Origin: Neobacillus bataviensis
Lineage (GTDB): Bacteria; Bacillota; Bacilli; Bacillales_B; DSM-18226
DNA: 64,000 nt
Direction: 5' to 3'
Assembly (NCBI RefSeq): GCF_019969725.1
Contig: NZ_JAHXYW010000016.1
Coordinates: 18,183 to 82,182, forward strand
Positions 1 through 64,000 of this stretch are shown here, piece after piece. Every line of letters starts with the position of its first letter. The first letter of the stretch is position 1. Made by a program: the position numbers and the translations under genes. The notes under the pieces are model-generated. The model saw only the letters and a list, made by a program, of their open reading frames with translations. It ran no database searches and was not told where the DNA came from.

Positions 1-2
1 GA

Positions 3-1658
3 CAACACATTAAAGTAAAGCCTACAACTTTAAAGGAAATCCGTCCTGAAATGGTTCATCCAAATGATATTGTCTTCCTTTACCATCCTATGATTAAAGG
101 AATCGTAAATAAACTGATTCCACCCGAGTGTCCCTGTATTGTTGCAAAACGAGACATTAATATGGCTAATTGCAGAGAGTTGATCAATCTCCCTCCAGGT
201 CAGAAGATACTTGTAGTTAATGATACAAAGAAAACGATTGAAGAAGCTGTTGCCTCACTTCGTGAGACGATCTCTGAGCACGAGTACTTTCCATATAATC
301 CTGATGAAAATATTCCAGATGACATAGATTATATTTTAACTCCAGGGGAGATAGATTTATTACCTGATGGGTTAACAAACGTGATCAATATTGGAGATAG
401 AATTTTAGATATTGAAACCTTTATCGAGTTTGCTGAATTGCTCGGTATCGACTATCAACCTCAGATGGTAAAGAGGTATATGAAATCTTTAGTTTCACTT
501 TCATTGGAATATGAGGGAATGGATTACACAAAGGGGAACCGAATGAAGGACATTCGAAATGTTTCCCGTTATACGTTTGATGATGTAATTGCCGAAAGTA
601 CGTCCATGGTAAAAACGGTTCAACTAGCAAAGGAATTTGCAAAGACATCTTTCCCTGTATTTATTTATGGTGAAAAAGGAGCAGGAAAAAGTATGCTCGC
701 ACAAGCGATTCATCATTATTCCTATCATAACGGAGATCCTATTTTTTCTGTGAATTGCAAATCAAATCCAATTGACATGCTGGAAAAGGAATTGTTTGGG
801 TTTGAGGAAGATCTTATCCATACAATGGGAGCTTTTGAGATAACAAACAATGGAACGGTTTATTTGGAAGATGTAGATGAATTGCCTTTTTCACTCCAAA
901 TTAGAATATTTAATGCTGTGAAAGAAAGTAACTTTCTTCGAGTTGGCGGCACAACACCCATTCCATTACAGGCACGGTTGATTGCCTGCAGTACAAAAGA
1001 ATTAGACCAACTTGCTGACAATGGAACGTTTTATCTTCCTTTTTATGAAATGCTGACATCCCAATCTCTCATCGTCCCTTCTTTGAAGGAGAGAAGGGAA
1101 GATTTTGTGCCATTAATTGAGGAATTAAAACGAAGGCTCAAAAAAACAGATGTCATTTTTACAGATGAAGCTATGGAACATTTACTTTGTTATGGATGGC
1201 CGAGAAATGTAACGGAACTTTATGATTGTATCACCTATATTTGTTCTATGGGAGAGGATACCATAGGAGTGAAGTCGTTACCAATAAATATACGGATGAT
1301 GAGCGGGGATTGTAAACTTGGGATATTGAAGGGGCATAAGATTAACCCCTTAGAAATTATTAAAAAAATTGAAGCCCATGGTTTTTTAGAAGAAAATATC
1401 GAAATACTGAAAATATTTGCATTAGGGAAGCATGAACGAACCTCATTTGGAAGGCTGACTCTTAAAAAGCGTTTGGAAGAAGCAGGGATTTATCTATCTG
1501 AGCAACAAATTCGGATGAGAATGGAAATCCTCCAGGAGCTGGAATTATTAATTGTTCGACAGGGACGAGCGGGGTCCACCATATCACAAATAGGTGAAGA
1601 ATTTCTTCAATTTTTACAGTCCTCTGCAAACGTTAATATAAAAGGAAGTTATGATTGA
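3..1658 (+). CDS. AAA+ regulator of the sigma-54-activator type, 5' end outside window
   Basis: The frame is open back to the window edge, so the gene starts upstream and the ATG at 51 is probably internal. About 180 residues without a recognised domain precede an AAA+ core. Walker A reads GEKGAGKS (about residue 206 counted from ATG 51) and the Walker B region reads GTVYLEDVDELP. An arginine-rich segment (LKERREDF) and the helical lid with GWPRNVTEL follow, as in NtrC-type activators. The GAFTGA loop that contacts sigma-54 is absent: after ELFG the sequence runs through FEEDLIHTMGAFEI. A winged-helix-like tail follows (residues about 440-520). By family it would be a transcription regulator. 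Without GAFTGA it probably does not activate sigma-54 polymerase. The target is unknown. A terminator lies 44 bp downstream. Confidence 0.7.
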   Translation, partial: QHIKVKPTTLKEIRPEMVHPNDIVFLYHPMIKGIVNKLIPPECPCIVAKRDINMANCRELINLPPGQKILVVNDTKKTIEEAVASLRETISEHEYFPYNPDENIPDDIDYILTPGEIDLLPDGLTNVINIGDRILDIETFIEFAELLGIDYQPQMVKRYMKSLVSLSLEYEGMDYTKGNRMKDIRNVSRYTFDDVIAESTSMVKTVQLAKEFAKTSFPVFIYGEKGAGKSMLAQAIHHYSYHNGDPIFSVNCKSNPIDMLEKELFGFEEDLIHTMGAFEITNNGTVYLEDVDELPFSLQIRIFNAVKESNFLRVGGTTPIPLQARLIACSTKELDQLADNGTFYLPFYEMLTSQSLIVPSLKERREDFVPLIEELKRRLKKTDVIFTDEAMEHLLCYGWPRNVTELYDCITYICSMGEDTIGVKSLPINIRMMSGDCKLGILKGHKINPLEIIKKIEAHGFLEENIEILKIFALGKHERTSFGRLTLKKRLEEAGIYLSEQQIRMRMEILQELELLIVRQGRAGSTISQIGEEFLQFLQSSANVNIKGSYD

Positions 1659-1701
1659 TTTAAGAGGCTAATGGCGTAATATGATGATTTTAGTAAAAAT
1701 C

Positions 1702-1727
1702 AAAGCTTGGTGCTCACCAAGCTTTTT
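1702..1727 (+). terminator. Intrinsic terminator after the AAA+ regulator
   Basis: AAAGCTTGGTG and CACCAAGCTTT form an 11-bp inverted repeat followed by a short T run. Confidence 0.75.
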
Positions 1728-1817
1728 ACAATTATTTATGATTCATTTTCAAATTCATACTAAAGTTCATTAGTCATTTTTTTGATTAAATTAAGGCAGG
1801 TCTTCCATGGAAGTAAA

Positions 1818-2363
1818 CTATAGATTCCTATCCAACAAAATCCCCACCTGTTCTGCCACAACTTGAGTTGGTTCAGATAAACCATTGGTGATCCAAGCTG
1901 TTACTATCTCTACTATAGCTGCTCCAAAAAATTTAAGAACTAAATCCTTACTTAATCCTTGATTTTTTCCTTCATTTACATCTACTTCACCCGCTAACTC
2001 CTCGATCACAAATTTTAGGAAGTGACTACGAAAAGTAGGGGCTCCTTTACTCGCTAACATGGTTGAAAAGAATGAGGAATTACGTTCAAAGTATTCAAAC
2101 CACATCAGATTTCCCTCGGTATAATCCAAATCAGCTGCTGATACGCACAGTTTCCTTAGTTCGTTAATATGTTCTTCAATGAGCTTATCCAGTAAATCAA
2201 ATTTATCCATGTAATGATCATAAATGGTTCTTCGACCAACATTTGCCCTGTCGGAAATATCTTGGATCGTAATATGATCAAAACTTTTTTCAGACATTAG
2301 TTCAATAAAAGCCTTTTTTATTGCTTCTTGAGATTTTTGTACTCTTCTATCCACACTAGACAT
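1818..2363 (-). CDS. TetR/AcrR family transcriptional repressor
   Basis: A 181-aa protein with an N-terminal TetR helix-turn-helix: ITIQDISDRANVGRRTIYDHYMDK matches the family pattern in two consecutive stretches. The C-terminal ligand domain (residues about 70-180) resembles the TetR_C type seen in Bacillus regulators. The frame can be extended to a TTG at 2378. The ATG at 2363 is preferred because GGTGAT lies 7 nt upstream and the protein then begins MSSVDRR. It is divergent from the decarboxylase-like/cupin pair, and the intergenic region carries repeated TGTGC-N6-GCACA-like sites. It therefore probably represses itself and that pair. The ligand is unknown. Confidence 0.85.
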   Translation of the reverse strand: MSSVDRRVQKSQEAIKKAFIELMSEKSFDHITIQDISDRANVGRRTIYDHYMDKFDLLDKLIEEHINELRKLCVSAADLDYTEGNLMWFEYFERNSSFFSTMLASKGAPTFRSHFLKFVIEELAGEVDVNEGKNQGLSKDLVLKFFGAAIVEIVTAWITNGLSEPTQVVAEQVGILLDRNL

Positions 2364-2390
2364 TCTAGGAATCACCAAGCTTTCTTAAAA

Positions 2391-2503
2391 GTTATCGCAC
2401 AAATTTACTCAACTTGTGCAGTAACGCACAAATCACAGCATTTTGATTATTGCCGTTATCCTCTGTTCATTTTATATTATACACAGGTGTGCGATAACGC
2501 ATC
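2391..2503. promoter_or_regulatory. Three TetR operator-like sites between divergent genes
   Basis: GTTATCGCACA (2391-2401) is the exact reverse complement of TGTGCGATAAC (2488-2498). Between them, TGTGCAGTAACGCACA (2415-2430) is an imperfect palindrome with the same TGTGC-N6-GCACA layout. The third site continues as TGTGCGATAACGCATC. Placement between the repressor gene and its divergent neighbour fits autoregulation. No footprint data exist here, so the assignment is inference. Confidence 0.6.
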
Positions 2504-2588
2504 AATATACGATTAACTAAAACAGCTAATATTACTATCTTCGGAATAATAGAAGAGTTTATTAAAATCAATGAGGAGGTTTAGAGTT

Positions 2589-3344
2589 ATGGATCGTATT
2601 GAAAAGAGCAAGGAAAAGTTCCACCAGTTATTTGGTGGGGGAGTAACAGCCGCACATGCTACCGATCCTGATTTTCAGGACATTCTGAGCCATTTCATTT
2701 TTGGGGAAGTTTTTTATCAAGGTAATCTAGATGATAATCTGCGTGAGTTGATCACCTTGGTGGTTCTTACGACCAATCAAACTTTATCTCAGCTAAAAGC
2801 ACACGTAAGTGCGGCACTAAATGTAGGTTTAACACCCGTAGAAATCAAAGAAGCTGTTTATCAATGTGCTCCGTATATTGGTTTTCCGAAAACATTGAAT
2901 GCTGTCAGTCAAGTGAATGAGGTTTTCAAAGCGAAAAATATTGCGTTACCAATTGAAAGTCAAAAGCAGGTTGATGAAAATAATCGCTTTAACAAGGGAC
3001 TTGCAGTTCAAGTAGAGATTTTTGGTGAGGTGATTGCAAAAATGCGCGAAAATGCTCCAGAAAACCAAAAGCATATTCAGGATTATCTTTCCGCTTTTTG
3101 CTTTGGTGATTTCTATACTCGCAGAGGACTGAATTTGAAAACACGGGAGTTGTTGACACTCTGCATCATTACGGCTTTAGGCGGTGCCGAAGGCCAAGTT
3201 AAGGCCCATGTACAAGGTAACAAAAATGTGGGTAATGACAAGGAAACATTGATCACCGCACTCACCCACTGCCTTCCATATATAGGCTTTCCAAGAACAC
3301 TGAACGCATTAGCTTACGTTAATGAAATGATTCCTGAAAATTAA
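2589..3344 (+). CDS. Carboxymuconolactone decarboxylase-like protein, two CMD domains
   Basis: A 251-aa protein with two CMD/AhpD-fold repeats. Each carries the family pattern REL(I/L)TL...AH(V)...P YIGFP.TLNA (residues about 45-115 and 165-245). There is no CxxC motif, so an AhpD-like peroxidatic role is unlikely. The ATG at 2571 overlaps the ribosome site GAGGAGG; the ATG at 2589, 8 nt beyond it, is the better start. Such two-domain CMD proteins are often encoded beside small cupins, as here, and are thought to act on small quinone- or lactone-like compounds. The substrate is not known. It is probably controlled by the divergent TetR gene. Confidence 0.8.
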   Translation: MDRIEKSKEKFHQLFGGGVTAAHATDPDFQDILSHFIFGEVFYQGNLDDNLRELITLVVLTTNQTLSQLKAHVSAALNVGLTPVEIKEAVYQCAPYIGFPKTLNAVSQVNEVFKAKNIALPIESQKQVDENNRFNKGLAVQVEIFGEVIAKMRENAPENQKHIQDYLSAFCFGDFYTRRGLNLKTRELLTLCIITALGGAEGQVKAHVQGNKNVGNDKETLITALTHCLPYIGFPRTLNALAYVNEMIPEN

Positions 3345-3393
3345 AAAAGGGTGTTACCTATTATTTCTAAAAAGTTTTATTGGAGGAATTAAA

Positions 3394-3804
3394 ATGGCAA
3401 AACATGAAGAAGTAAAAAATGGCGTTATTTTCCCAGCGGGAGAGAAAAATGAAGCATATGAACAATTTTTTGTAGGACAAAGTTATCTTAAAGGATTAGT
3501 TGCTGATCCTAAAGTGAGTGTTGGTGTTGGGAATGTAACTTTTGAACCTGGATGCAGAAATAACTGGCATATTCATCGCGATGGATTTCAAATTTTATTG
3601 GTAACGGGTGGCGAAGGTTGGTACCAAGAAGAAGGAAAGCCTGCTCAATTCTTAAAAGCTGGCGATGTTATAGTCACACACGATGGTGTGAAACACTGGC
3701 ATGGTGCCGCAAAAGATAGTTGGTTTGAACACATTGCGATTACTGCTGGTACTCCTGAATGGTTGGAACCAGTAGCAGATGAGGAATATAACAAAGTAAA
3801 ATAA
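3394..3804 (+). CDS. Small cupin-domain protein, hydroxynitrile-lyase-like family
   Basis: A 136-aa single cupin barrel. Motif 1 is WHIHRDGFQILLVTGGEGWYQ and motif 2 is AGDVIVTHDGVKHWHGA. The histidines (WHIH, KHWHGA) and Q of motif 1 are the usual metal ligands. The pattern resembles the manganese cupins that include bacterial hydroxynitrile lyases, but most members have unknown reactions. A good ribosome site (GGAGGAA) precedes the ATG. The gene lies 49 bp after the CMD gene with no terminator between, so they form an operon. The two probably act on the same unknown metabolite. Confidence 0.82.
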   Translation: MAKHEEVKNGVIFPAGEKNEAYEQFFVGQSYLKGLVADPKVSVGVGNVTFEPGCRNNWHIHRDGFQILLVTGGEGWYQEEGKPAQFLKAGDVIVTHDGVKHWHGAAKDSWFEHIAITAGTPEWLEPVADEEYNKVK

Positions 3805-3887
3805 GAGTTGAGGTTAAAAATTACTCTGTTATTCAGGGCTTTTTTAGTATTCATCCCTATGAACATAGTTCTTTAACAGAACATAAT

Positions 3888-3921
3888 AAAAAACTGCTAG
3901 AAATTATTCTGGCAGTTTTTT
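3888..3921 (+). terminator. Intrinsic terminator after the cupin gene
   Basis: AAAAAACTGCTAGAA and TTCTGGCAGTTTTTT form a 15-bp stem with one mismatch and end in a T tract. The A/T symmetry would let it work in both directions. Confidence 0.8.
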
Positions 3922-4022
3922 GTATGTTCAGGATTTCCATCTATTGGGGAAACTCCATTCGTGAATAAGTTACAACCTTTGTCATCAACTTAAGAAATAT
4001 ACAAATTAGAAGAAGGTGTATC

Positions 4023-5132
4023 ATGGCGAAAAAATGTTATCGGTCATTCACCATCATTTCTTTATGCATGGCATTATTACTAATGTCATCCTGTAACCAG
4101 GTACAAAGAAAAGAAGAATCCAAAAAGGAGAAAACTCCTCGTGAAGTATTAGGGTTTTATACAGAACAGGAAGGAACGTATCCAGGGTCGCAAGCTATAG
4201 TTAACTCCCAATTCAAGAGCTTAAGCGTCATTGCTCCCTTTTGGTATAAACTTGATGATAAACGTCCAGGCAGTCTTATAGATTCCGTAACAGCAGATCA
4301 TAAAAGAAAGGTTATTCAGAGTGCCCATAAAAAACACGTGAAGGTATATATGGTTGTACATAATCTCTTTTATGAAACCGTGGAGAAGGGCAAGCAGGCT
4401 GCGAGTAATGTACTCGATAACGAGAATAACCGCAATGTTTTCATACAGAACTTACGCACTGAAATGAATCAATTTAAATATGACGGAATTAATATTGACA
4501 TGGAAAACTTGTATTTGACTGACCGAGATTCCTTTAGTCTGATGATAAAAAATTTGTCTGATGCACTAAATCGTGATGGAAAAGTAGTTACGGTTTCCGT
4601 CCCGGCAAACACAGGTGATTCCCGTGCTAATCCCTGGTCACCATGGTTTGATTACGAAAAGCTTGGTCAATATTCGGACGGGTTAATGATTATGACATAT
4701 GATGAACACAACCCAAGAACAACACCCGGGTCAACAGCATCAGTCGAATGGACAGAAGCAACGATTCGTTATGCTTTGAAACATGGAGTACCACCATCCA
4801 AAATTTTACTCGGTATCGCTGGTTACGGATGGGACTGGGATACAACAGCAGCAGGCAAAGCTAAGTATAGTTCCTTTAAAGAGTTAATGGATCAGCAAAC
4901 AAAATATAAAGCAAAAATTGTATGGGACTCCCGTTCGCAAACGCCATATTTCAGTTACGTCGATGAAAAACACCATAACCACCAGGCTTGGTTTGAGAAT
5001 AGCCATAGTCTGCGGTTTAAGCTAAACCTTGTAGAAAAATATGACTTACAGGGAATTGGGATTTGGCGGCTTGGCTTAGAAGATCCAAAGTATTGGACGA
5101 CTATACCTGAAAAAATAAGAGTTAAAAAGTGA
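4023..5132 (+). CDS. Glycoside hydrolase family 18 lipoprotein
   Basis: A 369-aa exported protein. The lipoprotein signal ends MSSC, with Cys24 as the lipidation site, so it should sit on the outer face of the membrane. The GH18 barrel carries the catalytic signature DGINIDME (Glu about residue 160), followed by VTVSVPA, MIMTYDEH, GIAGYGWDW and a C-terminal GIGIWRLG. These match the YaaH/YdhD-type GH18 proteins of Bacillus, which act on N-acetylglucosamine-containing glycans such as spore cortex or cell wall. No LysM domains are present, unlike YaaH. It appears to be a single-gene unit. The substrate is inferred from the family. Confidence 0.85.
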   Translation: MAKKCYRSFTIISLCMALLLMSSCNQVQRKEESKKEKTPREVLGFYTEQEGTYPGSQAIVNSQFKSLSVIAPFWYKLDDKRPGSLIDSVTADHKRKVIQSAHKKHVKVYMVVHNLFYETVEKGKQAASNVLDNENNRNVFIQNLRTEMNQFKYDGINIDMENLYLTDRDSFSLMIKNLSDALNRDGKVVTVSVPANTGDSRANPWSPWFDYEKLGQYSDGLMIMTYDEHNPRTTPGSTASVEWTEATIRYALKHGVPPSKILLGIAGYGWDWDTTAAGKAKYSSFKELMDQQTKYKAKIVWDSRSQTPYFSYVDEKHHNHQAWFENSHSLRFKLNLVEKYDLQGIGIWRLGLEDPKYWTTIPEKIRVKK

Positions 5133-5223
5133 TCGAATGGTTATCCAGTATTTATATAAAAGAAATAACTCATTTCACCATGGATATACCCCTGTCAAGT
5201 AGACAGTAAATAAAAAGCATTCT

Positions 5224-5319
5224 CTTCAGCTTTGGCAATGATAGTTGGTTGCCAGGAGATTGTCAAGGAAAGCACTTGACAACCCCCTGGCAACCAACTA
5301 TGTGGTCAGTAAGCTGAAG
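5224..5319. repeat. Long nested inverted repeat inside the IS3 element
   Basis: Outer arms are CTTCAGCTT (5224-5232) and AAGCTGAAG (5311-5319). Middle arms are TAGTTGGTTGCCAGG (5242-5256) and CCTGGCAACCAACTA (5286-5300). Inner arms are TTGTCAAG (5260-5267) and CTTGACAA (5275-5282), around a 7-nt loop. It lies between the orfB stop and the left IS end. It could block read-through, or be a separate small palindromic insertion. Confidence 0.85.
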
Positions 5320-5351
5320 AAGGAATTAATCTAATCAGATTGATTAATTTC

Positions 5352-6233
5352 TTAGGCTGCCTGAAGTCTGTATTTAACTGGGCTTAGGTAGCCTAATTTT
5401 TTTTGAATTCTTTTGTGATTATATCTATAAATGTATTTTTCTACCTCTTCTATAACTTCCTCTGGTTTCTGGAAGTTCTTTAGATACATACATTCTGTTT
5501 TAAAATGACTAAAAAAGTTTTCTGCGCATGCATTGTCTAAAAAATTGGCTTTTCTGGACATACTTTGAGTAATACCATTCAGTTTGACGGCTTCGTGGTA
5601 GTCTTGAGATGTATACTGAAAACCCTGATCGCTATGCAGAATGGTTTTATCAGTCACATCTCTTTTTTTATTTGCTTCTTCCAATGTATCTAATACAAGC
5701 TCTAAACCGTTTTTGGAACTGATTTTGTAAGCAACGATTTCCTTATTCCATAGATCACAGATGACTGACAAATATAAGCGTTGGTTGTTAAAAATCAAAT
5801 AGGTAATATCTGTAACCCATTTTTTATTGGGATTTTCTGCAATAAAGTTCCGATTAAGGACATTCGGAACTATTATTCTTTCACTGCCTTCACGATACCT
5901 CTGTCTTTTCTTACGGATTTTAGCCTGCAGCTTCATCTCTTTCATTAGCCGATAGATTCGCTTATGGTTTACCTTTATTTCGTATTGTTGCCTAATAGAT
6001 GCGGTAATTCTTGGATACCCATAAGTACCATTCGCCTCTTCATAGACTTCTACAATATAATTCTTTATCACCTCATTTTCCTGTTTCTTTGGAGTAATAA
6101 CCTCTTTTTGCTTTAACCATTTATAATATCCACTTCGTGAAACCTTTGCCAATTCACATAGTAAATTAACAGGATACTGGGTGCTTAGTTCAAAAATAAT
6201 TTGGTAGTATATTGGGATCTCTTTCTTTTTCAC
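5352..6233 (-). CDS. IS3-family transposase orfB (DDE integrase)
   Basis: A 293-aa reading frame with an HTH_21-like region (NGTYGYPRITA) and an rve integrase core. WVTDITYL carries the first Asp, HSDQGFQYTS the second Asp, and the segment DNACAENFFSHFKTE the catalytic Glu. The C-terminus (YNHKRIQKKLGYLSPVKY) is typical of the family. It can begin at a GTG overlapping the orfA stop, but in IS3 elements the active enzyme is usually an OrfAB fusion made by -1 frameshifting. A suitable A6G site lies in orfA. All catalytic residues are present and there is no internal stop, so it may be active. Confidence 0.93.
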   Translation of the reverse strand: MKKKEIPIYYQIIFELSTQYPVNLLCELAKVSRSGYYKWLKQKEVITPKKQENEVIKNYIVEVYEEANGTYGYPRITASIRQQYEIKVNHKRIYRLMKEMKLQAKIRKKRQRYREGSERIIVPNVLNRNFIAENPNKKWVTDITYLIFNNQRLYLSVICDLWNKEIVAYKISSKNGLELVLDTLEEANKKRDVTDKTILHSDQGFQYTSQDYHEAVKLNGITQSMSRKANFLDNACAENFFSHFKTECMYLKNFQKPEEVIEEVEKYIYRYNHKRIQKKLGYLSPVKYRLQAA

Positions 6234-6544
6234 CTCCTTCTCAAATCCATTAGCTTTTTTAAGAATGCATTCTCTGCTTCCAATCTGATAACTTTCTCTT
6301 CAAGGGATAGATCCTTTTTTCGAGGACGCCCTGATAAATATTTTCTTTGATCTTCAAATGCACTTAGTGCATCTCCCTTTGAATTTTCGTATTTTTTTAC
6401 CCATTTTCTAATTGGATACGTAGAAGGCAAATTATATTTATTTGCTAAACGCAGATAACCCATTGTACCAGTCAAATATTCCTGAACAACCTTTAATTTA
6501 AATTCCTCTGTATACTTATTAAATTTCGTACCTTTTTTTTTCAT
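6230..6544 (-). CDS. IS3-family transposase orfA (HTH protein)
   Basis: A 104-aa DNA-binding subunit starting MKKKGTKFNKYTEEFK. It has an insertion-element helix-turn-helix (LRLANKYNLPSTYPIRKWVKKY) and a C-terminal leucine-zipper-like helix (LEEKVIRLEAENAFLKKLMDL), the usual IS3 OrfA layout. It overlaps orfB in the -1 frame. The first 14 residues are nearly the same as those of the element starting at 63959. Confidence 0.9.
   Translation of the reverse strand: MKKKGTKFNKYTEEFKLKVVQEYLTGTMGYLRLANKYNLPSTYPIRKWVKKYENSKGDALSAFEDQRKYLSGRPRKKDLSLEEKVIRLEAENAFLKKLMDLRRR
6254..6260 (-). other. Programmed -1 frameshift site (A6G) between orfA and orfB
   Basis: The minus strand reads TTC TTA AAA AAG in the orfA frame. 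Slipping back one base on AAAAAAG enters the open orfB frame and gives an uninterrupted OrfAB fusion. A6G slippery sites at this place are well known in the IS3 family. An AGAAGGAGG sequence follows closely and could act as the stimulatory Shine-Dalgarno element or as the start signal of separate orfB translation. Confidence 0.65.
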
Positions 6545-6675
6545 GAAAAATCCCTCCTGGTAGAACAGTATAGGCTTTTTCCTAACTGTCTACACAAGAG
6601 GGATAATATCACCATGAACTGAGTTATTTACCTAAATAGGCAGTATGTAGTTCTTTGTTCAGTTATTTCCCTTTT

Positions 6676-8148
6676 TTATTTTGGCAAGTGATTGACTTCA
6701 TTAGCAACTCTGATTCCAGACTCAATGGCTCCTTGCATCCATCCATGAGTAAGTGTGGTATGCTCACCTGCAAAGTGGACTCTACCTTCAGGTGTAGGAA
6801 TATAGGGGAAAAGTTCGTGTTCCTGACCAGGCTTAAAAGTCGCTAGTGCCCCACAAGCATATGGATTATCTACCCAGCTAAAGGACGTTCCTGAAACAAA
6901 CTCTGAAAACACTTGGTCTCCGAAAATGACGGATAAGTTCTTTAAAGCATAGTAAATTCGGTCTTCGTTGGATAAACCATTCCATGTCAAAGACTCATCT
7001 GCCCACGTATAACTTGCCAAAACCACAGCCGGACCCTTTGTGCCAATCCCCTGACTAGGGTAATACGTGAATCGAATCGGCAGGTCCGTTATCGATTTAC
7101 CACCAAATTGATTTTCTTTTTCCCAAAACCTGCTTTTAAACTCGATCCCTACTTTCGTCGCAGCCATATAGTTCAGTTCACGAATCGCTCTCCGTTTATA
7201 ATAGGAAAAAGAATGGAAGGGCTCCACCTCTACAAAACGTAAGACGGTAAAAGGGATGGTTATGATGGCAAGATCACTTGTTATAGAGGATTGTTTTAAG
7301 GTGTGAGAATGGTTGGAATGGATGGTTATACGATTTGGGTGTTGAACAATTTTCGTCATCCTTTGAGAGAACCATATATCATCTTTTAATTGAGGCAAAA
7401 ATGCCCTAGGGAGCAGGTCCATACCACCCGTTATCTCATAGAAACGATCTGTACTGAAGCTCGCCGATTCTCTTAAAACCTCCAGAAATGACATCCCCAT
7501 ATAGGCTTCATAGTCAAGAAGTAAACCAATCATATCAACCGCACCAGATGAAAAAATAGTTCCATATTGATAATGGTAAGACCTTAAAAATGTACCTAGC
7601 GAGAAATCTTTAAATTCTTTTTCGATAAGAGGCCAATTTTTTACAGGATTTTTGTTGATAAAATCGACAATGGGCTGTATCGCTAAATTTAACAGATCCT
7701 CGGCGCTCTTGCCTCTTTCATTCCGGTCAACAGGGAAATTTAGAATACCTGGATTACTTTCAAAAATGTCAAGACGTGTTTTGATTCCATTGAGGTAAAG
7801 AATATCGACTGGAGTCCGATTGATAAACTGGTTTACGGGTAAACCGAATTTATAGATATACTCTAAAGTTAAAAGATGGGTATCAGGGATCCGCATAGGG
7901 CCAATGTTTAAATAAAGCCCACTGCTAAAAGGGGAGCGTATTGCCGCGGCACGTCCGCCCACTTTATTGGTTGCTTCAATAATTGTGACTTTGTGCCCTG
8001 CTTCCTTCAGGAGAGAAGCGGCAACAAGTCCAGCTAATCCTGCACCGACAATGGTAATGGTCTTAGGAAAAGGAGACTTTGGCAGTCCATTTCTAATGAT
8101 ACTAATCATTTGTTGAGTCGTTAATTGATGATTTATGGAATTAGGCAT
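6676..8148 (-). CDS. Flavin-dependent amine / L-amino-acid oxidase
   Basis: A 490-aa FAD enzyme. The Rossmann motif VGAGLAGLVAASLLKEAGH (residues about 34-52), the following acidic turn (IIEATNKVGGRA) and the C-terminal FAD motif (GRVHFAGEHTTLTHGWMQGAIESG) define the flavin monoamine oxidase superfamily. Length and ends resemble Bacillus YobN-type proteins and L-amino-acid oxidases. The expected reaction is oxidative deamination with release of H2O2 and ammonia. There is no signal peptide, so it is probably cytoplasmic. It is a lone gene divergent from the next unit. The substrate cannot be read from the sequence. Confidence 0.85.
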   Translation of the reverse strand: MPNSINHQLTTQQMISIIRNGLPKSPFPKTITIVGAGLAGLVAASLLKEAGHKVTIIEATNKVGGRAAAIRSPFSSGLYLNIGPMRIPDTHLLTLEYIYKFGLPVNQFINRTPVDILYLNGIKTRLDIFESNPGILNFPVDRNERGKSAEDLLNLAIQPIVDFINKNPVKNWPLIEKEFKDFSLGTFLRSYHYQYGTIFSSGAVDMIGLLLDYEAYMGMSFLEVLRESASFSTDRFYEITGGMDLLPRAFLPQLKDDIWFSQRMTKIVQHPNRITIHSNHSHTLKQSSITSDLAIITIPFTVLRFVEVEPFHSFSYYKRRAIRELNYMAATKVGIEFKSRFWEKENQFGGKSITDLPIRFTYYPSQGIGTKGPAVVLASYTWADESLTWNGLSNEDRIYYALKNLSVIFGDQVFSEFVSGTSFSWVDNPYACGALATFKPGQEHELFPYIPTPEGRVHFAGEHTTLTHGWMQGAIESGIRVANEVNHLPK

Positions 8149-8214
8149 CTGATCGCCCCTATATAAAAAGATTAATACATTGTATTCATTGGACAGGATG
8201 CCTATGTTTTAAAA

Positions 8215-8284
8215 GGTTTTTTTGACAGGGCGATGTCAGAAAAAGACTGGCCGGAACACGCTCCTATTAGGTGGTGTCCGGCCA
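8215..8284. repeat. Two inverted repeats between divergent genes
   Basis: TTTTTTTGACA / TGTCAGAAAAA (about 8215-8243) is followed by TGGCCGGAACAC / GTGTCCGGCCA (8248-8284). The second stem is GC-rich but has no T tract. Lying between divergently transcribed genes, neither is an obvious terminator for a recognised gene. Confidence 0.55.
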
Positions 8285-8297
8285 ATTTAATGTCATC

Positions 8298-8359
8298 TTT
8301 ACATAACTAAATGTAAACTTTTTTTTACATGATGCATATAATACTTTACCCGATGTAAA
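8298..8359. promoter_or_regulatory. Repeated TTTACAT/ATGTAAA operator with promoter
   Basis: TTTACAT-N6-ATGTAAA (8298-8317) is a perfect palindrome. A second pair of the same half-sites flanks 8324-8330 and 8353-8359, and TATAAT (8337-8342) lies between the second pair. This is upstream of the membrane protein/XRE regulator operon, so autoregulation by the XRE protein is the simplest reading (inference). Confidence 0.55.
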
Positions 8360-8384
8360 AGTGACCATACAGGAGGTGTAAACC

Positions 8385-8831
8385 TTGACCTATCAAGAAA
8401 AAAAGAGCATCGTATCAGTGATCACCGTAGTCCTCATTTTCATCTCATTTTGGTTATACAAGTATCCACAGCATCCTGAAGGCGGACTGGAGTCAGCAGA
8501 AACCTTTCGTTATTGGGGCTTCTTCGTCATTCAATTGACTTTGGTTTCAATCGTCGTGCACATCATAATCAGCATTATTTTTAATATCGTCTTTAGAATG
8601 ACGACCAGAGAAAAGGAACCTACATTTGCAGATGAACTGGATAAGTTAATTGCCTTAAAAGCGAGCCGCAATTCTTTTTTTGTGTTTATCATGGGCTTTC
8701 TTTTTGCCATGGGATCGATGATCATTTTTGAGCCGTCACAGGTGATGTTCATGATCTTGATTATTTCAGGATTCCTTTCAGATGTGACAGGCTCAGTTAC
8801 GAAAATTTATCACTATCGGAGAGGAGTCTAA
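8385..8831 (+). CDS. Small four-helix membrane protein, DUF2178-like
   Basis: A 148-aa protein with about four membrane helices (residues about 8-24, 42-68, 97-112, 118-138) and a short charged loop ([16 protein letters not shown]). The start is TTG with AGGAGG 8 nt upstream. It ends one base before the next gene, which encodes a small XRE regulator. Small membrane proteins of this kind paired with a 70-80 aa XRE regulator are common in Bacillaceae. Their function is unknown; the regulator may respond to a signal linked to the membrane protein. Confidence 0.7.
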
Positions 8832-8832
8832 C

Positions 8833-9057
8833 ATGGGAAAAAATCTTGTCGGCAATCACATTCGAAAATTACGTTTCAACCATGATGAAATGACACAGCA
8901 GCAGCTGGCTGACAAGGTAGGCGTGACAAGACAAACCATCGTCGCTCTCGAAAAGGGGAAGTACTCCCCATCCCTGGAACTGGCTTTTCGCATTGCTCAC
9001 GCCTTTAACTTACCCTTGGACGAAGTGTTCTTTTATCATAAAAACACAAAGCCATAA
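8833..9057 (+). CDS. Small XRE-family (Cro/CI-like) regulator
   Basis: A 74-aa protein that is almost only a helix-turn-helix: [20 protein letters not shown], then [20 protein letters not shown] and LPLDEVFF. It matches the YgzD-type regulators of Bacillus. It lacks a sensor domain and is translated directly after the membrane protein gene, so the two form an operon. The likely targets are the TTTACAT palindromes in its own promoter. Confidence 0.85.
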
Positions 9058-9097
9058 GCTTGAATGTGCATGAAATTATGCAGAGAGGGCGATGAAA

Positions 9098-9796
9098 ATG
9101 GATTCAACTAAGAAAGCTGCAAAAATTGTGGGTGTACTGTTTATACTTGCTGCCGTTACGGCAATAATCGGTCTTATTTTATACAACCCAATCCTTAATG
9201 GTCCTGATTATATGATAAATGGTTCCGAACACGCCAATCAGGTAGTACTCGGAGTGCTTATGGAGCTAATGCTTGTTGTCTCAGCAGTTGGTACTGCCAC
9301 TACCATGTTTCCGATTTTAAGAAAGTATAATGAAACGATCGCTCTTTGGCATCTTTGTTTCAGGTTTCTTGAAGCAATTATCATTACGGTAGGTGTAATC
9401 AGTATGTTGTCCCTATTGACCTTAAGTCAGGAATTTGCAGCTGCAGGAGCCCCGGATTCCGAATCCTTTCAAACTTCAGGTATCGTATTAAAAGCAATAC
9501 ATGCATGGACATTTATGCTTGGTCCTCTTTTCATGCTGGGTATCAATACGATGATGTATAGTTATATTTTCTATAAATCGAGGCTCGTACCCAGGTTTAT
9601 CCCTATTTTGGGCATGACGGGGGCAACTCTTGTTTTTATTTATGGATTGCTCGTAATGTTCGGTGTGATTGAACAAATATCTGTTTGGAGTATATTGTCA
9701 CTGCCAGTTGCAGCAAATGAAATGATTTTGGCAGTATGGCTACTGGTGAAAGGATTCGATGAATCTGCACTTGCTTCTCTTTCTGCAAAAAAGTAA
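9098..9796 (+). CDS. DUF4386 family membrane protein
   Basis: A 232-aa protein with about six hydrophobic segments (residues about 10-28, 48-72, 86-108, 130-152, 166-186, 196-215 ). The order matches DUF4386 proteins, including the N-terminal KKAAKIVGVLFILAAVTAIIG stretch seen in two parts and the central LWHLCFRFLEAI. The start is taken at the second ATG (9098), since AGAGGG is 8 nt upstream of it and only 2 nt from the ATG at 9092. Its function is unknown. It follows the XRE gene by 40 bp and could be co-transcribed with it. Confidence 0.75.
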   Translation: MDSTKKAAKIVGVLFILAAVTAIIGLILYNPILNGPDYMINGSEHANQVVLGVLMELMLVVSAVGTATTMFPILRKYNETIALWHLCFRFLEAIIITVGVISMLSLLTLSQEFAAAGAPDSESFQTSGIVLKAIHAWTFMLGPLFMLGINTMMYSYIFYKSRLVPRFIPILGMTGATLVFIYGLLVMFGVIEQISVWSILSLPVAANEMILAVWLLVKGFDESALASLSAKK

Positions 9797-9827
9797 GCGT
9801 TTATGAAAAATTATTTTAAAAAAACAT

Positions 9828-9857
9828 TTGACAAGATGTCAATTTACCTTGTATTTT
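9828..9857 (+). promoter_or_regulatory. Promoter of the T-box leader, -35 within a palindrome
   Basis: TTGACA (9828-9833), 18 bp, then TATTTT (9852-9857). The -35 box is one arm of the palindrome TTGACA-AGA-TGTCAA (9828-9842), which may be a repressor site. A second inverted repeat, ACTTAAA-N12-TTTAAGT, follows at about 9873-9899, before the leader. Confidence 0.5.
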
Positions 9858-9924
9858 ATTAATATACTTTAACACTTAAAAGCGTTTTAGCGTTTAAGTA
9901 TATTGGTAAATATAACAGCCTAGC

Positions 9925-10115
9925 ATTCTAGTAGTACCTTCTTAACAGCCAATAGAGACTGGACGGGTGGTGAAAGTCCAGGTGAGAAGATGTACGAATT
10001 ACACATGCAGCTTTATGGGCATATTTTTTAGAGTGGACCCGATTGGGTCAAAAAGGGTGGTACCGCGGAGAGTCACTTCGTCCCTTATTTGGGATGGAGG
10101 ACTCTCTTTTTTATT
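9925..10115 (+). promoter_or_regulatory. T-box riboswitch, tyrosine (UAC) specifier
   Basis: The conserved T-box GGGTGGTACCGCGG lies at 10055-10068. In Stem I, AGTA (9933-9936) precedes CTTCTTA (9938-9944), which pairs with TGAGAAG (9983-9989). An AGAGA motif and the apical stem CTGGAC/GTCCAG (9959-9964/9976-9981) lie inside. The specifier position after TGAGAAG reads ATG-TAC-GAA, giving UAC for tyrosine at 9993-9995. A terminator hairpin completes the element. Uncharged tRNA-Tyr should favour read-through into the phenylalanine hydroxylase gene, which makes tyrosine. The specifier call rests on manual folding. Confidence 0.88.
10068..10112 (+). terminator. T-box terminator hairpin
   Basis: GAGAGTC (10068-10074) pairs with GACTCTC (10100-10106), with an inner GTCCC/GGGAT stem and a T-rich tail. 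It overlaps the T-box sequence, as needed for the mutually exclusive antiterminator. Confidence 0.85.
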
Positions 10116-10137
10116 TTTCAACAAGGAGTGACAGCAA

Positions 10138-11853
10138 ATGGAAGCAACTTTAACAAAAATTCCGAAACATTTACAAAAATATGTAGTGGATCAGCAATAT
10201 GAAAAATACACAGCGATTGATCAGGCTGTTTGGCGTTATGTGATGAGACAAAATCATCATTTCCTTAAAGAATCTGCCCATCCAGCCTACACGGGCGGTT
10301 TAACAGCCTCCGGTATTTCAATTGAAAAAATTCCGAATGTCCATGATATGAACGAAGCACTTTCACCTTTCGGCTGGAGTGCCGCCAACATTGATGGATT
10401 CATTCCTGGAGTGGTTTTCTTCGATTTTCAGGCCCATGGCATTTTACCGATTGCTTCAGACATTCGGAAGCTGGAGAATATTCAATATACTCCTGCTCCT
10501 GATATCATTCATGAAGCGGCGGGACATGCTCCCATTCTAGTAGACGAGAAATTCTCGGAATATGTAAAACTATTTGGAAGCATTGGCTCAAAGGCACTTG
10601 CCACAAGCGAAGAACATGAATTGTTTGAAGCAACCAGAGCATACTCCAACCTTTTAGAAACCGGAACAGCTACAGAAAAAGAGATTGCTGCAGCAAAAGC
10701 ACTTTTTGAAGAAAAACAAGCGAATGTCACCGAACTTTCAGAGGCAGAGCAAATTTCCAGACTGTACTGGTGGACGGTCGAATACGGGTTAATCGGCACC
10801 ATGGAGGAACCAAAAATTTATGGTGCAGGACTTCTGTCTTCCGTGGCGGAAGGAAGAAGCAGTCTAACGGATTCAGTCGAAAAGCGGCCATTTGATTTAC
10901 AGACTGTAATTGAAACCGGCTTTGATATCACAAAGCCTCAACCACAATTGTTTGTATGTGAGAGCTTTGAGCAGTTAATTGAGGCGGTTAAGGAATTTGC
11001 CAGCAATATGGCGTTCAATAAAGGCGGGACTGAAAGCCTCGAAAAGGCACTCCGCTCTAACCATACGGCGACCATCCAATATGATTCTGGCGTTCAGCTA
11101 ACTGGAACCGTAAGTACCATTTTAAAAGATTCGAACGGTGAGGCTTGCTACATTCGAACACAAGGGCCATCGGCTTTAGCCTATAATCATAAAGAACTGA
11201 GAGGACATGGGAAGGGAAGCCATGGAGATGGATTCAGTGCCCCGGTTGGAAGATTGAAAAAATCCACGTGTCCGCTAGGAGAAATGGAAATAGGAAAAGA
11301 GTACACGCTTCAATATGAAAGCGGTGTGACCGTGACAGGAATTCCTCAGCAATTCCTACGTGAACAAGAAAGGCTTCTCGTTATTTCTTTCGAAAACTGT
11401 ACCGTTTTATTGAATGATGTGATTCTCTATCATCCGGAATGGGGCATGTTTGACTTAGTAGTAGGAGAGACCATTACTTCTGTCTTTGCTGGAGCAGCAG
11501 ACTCCGAACAGTTTTACTCCGATTTGGAAGAAGTGGTACAGAAGCCACTGCAGAAAAAGGAAGAAACCATGCTTGAAAAGCTTTACAGCGATGTAAGGAG
11601 ATTAAGAGAAACGGTCATGATCCGTGAAAAATTGGAAGAAGCTCTGAAAAGAGTACTCGATCAGCTATCTTCTGACTTTCCAGAGGATTGGCTGCTGCGA
11701 GTGGAAATCTTTGAGCTTATGGAGCAGCATCATGTGCTTACTTCTTGGAAAAATGTCCTCCTTCAACAGTTGGACGGAATCCAAACGCTTCATCCGGAAT
11801 TCCCTGAACTGATCCAGAGAGGATTACGGTTAGCGAAAGAGAAAGGTCTGTAA
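10138..11853 (+). CDS. phhA: Aromatic amino acid hydroxylase (phenylalanine 4-monooxygenase)
   Basis: A 571-aa pterin- and iron-dependent enzyme that converts phenylalanine to tyrosine. The catalytic domain (residues about 20-280) has the two iron histidines in PDIIHEAAGHAP and the iron glutamate in YWWTVEYGL. After about residue 300 comes an extension of some 270 residues with no domain I recognise. Typical bacterial PhhA is only about 260-300 aa; long versions are found in Bacillus. The tyrosine T-box leader upstream and the GTP cyclohydrolase gene 4 bp downstream both fit tyrosine synthesis with its own pterin supply. No pterin carbinolamine dehydratase gene is nearby. Confidence 0.92.
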   Translation: MEATLTKIPKHLQKYVVDQQYEKYTAIDQAVWRYVMRQNHHFLKESAHPAYTGGLTASGISIEKIPNVHDMNEALSPFGWSAANIDGFIPGVVFFDFQAHGILPIASDIRKLENIQYTPAPDIIHEAAGHAPILVDEKFSEYVKLFGSIGSKALATSEEHELFEATRAYSNLLETGTATEKEIAAAKALFEEKQANVTELSEAEQISRLYWWTVEYGLIGTMEEPKIYGAGLLSSVAEGRSSLTDSVEKRPFDLQTVIETGFDITKPQPQLFVCESFEQLIEAVKEFASNMAFNKGGTESLEKALRSNHTATIQYDSGVQLTGTVSTILKDSNGEACYIRTQGPSALAYNHKELRGHGKGSHGDGFSAPVGRLKKSTCPLGEMEIGKEYTLQYESGVTVTGIPQQFLREQERLLVISFENCTVLLNDVILYHPEWGMFDLVVGETITSVFAGAADSEQFYSDLEEVVQKPLQKKEETMLEKLYSDVRRLRETVMIREKLEEALKRVLDQLSSDFPEDWLLRVEIFELMEQHHVLTSWKNVLLQQLDGIQTLHPEFPELIQRGLRLAKEKGL

Positions 11854-11857
11854 AACT

Positions 11858-12496
11858 ATGTTTATAAAAGAATTAGAGTCTATTTCAAATAAATTTCCTG
11901 GAATGATCGATGATCCTTACGCTAGGGACAATCAAAAAAATGTTCAGGTTACTAAAATCTTGTCAGCCTTTAGAAATCTGATTGAATTATGCGGAGATGA
12001 TCCTGATCGGGATGGCCTTGAAGAGACGCCGTATCGGGTGCTAAAAGCATTTCTTGAATATACGGAAGGAAACCGGGAAGACCCGAAAACCCATTTAGAG
12101 AAAACGTTTGATGTAAATCATAGGGAGCTCATTCTGGTGAAAGACATTGAATTCCATTCTCTTTGCGAGCACCATTTTGCGCCATTTTTCGGTGTAGCCC
12201 ATGTAGGTTATATTCCTAATGATAAAATTACAGGTCTGTCTAAATTGGCACGCTTAGTAGAGGGATATGCTAAGAGATTTCAGGTACAGGAACGTCTCAC
12301 CAACGAAATTGCCGAGGCAATTGAGGAAATTCTTCAGCCAAGAGGGACGATGGTCGTTATTGAAGCCAAACATATGTGTATGTGTGGAAGAGGGGTAAAG
12401 AAATCAAACGCTACCACTACTACCACCGCTGCTCGTGGCGTATTTGCTGAACAATCAGATGCCAGGGCTGAGTTTTTATCATTTTTACAAAGATAA
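11858..12496 (+). CDS. folE: GTP cyclohydrolase I
   Basis: A 212-aa enzyme converting GTP to dihydroneopterin triphosphate, the first step of folate and pterin synthesis. The family motifs SLCEHHFAPF (zinc Cys/His), GLSKLARLVEGYAKRFQVQERLT and HMCMCGRGVKK (second zinc Cys) are intact. The N-terminus is about 20 residues longer than B. subtilis MtrA/FolE. It starts 4 bp after phhA, so it is part of the T-box operon. This suggests it supplies the tetrahydropterin for PhhA rather than housekeeping folate, for which another copy is likely elsewhere (inference). Confidence 0.95.
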   Translation: MFIKELESISNKFPGMIDDPYARDNQKNVQVTKILSAFRNLIELCGDDPDRDGLEETPYRVLKAFLEYTEGNREDPKTHLEKTFDVNHRELILVKDIEFHSLCEHHFAPFFGVAHVGYIPNDKITGLSKLARLVEGYAKRFQVQERLTNEIAEAIEEILQPRGTMVVIEAKHMCMCGRGVKKSNATTTTTAARGVFAEQSDARAEFLSFLQR

Positions 12497-12501
12497 AGTA
12501 A

Positions 12502-12537
12502 ACTCCTTCAGTCATTTACTGAAGGAGTATTCTTTTT
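12502..12537 (+). terminator. Intrinsic terminator of the phhA-folE operon
   Basis: ACTCCTTCAGT and ACTGAAGGAGT form a perfect 11-bp stem with a 5-nt loop and a T-rich tail. Confidence 0.9.
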
Positions 12538-12630
12538 AAAAGGCTATTAGTACAATTAGTCATTAATATATAGATTAGGTTATATTTATATTTGTAGACT
12601 TAAATATCATTGATTAATGGGGCTGATACG

Positions 12631-13815
12631 ATGGAATCATTCTTTTCACCAGAAATACGCCGGAATCCTTATCCGATGTACAAAATGATGCGTGAGACAC
12701 AACCGGTACTATTCTTTGAACCCTATAACATCTGGTCTGTTTTTCGCTATGATGATGTTAAAACTGTCCTATCAGATCATACTCGATTTTCATCACAATA
12801 CGTTGATAAAAACTTGCCACAAGCAACTGCCTCCATGCAAACAAGAATGAACTCTAGTTTGATTACGAGTGATCCACCACGACACACGAAATTGCGTTCA
12901 CTTGTCAGTCGCGCTTTTACCCCACGTGCAATTGAAGCACTTGAGCCACGGATTCATGACATTACGAATGAGCTTCTTGACCGAATTTCAGATAAAGAAA
13001 ATTTTGATCTTGTACAAGATCTCTCTTATCCTCTACCCGTTATCGTCATAGCCGAAATGCTCGGTATTCCAAGTGGTGACCGTGAACAATTCAAGTATTG
13101 GTCAGATGAGGTCGTTGCCTCCGCAGATCAAGCAATCGGTGGAACGAGTGCAGACTCGACAAAAGCTCACCAAGAAATGAATGAATATTTCCGAAAGATT
13201 ATTACGAAACGAAGAGAAGATCCGCAAGGTGATCTTATTAGTGCCTTAATTCAGGCAGAGGAGGATCATCAGCATTTAAGCGAGGAAGATGTATTATCAT
13301 TTTGCTGGCTCTTGCTGGTTGCCGGTAACGAAACAACCACAAATTTAATTAGTAATACGGTCCTTACCTTATTGGAGCAGCCGAATGAGTTGGAACGACT
13401 TCGCAACAACTTGGACCTACTACCTTCTGCAATTGAAGAAACGCTGCGTTATCGTTCTCCAGTCCAAGCCATGTTCCGATTTGCGAAGCAGGATATTGAA
13501 ATTAGCGGCACAACCATTCCTGAAGGAAGTCGAATCATCGCTTGGATCGGTTCAGCGAATCGTGACCCCGATAAGTTTGCCAATCCGGAACAATTTGATA
13601 TGACTCGTAATCCGAATCCGCATATAGCATTTGGTCATGGTATTCATTTTTGCTTGGGTGCACCATTAGCTCGAATGGAAGCAAAAATTGCCTTATCGTT
13701 GCTGCTATCTAGAATTCCTCAATTCGAAAGGATAAATGATGAACCTTTGGAAATGGCGCGTGGTTTTATCGTGAATGGTGTGAAGAATCTCCCACTAAAA
13801 ATCGTTGGTAGATAA
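12631..13815 (+). CDS. Cytochrome P450, soluble bacterial type
   Basis: A 394-aa haem monooxygenase. The oxygen-binding I helix is LLLVAGNETTTN (about residue 230), the ExxR pair is EETLRYR, and the haem loop is FGHGIHFCLGAPLAR with the axial Cys at about residue 343. There is no membrane anchor. The frame can be extended to a TTG at 12610, but the ATG at 12631 gives the N-terminus usual for this group (MESFFSPEIRRNPYP). It resembles CYP107/CYP109-type enzymes of Bacillus, which accept fatty acids, terpenes or polyketides. No redox partner or biosynthetic genes are next to it, so the substrate is unknown. Confidence 0.92.
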   Translation: MESFFSPEIRRNPYPMYKMMRETQPVLFFEPYNIWSVFRYDDVKTVLSDHTRFSSQYVDKNLPQATASMQTRMNSSLITSDPPRHTKLRSLVSRAFTPRAIEALEPRIHDITNELLDRISDKENFDLVQDLSYPLPVIVIAEMLGIPSGDREQFKYWSDEVVASADQAIGGTSADSTKAHQEMNEYFRKIITKRREDPQGDLISALIQAEEDHQHLSEEDVLSFCWLLLVAGNETTTNLISNTVLTLLEQPNELERLRNNLDLLPSAIEETLRYRSPVQAMFRFAKQDIEISGTTIPEGSRIIAWIGSANRDPDKFANPEQFDMTRNPNPHIAFGHGIHFCLGAPLARMEAKIALSLLLSRIPQFERINDEPLEMARGFIVNGVKNLPLKIVGR

Positions 13816-13833
13816 AAAATGGCTCAATTATGT

Positions 13834-13870
13834 AGTTCCTATGTCTTTTCTGGACAAGGAACTTTTTTAT
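13834..13870 (+). terminator. Intrinsic terminator after the P450 gene
   Basis: AGTTCC ... GGAACT with an inner GTC/GAC pairing, followed by TTTTTTATTTT. Confidence 0.75.
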
Positions 13871-13937
13871 TTTAATAAATACCTTACTAACACTTTTTTT
13901 AAATTCCTTCTCCCAACTGGTCCATTTTTGTTAAGGG

Positions 13938-13973
13938 AATAATCCTCACTCTGGAGTAAAGAGGAGGATTATT
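13938..13973. repeat. Inverted repeat downstream of the YjcZ-like gene
   Basis: AATAATCCTC (13938-13947) and GAGGATTATT (13964-13973) form a perfect 10-bp stem. It may end transcription of the minus-strand small gene, although the T tract is weak. Confidence 0.45.
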
Positions 13974-13989
13974 TAATAGGGCTCATTTT

Positions 13990-14175
13990 TCAGCAGAAAC
14001 AAACTGCACCAACAATAATTAATAAAATGAACAGCACTACGATGATGATAAATTCGTTGCACCCATGAACAGGAAAACAACCTCCATAAACAGGAGCCGC
14101 ACAGCCGAATCCATAAGACAATGCTGGCTGGGGAATAACATTAGCACCAGCAAAATGTGGTATGGCATTATCCAT
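13990..14175 (-). CDS. YjcZ family small sporulation-type protein
   Basis: A 61-aa protein rich in Gly, Pro, Ala and Cys. It ends in a hydrophobic helix (FIIIVVLFILLIIVGAVCF) that is the hallmark of YjcZ-type proteins, which in Bacillus are linked to spores (SscA is a relative). The start is taken at ATG 14175, with AAAGGAAG 8 nt upstream. The frame can be read from a GTG at 14184, but that overlaps the ribosome site. It is a single-gene unit. Confidence 0.75.
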   Translation of the reverse strand: MDNAIPHFAGANVIPQPALSYGFGCAAPVYGGCFPVHGCNEFIIIVVLFILLIIVGAVCFC

Positions 14176-14184
14176 TTTTAACAC

Positions 14185-14933
14185 TTCCTTTCTAAAGTTG
14201 GAGAATTACTTAGACATTACACTATATAATACACTTAGAAAGGAAATTAGAGCCCGTCTATATCAAATATGGGCAGAAGCATAGAAATTGAGTAATGGAC
14301 CTAAAGTATTTTGACCAGAAATCAAAATTAGTTAATAGAAAAGAAGAAAAACATCTTGAATATATAGGTTTTGTTCTTCTTGTCCCTATGAAGGACATTT
14401 TTCTCACTTTCCGGATGAGTTAGGGCATTATGAATCTCTTTTAGTGACCGTTGTTCCTGATTACTAGATGGGTTTTGTCCTTCATTTACCTTATGAAGGA
14501 CAATTCTCTAACTTCCCAAATGAGTTAGGGGATTATGACTCTCTTTAATTGACCGTTTTCGTGATTGCTAGATGGGTTTTGTCTTTCATTTACCCTGTGA
14601 AGGAGAATTCTCTCACTTCCCGGATAAGTTAGGGCATTACGACCCCTCCTTAATTGACCGTTCTCCTCATTTTAGGATTGGCTATGTCCTATATCCTCAA
14701 ATCAACAAGAGGCAAAATCAACATTAATTCTTAACTTACTAATGCATGAGGGTAACCTCCAATTATAAGAAAAGACATGAGATAGTGTTTCATATATTTA
14801 ATGGTTGATTGTCATAGAGAATTAGTTCATCAAAAAAGATTCTGGCCATAAAATAGAAAATAAGAGATGAAGAAATGAATGATTATGATTAAGGCATCGG
14901 AGTTAGATTTAACGATAGATAGAAGGTGATAAT
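14185..14933. other. Gene-free 750-bp stretch containing tandem repeats
   Basis: No convincing coding frame was found on either strand. The middle holds three 104-bp repeats, described separately. The rest is AT-rich sequence with nothing recognised except the ribosome site (GAAGGTGAT) of the next gene. Confidence 0.7.
14367..14681. repeat. Three 104-bp tandem direct repeats
   Basis: Units start with GGTTTTGT at 14367, 14471 and 14575, an exact spacing of 104 bp. A fragment of a fourth copy (TTAGGATTGGCTATGTCC) follows at about 14672. Each unit holds a hairpin, clearest in unit 2 (TGTCCTTCAT / ATGAAGGACA), and a weaker one, CTAACT...AGTTAG. The spacing is not a multiple of three and stops occur, so the repeats are non-coding. 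Confidence 0.9.
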
Positions 14934-15518
14934 ATGGAAGCAATCGTCTTGGCTGCTGGATATTCCAGCCGGGCCAATGCTTTCAAAATGACTCTGCCAC
15001 TGGGGAAAAGGAGCATATTGGAGCAAACGATATCTAAATTTGAAGGAGTATGCAGCAGGGTCATCGTCGTAGCGGGTTATCAAGCGGAAATTATTCAGGA
15101 AGAAGTGGCGAAACTCAGCAGTAAAAATGACTATTCCTTTCAGATCCAATTTGTTTATAATGAAGAATTTCACAAGGGAATGTTTAGCTCCATTCAAAGG
15201 GGCTGCAACGAAGTAAATGCCTCTGACTTAATTATCACACCCGGGGACTGTCCCCTTGTAAAAAAAGAGACAGTTCATCAAATAGCCAAACACATAGGGG
15301 ACGTAGTGATTCCAAGCTTTCACTATAAAGGCGGCCACCCCATCAAATTATCAAGCGAAGTGAAGCAGAGAATTCTCGAAACCAATCCAGAAAGTAATTT
15401 GCGTGTGGTCCTCGGCGGTTACGAAAAGACATACCTTACTGTAGGTGATCCAGGAGTACTAATGGATGTTGATACGCCGGAGGATTACCAAAAAGCAATT
15501 GATTACAATAAAGCTTGA
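14934..15518 (+). CDS. pucB: MobA-like nucleotidyltransferase, molybdenum cofactor cytidylyltransferase
   Basis: A 194-aa NTP-transferase. The N-terminal loop is AAGYSSRANAFKMTLPLG, which is the AGxSxRxGxxK pattern with AFKM in place of GxxK. A central TPGDCPL carries the metal-binding Asp, and GHPIKL and DVDTPEDYQ follow. Such proteins (MocA/PucB) add CMP to molybdopterin for xanthine dehydrogenase-type enzymes. It lies directly upstream of the large molybdenum subunit, matching B. subtilis pucB in content. The gap to the next gene holds a palindromic repeat, but no T-tract terminator was seen. The exact substrate is inferred from context. Confidence 0.82.
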   Translation: MEAIVLAAGYSSRANAFKMTLPLGKRSILEQTISKFEGVCSRVIVVAGYQAEIIQEEVAKLSSKNDYSFQIQFVYNEEFHKGMFSSIQRGCNEVNASDLIITPGDCPLVKKETVHQIAKHIGDVVIPSFHYKGGHPIKLSSEVKQRILETNPESNLRVVLGGYEKTYLTVGDPGVLMDVDTPEDYQKAIDYNKA

Positions 15519-15566
15519 ATTTCTCAATATTTCCTGAATATAAATGAATCATAAACGAATACCAGA

Positions 15567-15619
15567 GGGACGGTTCTCATGGCTTAAATCAGATTAGTTA
15601 AGACCACAAGAACCGTCCC
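15567..15619. repeat. Palindromic repeat GGGACGGTTCT / AGAACCGTCCC, copy 1
   Basis: The arms at 15567-15577 and 15609-15619 are perfect inverted repeats, and the left arm is followed by CATGGCT. A second copy with the same arms and orientation lies at 63787-63840. It looks like a REP-like dispersed palindrome sitting inside the puc operon. Confidence 0.85.
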
Positions 15620-15644
15620 TTTGGCACAGAAGGGTGTTGTTGCA

Positions 15645-17807
15645 ATGGTTCTCAAAGACATAAGTACATCAGTGCCCAAAAAGGATCATAAAGGGAAGGT
15701 ATCGGGCCAGCTGCCCTATATTAGTGACGTGAAAGTGGAAAATATGGTGTATGGTGTTTTGGTTCGGTCGCCGATTGCTTATGGAAAAATCAAATCCATC
15801 CAATTACCAAACCTTCCTGAGGGTTATGAAGCGGTAGGCGCTGAGAAAATCCCCGGACCCAATTATGTGAAAATTATTCAAGAAGATCAGCCCATTTTTG
15901 CCAATGAGTGGGTCAATTATATTGGCGAGCCGATTTTCATGCTCGTTGGAAAAGAGCTAGATATCCTCTACCGTTTGTTAGATGAAGTGAAGATTGATTT
16001 TGAAGAACATCAAGCTGTCTATACATTAGATGAAGCAATCCAACAAAAATCGGCATCCGGGATCAATATGGCAAGCTATGAATTCGGAGAAAGCATAGAG
16101 ACTATTGCTGCGATCGAGCAGGGAGCCTATCAAATTATCGAAGAAGAATATGATACGGGTTATCAGGAGCATGTTTATCTCGAGCCGCAAGGTATGCTCG
16201 CCATTTATAAGGAAGATGAAATTGTCGTCCAGGGATCCATGCAATGTCTTTATTATATAAAAAATGCATTGATAAGCGCGTTAGCCTGCGGTGACGATGA
16301 GGTCCGGGTGGTTCAAAGCCCGACCGGCGGAGGCTTTGGCGGCAAAGAAGAGTTTCCTTCGATGATGGCGTGCCACGTCGCCGTTGCGGCAAAAGCCGTC
16401 AAAAAATCGGTGATGCTCGTATTCGACCGGTCTGAGGATATGGTGGTGACGACGAAAAGGCATCCGGCCAAACTCACCTATCGAACGGCCCTTGATAAGG
16501 AAGGAAATATTTTGAGCATGTGTGTGGACATTTACCTCGATGGCGGAGCGAATGCAGGATTGAGCCAAGTCGTGCTGCAGCGTGCCTTAATAAACAGTGC
16601 TGGAGTGTATAATATTCCGCATTTCCATGCAAAAGGTTATGTTTTAAAAACCAATACCGTTCCGAACGGTGCCTTCAGAGGCTTTGGAGCCCCGCAAAGC
16701 TTTGCCGGAATCGAAAGCCATATCGGGCACCTTAGTAAACTAGGAAACTTCGAGCCGCTAGAATATAAACGAAAGTACCTCGTCAAGCAAGGAGACCCCA
16801 CCATCACCAAAGGAATATTCCGAGATCCAATCTTAGTAGAAGATATGATTGAGGACCTGCTTAACGCGTCACAGTACAAAACGAAAAAAGCGGAGTTTCA
16901 GCGTCAGAATCAACAAAATCACCGTTATAAAAAAGGCATTGGAACTTCATTGTTCCTTCACGGCTGCGGATTTACAGGCAGCGGCGAAAGAGATCATATT
17001 AAAGCAACGGTCAAGCTAGTGAAATCAAAGGACGACCTGGTATGGCTAAAAATCTCCAATTCTGACATGGGACAAGGAATCTATACGACATTGAGTAAAA
17101 TTGTCGCTAAAGAACTCGACCTTCCATACGAAAGAGTTTTGTACCCTGATCCCGATACAAAAGAGGTTCCAGACTCCGGACCGACCGTAGCCTCAAGAAC
17201 GACGATGATTGTCGGAAAGTTGTTAGAACGGGCGGCAAAAAAACTGAAGGCACAATGGCAAAGTGGGGTAGAGCAGGAAGTCGTGGAGCATTATGTTCAC
17301 CGTGAAATGATTCCATGGGACGAAAAAACCTTCACGGGAGATGCCTACCCGGCTTATTCCTGGGGCGTAAATATCGTGGAAGTAGAAGTAGATACGTTAA
17401 CAGGAAATGTCAAGCTAGAAAAAGTATACGGCAATTATGAAGTAGGGAAGGTTATCGATGAACGGATTATGAAAGGCCAAATTGATGGTGGTCTGGCTCA
17501 AGGATTAGCGTATGGATATTTAGAAAAAATGTCATCAAAGAAAGGCAGAATCCAACAAAAAAGCATATCGGATTATGGACCGCCGACTGCAATGGATGTG
17601 GTGTCCATTGATAGCAAGGTCTTTGACAACCCGTATGCGGATGGTCCATACGGGGCGAAAGGCGCAGGGGAATTGACGTTAATCGGCGGCGCTCCAGCCG
17701 TCCAGGCCGCAATCGAGGATGCACTGCAAACTTCTTTTCAGCAAATTCCGATTACACCGGAAGTCATTATTGAAAGCCTTTGGAGGAAAGAAGGTGAAGG
17801 GGATTGA
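15645..17807 (+). CDS. pucD: Xanthine dehydrogenase-type molybdenum-binding subunit
   Basis: A 720-aa catalytic subunit that binds molybdopterin and hydroxylates the substrate, probably a purine. Visible motifs include GGGFGGKEE (cofactor loop), NGAFRGFGAPQ (with the conserved Arg), SNSDMGQGIYTTL and GPYGAKGAGELT with the catalytic Glu. The frame extends to TTG 15621, but that abuts the palindromic repeat. ATG 15645 has AGAAGGG 10 nt upstream. It is the second gene of the cluster and overlaps the iron-sulphur subunit gene by 4 nt. Length agrees with PucD. Other molybdenum hydroxylases look similar, so xanthine as substrate is likely but not proven. Confidence 0.88.
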   Translation: MVLKDISTSVPKKDHKGKVSGQLPYISDVKVENMVYGVLVRSPIAYGKIKSIQLPNLPEGYEAVGAEKIPGPNYVKIIQEDQPIFANEWVNYIGEPIFMLVGKELDILYRLLDEVKIDFEEHQAVYTLDEAIQQKSASGINMASYEFGESIETIAAIEQGAYQIIEEEYDTGYQEHVYLEPQGMLAIYKEDEIVVQGSMQCLYYIKNALISALACGDDEVRVVQSPTGGGFGGKEEFPSMMACHVAVAAKAVKKSVMLVFDRSEDMVVTTKRHPAKLTYRTALDKEGNILSMCVDIYLDGGANAGLSQVVLQRALINSAGVYNIPHFHAKGYVLKTNTVPNGAFRGFGAPQSFAGIESHIGHLSKLGNFEPLEYKRKYLVKQGDPTITKGIFRDPILVEDMIEDLLNASQYKTKKAEFQRQNQQNHRYKKGIGTSLFLHGCGFTGSGERDHIKATVKLVKSKDDLVWLKISNSDMGQGIYTTLSKIVAKELDLPYERVLYPDPDTKEVPDSGPTVASRTTMIVGKLLERAAKKLKAQWQSGVEQEVVEHYVHREMIPWDEKTFTGDAYPAYSWGVNIVEVEVDTLTGNVKLEKVYGNYEVGKVIDERIMKGQIDGGLAQGLAYGYLEKMSSKKGRIQQKSISDYGPPTAMDVVSIDSKVFDNPYADGPYGAKGAGELTLIGGAPAVQAAIEDALQTSFQQIPITPEVIIESLWRKEGEGD

Positions 17808-18280
17808 TTAAATTTACCCTAAATGGAAGAGTCGTAGAAACGAACGCTCCTCCTAATGCAAGGTTACTAGATTTAATAAGGGATGAGTTTGAGTTAATCG
17901 GAACAAAGGAAGGCTGTGGGGAAGGGGAATGCGGGGCCTGCAGTGTGTTTGTAAATAACCTCCTGCAAAACAGCTGCCTAATTCCGATTGGTGCGATTGC
18001 CGGTGCCGATATTCAAACGATCGAAGGAATCATGGAAACGGAACAATTTAAGCTTTTAGATGAGAGCTACTCCAATGCCGGAGGAGTGCAATGCGGCTAT
18101 TGCATTCCGGGGATGATCATGGCAAGTGCCGCTTTGTTATCGAACAATCCTCATCCTTCAGAGGCAGAAATTCGGGATGGCATTTCTGGAAATTTGTGCC
18201 GATGTACCGGCTACAATATGATCGTGGATGCGATTAATCTGGCAGCGAAAAAAGGTGACGGCCTATGGCAGAAAAAATAA
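17804..18280 (+). CDS. pucE: Xanthine dehydrogenase-type 2Fe-2S subunit
   Basis: A 158-aa electron-transfer subunit with both iron-sulphur domains. The plant-ferredoxin-type cluster has CGEGECGACSVF plus a later Cys (NSCL). The helical domain has GGVQCGYCIPGM and GNLCRCTGYN. It starts at TTG 17804, whose bases overlap the pucD stop, with GAAGG upstream, so translation is probably coupled. It overlaps the FAD subunit gene by 16 nt. It passes electrons from the molybdenum site to FAD. Confidence 0.93.
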   Translation: MIKFTLNGRVVETNAPPNARLLDLIRDEFELIGTKEGCGEGECGACSVFVNNLLQNSCLIPIGAIAGADIQTIEGIMETEQFKLLDESYSNAGGVQCGYCIPGMIMASAALLSNNPHPSEAEIRDGISGNLCRCTGYNMIVDAINLAAKKGDGLWQKK

Positions 18281-19134
18281 CCGCCTATCGCTTCGATCGT
18301 TTAGATCAAACCTTGAGCCAATTGAATCAAGAAGACTGTGCGATAATCGCCGGAGGCACCGATGTCATGGTTCTTCACAAAAGCCGGAGGGGCATACCAC
18401 CGAAAATTCCTAAACCGATTGTTTTTATTGATCACCTTTCAGAATTAAAACAGGTGTATCACCTTTACAAGGATCTCCACATCGGAGCCTGCTGTACCTA
18501 TAGTGAATTATTGGATCATCCATTAATTCCTGCTGCCTTAAAAAACGCCATTAAATCGATTGCGGCCCCGGCTATTCGGAATCGGGGAACCTTGGGAGGC
18601 AATATTTGCAACGCCTCCCCAGCCGGCGATACGCTGCCGCTTTTATATGTATATAATGCAAAGCTTAAGTTACGTTCTGTAAATGGTGATCGAATCGTTG
18701 CGATTAACGATTTTATTAAAGGGCCGCGAAGAGTGCAACGCGATCCAAATGAAATCGTTACGGAGATTATCCTTCCATCTGTATTAGAAGAAGATGCTCA
18801 TGTCTTTTTTGAGAAAGTTGGCAACCGTAACGCAGATGCGATTGCAAAAGTAGGGTTTGCAGGCTATATCCGGATCAATGATGACCGAATCGAAGATGTT
18901 CGCTTCGCCTTCGGGGCGGTCGGACCCACGATGGTTCGTTCCCTAAATATCGAGAAGAAGCTGGTTGGAAAAACCATACCATTAGCCGATTCCGAAATCG
19001 CTCAGGTTGTGGCAGACTTCGATAAAATCATACGTCCAATCGACGATCAGCGCTCCACGGCCGTCTACAGAAAAACTGTCGCGTTAAATCTATTACGCTA
19101 TTTTCTTAGCTCGAAGCAATATCAAACGAATTGA
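18265..19134 (+). CDS. pucC: Xanthine dehydrogenase-type FAD subunit
   Basis: A 289-aa subunit of the CoxM/XdhB family. The FAD-binding segments AIIAGGTDVMV (residues about 24-34) and RNRGTLGGNICNASPAGDTLP (in two parts, about 108-128) are present. The C-terminal CO-dehydrogenase flavoprotein domain follows (EKVGNRNADAIAKVGFAGY). The start ATG lies inside the end of pucE, so the subunits are translated from one message. It probably passes electrons to NAD+. Confidence 0.92.
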   Translation: MAEKITAYRFDRLDQTLSQLNQEDCAIIAGGTDVMVLHKSRRGIPPKIPKPIVFIDHLSELKQVYHLYKDLHIGACCTYSELLDHPLIPAALKNAIKSIAAPAIRNRGTLGGNICNASPAGDTLPLLYVYNAKLKLRSVNGDRIVAINDFIKGPRRVQRDPNEIVTEIILPSVLEEDAHVFFEKVGNRNADAIAKVGFAGYIRINDDRIEDVRFAFGAVGPTMVRSLNIEKKLVGKTIPLADSEIAQVVADFDKIIRPIDDQRSTAVYRKTVALNLLRYFLSSKQYQTN

Positions 19135-19162
19135 TTTTTTCAAAAAAGGGGGAGGGCTATTC

Positions 19163-19957
19163 ATGCTACTAATGGAAAAAGTGGCTTTGCTGACTCGTCA
19201 AAACGAAACCTTTGCTTTAGCTATGATAATTGAATCCAAGGGCTCGACTCCCAGGCATGTTGGTAAAATGATTGTATATCGGGATGGTACGATTGAAGGA
19301 ACAGTCGGAGGGGGCTTGGCTGAACACTATATCATCCAAGAAAGTGTAAAGGCCATCCAAAATGGCCAATCGAAAATCGTTGAATACAAATTGAATCGAC
19401 ATGCAAAAGACGGAATTCAAATGAGTTGCGGGGGAACGTTACGGGTCTTTATTGAAGTCTATACAAGCAGGCCTGAACTCGTTCTGTGTGGGGCCGGTCA
19501 TTTAGGCCATGCCTTGGCAAAGCTCGCTGATTTCCTCGAATTACCTTATTGCATTATCGATGACCGCGTTGATTTTTGTACGAAGGAGCGCTTTCCAAAT
19601 GCGACAAACCTTTTTGTTGACAAAGATATAGAGAAGGCATTGCTTGCAGCTAATCTCAATGAAAAGTCATATGTAGTGATTGTGACCAAAGATGGTGATG
19701 ATATTGTCTTGAAAACGGCACTGCAATTTCCAATTGCTTATGTGGGAATGGTCGCCAGTAAACGCAAGGTCATACACATTTTCAATAAATTAAAAAGCAA
19801 AGGGGTTAACGAGGAACAGCTGGATAGAGTCCATTCCCCAATCGGATTGGAAATGGGCGCAGAAACAACAGCAGAAATTGCTATCAGTATTATCGGGGAA
19901 ATCATCCAGGTGAGCAAGGGGAAAAAGCCTTTGAAAGTGAAACAGTTAAATAGCTAA
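19163..19957 (+). CDS. pucA: XdhC/CoxI family maturation factor
   Basis: A 264-aa protein needed in related systems to insert the sulphurated molybdenum cofactor into xanthine dehydrogenase. The N-terminal XdhC_CoxI domain has STPRHVGKMIV and GTVGGGLAE. The C-terminal Rossmann domain has LCGAGHLGHALAKLADFL and YVGMVASKRK. GGGGGAGG precedes the ATG. It is the last gene of the cluster. A 13-codon stretch like its 3' end is repeated at 47836. No PucR-type regulator or purine permease lies in the window. Confidence 0.88.
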   Translation: MLLMEKVALLTRQNETFALAMIIESKGSTPRHVGKMIVYRDGTIEGTVGGGLAEHYIIQESVKAIQNGQSKIVEYKLNRHAKDGIQMSCGGTLRVFIEVYTSRPELVLCGAGHLGHALAKLADFLELPYCIIDDRVDFCTKERFPNATNLFVDKDIEKALLAANLNEKSYVVIVTKDGDDIVLKTALQFPIAYVGMVASKRKVIHIFNKLKSKGVNEEQLDRVHSPIGLEMGAETTAEIAISIIGEIIQVSKGKKPLKVKQLNS

Positions 19958-19978
19958 GTAGAACAAATGCATCTAATT

Positions 19979-20015
19979 AAGCCTCTTGTCCAATCGCCAA
20001 CAGGAGGCTTGTTTT
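19979..20015 (+). terminator. Intrinsic terminator of the puc cluster
   Basis: AAGCCTCTTG and CAGGAGGCTT pair over 10 bp (one G-T), followed by GTTTTG. Confidence 0.8.
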
Positions 20016-20043
20016 GTGTTGTGGTAGGAAAGTCATTGTGTTA

Positions 20044-20220
20044 TTACTGCGGCTGCTCCCCCGGAACATTCACTTGGAGATAACTCCAAACTTATCTCTA
20101 ATTTGCCCGTACAAGGGACTCCAATCCGTCTTATGAAGAGGCATGATAACTTGTCCTCCGTCTTTCAAAGCGGTGAAGATTTCTCTCGCGTAGTGTATTA
20201 TTTTACTATTTAAATTCTAT
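20044..20220 (-). pseudogene. Remnant of a VOC/PhnB-like protein gene
   Basis: On the minus strand, the frame ending with a stop at about 20073 reads HYAREIFTALKDGGQV, then IMPLHKTDWSPLYGQIRDKF in sequence. This is the typical C-terminus of PhnB/3-demethylubiquinone methyltransferase-like VOC proteins. A one-base shift then restores VNVPGEQPQ before the natural stop at 20044. No 5' part is present. It is a truncated and frameshifted relic. Confidence 0.7.
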
Positions 20221-20262
20221 TAATTTAGATTATTTTTTGATATTATGAAGACCCTCCATTTT

Positions 20263-20293
20263 TCCCCCAATCACAATGATAAATTCGACAAAA
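20263..20293 (+). promoter_or_regulatory. CCCCCAAT motif and Spo0A-box-like site upstream of protease 1
   Basis: TCCCCCAAT at 20263-20271 and ATTCGACAAAA at 20283-20293. The reverse complement of the latter, TTTTGTCGAAT, matches the Spo0A box core TGTCGAA. The same pair occurs upstream of the second protease at 25288-25330. Confidence 0.5.
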
Positions 20294-20400
20294 TTTATAA
20301 CGTTTTTTTCTAAAAATACCCGAAAATTCTTTATTAATCGAGGTTTTATAACATTTATAAACAATAAATACTATAAATATAAGTTTATAGTTTCATGTAT

Positions 20401-20441
20401 AATCCCCCAATTTACTCTTTTAAAAGATGCTTGTACATTTG
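20401..20441 (+). promoter_or_regulatory. Shared upstream element of protease 1
   Basis: AATCCCCCAATTTACT (20401-20416) followed by TGTACA (20432-20437). The 16-mer is identical to 25425-25440 upstream of protease 2, where TGTACA follows at nearly the same distance. TATAAT (20398-20403) overlaps its left edge and may be a -10 box. Confidence 0.6.
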
Positions 20442-20495
20442 TAGAAAGAGAACTATTGTCAGAAAAATATATTAATTGGGGAGATGTAAGAGAGA

Positions 20496-23400
20496 ATGAA
20501 AAAGAAGTTTATAAAAAAAGCGATGACCCTTACATTGGGGGTAGGTTTAATTTCTAGCAGTCTATCTAATATGTATCTTAGTTTCCCATCTAAAGTACGT
20601 GCGGAGACGATATTACCTAAAAGCGGAACAGTATATAGTACAAAGGCTGAACAAATCTTGGCTTCTCTGACTAAAGAGCAGCGGGACGCATTGACAAAAC
20701 TTCAAGTCACGGAAAGAAATGGACTACAAGGATTTGATGAAGAAGAATTAAAGAGCGATAATGAGATCTCTGTAATTGTCGAGTTTAAATCTAAACCTGA
20801 GAAAGTTGCAGTACTTGATGCTGCTATTAAAGGCAAGAACTTGACAGCAGAACAAGCGAAGAACAAGGTTGACCATGAGCACGCTACATTTGATGCTGAT
20901 TTAAAGAAAATTTTTCCATCCAATCTAGAAAAGGCTGGAAAAAAGTCTTATGAAATAACACGTTCATATAAAACAACCTACAACGGTGTTTCTATGAAAC
21001 TACCTGCGAACGAAGTAGAGACTCTTCTTCAAGCGGATGCTGTAAAAGCGGTTTATAAAAGTGTTACATTTACTATCGAACCGCCGATTAAATCAGAATC
21101 TAATGAAGAAGTAGAATCTACTAAAAGAATAGAGAGTATTCCATTTCTAGGTGTGGACAAGTTACATAAAGAAGGTATTACAGGAAAAGGTGTGAAGGTC
21201 GGAGTCATTGACACAGGTGTCGATTATCATCATCCTGATTTAAAAGCTGCTTTTAAGGGTGGATATGATTTCGTGGATAACGATTCAGATCCAATGGAAA
21301 CGTCATACGATGATTGGAAAAAGTCTGGGAAGCCAGAGACTAACGAAGGTGGATCATCCTATTATACGAGTCATGGTACCCATGTTTCAGGTACGATTGC
21401 AGGGCGAGCAAAAAATACGAGCGGTGTAGCTGTAGCGGGAATTGCTCCTGATGCGGAATTATACGGATATCGTGCTTTAGGACCATATGGAACAGGCGAG
21501 CTAGATGATATCTTAGCTGCAATTGAAAAATCAGTTAAGGATGGGATGGATGTAATTAATCTTTCGTTAGGGGCCAATATAAATGATCCGCAATTCCCTA
21601 CGAGTACTGCCATCAACTATGCTGTTCTTAATGGTGTGACAGCAGTTGTTGCTGCAGGTAATAGTGGACCTTATTCGTATACAGTTGGATCTCCCGGAGC
21701 AGCTGCATTGGCATTGACAGTGGGGGCAAGCAGTACTCCTATTCCGGTTGCAAAATATACAGGAGAACTAGATGGTGTATTAAACAAAACTTACGATTTA
21801 AGCAATCTCTATTCAAATTTTACATCAAATCTAAAATCATTTGAAAAACAGACTATAGAAATTGTTGATTTAGGTGTAGGAACAGCAGCAGATTACACGA
21901 ATAAAGATGTTAATGGAAAAATAGTCTTAGTCAATACGGGTGGTATTGGAACGCAAACAAAAGTTATCTATGCAAAAGAACATGGAGCGCTTGCTGTATT
22001 AACGTACAATAATACACCAGGTGCAGCTCCTACAAGCTTTGTAAGAGAAGACCAAAATTTTATTCCTACTTTTACAATGACTTATGAACAAGGTGTGGAC
22101 TTTAAAGCTCAACTTGCTGCTGGCAATAACAAATTGACTTTTAAAAATTATAAAGAAGAAAATACAGGAGGAGACGAGTTGGCTTGGTTTAGTTCTCGCG
22201 GACCTACACGAACTAATTATGATATAAAACCGGAAATCACAGCGCCAGGAGTGAGTGTCCTATCAAGCGTCCCTGCTTACACCATTTATAAAAATGATCA
22301 GTCTAATTACCAATTCGCTTATAACCGCATGTCCGGTACATCAATGGCTACTCCTCATGTAGCTGGAATTTCAGCTTTGTTACTACAGGTAAAGCCTAAT
22401 CTTCAGCCAAGTGATATTAAAACGATTTTGATGAATACAGCTAAACCATTAGCAGGAAAGAATAGTGTATTTGACGTGGGAGCAGGTCGTGTAGATGCCT
22501 ATCGTGCCGTCCACACAGGGATGGAGCTCCAAGTTCAAGATGAAACCCCAGTTCGCGTCAATGAAGAAAACTTTGTAATAAAAGAAGAGACAGGTGGACT
22601 TAGTTTCGGTAATCATTATGCAAACGAAGAAACATTTATTAATAAGTCTGTAAAAATGACAAACCTTGAAGATAAAATTAAAAAGTTTGATGTGGATGTT
22701 CAATTTCAAACAGATGCCAATGGATCATTAGATGCTAGTTATAATAATGTGACATTAGATATTCCAAAGGTTATTCCGGTTCAATCATTAAAAACAAAAA
22801 AAGTGCCTGTTTCCATAACTATACCAGCGACTGCAAAAGCCGGCATTTATGAAGGTTATATTACCATCACAAATCAAATCGACAAAAACGAACAATATCG
22901 GATTCCGTTTAGCGTTCGAACGATGGAAGAAGGAATAGAATCCACTTCCCTTTCTACAAATGTCCTTTCACCTTACCATTTACAAGTGCTTCCATTTAGT
23001 GCTAGTACTTGGAATCAAAGACTGACTTTCAGATTAAAATCTCCTATGAAATGGCTGGATGTCGTTTTGGTAGATGGAAAAACCGGAAAGGATCTTGGAT
23101 TAATAGAGACGGTTTATACTGATGGTTTTTATGATAGTACAAATTATTATGTTGAAAGGATATTTGAAGGTAAATACAATGCGTTTACTGGAAACCCAGA
23201 AAAGCCAATCTCCACTCAACAAAGTTATGTAAAACCTGGATATTACCAAATTAAAGTTATTGGTACAAGTGAACGTGATCATATTTTTACAACTTATAAT
23301 GACGTTTATGTTGACCCTAACAGACCAACGATGACAACATCTTTAGATGGAAATGAATCTCCTGTCTACGAGTATCTGCCGGGACAAAAAACGTTTCCGC

Positions 23401-24629
23401 TTCAAGTGAAGGTTATAGATGAAGAAGTAGAAAAGATGGTGGCATCCGGAATCAATGTAAATCAGTCTATCAACTCCGTCACTTATGCTATTAACGGTAG
23501 CACTAAGCCTGCCCTTCCAGTCGGGACAGATGGCACAATTAATTTTGATGTACCGATAACTGAAACCATCGCATGGAATCGATTTACAGTAAATGGAAAT
23601 GACGGAGGGAAAAATCAGACTCCAAAGAAAAATTTCTACTTCGTTAAATTGGGTACTCCTTATGGATATTTGACGACTGATAAAACAGACGTAAAAATGG
23701 GAGAAACAGTATCCGCTACTCTCGTTTTAAATAACGTAGATAAGTTAAAAACGTCAGAATGGACTCTTTCTAACATCGGCCAAAACTTTGAGATTGTCGA
23801 TGCAAAGGCGAATGAGGCACTTGCGAATTACGGTACATCCGTGGTGAATGTTGAAACGACTGGCAACACTTCAAAAGTGAAGCTGACTATGGATGGATCG
23901 AAAACAGTGAGCGGAAATATTTCTGCTATCGATTTGACATTGAAAGTGAAGGATGCAGCATTTGCAGTAAGCGCAGCTGTAAATCCAACAGTTGTGTACA
24001 CGACTGACCTAGGGAATCGTATAACTATTTCTTCTGCGGGAATGGAATGGCAACTCCAGTCAACCTTTTCAGAATTAACTGGTTCAATAAGAGGAGCTGC
24101 AGTACTATTAAAAGATTATACAAAACTTGGTGCAACTATTCGAGTAATCGATGCGAATGGTACTGTATATGATGGAACATCGTCAATTGCTAGAGTTGGA
24201 GATTACCGTATTTCCAAATTACCGATTACGGATAAACCATTTACTTGGGAAATGAAATTGCCTGGACATTTTATGATGCAAAAACAAATTCAACTTGGGG
24301 TCGAGAAGAATGGAAGCATGTTGGGACAGCTTCGTCTATACTATACTGGTATGGCTGGAAACTTTTATGAGTTTGCTGTTCCTGGAGATGTGAATCAAGA
24401 TAATGTGATCGATGTCCAGGATGCGATAGCAATCCAAAAGGCTTGGAATACAAATAACAGAGCGGCGGATATTAACTTCGACGGAATTGTTGATGCCAAG
24501 GATATACAGTTTGTTATAGATAACTATCTAAAACAAAACAGTGATGTTGATAATTCACCGGCACCTATGCAACAAGTTGATGAAAAGACCCTGCAGGATA
24601 TTTTAAGAGAATTGCAAATTTCAGCTTAG
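20496..24629 (+). CDS. Large secreted subtilisin-like (S8) protease with cohesin-like and dockerin modules
   Basis: A 1,377-aa exported protein, here called protease 1. Order of parts: signal peptide (residues 1-38), inhibitor I9 propeptide (about 85-185), S8 catalytic domain with Asp in VIDTGVDYHHPD (about 239), His in SHGTHVSG (about 293), a PA insert (about 420-540) and Ser in SGTSMATPHVAG (about 617). Fn3-like beta domains follow, then a cohesin-like domain (about 1060-1175) and a dockerin type I pair near the end (GDVNQDNVIDVQDA and ADINFDGIVDAKDI, about 1297-1345). It resembles Vpr-type proteases but is longer. Nutrient or host-protein degradation is likely. It is paralogous to the gene at 25501. 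Confidence 0.92.
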   Translation: MKKKFIKKAMTLTLGVGLISSSLSNMYLSFPSKVRAETILPKSGTVYSTKAEQILASLTKEQRDALTKLQVTERNGLQGFDEEELKSDNEISVIVEFKSKPEKVAVLDAAIKGKNLTAEQAKNKVDHEHATFDADLKKIFPSNLEKAGKKSYEITRSYKTTYNGVSMKLPANEVETLLQADAVKAVYKSVTFTIEPPIKSESNEEVESTKRIESIPFLGVDKLHKEGITGKGVKVGVIDTGVDYHHPDLKAAFKGGYDFVDNDSDPMETSYDDWKKSGKPETNEGGSSYYTSHGTHVSGTIAGRAKNTSGVAVAGIAPDAELYGYRALGPYGTGELDDILAAIEKSVKDGMDVINLSLGANINDPQFPTSTAINYAVLNGVTAVVAAGNSGPYSYTVGSPGAAALALTVGASSTPIPVAKYTGELDGVLNKTYDLSNLYSNFTSNLKSFEKQTIEIVDLGVGTAADYTNKDVNGKIVLVNTGGIGTQTKVIYAKEHGALAVLTYNNTPGAAPTSFVREDQNFIPTFTMTYEQGVDFKAQLAAGNNKLTFKNYKEENTGGDELAWFSSRGPTRTNYDIKPEITAPGVSVLSSVPAYTIYKNDQSNYQFAYNRMSGTSMATPHVAGISALLLQVKPNLQPSDIKTILMNTAKPLAGKNSVFDVGAGRVDAYRAVHTGMELQVQDETPVRVNEENFVIKEETGGLSFGNHYANEETFINKSVKMTNLEDKIKKFDVDVQFQTDANGSLDASYNNVTLDIPKVIPVQSLKTKKVPVSITIPATAKAGIYEGYITITNQIDKNEQYRIPFSVRTMEEGIESTSLSTNVLSPYHLQVLPFSASTWNQRLTFRLKSPMKWLDVVLVDGKTGKDLGLIETVYTDGFYDSTNYYVERIFEGKYNAFTGNPEKPISTQQSYVKPGYYQIKVIGTSERDHIFTTYNDVYVDPNRPTMTTSLDGNESPVYEYLPGQKTFPLQVKVIDEEVEKMVASGINVNQSINSVTYAINGSTKPALPVGTDGTINFDVPITETIAWNRFTVNGNDGGKNQTPKKNFYFVKLGTPYGYLTTDKTDVKMGETVSATLVLNNVDKLKTSEWTLSNIGQNFEIVDAKANEALANYGTSVVNVETTGNTSKVKLTMDGSKTVSGNISAIDLTLKVKDAAFAVSAAVNPTVVYTTDLGNRITISSAGMEWQLQSTFSELTGSIRGAAVLLKDYTKLGATIRVIDANGTVYDGTSSIARVGDYRISKLPITDKPFTWEMKLPGHFMMQKQIQLGVEKNGSMLGQLRLYYTGMAGNFYEFAVPGDVNQDNVIDVQDAIAIQKAWNTNNRAADINFDGIVDAKDIQFVIDNYLKQNSDVDNSPAPMQQVDEKTLQDILRELQISA

Positions 24630-24668
24630 CTTGTGGGGAACAATGGGCGTATAAACAATTTGAAAGAG

Positions 24669-24705
24669 AGGGAATTCTTATTAATAAGAATTCCTCTTTT
24701 TTTAG
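24669..24705 (+). terminator. Intrinsic terminator after protease 1
   Basis: GGAATTCTTAT and ATAAGAATTCC form a long nearly perfect palindrome, extended by GAG/CTC, and end in TTTTTTT. Confidence 0.9.
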
Positions 24706-24822
24706 TAATTTATCACTCTGCATTTTCCATTTCCTACACGTAAACATGAAATTTCCCCCAAACACTTTATCTTCATTCAACCCAAAAGATAGGGGGAAAG
24801 GATTGAACAGGGAGTTGTGGAG

Positions 24823-24948
24823 ATGGGAAAAGATTTATTTCAGGCTTTAATCAGAACAATAGATGGAATTGGAAATGGATTTAACGGTGCATATCTCCGC
24901 AAAACCACGATATATGACAGTGGTAAAACCTTAAAAAAACAAGATTAG
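24823..24948 (+). CDS. Possible 41-aa peptide, unknown
   Basis: An open frame starting MGKDLFQALIRTIDG and ending SGKTLKKQD, with a purine-rich GGGAGTTGTGGAG just upstream. It lies between the two proteases, after a terminator. No family is recognised. It could be a chance frame or a small exported or regulatory peptide. Confidence 0.25.
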   Translation: MGKDLFQALIRTIDGIGNGFNGAYLRKTTIYDSGKTLKKQD

Positions 24949-25181
24949 ATGGTTAAAAGGATTGAGGTTTTTTCATTTTGCTGGATTGTGTGAAGTAAAA
25001 CTTAACGTGTCATTCGGAAACTCGATATTCTCGATATTATCCAGAAAAAGTATAATAGGCCTACAGGGGGCGGTTGTGATTCAATTCACATAGCTTTCTG
25101 TCACTAATTGTAATTATTATTTAATAATTTTCCGGTTCAGCGACAAAGAAAATGCAAAATAAAGATCAAATTTATCATATT

Positions 25182-25205
25182 GGCCACAATCATGTGGTCT
25201 TTTTT
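25182..25205 (+). terminator. Terminator-like hairpin between the two proteases
   Basis: GGCCACA and TGTGGTC pair over 7 bp (one G-T) and are followed by TTTTTT. No recognised gene ends here, apart from the possible peptide at 24823-24948. The 24950-25180 stretch holds nothing else I recognise. Confidence 0.6.
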
Positions 25206-25287
25206 GTGTTCCCTCTAGTCTATATGACTTATTTTCTTCAAATATATTTATTAAAGTGTTTTATTGAAGGATTTATAAAGTTTATTT

Positions 25288-25330
25288 CCCCCAATTTTAT
25301 TTTTTTGATTTTTAAAAATTTCGACAAAAT
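25288..25330 (+). promoter_or_regulatory. CCCCCAAT motif and Spo0A-box-like site upstream of protease 2
   Basis: CCCCCAATTTTA begins at 25288 and ATTTCGACAAAAT lies at 25318-25330. The reverse complement contains TTTTGTCGAAAT, close to the Spo0A box. The order is the same as at 20263-20293. Confidence 0.5.
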
Positions 25331-25424
25331 TACAGGAATTTCCCTAGAAAACAACTGAAAACTCTATTGAAATAACTGATTTTTCATCTTCATTTATCAA
25401 AATAGGCCTAATGGACCATAGGCG

Positions 25425-25465
25425 AATCCCCCAATTTACTTTCCACTGCCTGCATGTACAATTTG
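25425..25465 (+). promoter_or_regulatory. Shared upstream element of protease 2
   Basis: AATCCCCCAATTTACT (25425-25440) is identical to 20401-20416 and is followed by TGTACAATTTG at 25455. The surrounding sequence is not conserved, so the motif is likely functional rather than a relic of recent duplication. Confidence 0.6.
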
Positions 25466-25500
25466 AATTGTATATATTTTCAATAAAAGGAGCTGAGTTA

Positions 25501-28500
25501 ATGACAAAGAGTAAATTAAAGGCTTTAAAGGTGATGACCACTGCAGCTGTAACCTCAATAATTTTATCTTCATTTACAGCTTTTGCAGAAACTAGTGAAC
25601 CTTCAACAGGTTCACAGCAAGCACAATATACAGCTAACCAAACCAAAATAGATCAAGTATTAAAACAATTGACACCTGAACAACGTAGAGCGATTCAAGA
25701 TTTAACGAACACTGAAACAACGGGACTTCAATTGTCCTCCACGACTGACTTAACAAGCGACCAAGAGATTTCTGTCATTATAGAGTTTAAAAATAGGCCT
25801 GCAAAAACGGCTGTTCAAATAGAAAAATATAATGGTAGAGAGCTTAGTCTAGAGGACGCAGAGAAATCTGTAGTAGAAGACCATACTACCTTCAAGCAAG
25901 ACTTAGAAGCTTTAAAGATTAAAGGGAAAATAACTAGATCGTATACGCAAGTATATAACGGAGTTTCTATGACTCTTCCTGCAAACGAAGTAAAGAAATT
26001 ATTAAAATCAAAAGCAGTAAAAAGTGTTTGGGAGAACCAAACAATTCAGTTGGATAGTACAACCGAGATCGCATCAGAAGGAACATCGGCGTACACGGGT
26101 AAGGATCCCCAAGAACTTATGGGTATCGATAAACTACATAAAGAAGGAATTACAGGGAAAGGAGTTAAAATCGGGGTATTGGATACAGGTATAGATTATA
26201 ATCACCCTGATTTAAAGGATGCTTTTAAAGGTGGATATGATTTTGTTGATGATGATAATGACCCAATGGAAACGACTTATGAGGATTGGATAAATGCAGG
26301 GAAGCCTGAAAATGGTGGTCGCGCTTATTACACGGATCATGGAACGCATGTGTCTGGAATCATTGCTGGTCAGCAGAAAAATGATGCGATGTACTCGAAA
26401 TTGGGCGTAGCACCAGATGCTGATTTACATGTGTATCGTGTGTTGGGTCCCTATGCATCAGGAACCGAAGAGAATATTATTGCAGGTGTTGAACAGGCTG
26501 TAAAAGATAAAATGGATATCATCAATATGTCTCTCGGAAATACTTATAATAGTCCTTTATCTCCAATTTCTGTTGCTGTCAATAATGCAGTTATATCAGG
26601 TGTGAATGCTATATTAGCGGCAGGAAATAGTGGAGGAGCCATGTATACAGTAGGTTCTCCAGCTGCTTCTCCATTGGCGATTACAGTAGGATCAACTAAT
26701 ACGGAAGTAGCTCTCCCTGGATTTTTTGGGACATTTAATACAACAAATAAACAAATTGCAGCTGAAATTCGTTATTGTACAACCGGATTTGGAATTGAAT
26801 CCAGACTGCTTAAAGGTCAAACCATTGAGGTGGTTGATGCAAATTTCGGAACAATGGATGATTTCGCTAAAATAAATGTCAAAGACAAAATTGCCCTTAT
26901 ATCAACAGGAGGAGGCTTAACAGTTAGCCAGATGGTTGCCAATGCAAAAGAAAACGGCGCTAAAGCTATCTTCATCTTTGATAAGTTGGGCTCTGGATAT
27001 ATTACCGACAGACTCACAGAGATACCTGGCTATATTCCGGCTCAAATCATGTCAGGCGCGCAAGGAAAAGAAGTGAAAGAAGCCTTAAAAACAGGGCCAG
27101 CTTTCTTTACTTTCAATGAAATAAATGAAAAATATATGGCTTATGATGATACGATATCTTCCTTCAGCTCTCGCGGGCCAGTTTTAAATACGTACGATAT
27201 CAAGCCGGAGGTTATGGCACCAGGCGGTACGATTATGTCCACTGTATCAGATCATTATCGCGGAAAAAATTATTTAGGAAATTATAAATATGCTTACGAT
27301 AAGTTCTCTGGAACTTCTATGGCTACGCCACACGTTGTAGGTATAGCAGCCTTAATGCTACAAGCCAATCCAAAGCTTTCTCCTGAGGACGTAAAAAGTA
27401 CTTTAATGAATACAGCAGATACGGTTAAAGGCAGTTATACTTACAGCGTGTATGAAGTTGGAGCAGGACGGGTTGATGCATACGAAGCTGTTCATGCTGT
27501 TTCTTCCTTCGAGGTACATGATGACACTTTCACCTTAAATGTAAACGATAAGGAAAGAAAGATGAAAGAAATTACAGGCGCATTGAGCTTTGGAACGTAT
27601 TTTGCGAGTGAGAATGATATTACTGCAAATAAAGAAATTGAGATACAAAATAACAGCAGTCAAGAACAGACTTATGAAGTGAAAGTAAGCTACCAGACAA
27701 CAAGAATGTCTAATGATGCCGTTCAAAACGGTGTAGTATTGGAAACAGCTCCTTCTGTGACATTGAAGGCAGGAGGAAAAGAAACCGTTTCTGCGGAAAT
27801 CAAAGTTCCATCCACTGCGAAAAACGGCGGTTATGAAGGATATGTTACTTTTACAAATAAAGATAACGCAGATGATACCTATCAAATTCCATTTGCAATT
27901 CGGAAAGTAACTGAAGGTGTAAAATCTATCAATATCGCAAACACTTTGACGACTATCCAGGGAAGTGGAGGTACTAATGTTCTAGGAGGGAATTTTTCGT
28001 TAAATTCTCATATGAAATCGATTGATATGTTTTTAACAGATGCAAAATCAGGTGAAGAGCTTGGATTTATCGGAAATTTTGATGGGGCTTGGATCAGCGA
28101 GAATACGACAACAAGCTTTGCTTTTAATGGAAATTATTATCCGTTTACCGATGATAAAAAGAACCCAATTTCCTATGATACACAAATGGCAGAACCGGGT
28201 TCCTATAATCTAAAATTTGTCTTTACAGATTATCAAGGAAAAGAAACGATTATCGAAAAACCGTTTGTCATTGATAATGAGATGCCAGCTATCGAAACAG
28301 AAATGCAAGATGGAATAATTGAAATCGACCCTGCTTCACCAACGATTCAAATCAAGGGTAAAGTATATGATAAACAAATTGAAGATGCAGTGGCTCTCGG
28401 ATTAGATGTAAAACAGGGCAATAACCGTCTTAATTATAAAACTGGCACCACACCTTATCCAATGACGCATACGGTAGATCAAATGGGGAACTTCAATTAT

Positions 28501-29574
28501 ACTACTACCTTACAAAACTACCAACAAGTTCTGCCTATCAGTTTTTACACTCAAGACAGAGCTGGTCTTTCTTCTATACAGAAGGAATTCATTTTTGTTA
28601 AAAAAGGAATGAACTATATTTCCACCATTCCTGATAAAAAACAAGTTAAAACCGGCGATGTAATCACTTTTACATCCAAAGCAAACAACAGCACAAGCTG
28701 GAAGGAAGCGAAATGGAACTATCAGTTCAACAAAGATTATCTTGCGATCGAATCAGTTGAAGTTCCAGAAGAGCTGAAAGATAAGGTTACATTGGTAACG
28801 ACAGAAACTAGCAGTGGTCTATCAGTCTCACTTAAGACACTTTCAGGTACCATCCCAGCATCTGCAACACTTCCTTTATTACAAGTAAAAGCAAAAGTCA
28901 AAGAAGATAAGTTCATCGATACTTACGTTAATATGTCAGTAACAAATGCAATTTATACAGCTGAGAACGGCACAAATACAACTGCAGTTTCAGCTCATCC
29001 GTCTGTAAAAGTATGGCCAAAATATTCCCAGATAAATGGAGATATGAATGGGGAAGGAATCTATTATAGAGATGGATATGGGCAACTACTCACTATGTAT
29101 GTCAACTATCTTGCATTAGGTGCGAAAGTAACCGTAAAGGACGAGCTGGGCAACACGTATGAAGGGAAAGTAACTGCCGATGCTAAGTTTACAGTGAACG
29201 GATTGCCTTCTGATCGTAAAAAATTAACATTACAGTTTGATGTACCAGGTCATTTTACAATCGAGAAATCATTCACAATCGGCCGTGAAGGTGGAATTGG
29301 GGAACAGCGATTGCTTTCTTTTAAATCAGCCAAAGCCGGCGATGTCAATAAAGACAGCTTGATTGATATTGATGACGCAGTTTATTTAAAAACCAATTGG
29401 AATACATCCGATCGCAGCGCGGACATCAACTTCGACGGAATCGTAGATATGAAAGATATGAATTATATCGTGAAAAACTATCAACTTGAAAATCCAACAG
29501 TGAAACCAGCTAAAACACCTAAAGAAAACGCAAATGGTAAAACGCTGGAGGAAATTATTAGTTCATTAAAGTAA
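25501..29574 (+). CDS. Second large secreted S8 protease with cohesin-like and dockerin modules
   Basis: A 1,357-aa paralogue of the protease at 20496, here called protease 2. It starts at ATG 25501 (AAAGGAGCTGAG upstream); the frame is open earlier but gives no signal peptide. Signal peptide residues 1-28 (cut near AFAET), I9 propeptide (about 75-175), catalytic Asp in VLDTGIDYNHPD (about 229), His in DHGTHVSG (about 281), PA insert (about 400-530), Ser in SGTSMATPHVVG (about 606). Beta-sandwich domains, a cohesin-like region (about 1045-1165) and a C-terminal dockerin (GDVNKDSLIDIDDA, ADINFDGIVDMKDM) follow. The short tail GKTLEEIISSLK resembles that of protease 1. All catalytic residues are intact. 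It lies just upstream of the Tc toxin genes. Confidence 0.92.
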   Translation: MTKSKLKALKVMTTAAVTSIILSSFTAFAETSEPSTGSQQAQYTANQTKIDQVLKQLTPEQRRAIQDLTNTETTGLQLSSTTDLTSDQEISVIIEFKNRPAKTAVQIEKYNGRELSLEDAEKSVVEDHTTFKQDLEALKIKGKITRSYTQVYNGVSMTLPANEVKKLLKSKAVKSVWENQTIQLDSTTEIASEGTSAYTGKDPQELMGIDKLHKEGITGKGVKIGVLDTGIDYNHPDLKDAFKGGYDFVDDDNDPMETTYEDWINAGKPENGGRAYYTDHGTHVSGIIAGQQKNDAMYSKLGVAPDADLHVYRVLGPYASGTEENIIAGVEQAVKDKMDIINMSLGNTYNSPLSPISVAVNNAVISGVNAILAAGNSGGAMYTVGSPAASPLAITVGSTNTEVALPGFFGTFNTTNKQIAAEIRYCTTGFGIESRLLKGQTIEVVDANFGTMDDFAKINVKDKIALISTGGGLTVSQMVANAKENGAKAIFIFDKLGSGYITDRLTEIPGYIPAQIMSGAQGKEVKEALKTGPAFFTFNEINEKYMAYDDTISSFSSRGPVLNTYDIKPEVMAPGGTIMSTVSDHYRGKNYLGNYKYAYDKFSGTSMATPHVVGIAALMLQANPKLSPEDVKSTLMNTADTVKGSYTYSVYEVGAGRVDAYEAVHAVSSFEVHDDTFTLNVNDKERKMKEITGALSFGTYFASENDITANKEIEIQNNSSQEQTYEVKVSYQTTRMSNDAVQNGVVLETAPSVTLKAGGKETVSAEIKVPSTAKNGGYEGYVTFTNKDNADDTYQIPFAIRKVTEGVKSINIANTLTTIQGSGGTNVLGGNFSLNSHMKSIDMFLTDAKSGEELGFIGNFDGAWISENTTTSFAFNGNYYPFTDDKKNPISYDTQMAEPGSYNLKFVFTDYQGKETIIEKPFVIDNEMPAIETEMQDGIIEIDPASPTIQIKGKVYDKQIEDAVALGLDVKQGNNRLNYKTGTTPYPMTHTVDQMGNFNYTTTLQNYQQVLPISFYTQDRAGLSSIQKEFIFVKKGMNYISTIPDKKQVKTGDVITFTSKANNSTSWKEAKWNYQFNKDYLAIESVEVPEELKDKVTLVTTETSSGLSVSLKTLSGTIPASATLPLLQVKAKVKEDKFIDTYVNMSVTNAIYTAENGTNTTAVSAHPSVKVWPKYSQINGDMNGEGIYYRDGYGQLLTMYVNYLALGAKVTVKDELGNTYEGKVTADAKFTVNGLPSDRKKLTLQFDVPGHFTIEKSFTIGREGGIGEQRLLSFKSAKAGDVNKDSLIDIDDAVYLKTNWNTSDRSADINFDGIVDMKDMNYIVKNYQLENPTVKPAKTPKENANGKTLEEIISSLK

Positions 29575-29761
29575 TTTATTACAAATTGTTTTTGTCAAAG
29601 ATCAGATGTTCGGTACAGAAGGAGTTTTAATATATAATAATAGAGGTTCGCTTCCTCACATATGTGTCTGAGGAAAGTGTTTGGTAGGTTCATCATACTA
29701 TGTATCCACGCTTTCCCAAGATTAAGAAACAAGAAAACTAAATTAAATTTCACAGATATGC

Positions 29762-29798
29762 TAAAAACGCCTTCAAAATAAATTTTGAAGGCGTTTTT
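29762..29798 (+). terminator. Strong intrinsic terminator after protease 2
   Basis: AAAAACGCCTTCAAAAT and ATTTTGAAGGCGTTTTT form a perfect 17-bp stem with a 2-nt spacer. The stretch 29575-29760 before it has a CTTCCTCA/TGAGGAAG-like hairpin and no gene. Confidence 0.92.
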
Positions 29799-29922
29799 TA
29801 TATATTAATCTATTTAATAATTTTGCAAAAAAAATTCAATCTAAAAAGTACAAGTGAAACTTCAATAGATTTACTAGTTACCTTGTAGTGAAAAATGTTG
29901 AAATTACTCGAAAAAACCTTTT

Positions 29923-29950
29923 TTTTGTAAAAAGATTTTAATTTACAAAA
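29923..29950 (+). promoter_or_regulatory. Inverted repeat upstream of the Tc toxin genes
   Basis: TTTTGTAAA (29923-29931) and TTTACAAAA (29942-29950) are perfect 9-bp arms around a 10-nt spacer. This may be an operator or a weak hairpin. No clear promoter boxes were seen nearby. Confidence 0.4.
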
Positions 29951-29985
29951 TTCTCCTAAGTTACCATAATTATGGTGTGATTGAA

Positions 29986-30063
29986 ATGCAGTGTATGAGT
30001 TATCCGGAATTTCTTAAAAAATTGAACAATAATGAATTTAACCCGCTAAATGTTGATGATTGA
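29986..30063 (+). CDS. Possible 25-aa leader peptide before the toxin gene
   Basis: The frame begins MQCMSYPEFLKKL and ends PLNVDD, with GGTGTGA 6 nt upstream of the ATG. It stops 14 nt before the start of the TcB-TcC gene, within reach of that gene's ribosome site. It could couple translation to the toxin gene or be the remnant of a longer gene. No homologue is recognised. Confidence 0.35.
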   Translation: MQCMSYPEFLKKLNNNEFNPLNVDD

Positions 30064-30077
30064 AAGAGGTGATAAAA

Positions 30078-33000
30078 ATGAAAAAAGAAAATGAAAACTC
30101 AAAGTCCTCTCAATTTCTCAAAACAGATGGAGGTAAAACAAAGTCCAATGGCATTGAGGTTCCTTCCATTTCTTTACCAAAAGGCGGAGGTGCCATTAAA
30201 GGAATTGATGAGAAGTTTTCTGTAAATGCGGTAAATGGAACTGCTACCTTTTCCATCCCCCTTCCGTTCTCTCAAACGAGGGGCGGCGCTTCCCCTTCTT
30301 TAAATTTAACTTATAATTCAGGCGGAGGAAATGGTATTTTCGGTTTGGGATGGACTTTAAGCCTGCCGAACATAAAACGCAAAACAGAAAAAGGTCTACC
30401 CCAATATCTTGATAATGTGGATTCGGATACTTTCCTTTTTTCAGAAGCTGAAGACCTTGTTCCGGAATTCACCAAAAAGGAAGATGGCAGTTTTCATATA
30501 GATATGGATGGGAATTACATCATCAAGGAAAAAGATTCCCCAGACGGCTTATTCACGATTAGGTTTTATAGACCTCGTATTGAAGGCCTATTTGCCAGAA
30601 TTGAGAGGTGGTCGGGGAAAACATCACAAGAAATCAAATGGCGTGTCATTACAAAAGAGAATGTAACGACACTTTTTGGATGGAGTGTCGCTTCAAGAAT
30701 TTCCGACCCAAAGGATGCTAATAAAATATTTGAATGGCTGCCTGAATTTGTCTTCGATGACAAGGGCAATTGCACGCATTTTATTTATAAGAAAGAAGAT
30801 GGTAAAGGATGTAACACTTCGTTGTTGCACAATCGAAATCGCGTGGAAAACGGGAATATTACATACACCAATCTGTATTTAGAGAAGGTGCTTTACGGGA
30901 ACAAAACACCATACAAAAAACTAAATGACGCCTATCCAAATGAAACAGATTTCCTGTTCCAAACGGTATTTGATTACGGAGAATATGACAGTAACCCCCC
31001 TTATACAAAAGTGAAGGAATGGGATTTTAGAACCGATGCCTTTTCAGAATATAAGGCAGGTTTTGAAATCAGGACCACAAGACTTTGCAGACGAGTATTA
31101 CTGTTTCATTATTTTGCTGAACTTCCCGGCGGTTCGGCTTTAGTAAAATCCCTCAACCTAGGATACAACTCCGCAAGCAAAGCGGATTTTACCTTCTTAA
31201 CCTCCATCACCGATAATGGATACATCAAGAAACCGGACGGGACATACACACATAAACACATGCCTCCTTTGGAGTTTGATTATCAGCAACATGATTGGAA
31301 CAAAGATGTCAAGGCCATATCACCTGATGCTCTCATTCATGCACCTGCGGGATTGGAGGATCCGCTCTATCAATTCGTTGACTTATTCAACGAAGGTCTT
31401 TCAGGCATTCTGACCGAACAGGGAGAAGGCTGGTTTTTTAAACACAATTTGCGCGACGGAACGTTTGGACCGGCAAAGCTGGTGTCACCGAAACCTTCTT
31501 TTACAGGTCTAGGTTCACAGCTGCAATTAATGGATCTGGATGCGGATGGAAGCAAACAACTGGTCACTATGAACAGTGTACCAAAAGGATTTTTTGAATT
31601 GAGTGACACTGAACAGTGGCAGGCTTTCCGGACTTTTGAAAACATGCCCAATATCAATATGGAGGATCCCAATGTCCGGATGGTTGACCTTAATGGGGAT
31701 GGAAAACCGGAGATTTTGATTTCTGAAGATCACGTGTTCACCTGGTATGATTCAGCGGGAAGAAAAGGATTTGAAAGTTCTCAGAAAATGTGTAAGCCCT
31801 TTGATGAAGAAACCGGTCCTAATCTCGTCTTCGCCGATCCGGAACAAACTGTCTTTTTGGCGGACATGTCCGGCGATGGCTTGACGGATATCGTCAGAAT
31901 AAGAAATGGGGAGGTTTGCTATTGGCCAAACCTCGGTTACGGAAGATTCGGCCCTAAAGTGTGGATGGACCATGCTCCGGTTTTTGACCATCCTGATGCA
32001 TTTAATCCATCGTACTTGCGTTTGTCCGATATTGACGGCTCAGGTACCACCGATTTGATTTATTTGGGAAAGAACAAATTTACCTGTTGGATGAATTTAA
32101 GCGGAAACGCGTTCGACCCGACGCCATTTGAAATCGATCTCTTCCCGGAAATTCATCATGATTCCAACATCACGGTCAACGATTTGCTGGGCAACGGCGT
32201 TGCCTGTATCGTCTGGTCAAGCACTCTTGCCAAGGATGCCTATTCGCCAATGAAATACATAGACCTGATGGGCGGAAAAAAACCCCACATCATGATTTCC
32301 TACAAAAACAATCTTGGCAAAGAGGTCCATCTGGAGTATACTCCCTCGACTAAATTCTACATCGAAGACAAGCTCGCAGGCAGACCGTGGGTTACCAAGC
32401 TGCATTTTCCAGTACACTGTATTTCAAAAACGGAAACAATCGATAAAATTTCGGGTTACAGGTTTGTCAGTTCCTATCGGTACCGTCACGGCTATTATGA
32501 TCATGCCGAAAGAGAATTCAGGGGTTTTGGCATGGCAGAACAAATGGATACCGAAGATTTTGAACAATGGGCCAAGAGCGATGCGAGCAATATCGTGGAC
32601 AAAAATCTGCATCAGGAACCGGTTGTTACAAAAAGATGGTTTCATACTGGAGCCTTCGTCGGCAGGGAAAATCTTCTTAATCCGTTTGCTCATGAATATT
32701 GGTATGAGGAAATGGCAAGGCAGGGCTTTGATGATGTTTCCAACTATGAAGCTAATTTACCCGATGCCCAGATCATTGCCGCACCGGGATTGTCACCAGC
32801 CTTGATCGATCATCTCAACGCTCAGGAATGGAGGGAGGCTTTGCGTGCATGCAAAGGCCAGGGCTTGCGTTCAGAAACGTTTGCTCTCGATTCCCCGATA
32901 CTAGGAGCGAAATCTGACCAAATAAAAAAACAACTCACACCCTATTCCGTAGCAACGCATAATTGCATAATCGAACTGCTTCAGCCAAAAGGGCAAAACA

Positions 33001-36000
33001 AGCATGCCATTTTTGTCGTTAAAGAACGAGAAGCCATCAACTATAGCTACGAGCGGAACACTGAGGACCCACGCATTACACATACTCTTAACATCAAACT
33101 AGATGAATATGGGAATGTGTTAGAATCAGCCACGGTGGTTTATCCGAGAATCAAAGCGGATCGTTCCTTGCCCATCGAAACACAGGAAGTTCAGAGCAAA
33201 ACACTGATTACCTATATGCATGGAAGCTTCACCAACGATATTGATACTCCGTCTTCATACAGACTAAGACTACCTGCAGAAGTGAAGACTTACGAGTTAA
33301 AGAATGTTGCAAAAAGCAAGCAATTCTATTCCGTGAATGATTTCGAGAATGTTCTTGCGGCTGCGGTTGAAGTGGATTACCATCTAACGGACCATCAACC
33401 TGTACAAGATACTTCTCAGAAAAGATTGATTGAACATACACGCACCCTCTATCGAAGCAGCAATGCCAAGGATGCCCTTCCTTTATATAGGCTGGCAGAA
33501 TTGGCGCTTCCGTATGAAAGCTATCAATTAGCCTACACGCCGGCTCTTATAAACGATATTTTTGACGTAAAGGTTGACGAAAGCTTGATGCTGGAGGGCA
33601 AATTCACACGCCTTGAAGGCAGTGACTGTTGGTGGATCCGAACGGGGACCGTCCAATTTATCGACATTGGGGAGGACGAAGCCGACGCTCAAAACCGTTT
33701 TTATGTTCCTGTTTCCTATACGGATGCTTACGATGCCGAGACAAAGTTAAAATACGATACCAATTATCTATTCATCGTAGAAACCGAGGACTCTTTAGGG
33801 AATAAAACAACGGTGGACCTTTTTAATTACAGAACGCTTAAACCACAACGGATGAAAGACCCGAATCACAATATTTTTGAAGTAATCGAGGATGAATTGG
33901 GCTTGGTCAAAGCTATGGCGGTATACGGAAAAGGAAATGAAGCTGACGACCTTCTTGGCTTGTATGAGTTTACTTCTCCAACTGAAGACGAACTGGTTCA
34001 TGATTTCTTCCATTCGACAGCTTCCGACGTGTTGGTTGCGAATGGAAAAGAATTACTGAACCATGCTACGGCAAGATTCGTTTATGACTTCTTCGCATAC
34101 CGAAATTTGGGCAAACCGGCGGTTGTCGCCTCCATTGCAAGGGAGGAGCATTTCAAGATAATCAACGATTCGCCCGTGCAGATCAGCTTTGAATATTCCA
34201 ATGGCCTCGGACAAGTCGTGATGAAGAAATCTCAGGCAGAACCGGGGCCAGCAATGCAAGTGGTAGTGCACTCCGACGATTCCTACACTGTTTCCAATAT
34301 TGATACTTCCAAGCTGAGCCAGAAGCAGCTAAGATGGATCGGCAGCGGAAGGACTGTATTCAACAACAAAGGCAATGCCATCAAACAATACGAACCATAC
34401 TTTTCGGTCACGCACAGCTACGAAGATCAGAAGGAATTGGTGGAAATCGGGGTTACCCCCATTATGTATTACGATGCACCAGGAAGGCTCATTAGGACCA
34501 AAATGCCCGACGGTACTTTGTCTCGCACGGAATTCGATTCATGGAAACAAGCCGTATACGACCAAAATGATACGGTATTGGAGTCGACTTGGTATTCCAA
34601 ACGCATCAATCGCCTGATCGATGCGGAGCTCATTGCGGAAGGCAAGGACCCGGAGCGGGAAAAAGCGGCGGCTGATAAAGCTGCTAGGCATGCCGGATCT
34701 CCGAATGTTCTGCATTTAGATACGCTCGGCAGACCTGTTTTGTTGATTGAACATAATAAAGATTTGACAACCAATGATGATGAATTTTACCTGACTATTG
34801 TCGAACTCGATATCGAAGGCAATCTGCGCAAGCTGACTGACGCACGCGGAAACGTCGTGATGCAGTATAAATACGATATGCTGGGCAACAAGGTGTATCA
34901 GCAAAGCATAGATGCCGGTAAGCGGTGGTTGCTGCAGAATATTTTGGGTATCTCACTGCGGTCCTGGGATGAACGGAACCACGAATTTCAATATTTTTAC
35001 GATATTCTGCATCGGCCGACACACAGTAAGGTTATTGGCGGTGATGGAGATCAACCTCTTAACCATATATTTGAGCGGATCTTTTACGGAGAAGGTGAGG
35101 CAGATCCCGAACGAAATAACCTTAGGGGACAGGTAATCAGGCATTATGATACTGGAGGGGTTGTGGAAATGCCTGAATATGATTTTAAAGGGCAGCCAAA
35201 ATCCACTACCCGTAAGCTATTCAATAATTATAAAGCCGTAACCAACTGGATAGACACTAACTTAGTAACAGATCTTGAATCCGAAAGCTTTACCTTTATT
35301 ACCGAGAAAGATGCACTTGGAAGAATTACGAAACAAATTGCACCGGATGGGAGCGTTATCACTTCGACGTACAACGAAGCGGGACTGCTTAATGGCACAA
35401 GCGTCACTCATTCGGGATCAACTGTTGCTTCTGTTTATATTAAGGACATTCAATACAACGAAAAAGGCCAAAGAAATGAAATTATTTATGGCAACGATGT
35501 AATTGAGAGATTTTATTATGACAAGGAAACTTTCCAGATGAGAAGGATTGAAACCAAACGCAGCAATAATGATCCGCTGCAGGATTGGAATTACACATTT
35601 GATCCTGTAGGAAATCTTACTCATATCGAAGACAAAAACATTCCTGTTGTGTTCTTTGACAATCAGAAAGTTACCGGGGTCACCACCTATACTTACGATG
35701 CCCTTTATCGTCTGGCGGAGGCAACAGGCAGAGAAAACAATACACTTTTGACTTTTGACAGTAAAGACAATTGGAACGACGCCCCCTTCAAGCGGCAAGT
35801 ACACCCCGGTGATCCGATGGCAATGCGGAATTACACTCAAAGTTACAGCTACGACGCAATCGGCAATATCCTGAAAATGCGCCATCAAGCATCTGGAAAC
35901 AACTGGACAAGGGATTATACCTACCAGGCTTCGAATAATCGTTTGTCCAGCACAGTAATCGGTGCAACTACTTACAGCTACTCGCACCATCCGCGACATG

Positions 36001-37622
36001 GCTTTATAACCGCCATGCCCCATTTGCAAGACATGGGGTGGAACTTTAAAGAAGAACTTGTAAGAACCGTCCGCCAGAGGAGAACGGACGGAGGTATGCC
36101 GGAAACTACCTACTACCAATATGACGGGAAAGGGCAGCGGATCAGAAAAATCACTGAGAATCAGGCAGATGCAGGTGATATTCCAAGCAAAAAAGACGAG
36201 CGTATCTATATCGCCGGATATGAGCTCTACAAACAGCACAGCGGTACGGAAGCGGGATTGGTACACACTACCTTGAGTCTGATAGACAACGGGCATCGCT
36301 TTGTCATGATTGAGAAGGAAACTAAGCCTAATGTTATTACCTCCGACCAAACCGTACGCTATCTGCTGCACAATCATCTTGGTTCGGCTGCGCTGGAGCT
36401 GGATGAATCAGCACAGGTCATCAGCTACGAAGAATACCATCCGTACGGAACTACCGCCTACCAGGCTAAAAACTCAACCATCCAATGTGCCGCAAAGCGG
36501 TATCGGTATACAGGGATGGAGCGGGATGAAGAAAGCGGATTAGAATATCATAGCGCGAGGTATTATCTTCCTTGGTTAGGAAGATGGTGCAGTGCTGATC
36601 CCGCAGGGTTGAAAGATGGTCCATGCCTTTACGAATATGGGAATGGCAATCCAATCCGATATTGGGATTTGACGGGATTACAAGGTGAGGAGGCCGGAAA
36701 CTTTTCACAACACCGCACACCTGGTAGATCGGACGAATATGAACTGAGAATGGATATTGATGAACCCCTGCCTGTAGGCGAAAAGGGATTATCTACTTCA
36801 GAAGCAAGAACGCGAGCTTTGGATGTGAATAATAGACAGTTTTTGGATTCAATTACAAATCGAAACACCAAATATTTAGGTATCGATTCCCGAATCACAT
36901 CGTTACCAATTCGGGATCCGATGTCTGTTAATGATAATCCCTCAGCGTTGTTAACACGACGCTTTGGGGAAGTTAAGGAGCTCCGGGAGATCTTTAATGA
37001 AGCGGTCTCCAGTATTAAAAATCCAAATCAATACAAGCCGACGGGCCTGAAAAACAAAATCAATAAAGGCATGTGGGAAATTATTAAGACGGGAGATAGT
37101 CAGGCAGCAAAAGACGTTCGAGCGGCTTTAGAACGGTTAGGATTCAGGAATATTCCGGGGCGTGGATACGTTCTTCAACCATCCTCCCCAACGGCACGTA
37201 TTGCCGTGGAACCGGGACCTACTGTTTTACCTGGAAGGCCGGTACAGCAGCCTGACGCAAGAGACTCTGTTGTACCTGGAAGGCCGATACAGCAGCCGGA
37301 CACAGGAGATTCTGTTTTACCTGGAAGGCCGATACAGCAGCCTGACGCAAGAGACTCTGTTGTACCTGGAAGGCCGATACAGCAGCAGGACGCAAGAGAC
37401 TCTGTTTTACCTGGAAGACCGATTGAAGAGCATGATGCAAGAAATTCTATTGTCACAAGAGAGTCAACAACAACAACAACAACAACAACATCCTCAACTT
37501 CAAGTTCAAATAGAGCATTCTGGGGTACTGTTATTGTCGTTGGGGGAGTAGCAGCATTGGCTTTAGCTGTAGATATTTTATGTCCACCACTTGCTTTGCG
37601 TCATTTAGCTGGAAGTCCTTAA
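30078..37622 (+). CDS. Fused TcB-TcC component of a Tc (ABC) toxin
   Basis: A 2,514-aa protein, started at ATG 30078 (AGAGGTGAT upstream) rather than the open TTG at 30060. It has an N-terminal SpvB domain (residues about 25-330, with GGGAIKGIDEKFSVNAVNGTA in two parts), VCBS/FG-GAP-like repeats (DLNGDGKPEI, DMSGDGLTDIV) and TcdB middle domains (about 640-1000). RHS/YD repeats and the conserved Rhs core near 2093-2199 follow (HNHLGSAALELD, YRYTGMERDEESGLEYHSARYY, WCSADPAGLKDG). Known BC components form a cocoon that self-cleaves after this core and releases a variable toxin. Here B and C are one polypeptide. The last ~315 residues are the variable effector, with no family recognised. It is followed by the TcA gene. 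Confidence 0.92.
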   Translation: MKKENENSKSSQFLKTDGGKTKSNGIEVPSISLPKGGGAIKGIDEKFSVNAVNGTATFSIPLPFSQTRGGASPSLNLTYNSGGGNGIFGLGWTLSLPNIKRKTEKGLPQYLDNVDSDTFLFSEAEDLVPEFTKKEDGSFHIDMDGNYIIKEKDSPDGLFTIRFYRPRIEGLFARIERWSGKTSQEIKWRVITKENVTTLFGWSVASRISDPKDANKIFEWLPEFVFDDKGNCTHFIYKKEDGKGCNTSLLHNRNRVENGNITYTNLYLEKVLYGNKTPYKKLNDAYPNETDFLFQTVFDYGEYDSNPPYTKVKEWDFRTDAFSEYKAGFEIRTTRLCRRVLLFHYFAELPGGSALVKSLNLGYNSASKADFTFLTSITDNGYIKKPDGTYTHKHMPPLEFDYQQHDWNKDVKAISPDALIHAPAGLEDPLYQFVDLFNEGLSGILTEQGEGWFFKHNLRDGTFGPAKLVSPKPSFTGLGSQLQLMDLDADGSKQLVTMNSVPKGFFELSDTEQWQAFRTFENMPNINMEDPNVRMVDLNGDGKPEILISEDHVFTWYDSAGRKGFESSQKMCKPFDEETGPNLVFADPEQTVFLADMSGDGLTDIVRIRNGEVCYWPNLGYGRFGPKVWMDHAPVFDHPDAFNPSYLRLSDIDGSGTTDLIYLGKNKFTCWMNLSGNAFDPTPFEIDLFPEIHHDSNITVNDLLGNGVACIVWSSTLAKDAYSPMKYIDLMGGKKPHIMISYKNNLGKEVHLEYTPSTKFYIEDKLAGRPWVTKLHFPVHCISKTETIDKISGYRFVSSYRYRHGYYDHAEREFRGFGMAEQMDTEDFEQWAKSDASNIVDKNLHQEPVVTKRWFHTGAFVGRENLLNPFAHEYWYEEMARQGFDDVSNYEANLPDAQIIAAPGLSPALIDHLNAQEWREALRACKGQGLRSETFALDSPILGAKSDQIKKQLTPYSVATHNCIIELLQPKGQNKHAIFVVKEREAINYSYERNTEDPRITHTLNIKLDEYGNVLESATVVYPRIKADRSLPIETQEVQSKTLITYMHGSFTNDIDTPSSYRLRLPAEVKTYELKNVAKSKQFYSVNDFENVLAAAVEVDYHLTDHQPVQDTSQKRLIEHTRTLYRSSNAKDALPLYRLAELALPYESYQLAYTPALINDIFDVKVDESLMLEGKFTRLEGSDCWWIRTGTVQFIDIGEDEADAQNRFYVPVSYTDAYDAETKLKYDTNYLFIVETEDSLGNKTTVDLFNYRTLKPQRMKDPNHNIFEVIEDELGLVKAMAVYGKGNEADDLLGLYEFTSPTEDELVHDFFHSTASDVLVANGKELLNHATARFVYDFFAYRNLGKPAVVASIAREEHFKIINDSPVQISFEYSNGLGQVVMKKSQAEPGPAMQVVVHSDDSYTVSNIDTSKLSQKQLRWIGSGRTVFNNKGNAIKQYEPYFSVTHSYEDQKELVEIGVTPIMYYDAPGRLIRTKMPDGTLSRTEFDSWKQAVYDQNDTVLESTWYSKRINRLIDAELIAEGKDPEREKAAADKAARHAGSPNVLHLDTLGRPVLLIEHNKDLTTNDDEFYLTIVELDIEGNLRKLTDARGNVVMQYKYDMLGNKVYQQSIDAGKRWLLQNILGISLRSWDERNHEFQYFYDILHRPTHSKVIGGDGDQPLNHIFERIFYGEGEADPERNNLRGQVIRHYDTGGVVEMPEYDFKGQPKSTTRKLFNNYKAVTNWIDTNLVTDLESESFTFITEKDALGRITKQIAPDGSVITSTYNEAGLLNGTSVTHSGSTVASVYIKDIQYNEKGQRNEIIYGNDVIERFYYDKETFQMRRIETKRSNNDPLQDWNYTFDPVGNLTHIEDKNIPVVFFDNQKVTGVTTYTYDALYRLAEATGRENNTLLTFDSKDNWNDAPFKRQVHPGDPMAMRNYTQSYSYDAIGNILKMRHQASGNNWTRDYTYQASNNRLSSTVIGATTYSYSHHPRHGFITAMPHLQDMGWNFKEELVRTVRQRRTDGGMPETTYYQYDGKGQRIRKITENQADAGDIPSKKDERIYIAGYELYKQHSGTEAGLVHTTLSLIDNGHRFVMIEKETKPNVITSDQTVRYLLHNHLGSAALELDESAQVISYEEYHPYGTTAYQAKNSTIQCAAKRYRYTGMERDEESGLEYHSARYYLPWLGRWCSADPAGLKDGPCLYEYGNGNPIRYWDLTGLQGEEAGNFSQHRTPGRSDEYELRMDIDEPLPVGEKGLSTSEARTRALDVNNRQFLDSITNRNTKYLGIDSRITSLPIRDPMSVNDNPSALLTRRFGEVKELREIFNEAVSSIKNPNQYKPTGLKNKINKGMWEIIKTGDSQAAKDVRAALERLGFRNIPGRGYVLQPSSPTARIAVEPGPTVLPGRPVQQPDARDSVVPGRPIQQPDTGDSVLPGRPIQQPDARDSVVPGRPIQQQDARDSVLPGRPIEEHDARNSIVTRESTTTTTTTTSSTSSSNRAFWGTVIVVGGVAALALAVDILCPPLALRHLAGSP
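37224..37448 (+). repeat. Five 45-bp in-frame tandem repeats in the toxin tail
   Basis: Units start at 37224, 37269, 37314, 37359 and 37404. They encode VLPGRPVQQPDARDS-like 15-mers in which VL and VV alternate, suggesting a 90-bp higher-order unit. The last copy is the most diverged. Confidence 0.95.
37467..37490 (+). repeat. ACA trinucleotide run coding for eight threonines
   Basis: Eight consecutive ACA codons, followed by a Ser-rich stretch and then a hydrophobic helix (GTVIVVGGVAALALAV) at the protein C-terminus. Slippage here would change only Thr number. Confidence 0.95.
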
Positions 37623-37723
37623 CATTGAGATTCTAAATAGATTTAGAGAATTGTAGAAGTAGGACTATTGCAGCTGGGTCGAAGGCTGTTGTCAAAATTT
37701 TAATCTACAAAAGGGAGGGTCTC

Positions 37724-40700
37724 ATGAATAAATTGAATTTTAAATTAGACAAGATTACAAAGACGGATATCTCTAATCTTCATGCAGCATTAATTAAACT
37801 GAAGTTGCCTATTGCCGCTAATGAAATGGACGAAAAGCTTATAGGTGACACAACGGTGAAAGCATTTAAAGAACTGCAAAAGCAGCATGGTCTTCCCCCA
37901 ACGGGAAAGCTGACGGAAGAAACGCTAGGTGTAGTAAACCGGGAGCTGTTTGATAGATTTCATGCTTCAAGTAAAACAAGAGCTGCCAGGCTCCATCGAC
38001 TGCTGGCAAACCTTGGTCTTTCCGTCACGACAGAGGAGAAGAATCGCCGGATCGTGGGAGAGTCCACTCGCCAGGCGATCAAAAAATTCCAGGAGCAGGC
38101 AGGACTAGCGCAAGATGGCAAAATCACCGAGGACATTCTGGATAAAATGCAGCAAGAGGAAATCAAGAGGAGGTATTCTTCCAAAACTCAAATCAGCAAG
38201 CTCCAATATATGATTCAGCGGTCGCTCAAAATTGCCAGTCTGCCTGACATCATCGCCCAAACAGAATTAAAAGAAAAAAACATCGGCGCCACCACAACGC
38301 AAGCAATTAAGTCGCTGCAAACCAAATATAATCTTCCACAAACCGGCCAATTGGATAAAGCAACGCTCGATCGAATTCAAAGCATTGCCGCGAGCCGGGG
38401 AGTGCGTAAGCCACAAATGGGCAAGCCTCAAGCAACGGAGCTGGCGATGATCAAGGGAAAACTTCGCCTCAATAAGGTGTCTCCTCAAGTGGCGAATTTG
38501 CAGCGGGCTCTGGCCCATTTGGGCTATTCGATTTCGCAAGAGGAATACAAGGCTAAAAAGTTCGGCAAAACAACGCGTGAAGCAGTGCTGGCCTATCAGC
38601 AGAAAGAAGTGCTGCCTGAAACCGGCCAGGTGGAAACACTAACCTTAAGAAGTCTGAACACCACTATCTTAACCGTTAATCCTGATGCCGCACTTGCGTC
38701 GACGATGCTATACAAGGTTTGCGGCACCGTGCGGGATGAGCTGATGCAGCCGAAAAGCAACATGACCATCAAGGTGTATGAAAAACTATTAGAAGGAGAA
38801 AGCGCTGCTCCATTAGCCGTTAAGAAAAACTTTTTGAACGGATTTTTTGATGTCGCCTATCCACCGCCGATTGACAGCAAAACAGGGAAGGTCAAAGAAC
38901 CATTACATCTCGTCGTCAAGCTTTTTAATGAGGTTAACCAACAGGTCGGTCAGCCGCAATTCCTCTACCAGGTGTCGCAAACCCAATGGGTCAACTTTAA
39001 CATGGGGGGACTATACAAAGGGGAGCCGGAATATACGGAGATCTTAAAGGTACTTCTTCTAAAACTGGGCACCAAAAAGGTCACGGATCTTTCAGAAACC
39101 CCCGTTAATCCTCAGGTTACACAGTTGGGTAAAGAAACCGGTCTTCCTACAGATTATATAATGCGGATGATTCTATCTCAGCTGATTTCGGCCAGTACCA
39201 AAAATTCGGTGCTGACTCCCGAGGTATTCTACAGCTTCATCAGGCAGCAGGTCCCATCGACCTTGCCGGATGATTTGCTGAGAGCCACAAACGATTGGAA
39301 ATCAATTACTGTATTAACGGAATCGGCATTGACAGGGATTATTTTCAGCAGTGAGAGCCTATGGGAGCAAATGCTGAATAATGCGGTGCAGCAAAATTTG
39401 GTACCGGCGACACTAACAATGAGCAAGACGCAAATCATCCAGGAGTTTAGAAACCTGAAGCAGCTATATACATTGGAAAAGCCGATTTTAATCGGAGATG
39501 GCAATCTGAAATCACTGCTTGCCGAGTCTGCTATTTCATTGGTGAACTATAATCTGGTTGCCGATCTTTTCATCAAACATAACGGATTCAATGAGAAGTT
39601 CTGGGCAGCCCTGCAAACTTCGGCAATTGGCGTTAACGTGGCAAAAGGCTTCGAAGTGATCGTTAACCTGGGTAATATTTCCAAGAATCATATCCCTACC
39701 GTACGGTTTCTCAAAAGCAAAATAGCTTCCCAACCGCTCATATACAAATCGCCAAGCTCATTTGCGAAGCTAGACCAACAAGCATGGATTAGCCTTATCA
39801 ACGCTAACGGTAAAAGTGTTCCAGCTGATATGCCCGGCGCAGATGCTGACAAGCGTGTAGCGGCCTATGCTGTGGTGCTGCAATCAAGAGCAGAAGCCCT
39901 GTTCCCGTCCGTCGCGCTTGTGGCTGCGGTGAAAAGGGGCGTAAAACATATTTTGCAAAAGCTTGATGCTGTTGCAGCGTTTATTGATAATCATCCCGAT
40001 TTTGATTTCAAGCGGCAGAACATCGACAAATATTTGCTCGATCATCCGGGGATCCTGCTTGACGCAAAAACCATTGAAGAAACAAAGCTGTTGCAGCGTG
40101 TGCATAAGCTGGTACCTGACGCTATAACCGGGAAAGCAGTGCTGGAAGAAGGCTTACATAGTTCTTCGCAAATCTATTTTACCGGCAAAAAAAGATTGAC
40201 GGATATGCTGGCTAAACAAGGAGTCGAAGCCAAGCAGGCTTCGGCACTTTATGAGCAATCCAAATTGAGGTACATGCAAATACTGGGATACCTGATGAAT
40301 TTCCGAAGCGATTTTCATGCAGGAAGCCCGCAAGCTATCTCTAAGCAGACCTACACGACGGAAGAGATCCAGGAAACTGTGGGCGATATTCCGGACTTGG
40401 AAACGCTCTTCGGCTCACAGGATTTCTGCCAGTGTGAGGATTGTCAATCGCTATATGGACCGGCGGCCTACCTGACCGATCTACTTCGCTTTCTCAAAGA
40501 GCATGATTCGCTCATTACGCGGGACGGCAGGGTCTTGACAGTCAAAGATATTCTGTTCGATCGGCGCCCGGATCTTGGAAATATTAAATTAAACAGCGGG
40601 AATACTGAAACTCCGATGCCTTATATTGATCTGGTATGCGAGATTTTGGAAAATTATATGGATCCGAAGCAAACGAGTTTTGCCTATCAAACAACAGGGG

Positions 40701-43700
40701 ATGCCAAAGAGAGCCGGGCATTTCCGCAATATATCCGTCCGGAGGCATACGATGCGCTTGCCGTGGCCGATTATCCGATGGATTCCACCTTCAACCTTTG
40801 GCAGGAAGAGGCTCGTATATTGCTAGATTACTTGAAAGTCCCACGTGTGCAGCTGATGGAAGCTTTCCTGGATCGGTCCAATTCATCCGTCGAAATGTCT
40901 ATTGCGGCCGAATATTTTGGCTTGTCATCCTATGAAGCCAAGATGATCACATTACGTGTGGATCCAAACCAGCCAGGGGCCATTGATGTCCTTCAGAAAT
41001 ACTGGGGTGAAAAAGGCAAGTGCTGGTCCCCAGCCACACCGGCATTCGAGGGTATTAATGTCACACTCCAAGAAGTGCCTATGAGTCTCTTATTAAAGCG
41101 ATTGAAGCTCAGTTACCTTGAGCTGCTGGAATTGCTGCAATTGAAATGGTTAGGCATTCCGCAGCAGAGCATGGCAGGAATTTGCGACCTCGCTATTCTT
41201 AGGGTCACACAATTGAATGCTGAACTATTTGATAGAATCCACCGGTTTATCCGGTTATGGAGAAAAACAGGCTGGAAGATGTGGGAACTCGACCTATTGA
41301 TCCGCAATGAAAAGATAGGCGCTAATGAATTAAATTCCGATACCCTGATCCATCTCAAGCAATTTAAACAACTGCAGGAAAAACTGGCATTGCCGGTGGA
41401 AATCCTGCTGACCTTTTACGGTAATATCAATGCGGAACAACGAGTCAAACCGGATCACCCTGACCAGAAGATTCCGCCTTTATATCATCGGATCTTTCTG
41501 AATAAAGCGATCATTAATCCAGAGGATAGTCATTTTAAATTGAATGGAACGCTTCCGGAGAGAATCGATCAATTGAAGTTGATCGACGAAACGCTAACGT
41601 TTGAAGCGAGCGGAGATTATACGCCTGTTCCTACCATTCTATCGGCACTCGCTATTAAACAATCAGATTTTGAAATACTGAGGGAGAAAACCGATAATCA
41701 TTTGTCTATGGCATCCCTTTCGGCTTTGCTGCGATACTCGTATCTGGCCAGAAGCCTGAAGCTTTCGGTGAAGGATCTCTGGCTGCTGATGAAAATGACC
41801 AATAAGCTGGATGCTGGTAATCATCCATTTTTGTCGGTTCAAACGACCCTTGATTTCATCAAAGACTTTGAAGCGGTAAAACGCTCCGGATTAACCCTGG
41901 TGGAACTTGACTACCTTTTAACCGACAATCTTGCCTCCGCTGCCGGATTAAGACAGGAGACAATGGTGAAGCTCATCACAAACTTGCACAACATCTTGGC
42001 CAGTCATGAGCAGACAAACGAGAGGCTGGGCTTGGATGAGATTAAGACTGAGCAAATTCTGACATTTAACACAGATGGATTGGAGGGGATGACGGATGAG
42101 CAGGTTCTCTCCGCGATCAAACCGCTGCAAGAGATTCTGAAGAGCACGGACTTGGCTGCAGAAGAAAGGGATTATATCATCCGGTATAACCCGACGGAGG
42201 GATATGAAAAAAAGGCATTAGCAGAACACATCACGAAGCTTCAGGAAGGCTTGAAGGATTTACTTGACCAAAAAAGCAAGGCCATTGTCGCACATATGGC
42301 CGCAGCGTTCGGTCTGAGCGATCACCAGGCCAAGTTTCTTCTGGAAACATTGGAGCTAAAGGATGTAAAGGAAACGCTTCTCAAGCATCTGACTGACAAG
42401 TCTCTGCCGCAGGAACAGCTTTTCCCTATCTACATTCTCATGCACAAGATCGCGATTCTCGTACTGCGCATGAAGATCGATAGCCAAGATCTGGTCTATG
42501 TTCAATCCAACCATTCGGCATTGGATGTACTGGATTTAGCCTCCTTGCCCATAAAGGAGAAGGCGTCTATACCCGAGTTCAAGCAATGGTTCAACCTGTT
42601 TCAACTGCTGGATTTCAAAGCCGTCTATCCCGAACCGGAGGAGGCCTCGCTGCTCCAAATATTGGATCAAGCCAGCGATACAAACACAACGGTGGCGGAT
42701 ATCCATCAAAGTTTAAACCAGATGATGCAATGGAACACTGATGACCTGGCCGAACTGCATGCTGCATGGCATCTAACGAAAGAAGATTACCGGACTTCAG
42801 AGGTCTTTGCCAGACTGCAGCGAAGCTTTGACCAGATGAAAATGACGGGTGTCAATTCAAAAACAATGCTTGTTTGGGCTGAACGGGATAAGGCATCCGC
42901 CCAGAAGCAAACGGCACGGCAAATTCGCCTGGCAGTGAAATCGAAGTATGAGCAGGAAGACTGGCTGGACAAAATAACGCCCCTTCAGGATATCCTGCGT
43001 GAAAAGAAGCGCCAGGCTTTAGTTGCATACCATTTGGAGAAATCCCAGCGGACTCAGACCCAGCGGATCACGCTGAACGGACTGGACATACCAAATCCTC
43101 TTTACTGGGACGATTCCAACGCCTTATTCAAATACTTCCTGATCGATGTCGAAATGAGTTCCTGCATGCTGACATCCCGGATCAAACAGGCGATCAGCTC
43201 TATACAGCTGTTTGTACAGCGTTGTTTTTTAAACTTGGAAAACAGATATGTGCAAGTCAGCCAGGACGAAAAAGAGGATGTCTCGTCGGAGAACGCCTGG
43301 TCTCAATGGAAATGGATGAAAAACTTCCGGATTTGGGAAGCGAACCGAAAAGTCTTTTTCTATCCTGAAAACTGGCTTGAACCGGAGTTGCGCGATGATA
43401 AATCGCCGTTTTTCGAGGAGCTGGAAAACGAGATCATGCAAAACGATATTACCCATGAACATGTGGAGGAGGCCTTCTTCAACTACCTGCACAAGGTCGA
43501 TGACGTCGCAAATTTGGAGGTCTGCGCCCTCTATCACGAAATGGAAGAATTGAACCCGCACGAATTGGGCTATGAAATCAACATCGTGCATGTTATTGCA
43601 AGAACTAAGTCCTTCCCTTCAGTTTACTACTACCGAAAATATGACATGAATTATGGGGCCTGGTCGGCATGGGAGAAAATTGAAACAGATATCACAGGAA

Positions 43701-46700
43701 ATCATATCGTGCCTGTGATTTATAATCGCAAGCTGCATTTATTCTGGCTCGTGTTCACGGAAAAACCGTCCAAAATCAGGAAAATCCCGCCTGCACAGCC
43801 TACCAGTGGACCGAAGGATGCGCCAGAGCCGCCAAAGATTCTGGAAGTCCAATTGGCCTGGAGCGTGAAGAGGGAGACAGGATGGACGGCGAAGAAGATC
43901 GCCAATCGCAAACTGATTCATCCGTGGGAGAGACCCTACTTTGCTTATAACGTGAAGCCATTTTACCAATCTTCTGCCAACGAACTGTGGCTGGATATCT
44001 ATCTGTCTACATCGAAAGAATTCAATAATCGGCAGTTTTATGACCCTTATCTGGATCAATTTGCCGAATTGACAGGCAACCGATTCCATGAGACGTATTT
44101 GCCCTGGCATTCCGCTTCGTTTGTCTTTGATGGGGATGTCAAGGAAGTGAAGCTTAAGCCATTGAACGGAAAGTATCATTTATCCGGTCCAGGCAGAAAC
44201 GTAAATGACGCAGTCGCAACCAATTCTTACGTATATGTAAATGAAAATTTTGGCGAAGATGGGGCCAACATCACCATGCTCCTGGATAATGAGGTAAGAG
44301 AGCGGCTAGCCTTGCCAAACGGCATGCATTATCACAATACCCGCTTGACCAATAACCGGCAGGAAGCGATCAATGACCATGAACTTCGGGTGCTGGAAAA
44401 TAATAAGACAACGACCTTGCTTACGGGTGCGCTCCCTCCATTCGAGCTGGTGATAACCCAGCAGGACGGGCAATTCAATACATTAATGAATGATCATCCT
44501 TTTGTCTACCAGGATAAAGAGCGGGCGTTTTTCATCAAGCCGGAATGGCAGCGAATCATAAACGACAAGGGCTCCACCTATATGAGTATGGAGTATAGGG
44601 CACTGCCGTTTTATCATCCTTATACAGCGCTGTTTATTCGTGAACTGAACCGGGGGGGTTTGGATGGGCTGCTCAAACGGAAAATTCAGACAGAACCAAA
44701 AGCCTTCCTGCCACGAGGCGTCAATCCATTTTCTTTCGATCGCTATCATCGTACTTCCGTTGTTGAGCCCGATGAAACGGTTCAATCTGAAATGGTCGAC
44801 TTTAGCTTTGGCGGCGCGTATGCGATATACAACTGGGAGATATTTTTCCATGCACCGATGATGATCGCCTGCAAGCTCAGCCAGAATCAGCGGTTCGAGG
44901 AAGCGATGCGATGGTTCCACTACATCTTTGACCCAACAAATATTGAATCCGAACCAAGTCCGCAGCGATATTGGGTGACAAAGCCGTTTTACCAGTATAA
45001 TGAAGCAGACTATCGGAAGCAGCGCATTGAACAGATTCTCTCACAGCTTGATATAGAAGAAAATAAAGGCCAACTGAAAGCCTGGAGGAACCATCCCTTC
45101 AAGCCTCATTTGATTGCCCGCTATCGTCCTGTTGCTTATCAACGCCATGTAGTAATGAAGTATCTGGATAACCTAATCGCATGGGGTGATCAGCTGTTTC
45201 GCCAAGATACCGTGGAATCAATTAATGAAGCTTCCTTGCTTTACATGCTTGCCTATGAACTGCTGGGGCCGCGTCCTGAACAAGTGCCGAACGTGAAGCA
45301 TCAGGATATGAGTTTCAATGAATTAGAGTCTGGCCTCGATGAACTCGGTAATGCCCGTTTCGATGTAATCATCGAAGATTACCTGCCTCCGTTGGATACG
45401 GTGCCGGCAATCGATAACTCCGAGACTTTGCCAGCCATCACGACGTTTTATTTCTGTATCCCAAACAACGACATGCTTCTTGGATATTGGGATACGGTAG
45501 AAGACCGCTTGTTCAAGATCCGCCACTGCATGAATATCGATGGTGCGGTCCGTCAGCTGCCGCTGTTCGAACCACCAATCGATCCGCCTGTGCTGGTGAA
45601 AGCTGCATCGGCAGGCATGGATTTGAGCAGTGTACTGGCAGATGTACGGGTCGCAACACCACATTACCGGTTCAGAGTGGTCGTACAGAAAGCCATCGAG
45701 TTTTGCAATGAAGTCCGAACACTGGGTGAGAAGCTGCTGTCTGCCCTAGAGAAAAAAGATGCCGAAGGCTTGGCACTTTTACGTTCCCAGCACGAGATAC
45801 AGTTGCTCGAAGCCGTGAAGGAGATCAAGCAAAAACAAGTGGATGAAGCGCTTGAAGCGTGGGGCAGTCTGAACAAGGCCTATGCAATGGCTCAAGAGAA
45901 AAAGAGCTATTATGACGATAAAGAATTTATGAATGTGCTTGAAACGATTTCGGCTGTCCTATTCGGGGGATCGATCTTCATCAGCGGTTTGTTAACCTAT
46001 AATGAACTGATGGCCAGTGTATTCCATCTGCTGCCAAGCTTTAATATTGGTATATCTGGATTTGGAGGGACACCTCATACAACTGTTCAGTGGGGATCAG
46101 AAAATATAGCCCGGTCCATGCAATCGGTCAATAGTGCGATCCAGCATGTGGGATCGCTGCTTTCCCAGAGCTCATCGTTAATTGGAACGATGGCCGGCTA
46201 TGAAAGACGGAAAGAGGAATGGGACTTCCAAGCCAGACTGGCAGGAATTGAAATGGAACAGTTGCAGTTCTCAATTAATGCCGCACAAATCCGAAAGGAG
46301 ATTGCGGAAAAAGAAGTAGAACATCACGACCAGCAAATTGAGAACGCGAAGACGACAGATGAGTACATGAGTTATAAGTACACCAATGAAAAATTGTACA
46401 GCTGGATGATTACGCAAATTTCAAGCGTTTATTTCCAAGCTTACCAGCTTGCTTTCGACATGGCCAAGAAGGCAGAGAAGTGCTATCAGTATGAGTTGGG
46501 TATCCAGGAGTCTTCATATATCCAATTCGGCTATTGGGACAGTCTGAAAAAAGGGCTGCTCGCAGGCGACAAACTGATGCATGATTTACGGCGTCTGGAA
46601 ACGGCTTATCTCGATGAAAACAAACGGGAACTGGAAATCACCAAGCATATATCGCTTGCACAAGTGGATCCGCTCAGTCTGGTAAAGCTCAAGGAAAATG

Positions 46701-47623
46701 GAACCTGCACGATCTCCCTGCCCGAGTGGTTATTCAATATGGATTACCCCGGACATTATATGAGGCGAATCAAGTCCATTTCCGTCTCCATTCCGTGTGT
46801 AGCCGGACCATATACCAGTGTGAATTGTACGTTATCCCTAATAAAAAATGAAGTCCGTCTCAATGCAGCTTTGCCGGGCGATCAGTATCAGAAGGGAGAA
46901 GAGGATAACCGCTTTAAGACGCAATGGGGCCGGATTTCCTCCATCGCAACAAGCCATGCGCAGAACGACAGCGGTCTGTTTGAACTTAATTTCAATGATG
47001 ATCGGTACTTGCCATTTGAAGGTGCTGGTGTGATCAGCCAATGGGAGATCAACATGCCGAAGGAGAATAATTACTTTGATTTCGCAACCATCTCGGACTT
47101 GGTCTTGCATGTGCGCTACACGGCCCGTGATGGCGGAAGCGAGCTGGCCAAGAAAGGGAATGAAGCCTTACAGAGCATTCTTCCTACTTCATCCATGAGA
47201 TTGTTTAGCCTGAAGCGGGACTTTTCTTCAGAATGGTATAGGTTCTTCCATGTTACCGGGGGAGAGGATCAGGAACTGGTAATCCAACTCAAACCGGAAC
47301 ACTATCCGTTCTACCTGAGAGGAAAAATAAATACACTCAAGCTGAACAAGCTGGAGCTGTTAGTCGATAGCAACACGACAGCACATTACGAATCCATGAT
47401 GAAGGTGACCAATACGGCTTATGAGGCTGAACCAACTGGTTTTTCACCACATGCTGACATTAACAGCACGTTATATGCCCTTCGCGACTATAAAGATTCT
47501 GCGACCAAACCTCAGGCCCTCGGCGAGCTCCGAATGAAAATGAGGGTATTGGACACAGATTATAAATCGCTAAAACAAGACGATATTAATGATGTGTATC
47601 TGCTCTGCCAAGTTAGTCTATAA
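37724..47623 (+). CDS. TcA component of a Tc toxin with N-terminal peptidoglycan-binding-like repeats
   Basis: A 3,299-aa protein. Residues 10-320 hold four PG_binding_1-like repeats with the pattern (GxTTxxAhxxhQxxxxLxxTGxLxxxTL), for example GDTTVKAFKELQKQHGLPPT and GESTRQAIKKFQEQAGL. A transthyretin-like segment (about 325-435) and a VRP1 region with CQCEDCQSLYGPAAYLTDLL (about 899-918) follow. Next come a neuraminidase-like and ABC-toxin N-terminal region (about 1800-2150), a pore/coiled-coil region with a hydrophobic hairpin (about 2740-2930) and the TcB-binding domain (about 2980-3290). TcA proteins form pentameric injection channels. There is no signal peptide. GGGAGGG precedes the ATG, 101 bp after the TcB-TcC gene. 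No lysis gene is adjacent. Confidence 0.92.
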   Translation: MNKLNFKLDKITKTDISNLHAALIKLKLPIAANEMDEKLIGDTTVKAFKELQKQHGLPPTGKLTEETLGVVNRELFDRFHASSKTRAARLHRLLANLGLSVTTEEKNRRIVGESTRQAIKKFQEQAGLAQDGKITEDILDKMQQEEIKRRYSSKTQISKLQYMIQRSLKIASLPDIIAQTELKEKNIGATTTQAIKSLQTKYNLPQTGQLDKATLDRIQSIAASRGVRKPQMGKPQATELAMIKGKLRLNKVSPQVANLQRALAHLGYSISQEEYKAKKFGKTTREAVLAYQQKEVLPETGQVETLTLRSLNTTILTVNPDAALASTMLYKVCGTVRDELMQPKSNMTIKVYEKLLEGESAAPLAVKKNFLNGFFDVAYPPPIDSKTGKVKEPLHLVVKLFNEVNQQVGQPQFLYQVSQTQWVNFNMGGLYKGEPEYTEILKVLLLKLGTKKVTDLSETPVNPQVTQLGKETGLPTDYIMRMILSQLISASTKNSVLTPEVFYSFIRQQVPSTLPDDLLRATNDWKSITVLTESALTGIIFSSESLWEQMLNNAVQQNLVPATLTMSKTQIIQEFRNLKQLYTLEKPILIGDGNLKSLLAESAISLVNYNLVADLFIKHNGFNEKFWAALQTSAIGVNVAKGFEVIVNLGNISKNHIPTVRFLKSKIASQPLIYKSPSSFAKLDQQAWISLINANGKSVPADMPGADADKRVAAYAVVLQSRAEALFPSVALVAAVKRGVKHILQKLDAVAAFIDNHPDFDFKRQNIDKYLLDHPGILLDAKTIEETKLLQRVHKLVPDAITGKAVLEEGLHSSSQIYFTGKKRLTDMLAKQGVEAKQASALYEQSKLRYMQILGYLMNFRSDFHAGSPQAISKQTYTTEEIQETVGDIPDLETLFGSQDFCQCEDCQSLYGPAAYLTDLLRFLKEHDSLITRDGRVLTVKDILFDRRPDLGNIKLNSGNTETPMPYIDLVCEILENYMDPKQTSFAYQTTGDAKESRAFPQYIRPEAYDALAVADYPMDSTFNLWQEEARILLDYLKVPRVQLMEAFLDRSNSSVEMSIAAEYFGLSSYEAKMITLRVDPNQPGAIDVLQKYWGEKGKCWSPATPAFEGINVTLQEVPMSLLLKRLKLSYLELLELLQLKWLGIPQQSMAGICDLAILRVTQLNAELFDRIHRFIRLWRKTGWKMWELDLLIRNEKIGANELNSDTLIHLKQFKQLQEKLALPVEILLTFYGNINAEQRVKPDHPDQKIPPLYHRIFLNKAIINPEDSHFKLNGTLPERIDQLKLIDETLTFEASGDYTPVPTILSALAIKQSDFEILREKTDNHLSMASLSALLRYSYLARSLKLSVKDLWLLMKMTNKLDAGNHPFLSVQTTLDFIKDFEAVKRSGLTLVELDYLLTDNLASAAGLRQETMVKLITNLHNILASHEQTNERLGLDEIKTEQILTFNTDGLEGMTDEQVLSAIKPLQEILKSTDLAAEERDYIIRYNPTEGYEKKALAEHITKLQEGLKDLLDQKSKAIVAHMAAAFGLSDHQAKFLLETLELKDVKETLLKHLTDKSLPQEQLFPIYILMHKIAILVLRMKIDSQDLVYVQSNHSALDVLDLASLPIKEKASIPEFKQWFNLFQLLDFKAVYPEPEEASLLQILDQASDTNTTVADIHQSLNQMMQWNTDDLAELHAAWHLTKEDYRTSEVFARLQRSFDQMKMTGVNSKTMLVWAERDKASAQKQTARQIRLAVKSKYEQEDWLDKITPLQDILREKKRQALVAYHLEKSQRTQTQRITLNGLDIPNPLYWDDSNALFKYFLIDVEMSSCMLTSRIKQAISSIQLFVQRCFLNLENRYVQVSQDEKEDVSSENAWSQWKWMKNFRIWEANRKVFFYPENWLEPELRDDKSPFFEELENEIMQNDITHEHVEEAFFNYLHKVDDVANLEVCALYHEMEELNPHELGYEINIVHVIARTKSFPSVYYYRKYDMNYGAWSAWEKIETDITGNHIVPVIYNRKLHLFWLVFTEKPSKIRKIPPAQPTSGPKDAPEPPKILEVQLAWSVKRETGWTAKKIANRKLIHPWERPYFAYNVKPFYQSSANELWLDIYLSTSKEFNNRQFYDPYLDQFAELTGNRFHETYLPWHSASFVFDGDVKEVKLKPLNGKYHLSGPGRNVNDAVATNSYVYVNENFGEDGANITMLLDNEVRERLALPNGMHYHNTRLTNNRQEAINDHELRVLENNKTTTLLTGALPPFELVITQQDGQFNTLMNDHPFVYQDKERAFFIKPEWQRIINDKGSTYMSMEYRALPFYHPYTALFIRELNRGGLDGLLKRKIQTEPKAFLPRGVNPFSFDRYHRTSVVEPDETVQSEMVDFSFGGAYAIYNWEIFFHAPMMIACKLSQNQRFEEAMRWFHYIFDPTNIESEPSPQRYWVTKPFYQYNEADYRKQRIEQILSQLDIEENKGQLKAWRNHPFKPHLIARYRPVAYQRHVVMKYLDNLIAWGDQLFRQDTVESINEASLLYMLAYELLGPRPEQVPNVKHQDMSFNELESGLDELGNARFDVIIEDYLPPLDTVPAIDNSETLPAITTFYFCIPNNDMLLGYWDTVEDRLFKIRHCMNIDGAVRQLPLFEPPIDPPVLVKAASAGMDLSSVLADVRVATPHYRFRVVVQKAIEFCNEVRTLGEKLLSALEKKDAEGLALLRSQHEIQLLEAVKEIKQKQVDEALEAWGSLNKAYAMAQEKKSYYDDKEFMNVLETISAVLFGGSIFISGLLTYNELMASVFHLLPSFNIGISGFGGTPHTTVQWGSENIARSMQSVNSAIQHVGSLLSQSSSLIGTMAGYERRKEEWDFQARLAGIEMEQLQFSINAAQIRKEIAEKEVEHHDQQIENAKTTDEYMSYKYTNEKLYSWMITQISSVYFQAYQLAFDMAKKAEKCYQYELGIQESSYIQFGYWDSLKKGLLAGDKLMHDLRRLETAYLDENKRELEITKHISLAQVDPLSLVKLKENGTCTISLPEWLFNMDYPGHYMRRIKSISVSIPCVAGPYTSVNCTLSLIKNEVRLNAALPGDQYQKGEEDNRFKTQWGRISSIATSHAQNDSGLFELNFNDDRYLPFEGAGVISQWEINMPKENNYFDFATISDLVLHVRYTARDGGSELAKKGNEALQSILPTSSMRLFSLKRDFSSEWYRFFHVTGGEDQELVIQLKPEHYPFYLRGKINTLKLNKLELLVDSNTTAHYESMMKVTNTAYEAEPTGFSPHADINSTLYALRDYKDSATKPQALGELRMKMRVLDTDYKSLKQDDINDVYLLCQVSL

Positions 47624-47666
47624 GAGAGGTAAATAAAAAAGTAATTAATTACACGAATGTAAGGTG

Positions 47667-47696
47667 TTGACAAAATTGGGAATAATCTGATATATT
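47667..47696 (+). promoter_or_regulatory. Predicted sigma-A promoter downstream of the TcA gene
   Basis: TTGACA (47667-47672), 18 bp, TATATT (47691-47696). The next terminator is at 47797-47826, so it could make an RNA of about 120 nt with a small GAAA-loop hairpin and no clear coding frame. Confidence 0.4.
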
Positions 47697-47796
47697 TAAA
47701 TTGTCGGAACTACTTAAATGTGTGATATTGGGTTGAAATAGGCGAAAGCTATTATTGTCTCGGAATAAAAAGGGTTTTGACTTTAATCAAAGAAAC

Positions 47797-47826
47797 GCTC
47801 ACGAAGTCTACTTCGAGAGCTTTTCT
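47797..47826 (+). terminator. Intrinsic terminator downstream of the Tc toxin genes
   Basis: GCTC-a-CGAAGT and ACTTCG-a-GAGC form an interrupted 10-bp stem with TTTTCTT following. It could serve the toxin operon or a short RNA from 47700. Confidence 0.75.
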
Positions 47827-47835
47827 TATTTTAGG

Positions 47836-47874
47836 GGGAAAAAGCCTGTGAAAGTGAAACAATTTATTAGATAA
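47836..47874 (+). pseudogene. Relic of the 3' end of a pucA (xdhC)-like gene
   Basis: In frame this reads GKKPVKVKQFIR then stop; pucA ends GKKPLKVKQLNS then stop. The DNA match covers GGGGAAAAAGCCT and TGAAAGTGAAACA. No upstream xdhC coding sequence is present. Confidence 0.6.
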
Positions 47875-47961
47875 GCAGAATAGAAGACATTTGACTTTTC
47901 TAACCAAAGTGTTAACAATATCCTTGAAATGTTATCATTACAAACTAATATTTCAAGCAAT

Positions 47962-48020
47962 TCCGCTAGAGGTGCCTTTTTAAAGGCTGAGATTGACCAT
48001 AGGAACCGGCCCCATGGCTT
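47962..48020 (+). ncRNA. TPP-riboswitch-like 5' half, probably degenerate
   Basis: CTAGAGGTGCC-TTTTTAAA-GGCTGAGATTGACC resembles the 5' half of the THI-box (GGGGTGC...GCTGAGA). The expected 3' half (ACCCTTTGAACCTGATCTGG-type) is replaced by GGAACCGGCCCCATGG. No thiamine gene follows; the next gene is a decayed protease. The aptamer is probably dead. Confidence 0.35.
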
Positions 48021-48044
48021 AAGTAGAAAAATAAAATATTATCC

Positions 48045-48078
48045 AACGTTTCTTACATTTTGTAAGGAGCGTTTTTTT
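48045..48078 (+). terminator. Intrinsic terminator after the TPP-like sequence
   Basis: AACGTTTCTTACA and TGTAAGGAGCGTT form an interrupted stem with TTTTTTT following. It would be the expression platform if the aptamer were real. Confidence 0.75.
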
Positions 48079-48281
48079 ATTTATCACTAATACTCAAATA
48101 TAAAATATAGTATAAATACTTTGTTTTTTATAGCTAACAGGAAGTAAAAGGTAAAGAAGAGATTGTAATGGAACAGTACGAAATTTTAATGCGAACTAAA
48201 AGAAGTTCGTTGTAATTAAATCGTAGTATCGTTATTCATGAACACTTACATATGTAATAAAGAGAAGTATGGAGGGTAAAC

Positions 48282-48644
48282 ATGGGGAAAAAGTCATCCA
48301 ATAGTAAATTAGTGAAAAGTCTATCTGTTGTTGCTTTATCATCTAGTTTGACAGTCGAACAAAGATTTACAACCTGCTGATATTAAATCCATTTTAATGA
48401 ATTCAGCAGATCCATTATCAAAACCTTATAGCGTGTTTGAAATTGGAAGCGGACGAGTTGATGTGTATGAAGCCATTCACTCAAATGTAGAATTACAAGT
48501 AGTGGATCAAACTCCGACAATTAATAATAAAGATAAACAAAAACGATTAAAGAATTAACAGGAGGCATTAGCTTTGGTTCATACGGATTCTATTTATAAA
48601 GTGAAACACTTGATGATGTTTTAAATCAATTAGGTTTAAAATAA
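48282..48644 (+). pseudogene. Decayed third S8 protease with large internal deletions
   Basis: An intact start and signal-peptide-like region (GGAGGG, then MGKKSSNSKLVKSLSVVALS) runs straight into a piece matching the end of the catalytic domain, in another frame: LQPADIKSILMNSADPL and FEIGSGRVDVYEAIH (protease 1 has LQPSDIKTILMNTAKPL and FDVGAGRVDAYRAVH). Then come ELTGGISFGSYG and a tail, SETLDDVLNQLGLK, like the C-termini of the intact paralogues. Three distant parts of the parent are thus joined with frameshifts and stops. Confidence 0.85.
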
Positions 48645-48653
48645 AATTCCGGA

Positions 48654-48683
48654 GAGAAGTCATTCTTTTGGCTTCTCTTTTTT
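48654..48683 (+). terminator. Intrinsic terminator after the decayed protease
   Basis: GAGAAGTC and GGCTTCTC pair (one G-T) around a short loop, followed by TTTTTTC. Confidence 0.8.
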
Positions 48684-48844
48684 CATTCAGTAAATTTTTT
48701 CATTTTGTTAAGGATCTATTCTCCTTTGGAAAAGAAATTTCAAAATAATACGCAATGACTCGATAATTTGTCCCTTGCAAATAGTTGTCCTTTTGCATTA
48801 ACTATAGTAATGAATAAATAAACTATTGAAAGGATGATTTAATT

Positions 48845-49351
48845 ATGGCGATTTTGCGTACAGGCCCTTTTCTAATACCAAATTTCACGCTCGGTGCCCG
48901 CCCCATAAATATCATAATTGTGACATTAAGCAACTTAACCAACCGAATCCTGAATGTTAGGGCTATGATTAAGCAATCTTCAACGGCTTCGGTCCCAGTT
49001 ATTTCTCCTGTTTCATTTTCCCCGCTCCTTCCGGCAACGGATATTTCACTTCCACCGAACTCAGTGTCGAGTATGTCTGTTCCTTTGTCTCTTGCCAATT
49101 CGACAGAATCAAAAACTACACAACCAAACAGTCCGCGGATTTTATCCGTTATTGTCAGCGGTGACATTCGAAAATCAGGTGACCTCGTTCAGGTGACGGT
49201 TGCAGGAGGCTCCTCATCTGATGGTTATTCACTCGATATTTCCGATCCGACGTTGTTCTTTCGACATAGTGACTTTGTAGAAGTTCATCATTACCATCCA
49301 TTCCCTTTTTATCATCCTCTAGATCCCAAAATTGATGAAAACAAGAAATAA
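48845..49351 (+). CDS. Hypothetical 168-aa protein
   Basis: I do not recognise this protein. The ATG has GAAAGGATGATT upstream, and the frame is clean. Residues 15-50 and 100-145 are beta-rich (INIIIVTLSN, RILSVIVSGDIRKSGDLVQVTV in two parts). A Ser/Pro-rich linker (about 50-97) joins them, and the tail is His/Pro/Phe-rich (EVHHYHPFPFYHPLDP). There is no clear signal peptide or membrane helix. Low-complexity proteins of this kind occur in the spore coat or exosporium of Bacilli, but that is only a guess. Confidence 0.6.
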   Translation: MAILRTGPFLIPNFTLGARPINIIIVTLSNLTNRILNVRAMIKQSSTASVPVISPVSFSPLLPATDISLPPNSVSSMSVPLSLANSTESKTTQPNSPRILSVIVSGDIRKSGDLVQVTVAGGSSSDGYSLDISDPTLFFRHSDFVEVHHYHPFPFYHPLDPKIDENKK

Positions 49352-49420
49352 CTTGTTTAATGACACAATTTTTCCATCACTCTGATATCTAATATGTCAT
49401 CATTATATTAAAAAGGAGTG

Positions 49421-49534
49421 ATGGAATTGAGCCACCTTGTTATGATGGAAGTCGCTATGAAAGAGAAAATAACACCTAAGGAACTGGAGTTAATGATATA
49501 CAGTTTTAAAAAAGTGAAAAATTGCCTGCCCTAA
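49421..49534 (+). CDS. SinI-like micropeptide (anti-repressor domain)
   Basis: A 37-aa frame (36 aa minus two if started at TTG 49427, which has GGAG 8 nt upstream). The stretch LVMMEVAMKEKITPKELELM follows the SinI pattern of a short helix, Ala-x-x, I-(S/T)-P-x-E-(I/L) and a second helix. SinI-type peptides bind SinR-like repressors and control biofilm or motility genes. No SinR-like gene is adjacent. The similarity is short, so the call is tentative. Confidence 0.45.
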   Translation: MELSHLVMMEVAMKEKITPKELELMIYSFKKVKNCLP

Positions 49535-49763
49535 ATACCTCCAATTGCGATTTACTGTAGAAAAAGTGTTTTTCAACAAAATGTACATACAAAAAAGGAT
49601 TTTCAATTCGGGAGCTTTCCTTGGTCCATAACATAGCAAGTTTATATAAAGCATATAAATGATTGCCTAGAATGTAAGTAGAATCGTAAGAATAACATCA
49701 TATGATTGTATTAATAAATTTCCCGTTTTCTGAATTACATTGTTAAAAAGAGGTGAACAACCA

Positions 49764-50576
49764 ATGAAGGTTGAGTCGTTTTTAAGTGCGGCCCCACATA
49801 AAGGTGTAAGTGAAGATTCAGTCTTATTAAATGAAAACTTAAATGTTTATGGTGTTTTTGATGGGTCTACACCACTAATACCATTTAAGGATGAAAACGG
49901 AAAGAACGGTGCATATTTAGCAGCTAATATATTTAAAGATTATTTCTTAAGACTCTACCGAAGTAACCTTTCATTAGTTGAAGGAATCGTGACAGCGAAT
50001 AGAATGCTGAGAGAACACATGAAAAAATACAAGGTGAATCAGGCAAAATATGAAAATCTTTGGTCAACATGTGTGGCTATGATAAAAATTGAAAAAGACG
50101 GCCAGATTTCTTATGCACAACTGGGTGATTGCATGATCATTGCTGAGTATCAAAACGGTATAATAAAAGCCTTAACAAGGGATACCGTAAAGGATATAAG
50201 TAAAAGAGCAAAAGTTTGGCGTGAGGAACAAAGAAAACAAGGAATTAACATACCAGGTGAGGAGTATTTTCAAGATATTACTAAACAGCTTTTATTTAAT
50301 CGATCATTGGCGAATAAGCAATATGGTTACACTGTAGCGAATGGAAAAGAAGAAGTGAGAGATTTCATTCAGCATGGTCAAGTAAATATCCGTGAAATGA
50401 AGACATTATTAATGATAACAGATGGGCTTTTTCACCCCAATCTATCAATCGAAGAAACTTTTAAAATGATTCATAGGTCTGGTATTGACGTTTATTCCCT
50501 TGAATTAGAACAATTTGAAAAAAAGAATCATCTACGTCAAGATGATAAAGCGGGGATCATGATAAGATTTGTCTAA
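49764..50576 (+). CDS. PP2C-type (PPM) protein phosphatase-like protein
   Basis: A 270-aa protein. The start is ATG 49764 (AGAGGTG 8 nt upstream), not the open TTG at 49740. Motifs of metal-dependent PP2C phosphatases are present: EDSVLLNENLNVYGVFDGST (metal Asp and DG), AQLGDCMII, LLMITDGLF and HLRQDDKAGIMI. The spacing fits a single PPM domain without a sensor. It would remove phosphate from Ser/Thr in a cytoplasmic protein. No partner kinase is nearby and the gene appears alone. The 49535-49763 stretch upstream holds no other feature I can name. Confidence 0.8.
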   Translation: MKVESFLSAAPHKGVSEDSVLLNENLNVYGVFDGSTPLIPFKDENGKNGAYLAANIFKDYFLRLYRSNLSLVEGIVTANRMLREHMKKYKVNQAKYENLWSTCVAMIKIEKDGQISYAQLGDCMIIAEYQNGIIKALTRDTVKDISKRAKVWREEQRKQGINIPGEEYFQDITKQLLFNRSLANKQYGYTVANGKEEVRDFIQHGQVNIREMKTLLMITDGLFHPNLSIEETFKMIHRSGIDVYSLELEQFEKKNHLRQDDKAGIMIRFV

Positions 50577-50618
50577 AAAAAAACGGTTTAAGAGGACCGT
50601 AACCGTATCAAAATGAAT

Positions 50619-51236
50619 TTAATCAAAATAAACGTTTTCTAGTGGATTCTTTAAGTATTGAAAAGCCATTTCAATTTGTGATTTTGTATTCCGTGCTGTT
50701 GAGAGAGTAGGGAGTTCGTTTTCAGCAAAGAACTTTACTTCACTTGTTTCAACACCTTTCTTAGGCTTTCCTCCTAATATTTCACAAAGGATAAATATTT
50801 TATAAATATGAAACGCTGAAGGAGGGTGGGGATGGCATTTATTATCGGTTACAGCTAATAATTTGATTGCTTTTACATCGAATCCCGATTCTTCTTTTAC
50901 TTCCTTAACAGCAACTTCACTTATGGTAAGTCCAATATCAGCCCAGCCGCCGGGTAATGCCCAGTTTCCATCGGAATTTTCCTGAACCATCAGTATTTTA
51001 TCATCCTTAAAGACTACAGCCCTAATATCGACCTTAGGTGTTGCATATCCTTTTTCACTAGCAAATAAATCTTTGATTAATTGCCTTTCCATATTTGTGC
51101 AATGGGCTAAGATATCCACGCTAATATTTCTTATTAACTCAAATCTCTCCAGGTCATAAACATCTTTTGAATACGTTAATCCCGCCTGAGCAATAGACTG
51201 AAGCTGCTTGGCCCAATCCAGCCATTTAAGTTCCAA
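50619..51236 (-). CDS. Nudix hydrolase with Nudix N-terminal domain (YjhB type)
   Basis: A 205-aa protein. An N-terminal helical NUDIX_N2-like region (KWLDWAKQLQSIAQAGLTYSKD) precedes the Nudix fold (about 65-190). The Nudix box reads GGWADIGLTISEVAVKEVKEESGF (quoted in parts: GGWADIGL, KEVKEESGF). The Glu residues that bind metal are present, but the first box Glu is Leu and the box Arg is Lys, as in some members of this subfamily. The start is taken at TTG 51236, because AAAGGTGG is 8 nt upstream; GTG 51248 and ATG 51242 overlap that site. The substrate is probably ADP-ribose or a related nucleoside diphosphate. Confidence 0.85.
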   Translation of the reverse strand: MELKWLDWAKQLQSIAQAGLTYSKDVYDLERFELIRNISVDILAHCTNMERQLIKDLFASEKGYATPKVDIRAVVFKDDKILMVQENSDGNWALPGGWADIGLTISEVAVKEVKEESGFDVKAIKLLAVTDNKCHPHPPSAFHIYKIFILCEILGGKPKKGVETSEVKFFAENELPTLSTARNTKSQIEMAFQYLKNPLENVYFD

Positions 51237-51489
51237 AATCATCACCACCTTTTAGTTTATTAATACTATACAATACCATATATATTAATCTAGCAAAAAT
51301 CTGGTACAACTCCTGTACTAGATTTGAAAATAAAGATAAAAAATAGGAGTTTGGTTATTTCATATCGTACCAGCGAACAGTCCAGCATTGTTCGCTTTTC
51401 TTCTCTATGCGGGATGATGGCAAGCACCAACCCATTTTTTCCTCATATACATGAAAAGATTTACTGATTAAAGAAAGGGGGAGGCTGCA

Positions 51490-51897
51490 TTGTATCCAAA
51501 TTATCCTTACCAGCCTTTCTATCCATATTACCATGACTACAGACAAGGACTTTTCCAAAAAATTCTTGCTTGTTATCAGCAAAAGCGATGGATCAGATTA
51601 TCTTTCCGAGATGGAACAACGGTTGAAGGTTTTATAAAGACGTATGATCTTTTAAGGGGAGTATTAATTTATATCCCGATGCAACGATATACGATTTCGT
51701 GTGAAGGTGTAAAGGTGGATTCTTTGCAAAAAGCTCAAAATTGTATAGGTAAAAGATCAACTTTGACACTTCCGAACAATATAAACCTTTCATTTTCAAT
51801 TGAAGGTGTTGACCAAAATCAAAATATTGGTGGTTGGGTTAACATAAATGAACTTATGGCGGTATCTGGACAGGTAATGGATGCAAATTGTATTTAG
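51490..51897 (+). CDS. Hypothetical protein with Tyr/Pro-rich N-terminus
   Basis: A 135-aa protein starting at TTG with a very strong ribosome site (AAAGGGGGAGG). The N-terminus is YPNYPYQPFYPYYHDY, a low-complexity tract like those in coat-associated proteins. Residues 25-60 (WIRLSFRDGTTVEGFIKTYD) are beta-rich and look somewhat like an Sm-fold strand pattern, but no family can be assigned. It is a single-gene unit with its own terminator. Confidence 0.65.
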   Translation: MYPNYPYQPFYPYYHDYRQGLFQKILACYQQKRWIRLSFRDGTTVEGFIKTYDLLRGVLIYIPMQRYTISCEGVKVDSLQKAQNCIGKRSTLTLPNNINLSFSIEGVDQNQNIGGWVNINELMAVSGQVMDANCI

Positions 51898-51953
51898 TTG
51901 TGAAGCAAATCGAGGAGATTAAATTAAGAAACTGAAATATGACATAAACCTTC

Positions 51954-51989
51954 CCTCAGCCCATTCATCATATGGGTTGAGGTTTTTTA
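51954..51989 (+). terminator. Intrinsic terminator before the four-gene system
   Basis: CCTCAGCCCAT and ATGGGTTGAGG pair over 11 bp (one G-T), followed by TTTTTTATT. This insulates the next operon. Confidence 0.88.
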
Positions 51990-52106
51990 TTAGTTATAGA
52001 TTTCAAGCTTGGGTCATAACCAATGGACTTCCTGTATAAAATAAAATGAACTATCAAAAAATGTAAATTTACCGTCTGTGTTGATTACTTGAAGGGAGTT
52101 CAATAA

Positions 52107-54344
52107 ATGATAGGTAAGTATAAGCAGCTTGTTGTGACGCTAATCCTGTTTATTTTTCCCTTTTTCTTCTTTACGGCAAAGGCCGATGCGAAAATGGATC
52201 CTCGAATTCCCAAAAATAAGATTGTTGCGCTTGTATATGATGATTCGGGTAGTATGTGGGAACAATCCGGAGCAAGTGGAAAACAGCCCATTGATAATTG
52301 GAAATATGCGAATTACGCTCTTCAAAGTTTCACGGCTCTTCTGGAGAAGCAGGACCAGCTAAAGGTAGTATTTATGAGTTCACCCACTGTAGCGAATCCT
52401 ATTGAATTAGATGAAAGACTACGTCAACACGAGATTGATCAAATTCGAGCATGGCAGGGAAAAAAAAACACTCCATTGGCTTCTTTACATACGGCCATAA
52501 ACGAATTGAATAAAGCGGCAGAGAATAATAGAAACTCAGATTTTTGGTTAATCGTATTAACGGACGGAATTTTTAATGAACTTAACCATCTTGACCCATC
52601 TATTCCGACCACCCAAATTGATGCAGATAAGAAGGCACTTTTCTCTAGTTTACAAGATTTGAAGACGAAGGTGGAGAAAAATGGAACCAGTATTCACACC
52701 ACCCTGATACCTATTGAGACCTATTTGAACCCTGAAGAATTATCCATCATGGCTGATTTTAAACGGCAATGGAAGGAAAGCTCAGGCGGAATTGTCTTAG
52801 AAAGCAAAGGGCAGCTGGATATTATTCAACGGATCAATGAGGTTGCTGCTCTCATGACGAATCGCGATCCAAACGAACAGGAGCAGTTTGATTTAAATCC
52901 TGTTTGGGAGGGGAATCAATTAGTCCTGAAATCGCCTTTCCCTTTAAGGAGAATTACTCTTCTTGAACAGTCAGCCGAAGAGAATGCGTCCTTTCAAATG
53001 AAGGAATTTTATATGAACAACCAACGAATTGAACAGGGTATGGAGGGGCCATTTAAAGTTAAAACCCCCGATGACCCTGCAAAATTAAATCCTCCCATTC
53101 GGGGTACCTTCACGCACTTTAAGAACGTGAATGGGGATGGTGTGATCGAAAAAGGCACTTACAAAATAGTCTTTGATAAGAAACCTACAGAAGAACAACA
53201 GAAGAATATTGAGGTAGTAGCCGAACCGGCGATTGATTTTAAAATCGGCTTCCAGAAAATCAACAGCAATGGGAGTCTGACGGAGGATCCTTCCGTTTTC
53301 TTTAAAGGCAGTAAAATGAGGGTAGAAACGACTTTGTTGAAAAGTGACAGCTCTGATGAAGAAATTGATATCCGCGATATTGATGTGGGAAGTTTGTTTG
53401 AAGTGGTAGCGAAAATAGGTCAAAACAATCTTCCCCTTAAATATGACCGTAAACTTAATAAATTCATAGGGGAGTTTACAATACCAAACAACGAAAAAAT
53501 TCCTGTAAACGTAAAGGTCAATATTAAGGGTTTCTATCAACAAGAAAAAGATACGAGCCTGCAGGTACTTCCTACTCGAAAATTGAGTTTAGTCGCCAAT
53601 ACCGATGCTTGGAGTGCACCGTTAGACAAACTAGACCAGGCACAACCGCTTGTGATCACTCCAATGGTTAATGGGGAAGAAATGACCTCAGAAGAGCTTA
53701 AGAAGATCATGAATCAACTTAAAATAGATTCACCTGGAAATATAAAAATTGAAAAGAAACAAAAAGGAAATCAGATTTACATTTATCCAAAGAGTTTATC
53801 TCCTATTTTTCGCACCTCCGTGGGGGAAGTACCTTTGCATATTACGCTTCAAGGCCAATACCCTAATGAAGTCGCCGAAGGCACTTTTACACTGACGATT
53901 GAGGATATCTCCATTTTTAAGAAATATGGCAAGGATATCATTAAGGCTCTAATCCTGCTGGCCCTTATTGTGTATTTGATTGGAATCATCATTAAACCGA
54001 GGTTTGACAAAAATCGTATTTCCATAGAATACAAGCAGAGCCGAAAAAGAGAAAAACTGCGAGAGGCACGTGTAATGACAGAGAACTTCCATACGAGCTG
54101 GGTTCAAAGATGGCTGGTGCCCTATTTAGCTGAAAAAAAGAGGATTAGTGATTTAGTATTTAAAGCGGATCGAAAGAAAGACCGGGTATTGCTAGTGAAA
54201 GAAAGCCAATACGCTGACCTGATTGTCAGACATGAAAAGCTTTTGGATAGAAGTAAAAAGGCAGACATAGCGATTTATCATAACGATGAAATCCAAATTG
54301 AGAGAAGTAACAACTTTTTGGTATACACGTTTAAATCACATTAA
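52107..54344 (+). CDS. Membrane-anchored VWA-domain protein of the tubulin-like system
   Basis: A 745-aa protein, first gene of a four-gene operon (GAAGGGAG upstream; 26 bp before the next gene). A signal peptide (residues 1-28) leads into a von Willebrand A domain with the MIDAS motif DDSGSMW (45-51) and a later VLTDGIF. Beta-rich segments fill about 280-590. A single membrane helix (KALILLALIVYLIGIII, about 612-628) leaves a cytoplasmic tail of about 115 residues. The VWA part should lie outside the membrane, where it could bind a ligand or a cell-wall partner. The tail could contact the tubulin-like protein (inference). No close family is recognised. Confidence 0.8.
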   Translation: MIGKYKQLVVTLILFIFPFFFFTAKADAKMDPRIPKNKIVALVYDDSGSMWEQSGASGKQPIDNWKYANYALQSFTALLEKQDQLKVVFMSSPTVANPIELDERLRQHEIDQIRAWQGKKNTPLASLHTAINELNKAAENNRNSDFWLIVLTDGIFNELNHLDPSIPTTQIDADKKALFSSLQDLKTKVEKNGTSIHTTLIPIETYLNPEELSIMADFKRQWKESSGGIVLESKGQLDIIQRINEVAALMTNRDPNEQEQFDLNPVWEGNQLVLKSPFPLRRITLLEQSAEENASFQMKEFYMNNQRIEQGMEGPFKVKTPDDPAKLNPPIRGTFTHFKNVNGDGVIEKGTYKIVFDKKPTEEQQKNIEVVAEPAIDFKIGFQKINSNGSLTEDPSVFFKGSKMRVETTLLKSDSSDEEIDIRDIDVGSLFEVVAKIGQNNLPLKYDRKLNKFIGEFTIPNNEKIPVNVKVNIKGFYQQEKDTSLQVLPTRKLSLVANTDAWSAPLDKLDQAQPLVITPMVNGEEMTSEELKKIMNQLKIDSPGNIKIEKKQKGNQIYIYPKSLSPIFRTSVGEVPLHITLQGQYPNEVAEGTFTLTIEDISIFKKYGKDIIKALILLALIVYLIGIIIKPRFDKNRISIEYKQSRKREKLREARVMTENFHTSWVQRWLVPYLAEKKRISDLVFKADRKKDRVLLVKESQYADLIVRHEKLLDRSKKADIAIYHNDEIQIERSNNFLVYTFKSH

Positions 54345-54370
54345 TAAATTCCTAAGAGGGGGCAGCCAGC

Positions 54371-57300
54371 ATGAGTTTTAACGTACCGACAATTTTAATC
54401 GGTTTAGGCGGCATAGGCAGTAATATTGCCAATATGGTATATGGTCGTATTCCCCCTGAGCAGAGAGGCAGAGTGGCCATCCATGCTTTTGATACGGATG
54501 CCAGCAGTATCGCCCAATTGGATCATTTGAGAAACTGTGCGACACAAACAAGCACGAACCATTCTGTTAATGAATATCTGCAAGCGAATAAAGAAGTCAT
54601 AAAATGGTTTCCCAATAATCCTCAAATAAAACGGAAAACAATGACAGATGGAGCCGGCCAGGTTCGGGCTGTTTCAAGACTCGCCTTTCGCTCAGCGATG
54701 TCTGAAGGGAAACTGAATGCTTTGTGGGACGGCATTGAACGAATATTTCCAGTGGACAGCGATTCAAGATCGTATAATGTCCGGGTGATTATTATTAGTT
54801 CTTTAGTGGGAGGAACCGGCTCCGGGATATTCTTGCAAATTGCTCTTTATTTACGGGAAATGTTGGAGCGGAAGTTAGGTTCGGAAAGTGTATTAATCCG
54901 CGGCGCATTTTTACTTCCTGATATTTTAGTAAGAAGTAATACGCTGGATCAAAATGAGTGGGAAGCCGTCCAAGGGAATGGTTACGCCAGTTTAAAAGAA
55001 CTGAACGCCATTACCTTAAGTGCATCCGGCAATCATAAGCAAAATGTGACCATCGAACTGGAGTATCGCCCCAATCAGATTGATTTAGAGGGCAGGACGG
55101 CACATGCAATTACCGATAAGCATCTTCCATATGATTTTTGCTTTCTGTTTGATTACGAAAATACGAAAGGGCAGCATTTGACAAATGTTTCCGAGTATAT
55201 GGAACAGGTGGCACGTACAGTGTATCTACAGCTCTTTAGCCCGATATCGGCAAAAAGCTTTTCACAGGAAGATAACCAAATAAGAAGCTTAGTAGAATCA
55301 AATGGGCAAGCAAGGTACTGTGGTTCTGGGGTCGCTTCCTTAACCTATCCGTATGAAGATATTTTGGATTTTTGTGCATTAAAATGGTCTGTGAATGGAC
55401 TAAATGACACGTGGCTTCGATTAGATCAGCTATTTCATGAAGAAAAAAAGCGCCATGAAGATGACGAAAGAAATGGAATCCATCATGAAAAACCATTGAT
55501 CAGAGAGCTTTATGTGAAATACTTTGATCAGATTGTGAATAACCAAGAAAAACCCAATCCATTTTTCCGTCAGCTTGATATGCAGGTTCACCAAATCGAG
55601 GATAAAGGAAAAAAGGGCTCATCGAAGGCAGATTTATTTTTACATGAGGTTGAGGAATATGCAAAAAGGGTAATCCGAGAGGATGAAGAGTTAAAAGAGG
55701 ATTATGAAGAGCATTGTAAGCTTGATGCAGGAAAACTAAAAATAAAAGATCAAGCAAAACAAGAAATAAACCGGATGGAAGCAGCTTTGGAAGACTATGC
55801 CAAAGAGATTAACAAGAAAATCAATGAAAATAGTCATTTCATTGCCTACCAGGTAATAGATTCTGATTATCATTCGCCAAATGGCGGGGACGGAAGTAGA
55901 TTTCATTTAAACACGTGGTTACTGAAAGAGGAATCACCCATTCATCCGGTAGGAGTACGGTATATCCTTTATAGCATTCACAATAAATTGATTAAGAAAA
56001 TTTCCAGTTTAAGAGAAGAGAATCGTCTATTGAAGGAGCAGATGAATCGATATCAAGACATTTATGATTTAGACCGCAATGATGGTGACGTAGACGATGC
56101 AGTCCGCCGCGTTGATAAAGCCTTGAAGCAAGGTTTCCTTTCCAGTATGTTTAGAAATAACTTTAAAGATTTTATCAATGAATATACGGAGAAGGCCACG
56201 CATCAGTTTAATACACTGAACCGTTATAAATATTCGATGCTGTTAGAACAAGTCTTTTCAGCTCTCAATCAATCCATTAAGGAAATGATCGGGGATTGGC
56301 AACGATTCTTTGACAATTTAATGGAGACAAAAGAAACACTCACAGGTGAGATTCATCAATTGGCCAGGAAGTTTGAGGGTGTCAGTGACCCGACGAAAAC
56401 CTTCGTTCTGGCAGATAAGGAAATGCTGGAACAAACCTGGGAGCGGATTCGTCAATCAGTGGATAATGGGTATTTACCAGAGGGTATCTCTCAAAAAATT
56501 TATTTAAGTCTTTATAACCGATTCATCGAGCGGAAAAATAATCGCGGGTCAGAAGAATTTTATAAGGAAACTAAGGTTGAAGAGTTTTTTAAAGAAAATG
56601 TGGTGGCTTTTTGCCGGCAGGAATTGGCGAATAAGCATCAGGACAAATTGGATTTAACCATTATTCAAGCATTAAGGATAGAAGCGGGCCGATTAGGAAA
56701 GGATGCGGACGATTACCTTTATCGCAAGATTAAGGCGATTGAGGAGCTTGCTCAACCGTTTGTTCCTATCACGAGTCATTATCGAAGCTTGAAGTTCTGG
56801 GGACTCCATTCTGAAAGCTTTAATCTACTCAGTGAGATGGAAAAGAACGAGTTATTTAATGATAAGCAAATTGTTGAAAATGCGTTTGAACGGAATGAAA
56901 TCGTTTGTTATCGTGCTCATTATGGATTATCGGTCAGTGACTTTAGCAAATTTTCTTCGGGAAAAAATGGGAAGCCGCCAGGAGTTTATTATGAGGCCTA
57001 TCATCGTTTAGTGAACAAGCTGAATGAGGATGAAAATCGCACGATTACGCCTCACCTGGATCGAAATTGGCATCTTCCTGCCTATATGCCCGACTTAAAT
57101 CCAGAACGGGCCGAGCTTGAAACCAATCGTACGGACCGAGCGTTAATCCTTGGGGTGATCTATGGGTGGCTCCAGCTAGTCAACTCAGATGGGAAAAGAG
57201 TCTATCAATATAGTGGAAATCAGGGCACAAAATTATTACTGAAATTCGGTGAAAAGGTGGAAGAAGATACGTTTTTGCTTCATGAAGCCTTACCGCATAA

Positions 57301-57730
57301 TCCTGTCATCTATGATGAAATTTTAGAAAGATTCCAAGAAACGCAGGAAAATCAAATAAAAAATAATCGAAATATAGAAGAACACGATTTTATGCTGGGT
57401 GCTTTAGAAATCTCAAAAGTAAAAAAAGAAGGAATCAGAAATATTCTAGATTTGGTGTTGGCTTATGATCTGGAATTTATCTCCGATCCTTCCTTAACGG
57501 TAAGGGCTGATCGGTTACGACAATGTTTGTTAAATGAAATCGTAGAATACTTTATGAAGGTTATGAAACCGGACTCAGCTAAACGGGAAGCGGCGAAGTT
57601 GATTAAACGGCTCTGGGCTGAATCACTTGTTAGATATAAAACAGCCCAAGATACAGAAGAGTTTAACAAGTGGATGAATGATATTAATCATAAAATGAGT
57701 TCATTAAATCAAGAACAAGTATTTGTATAA
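54371..57730 (+). CDS. Tubulin/FtsZ-like GTPase-domain protein
   Basis: A 1,119-aa protein, about three times the size of FtsZ. The N-terminal 330 residues show the tubulin-superfamily nucleotide fold: ILIGLGGIGSNIAN (8-21) in place of the FtsZ first glycine loop, FDTDASS near 38, and SSLVGGTGSGIFLQIAL (about 142-158) matching the tubulin signature GGGTGSG with one Gly missing. It fits the Tubulin_2-type family. The remaining 750 residues are mostly helical with coiled-coil stretches (about 440-480, 530-570) and no known domain. There is no signal peptide or membrane helix. It is translated in an operon with the VWA protein and two membrane proteins, so it probably assembles at the membrane. 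Confidence 0.82.
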   Translation: MSFNVPTILIGLGGIGSNIANMVYGRIPPEQRGRVAIHAFDTDASSIAQLDHLRNCATQTSTNHSVNEYLQANKEVIKWFPNNPQIKRKTMTDGAGQVRAVSRLAFRSAMSEGKLNALWDGIERIFPVDSDSRSYNVRVIIISSLVGGTGSGIFLQIALYLREMLERKLGSESVLIRGAFLLPDILVRSNTLDQNEWEAVQGNGYASLKELNAITLSASGNHKQNVTIELEYRPNQIDLEGRTAHAITDKHLPYDFCFLFDYENTKGQHLTNVSEYMEQVARTVYLQLFSPISAKSFSQEDNQIRSLVESNGQARYCGSGVASLTYPYEDILDFCALKWSVNGLNDTWLRLDQLFHEEKKRHEDDERNGIHHEKPLIRELYVKYFDQIVNNQEKPNPFFRQLDMQVHQIEDKGKKGSSKADLFLHEVEEYAKRVIREDEELKEDYEEHCKLDAGKLKIKDQAKQEINRMEAALEDYAKEINKKINENSHFIAYQVIDSDYHSPNGGDGSRFHLNTWLLKEESPIHPVGVRYILYSIHNKLIKKISSLREENRLLKEQMNRYQDIYDLDRNDGDVDDAVRRVDKALKQGFLSSMFRNNFKDFINEYTEKATHQFNTLNRYKYSMLLEQVFSALNQSIKEMIGDWQRFFDNLMETKETLTGEIHQLARKFEGVSDPTKTFVLADKEMLEQTWERIRQSVDNGYLPEGISQKIYLSLYNRFIERKNNRGSEEFYKETKVEEFFKENVVAFCRQELANKHQDKLDLTIIQALRIEAGRLGKDADDYLYRKIKAIEELAQPFVPITSHYRSLKFWGLHSESFNLLSEMEKNELFNDKQIVENAFERNEIVCYRAHYGLSVSDFSKFSSGKNGKPPGVYYEAYHRLVNKLNEDENRTITPHLDRNWHLPAYMPDLNPERAELETNRTDRALILGVIYGWLQLVNSDGKRVYQYSGNQGTKLLLKFGEKVEEDTFLLHEALPHNPVIYDEILERFQETQENQIKNNRNIEEHDFMLGALEISKVKKEGIRNILDLVLAYDLEFISDPSLTVRADRLRQCLLNEIVEYFMKVMKPDSAKREAAKLIKRLWAESLVRYKTAQDTEEFNKWMNDINHKMSSLNQEQVFV

Positions 57731-57755
57731 GCTTGTGAAAAAGGACTGATTCTTG

Positions 57756-59921
57756 ATGCACTCCATTGTGATACATTTCGGCAAGAAGTATGAAGATTGG
57801 CATCTAGTTGAGCCATTTTTTTATAAGCTGCAGAATCATAACGAAGTAATCTTTTACTGGGAGGAGGACTCCTCCTCTCAACCTCTCTATTCCTTATTAA
57901 TGGATAGAATGATTGAACATTTAGACCGTCTTCGAATAAAGGATTGGCAGTTGATTATTCTCCTGAATCTAAATGATGAACGAAATCGACATTTACGTTT
58001 AACGACGCAGCTATCAGAAATGAGGAGAGAACTACTTACACCTTTAAAGGATAAAGGTTTTTATCCTCTTCAAACCATTTTACATTTAGTTGACATGATC
58101 AAAAGAAATTCTCATTACGCACCAAACGAGGTAGAGTTAAAAAGGTGTTGGGAGCTGGATCATTTTGGCTTTCTTGTATCAGACCAACTAGCTTTTGGAA
58201 TGGGCAATGCCTTTACGAAACAGGAAATAAACAAGCTGGATGAAGAGTGGGGGGACACCATCCAGCTTCAAGACATTGTTTTAGACCAACCCGATCATGA
58301 ATTCATGTTAGCTTTAAAAGCTAAATGTGACCGGGTGAGAAGCTGTCTAAAACAGTTGATCAGTCGAAAAAAGGAGCTTTTGGTGAATCTAGGAGAGGTT
58401 CAGGCTCATGATTATTGGATGACCTCGCGGCAGCTCGAGATTGTGTTGGAAGATTTTAAGAATAAGATAAAGCAATTGATGACGCCCCCTTTGACACAAA
58501 CGTTAACGAACTTCTCGCCATCAAAAGAGCTTTCAAGCAGTTTGAAGTTCCATGTGGGAATCCAAAGTGAAATCGGTGATATTCGGTTAATTCGTCAAGA
58601 AATTGACCAAAGCTCTCAGCGGGAAAGAATGAAAGGATATTTGGAACTCGCTTATTTCCTTCTGACCATATGCCACCATCCGTCCCTTATTGAAAGGATG
58701 GACAAGGGAAGTGCGAGTGTGATCCAGGTGACGTTAGAAGAGGAGCGTTTACAGAAATTACTAAAAAATTATTATAGCAATTTGGTAAAGGTGAAAAAGC
58801 AAATAAAGGATCAACTATTACTCCAAAACCAGTTTCATACCAATCGATTTCGGGATGATGAATTTGCCCCATACACGGCAGCAGCGATTGAAAAGAAAAG
58901 GGATTTCAATCCACCACTCTCGAAACATTCCAAGATTACGTATCATTTCTTCGACCAATGGGAAGATCAGCTTTATAAAGCAGAAACCATCCTCATGGAT
59001 CGTGAAAGGGAGCTTCTTCAAAAATCAAGAGAAGCCCTCAAAAAATTGAATGTATTAAAACGGAAAAATGAATTTTTGGAAGAGGAAGAATGGATTGAGA
59101 TTAATGATTATAAACAGGAATTGGTTGAAAAGATGAGTCTTGTGCACCAACAGGTAATCGACACAGCGCCTTCTTCGTCAGAAGCTCTTTCTACCTGGAA
59201 AAATCATGTGCCCGGAGCGAAAAAGAAGATGCATTTTCTCCTGGAATTGATTCCTAGCCAGCGCCAGTACCAGACGATGGGGGCACTCATTTTTTTAATC
59301 TTAATCCTTCCGTTCCTGCATCTGTGGGCAGCCACCACATCTCAGAGAGGATGGACATTCCATTTTACGATAGTCTTTGTTGTGATCCTTGCTGTTACCT
59401 GCCTGGGGTATATTTTAACAAAACGAACTTCCCATCGGCCGATTTGGAAATTTCAAGAACAAACCTATGAGCACATCGAAAAAATCTATCAAATGCAAGT
59501 GAATTCCCAGCATCAATACAATCATTACCTGAACCAGTTATTCAAGCTTTTTTCGTTACGAAAGTATCACGAAAGAGTATCCAGCATTGCAGAAGAGAAG
59601 AAGGAACAGAATCTGCTGCATCGCTATCACCTTATTAAATTAGAAGAATTTGCTCATATGGCAAACCGATTGCTTCATATTCTGCAAATGAATATCGAAC
59701 AGGACACGTCTAATAAAGAACGTAGTGTTCCAGTGATGAAAATGGAAAAGAGTGTAAACGAGAATCCTATTTATTCACCCTTTCAGCAGGCGGGCTTGCA
59801 GGAAGCTGGGGGAAATGGGATCGAAGTATATCTTGGCAGTGCTATTGAACAATATCAATCAACCTATTTTAATGAAATTGATCAAATTCGGATCCAAGAG
59901 GATAAGGTGTATAAACTATGA
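57756..59921 (+). CDS. Coiled-coil protein with two membrane helices, tubulin-like system
   Basis: A 721-aa protein of unknown family, third gene of the operon. It starts at ATG 57756 with AAGGA about 10 nt upstream. The N-terminal 130 residues are alpha/beta (VIHFGKKYEDWHLVEPFFY, WQLIILLNLND). A long helical region with coiled coils follows (about 180-490). Two membrane helices (about 508-525 and 538-557) are joined by a short loop, and a helical C-terminus (about 565-720) follows. Both large parts should face the cytoplasm. It overlaps the next gene by 4 nt. It may anchor the tubulin-like protein to the membrane (inference). Confidence 0.75.
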   Translation: MHSIVIHFGKKYEDWHLVEPFFYKLQNHNEVIFYWEEDSSSQPLYSLLMDRMIEHLDRLRIKDWQLIILLNLNDERNRHLRLTTQLSEMRRELLTPLKDKGFYPLQTILHLVDMIKRNSHYAPNEVELKRCWELDHFGFLVSDQLAFGMGNAFTKQEINKLDEEWGDTIQLQDIVLDQPDHEFMLALKAKCDRVRSCLKQLISRKKELLVNLGEVQAHDYWMTSRQLEIVLEDFKNKIKQLMTPPLTQTLTNFSPSKELSSSLKFHVGIQSEIGDIRLIRQEIDQSSQRERMKGYLELAYFLLTICHHPSLIERMDKGSASVIQVTLEEERLQKLLKNYYSNLVKVKKQIKDQLLLQNQFHTNRFRDDEFAPYTAAAIEKKRDFNPPLSKHSKITYHFFDQWEDQLYKAETILMDRERELLQKSREALKKLNVLKRKNEFLEEEEWIEINDYKQELVEKMSLVHQQVIDTAPSSSEALSTWKNHVPGAKKKMHFLLELIPSQRQYQTMGALIFLILILPFLHLWAATTSQRGWTFHFTIVFVVILAVTCLGYILTKRTSHRPIWKFQEQTYEHIEKIYQMQVNSQHQYNHYLNQLFKLFSLRKYHERVSSIAEEKKEQNLLHRYHLIKLEEFAHMANRLLHILQMNIEQDTSNKERSVPVMKMEKSVNENPIYSPFQQAGLQEAGGNGIEVYLGSAIEQYQSTYFNEIDQIRIQEDKVYKL

Positions 59922-62900
59922 ACTTACTTGCATTATTGTTAGGAAGTCTAGTCGTCTTTGTGATCAGTTTCATCCTCCTTTACACGGCAAATTTATCTCA
60001 GGAACAGCGTTATAAACAACTTTTGCTCCCGGCCGCAGCCCTATTCACTTCCTTACCTTTACTTCTATTCGATGATAGTCTCACTCGTTTTTATGAAATA
60101 TTTCTTGATAAACAGATGTCTAATTTAATACCGTATATTCAGCTGCTAATCAATCTTTCGTTTCTGCTTGCGTTTCTGTTTGTAAAATGGTGTTGGAGAA
60201 TGGTGGGGAGACTGTCTTTTAACTCCCTTGGAACAAAGACAAAAACGTACCGCTGGTTAAGCTGGATTGACACACTTCCGAAAAAAGCCAAAGCCATCTT
60301 CTATCCAGAAGATCTCGTAAATAGAACCAAAACAAAGCTATTTGCGCCGGGAACTGTTTCGCTGGTGTATATCAAAAGCCGGGGACAGATCCTTTTGAAA
60401 AAAGAATGGACGTATCTTTCATGGTTTTTCAAATATGCTAGTATCTTCCCAATGGTTTTACTGGTGCTCCTTATAATTGCCAGTGTATATCATTTATCGT
60501 TGATTCAGAATTTGCCTAAATATCCGATTATCTCCATTGTTCTGTTGATGGAGATTGCCTGGTTCTTAAATGGGCGAAAGGCTGCTTATCGTGAAGGCTT
60601 CATCGAGGGGAACGATGCCATCCCAACAAGGCTTGCCACCTATGAGGAGTTATTTAAACAATACAAGGAATTATGGGAAGACGGCTTGCTGGCGGATGGA
60701 ATCATAAAAGAAAATAAGCTTTTCCCTCATCGAACCAATCATTTTTCTTATGAAAATCTCTCGTCAGATCCGGAGCATCAATTGATTATGAATGCCATTT
60801 GTGAGGGAATAAAGAAAAAGAACTTGATCATCGATGAGAGTTATACGAGGATGATGCTAGAAATCATCCAAGAACAAGATGTGTTGATTGAGGATGTCAT
60901 CTACGAGGATTTCTCTTCCTATTTTTTTCCGGCATTGTACCATTTGCTGACGCAAAATAAGAAGATCTTGATTATTGCCCATAGCCACCATGCTGCTGAG
61001 GAAGCTGTGGTATGGCTAACGAATGGAATTAGCGAAGTGGCCGGGATCGATCAAGTATGGAAGGTAAGCACTTTTTTAGATGCCCTCGAGCAAAACATCA
61101 ATTCCGATGTTTTAGTGGTTTCACCTGATATTTTGCAGGAGAACCGATTCTTGCAATACTTAAGCCAGTTAGAAAAAACAAAGAGATTGGAAGGCATAAT
61201 GCTATTACAGGCGGAAAAACTGATTCCAACCTATTCCACCATTCTGCATGCGTTTAACTTGAATGTAAGGGAGCTAATTGGCAAAAAACCGCAGTATATC
61301 ATTTTAACGGAGTGGTATGAAGGATTAGAGCCTGCCATCCGTACAGTCTTGCAATGCGAGCCAAGAGATCTCGTCGCCTCCTCGAGCATAAGTCAAAATT
61401 TACTCTATATGGTTTGGAAAAAAGAAGGAGAACATATATTTCAGCAAACCATCCTTCCGAAGATGTCGCACCGACAAATAGAAGCGGAAGTGGTATTATC
61501 CTTGCCAGCTATAAAGGCAAATATTGAACCCGTTCACTTCATCCATCAGCGGAAGACCACAGTGAATGAGAGCATACAGGAAATCATGGATGCGAAGTCG
61601 GCGTTATTTGAGCTTGGATTTGATTTAGATACATTGGACCATTTTTTAAAAAGGATGAGAATCCATGAACAAAATCTTTCCATTCCGAGTGATGATTTCT
61701 CCTTTCTGCTCATTCGAGACCATCACTACAATTTAGTGGATCGTTTGAATATGTGGAAAGGTGCCGGCAAAATGGCTTCCTTTGTGCATATCGTATCGCC
61801 GCCCTATTTAATTCGGGATTATTTAGCAAACCAGTTGGAGTTTTTTATGAGCACCAATCGGACTATTGCTCCATTGGCTCCACGGTTATCTCAATCGGTT
61901 TGGAGCATTGCCTATTACCTTTTGGAGCGGTTATGTCATTTTTACCTGAACGAAGAAGAAATAGAGAACTACCTAAGGAAAGCGAAGATCAATTCCTACC
62001 GCTCAATGGTAGAAGGTGTTCACGAGTTGTTCTCGATCGCTTTTGGTCCTAAATTGGATTACCGATTGAATATCGAATCTAGAGAGTTAGTAAGGTTCGA
62101 CCGCACGAAAAGGGATTTTGTAAGGCAGACCCAATTTCGGATTCCATATACAGCTAAGGAAAAGATTTTACCAAGAGGGTTCCGTTTTATTGAAATAAGG
62201 CATAACAACAAGTGCATTTCGGAGATTTATGAAGGGCATTTTTTTCAACAATACCTGCCAAGTCAATTTCATTCCTTTAATGGCGAACTTTACAAAATCC
62301 AAAAGGTGGATCTAGAGCATGGAGTCGTGGAAGTCAGCTTTGAACCGCTTTTTGAGCAGAAATATTACCGTCCTACAATGGAGTATCAAATACGTAAGTT
62401 GACAGAAACAGGCTGCTATGAAAATAAAACCATTTCATATGAGCGGGTGGAGGTCAGCATTCGAGAAATGCAGGCGGATGTCAGAGTTCGCACATGCGGC
62501 TATGTGGAATTAAGTCAAATGTTGAATCTAAAATCGATGAAGCTTCATTCCTTCCATCAAGATGAGGAGATAATAAGGGAGTATGAGAACGGCCATCTAC
62601 TAAGAATGGCGATTCGTTCAAAAGAGGGAACCATTCTAAACCCGGCTCAGATTAAATTTACGCTCGCATTATTATTGAATGAGTTGTTTTTGTCCTTATT
62701 TCCGGAAACACATCATTTTGTGAAGGTTTGTACCCGATTAGATGGTTCCTTTTTTGATGAGACAGACACCATATCTAAAAAGTTACAACTGATTACGCCA
62801 TCATTACGGATGGATGGTGAAACGAAAGACGAGGGACAGATCATCATATACATTATAGAGGATTCTCCTGTCCACCTTGGAATTTTAGAAGCGATTCGCG

Positions 62901-63763
62901 ATAATTGGGAAAAAATCTTTGATATTCTGAATGACTATTTGTATTGGTTATCAAATGAAAGTAACGGTACTAGTTGTTACCTTCATTTTGGTTATGACAG
63001 GTATCCAACAGAACTTGCCTTACGAGAAACCTATTTAATGATCGATGAGCTGTTAACAAGGAAAAAACTACGGGAAGTGCGAACAGAATATCTCGGACGT
63101 TTACAAGATAGTGACAACCTAAAAATGAGTGGCGGCGTTACTCAATGCGTGTTCTGTGGAAATGTGTTTTCATCTTCTCAAGTTCATCAACTCAGTGATG
63201 GCAGGCAAAGATGCTTTACTTGCAATGAGTCAGCTATTGACGATGTTTTACAGGTTGAGCCTCTCTATAACCAAGTTCGTCAATTATTCACTGAATTATA
63301 TCTAGTGCCTTTGCCAGCAGATATCGAGGTTTCGGTGCTAAGTGCTGCAGAGATCCACAAAATAAGCGGCTTACCTTTTATTCCAGAAGCGGGGCAGCCT
63401 CGTTTAACCGGTAAAGCAAGCATGGATGTTCATGGTAAGCTTAAAGTTTTAGTAGAAAATGGGTCGCCAAAAATATATACGCTCGCTACTTTAGCCCACG
63501 AACTGACCCATATTTGGCAGTTTGAAAATTTAGAGATGGAAAAGCTAACGCATGAAGAGATTGAAGGATTTGCCTCATGGGTCGAAGTACACATGATGAC
63601 CCATCTGGGAGAAATCCCTTACGCCAACCTGCTCAAACAACAACTCCTAAACCGGCAAGATGAATACGGCAAAGGGTACCGTCTCATCCTTGAAAAATTA
63701 GCCAGACAATCAGATACTGCCAATCCGTTTGAATTGTATGCTGCTGAGGAGGTTGGGATGTAA
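59918..63763 (+). CDS. Membrane protein: degenerate SF2-helicase-like core plus DA1-like LIM-peptidase
   Basis: A 1,281-aa protein, last gene of the operon. Five hydrophobic segments lie at about 2-25, 36-52, 70-93, 175-198 and 205-222. A region arranged like an SF2 helicase follows: ILIIAHSHHAAEEAVVWL (about 350-367), VLVVSPDIL, then LLQAEKL where a DExx box would be, and a second RecA-like half (HIVSPPYLIRDYLA, about 624-637). Walker A is not recognisable. After a DUF1998-like segment comes a CxxC...DGR..CxxC finger (CVFC, LSDGRQRCFTC, SAIDD, about 1077-1109). A zinc-peptidase motif, AHELTHIW (about 1193-1200), with a downstream EEIEGF completes the module. Finger plus peptidase follow the pattern of plant DA1. 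Peptidase activity is likely; helicase activity is not. Confidence 0.8.
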   Translation: MNLLALLLGSLVVFVISFILLYTANLSQEQRYKQLLLPAAALFTSLPLLLFDDSLTRFYEIFLDKQMSNLIPYIQLLINLSFLLAFLFVKWCWRMVGRLSFNSLGTKTKTYRWLSWIDTLPKKAKAIFYPEDLVNRTKTKLFAPGTVSLVYIKSRGQILLKKEWTYLSWFFKYASIFPMVLLVLLIIASVYHLSLIQNLPKYPIISIVLLMEIAWFLNGRKAAYREGFIEGNDAIPTRLATYEELFKQYKELWEDGLLADGIIKENKLFPHRTNHFSYENLSSDPEHQLIMNAICEGIKKKNLIIDESYTRMMLEIIQEQDVLIEDVIYEDFSSYFFPALYHLLTQNKKILIIAHSHHAAEEAVVWLTNGISEVAGIDQVWKVSTFLDALEQNINSDVLVVSPDILQENRFLQYLSQLEKTKRLEGIMLLQAEKLIPTYSTILHAFNLNVRELIGKKPQYIILTEWYEGLEPAIRTVLQCEPRDLVASSSISQNLLYMVWKKEGEHIFQQTILPKMSHRQIEAEVVLSLPAIKANIEPVHFIHQRKTTVNESIQEIMDAKSALFELGFDLDTLDHFLKRMRIHEQNLSIPSDDFSFLLIRDHHYNLVDRLNMWKGAGKMASFVHIVSPPYLIRDYLANQLEFFMSTNRTIAPLAPRLSQSVWSIAYYLLERLCHFYLNEEEIENYLRKAKINSYRSMVEGVHELFSIAFGPKLDYRLNIESRELVRFDRTKRDFVRQTQFRIPYTAKEKILPRGFRFIEIRHNNKCISEIYEGHFFQQYLPSQFHSFNGELYKIQKVDLEHGVVEVSFEPLFEQKYYRPTMEYQIRKLTETGCYENKTISYERVEVSIREMQADVRVRTCGYVELSQMLNLKSMKLHSFHQDEEIIREYENGHLLRMAIRSKEGTILNPAQIKFTLALLLNELFLSLFPETHHFVKVCTRLDGSFFDETDTISKKLQLITPSLRMDGETKDEGQIIIYIIEDSPVHLGILEAIRDNWEKIFDILNDYLYWLSNESNGTSCYLHFGYDRYPTELALRETYLMIDELLTRKKLREVRTEYLGRLQDSDNLKMSGGVTQCVFCGNVFSSSQVHQLSDGRQRCFTCNESAIDDVLQVEPLYNQVRQLFTELYLVPLPADIEVSVLSAAEIHKISGLPFIPEAGQPRLTGKASMDVHGKLKVLVENGSPKIYTLATLAHELTHIWQFENLEMEKLTHEEIEGFASWVEVHMMTHLGEIPYANLLKQQLLNRQDEYGKGYRLILEKLARQSDTANPFELYAAEEVGM

Positions 63764-63786
63764 AAGATTTCACAGGAGATTCCACA

Positions 63787-63840
63787 GGGACGGTTCTCAT
63801 GGCTCAAAATATGTTTGGTGCAGACCAGAAGAACCGTCCC
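63787..63840. repeat. Palindromic repeat GGGACGGTTCT / AGAACCGTCCC, copy 2
   Basis: Arms at 63787-63797 and 63830-63840, the same as the copy at 15567. CATGGCT follows the left arm in both, and the central parts differ. It lies 24 bp after the last gene of the tubulin-like operon and could act as its terminator-like hairpin. Confidence 0.85.
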
Positions 63841-63879
63841 CCTGGCCATCTTGAAACAAAAAAGACTCCTTAATGATAT

Positions 63880-64000
63880 TATCCCCTTTAAGTAGACAGT
63901 GTAAAAAAGCCCGCTAATTTGGCGGGAATGATACACTACTACTTGGAGGGGATTTTTTATGGCTAAAAAGGGGACAAAATTTCAATCCTATACAGAGGAA
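63880..64000 (+). mobile_element. Left part of a second IS3-family element, cut by window end
   Basis: The end sequence TATCCCC...AAGTAGACAGT aligns over 21 nt with both ends of the element at 5187-6605. A GCCCGC/GCGGG hairpin and a ribosome site (TTGGAGGGG) precede the start of an orfA-like gene. Its first residues are similar but not identical, so it is a related element, not the same copy. Confidence 0.85.
63959..64000 (+). CDS. IS3-family orfA, first 14 codons only
   Basis: Reads MAKKGTKFQSYTEE against MKKKGTKFNKYTEE in the orfA at 6230-6544. The rest lies outside the window. Confidence 0.82.
   Translation, partial: MAKKGTKFQSYTEE

What the first reader, a model, noticed from the sequence alone, without database searches (positions are those of the whole stretch)
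52107..63763. Four-gene membrane system: VWA, tubulin-like, coiled-coil TM and DA1-like peptidase proteins
The four genes are on one strand with gaps of 26 and 25 bp and a 4-nt overlap. A terminator insulates them upstream. The proteins pair an extracytoplasmic VWA domain with a very large tubulin-superfamily protein and two membrane proteins. A link between FtsZ-like proteins and VWA proteins in a proposed membrane-remodelling system was described by Makarova and Koonin (2010). I do not know of a version with a DA1-like peptidase. Roles in envelope remodelling, sporulation or anti-phage defence are all open. Function is inference; gene order and domains are seen.
Basis: partly seen in the sequence, partly recalled or inferred. 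Interest (0 to 1): 0.9.

Follow-up and report, generated by a model that had tools for sequence, protein, structure and literature searches.

The report
Tubulin-linked membrane machine with swappable protease
Four neighbouring genes in a Neobacillus-like bacterium, kept in the same order in very different bacteria, appear to build a membrane machine that links a sensor domain outside the cell, through a tubulin-like protein, to a dead helicase module with a protein-cutting end; what it protects or controls is not yet known.

The parts
51954..51982 (+). terminator-like hairpin with T-run before the unit
52107..54344 (+). VWA gene, 745 aa: N-terminal signal/TM (about residues 8-26), extracytoplasmic VWA (about 40-199) with DDSGSM, TM 611-629, cytosolic tail
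   Evidence: TM by hydropathy
54371..57730 (+). TUB gene, 1119 aa: Tubulin_2 domain at residues 8-342, GLGGIGS and GGTGSG loops, long C-terminal part with PHLDRNWH
57756..59921 (+). CC gene, 721 aa from the ATG: alpha/beta N-terminal part, long helices, two TM (508-526, 537-555)
   Evidence: model (pLDDT 83.8, folded from the TTG, 722 aa), TM
59918..63763 (+). PEP gene, 1281 aa: TM part, helicase fold without ATPase motifs, zinc ribbon, gluzincin
59918..60577 (+). PEP residues 1-220, membrane part: 3 TM pass the threshold in the window protein; 5 in 9 of 15 relatives
60635..63055 (+). PEP residues 240-1046, MrfA-like (YprA family) helicase fold
63146..63223 (+). PEP residues 1077-1102, CxFC...CxxC zinc ribbon
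63497..63568 (+). PEP residues 1194-1217, HELTHIW...EG of the metallopeptidase

Best explanation
A membrane signalling-to-proteolysis complex. Seen in the sequences: the VWA protein has a MIDAS-type VWA predicted outside and a tail predicted inside; TUB keeps tubulin/FtsZ nucleotide-binding motifs; CC has two predicted TM helices; PEP is membrane-anchored with its body predicted inside, has a YprA/MrfA helicase fold without the ATPase motifs, and ends in an exchangeable protease-type domain. Inferred: the VWA domain binds a metal-dependent ligand or partner outside; the signal passes to TUB, which assembles with GTP on the inner face, held by CC; assembly changes the pseudo-helicase platform, which licenses the C-terminal protease (or transglutaminase-like enzyme) to cut or modify cytosolic proteins. 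The likeliest setting is conflict (phage or competitor attack), ending in defence or dormancy.
For: Order VWA-TUB-CC-PEP kept over phyla; PEP and close TUB in the same 9 of 193 genomes of a family; congruent trees. Helicase fold without motifs in 38 of 38 rows. Of 41 complete PEP C-termini 33 have HExxHxW, and 6 of the 8 others carry a transglutaminase-like domain, so an enzymatic end seems to matter. A Csm6-type CARF-HEPN gene is the direct neighbour in L009, L011, L012 (after PEP) and L109 (before VWA). Patchy presence (9 of 193; 8 of 397 plus one fragment) and homology that ends at the unit's ends among Neobacillus loci. Parallel: vWA-MoxR-VMAP conflict systems exchange trypsin-, caspase- and transglutaminase-like peptidases (PMC7159879, passages); YprA helicases are central to DISARM, Dpd and Druantia defence (PMC12458937, abstract).
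Against: No PADLOC match for the 4 proteins except one at E=0.37. Most loci have no CARF-HEPN neighbour, and 2 of the 4 order genomes with that gene lack PEP. VWA-TUB exists without PEP in 4 searched genomes, and TUB without PEP in a fifth, so proteolysis is not needed everywhere. PEP without peptidase in 5 Bacteroidota genomes and Azospirillum; L045 and L047 have neither HExxH nor transglutaminase. The transglutaminase clade may be a single event. In L043/L044 the separate transglutaminase-like gene begins like a lipoprotein, so may act outside. No GTP binding, polymerisation, protease activity or interaction has been tested.
Confidence: 0.4

Rival explanations
1. Membrane remodelling or vesicle machine as proposed in 2010: TUB filaments shape the membrane, VWA is an outside anchor, CC and PEP regulate the filament, the peptidase helps to take it down.
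For: TUB is a member of the family for which this was proposed; all partners are membrane proteins; VWA-TUB occurs without PEP.
Against: The proposal rests on gene context alone and its own reviewer doubted it. It does not explain the exchange of protease types, the helicase fold or the CARF-HEPN neighbour.
Confidence: 0.22
2. Envelope stress or protein quality control: VWA senses envelope damage, and PEP removes cytosolic or membrane proteins in response, without any link to phages.
For: Outside sensor, membrane-held protease; dN/dS well below 1 in all four genes; the copies in L002-L004 and L010 lie near ordinary metabolic genes.
Against: Patchy presence is unusual for a general stress system; CARF-HEPN neighbours in four loci.
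Confidence: 0.2
3. Nucleic-acid sensing: the dead helicase still binds DNA or RNA (for example incoming phage DNA at the membrane), and this, not the VWA domain, is the trigger of the protease.
For: MrfA-type fold over residues 240-1046; YprA relatives act on DNA in defence (PMC12458937, section 7).
Against: DNA-binding residues were not examined; the ATPase motifs are lost in 38 of 38 rows.
Confidence: 0.12
4. A sporulation or germination function of the Bacillaceae host.
For: Host lineage is spore-forming (recalled).
Against: The same unit in Bacteroidota, Desulfobacca and, in another order, an Azospirillum plasmid; 184 of 193 genomes of the family of G001 lack PEP.
Confidence: 0.03

Closest known systems
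FtsZ-like family 1 (FtsZl1, Pfam Tubulin_2) with vWA, Makarova and Koonin 2010
   Same: TUB is a Tubulin_2 protein next to a vWA gene with signal and TM segments
   Different: No GTPase, kinase or OmpA gene in the unit; CC and the pseudo-helicase/protease PEP are not named in the parts of the text that I read (parts 1-3 of 5; additional files not seen)
YprA/MrfA (DUF1998) helicases, as in MrfAB, DISARM, Dpd, Druantia, ARMADA
   Same: Fold of PEP 240-1046
   Different: No ATPase motifs in 38 of 38 rows; membrane-anchored; protease and not nuclease at the end; partners differ
GAP1-N2 GTPase systems with tubulin and vWA (Kaur et al. 2020)
   Same: Tubulin-domain proteins and an extracellular vWA in firmicutes
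   Different: No GAP1-type GTPase, second tubulin or YtkA-vWA seen in the unit
vWA-MoxR-VMAP conflict systems (Kaur et al. 2020)
   Same: Works alike: vWA plus an exchangeable peptidase end, transglutaminase-like among them
   Different: No MoxR AAA+ ATPase; a tubulin-family protein instead
DA1 / BSP / DUF6782 / M1 gluzincins
   Same: HExxHxW...EG pattern
   Different: All Pfam matches of the window protein are under their curated cut-offs; the domain sits on a pseudo-helicase

Membership tests
FtsZ-like family 1 (Tubulin_2) | Tubulin_2 profile match with GGxGxG and GGTG-type loops | tested here: met
   PF13809 E=1.4e-63; GxGGxG in 39 of 39, GGTG in 38 of 39 rows
FtsZ-like family 1 (Tubulin_2) | N-terminal FtsZ-like domain, then coiled coil and helical C-terminal domain | not tested
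   TUB was not modelled; the profile match covers residues 8-342 only
FtsZ-like family 1 / vWA operons | vWA gene in the operon | tested here: met
   window, and 36 of 36 loci that reach far enough
FtsZ-like family 1 / vWA operons | frequent P-loop GTPase or protein kinase in the operon | tested here: not met
   no such Pfam match in the 4 proteins or in the two + strand ORFs before them
YprA/MrfA helicases | fold of the MrfA type | tested here: met
   [not shown]
YprA/MrfA helicases | SF2 ATPase motifs (P-loop, DExx, QxxGRxGR) | tested here: not met
   absent at the matching places in 38 of 38 rows; stray GxGKT words in L025 and L046 and DEAD/DECD words in L041, L042, L046, L060 lie elsewhere
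YprA/MrfA helicases | four-cysteine DUF1998 zinc cluster | tested here: inconclusive
   the conserved cysteines (1077, 1080, 1099, 1102) lie just beyond the part aligned to MrfA
DISARM / ARMADA / Druantia | known partner proteins of these systems | tested here: not met
   no PADLOC match better than E=0.37 for the unit's 4 proteins
DA1 peptidases | match to Pfam DA1-like | tested here: inconclusive
   4 of 24 rows, best 7.5e-4; not listed for the window protein at E<=0.05
DA1 peptidases | HExxHxW...E active site | tested here: met
   window and 32 of 40 loci with complete C-terminus have HExxHxW; EG in 24 of 24 HExxH-bearing rows
GAP1-N2 tubulin systems | GAP1-type GTPase | tested here: not met
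   no GTPase match other than tubulin in the unit
vWA-MoxR-VMAP systems | MoxR AAA+ ATPase beside the vWA | tested here: not met
   no AAA+ match in the unit

The most novel reading that the evidence does not exclude
A new class of prokaryotic immune or stress signalosome: an outside vWA receptor drives a tubulin-family GTPase scaffold that controls a membrane-anchored, catalytically dead YprA/MrfA helicase, used as sensor or switch for exchangeable protease effectors (gluzincin or transglutaminase-like), in some lineages joined to a Csm6-type RNase. To my knowledge it would be the first YprA-family helicase turned into a membrane regulator of proteolysis.
Probability: 0.3. Interest if true: 0.92.

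Novelty: new variant of a known kind. Interest (0 to 1): 0.74.

Why it matters
FtsZ-like family 1/vWA loci were described in 2010 without a tested function. Here loci of that kind are tied, over several phyla, to two further proteins, one of which is a dead helicase of a family known from phage defence and carries an exchangeable protease end. That gives a concrete, testable output (protein cleavage) and a short list of mutations to try, and suggests that tubulin-family proteins serve in bacterial signalling complexes and not only in division and plasmid partition.

Tried and rejected

Sequence searches of solved structures: the PEP, TUB and CC profiles found no convincing chain, not even a tubulin for TUB. 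The peptidase profile alone found M1 aminopeptidases, best E=0.0014.

DA1 test by looking for PF12315 in 60 genomes: nothing rang, not even in the controls, so it says nothing.

PP2C gene (49740-50576) as a fifth part: a phmmer search of the ORFs of the first 63 loci found no relative; rejected. Carriage by mobile elements: TUB relatives on 7 plasmid records, all under 60% identity, one of them covering 84% of the query (Azospirillum), and on one unverified 'phage' scaffold; none confirmed in viral contigs. CRISPR arrays: six sequences have regular repeats, taken by eye for tandem repeats; not examined further. Whether genomes with the CARF-HEPN neighbour have type III CRISPR was not tested. 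Defence-island test: 128 flanking ORFs from 24 of 63 loci were scanned (130 chosen, 2 left out for size); CARF-HEPN was the only recurrent defence hit. Single hits (IetA, IetS, mad2, mad3, AriA, PD-T4-2_B, a subtilase, PDC-M51A; 4 more families not shown) were not traced to loci.

Literature: listings (15 of 481 shown; 20 of 255; 10 of 13; 4 of 4; 7 of 7; 11 of 11; none found) showed no paper that describes the four parts together. A 2023 CRISPR survey (PMC10910872, passages) notes vWA systems with tubulin-domain proteins near CRISPR loci; whether these are of the present kind could not be checked.
Full report
What is there. Four genes on the + strand, 52107-63763, with gaps of 26 and 25 nt and a 4-nt overlap, behind a hairpin with a T-run at 51954-51982. 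I call them VWA, TUB, CC and PEP. TUB is 98-99% identical to proteins recorded for 'Paenibacillus sp. BSR1-1', Neobacillus sp. NRS-1170 and N. drentensis; the BSR1-1 copy (L001) sits among the Neobacillus-like loci in the PEP tree. Against L001 all four genes show purifying selection: dN/dS 0.096 (VWA), 0.024 (TUB), 0.133 (CC), 0.152 (PEP). The window's own genome is not held.

Conservation. A scan of GTDB species genomes with a TUB alignment gave 63 loci. Iterated profiles find TUB and PEP on the same stretch in 43 of 63. In 36 of these VWA is found before TUB (only a fragment in L015 and L045); in the other 7 (L010, L034, L038, L051, L054, L056, L057) TUB begins within 180 bases of the contig end, so nothing can be said. 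One ORF of 565-814 aa lies between TUB and PEP (split in L015); the CC profile matches it in 32 of 43 at E<=0.01, some only weakly (L043 1e-3, L048 2e-3), and in 11 it is assigned by position alone. The 20 loci without PEP beside TUB are: 4 with VWA-TUB and no PEP anywhere in the genome (L013, L014, L016, L030); L017 and L040, whose contigs end in or soon after TUB (L017 and L010 come from one MAG); L062, a distant TUB with no CC or PEP recognised in the 10 kb behind it; and 13 from Bacteroidota, several on short contigs. For 6 of these 13 the genome was searched: 5 hold PEP at another place (G007-G010, G013) and 1 does not (G012). In three of the five CC lies beside PEP (L070, L072, L073; not seen in L071, L074), and all five proteins stop before the zinc ribbon and peptidase. 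On an Azospirillum plasmid TUB, a 710-aa gene, a PEP-like 1123-aa protein without peptidase and a VWA protein are adjacent; the CC profile does not match the 710-aa protein.

In 193 genomes of the family of G001, PEP is in 9 and close TUB (E 0 to 1e-238) in the same 9, while 30 others hold only a distant Tubulin_2 relative. In 397 genomes of the order of G002, PEP is in 8, plus one hit to an 88-aa frame; the 8 loci (L006, L012, L015, L106-L110) all show the four genes, broken in L015. TUB and PEP trees (PEP without its C-terminal part) for the window and 35 loci share 26 of 33 splits; r=0.92, reached by 0 of 2000 permutations. Eight of the 43 loci were left out because one of the two proteins was under 1000 aa. 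These are quick trees with several long branches, and some deep forks are weak.

Cassette behaviour. Between the window and L002, L003, L004, L007 and L008 the DNA match begins at 52054-52090 and ends at 63763, the end of PEP; L005 matches 52058-63700, L006 only in pieces. L001 matches a little further (51947-63839), and its left neighbour region is separated by about 6.5 kb that the window lacks. The genes left of the window's unit occur elsewhere in the genus, mostly as separate matches. So neighbours change while the unit stays.

The protease end is exchangeable. Of 41 complete PEP C-termini (window and 40 loci), 33 have HExxHxW. Of the 8 without, 6 (L048, L050, L052, L053, L058, L063) carry a C-terminal transglutaminase-like domain (PF01841, 6 of 33 rows, best 2.4e-10) with the Cys, His and Asp motifs, and 2 (L045, L047) have neither. 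Incomplete C-termini (L025, L027, L035) were not counted. The 6 form one clade in the TUB tree (support 73) and need 2 changes in the PEP tree, where one origin is not ruled out: probably one exchange, not many. In L043 and L044 HExxH is intact and a separate transglutaminase-like gene follows PEP by 12 and 4 nt; it starts with a lipoprotein-like signal (by eye), so it may act outside.

Other parts. TUB: GxGGxG in 39 of 39 and GGTG in 38 of 39 rows; PHLDxxWH in 39 of 39. VWA: DxSxS in 29 of 31 rows; two or three VWA-profile genes in a row in L039, L047, L049 and L061. CC: good model (pLDDT 83.8), no confident known fold.

Link to defence. Among 128 flanking ORFs of 24 loci the only recurrent defence hit is a Csm6/Csx1-type CARF-HEPN protein, best E=1.2e-134, directly after PEP in L009, L011 and L012 (gaps 188, 50, 157 nt); in L109 the same gene lies directly before VWA. 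Pfam finds the Csm6 HEPN domain in the two proteins scanned. In 397 genomes of the order it is strong in 4, 2 of them with PEP. This is suggestive, not proof: most loci lack it, and copies in L002-L004 and L010 lie near ordinary genes (LeuA, PRPP synthetase). The wider parallel is that vWA-MoxR-VMAP conflict systems exchange trypsin-, caspase- and transglutaminase-like peptidases (PMC7159879: passages, section 29) and that YprA helicases are central to several defence systems (PMC12458937: outline and abstract, passages, sections 7 and 9).

What is known. Makarova and Koonin 2010 (PMC2875224, parts 1-3 of 5 read) described FtsZ-like family 1 and vWA loci and proposed membrane remodelling; a reviewer there names a Bacillus vWA protein of this context. 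Kaur et al. 2020 described tubulin/vWA loci with GAP1 GTPases, which differ. The YprA survey of 2025 has no word beginning with tubulin, vwa, transmembrane or peptidase in its main text. My other searches (see Tried and rejected) gave no paper that describes this combination; most subscription papers are outside the library.

Verdict. Anatomy and conservation are firm. The mechanism (outside vWA, tubulin-family scaffold, dead helicase as platform, protease as output) is inference at about 0.4. Defence is the likeliest setting but unproved. As a kind it is a new variant of the FtsZl1/vWA loci, with a part (membrane pseudo-helicase/protease) that I found nowhere described.

Noticed in passing
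window 15567-15619 and 63787-63840: Two short inverted-repeat elements (GGGACGGTTCT in both orientations); 5 matches with up to 1 mismatch in the window against 0.54 expected. One lies just after the unit, as in L001. REP-like by guess.
   Followed up: partly
L009:12121-13599, L011:19458-20954, L012:19515-20972, L109:1-933: Csm6-type CARF-HEPN genes directly beside the unit, after PEP in three loci and before VWA in one.
   Followed up: partly
window 57047-57073 (TUB residues 893-901): PHLDxxWH in the C-terminal part of TUB, present in 39 of 39 rows; role unknown.
   Followed up: no
[not shown]
   Followed up: partly
L043:19434-20462 and L044:12496-13527: Separate transglutaminase-like gene right behind PEP with a lipoprotein-like start; relatives of it are fused to PEP in six other loci.
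   Followed up: partly
L002:6649-7467, L003:6722-7549, L004:6291-7535: Gene directly before VWA with Cys motifs at both ends, AddB/Cas4-like by eye only; no Pfam match for the L003 copy.
   Followed up: partly
L039, L047, L049, L061 before TUB: Two or three VWA-profile genes in a row.
   Followed up: no
L088 (MT836542.1): A record filed as 'Bacteriophage sp.' holds VWA and TUB genes of this kind; it may be a bacterial contig.
   Followed up: partly
L087 (NZ_CP029832.1, Azospirillum plasmid): TUB, a 710-aa gene, a PEP-like gene without peptidase, then VWA, beside a TAXI/TRAP solute-binding gene; the 2010 paper's reviewer mentions a TRAP protein beside FtsZl1 in Polaromonas.
   Followed up: partly
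window 49740-50576: PP2C-type phosphatase gene (PF13672 E=2.8e-9) before the unit, separated by a Nudix gene on the other strand; no relative in the first 63 loci.
   Followed up: yes
window 20496-24629, 25411-29574, 30060-37622, 37724-47623: Two large subtilases with weak dockerin matches and two very long ORFs (2520 and 3299 aa) that were not examined.
   Followed up: no
window 10138-11853 and 12610-13815: Biopterin-dependent aromatic amino acid hydroxylase-like gene and a cytochrome P450 gene close together.
   Followed up: no
L001:1237-3315: A protein with a very long threonine run lies in the 6.5 kb that separates the unit from its left neighbour in L001 and is absent from the window.
   Followed up: no
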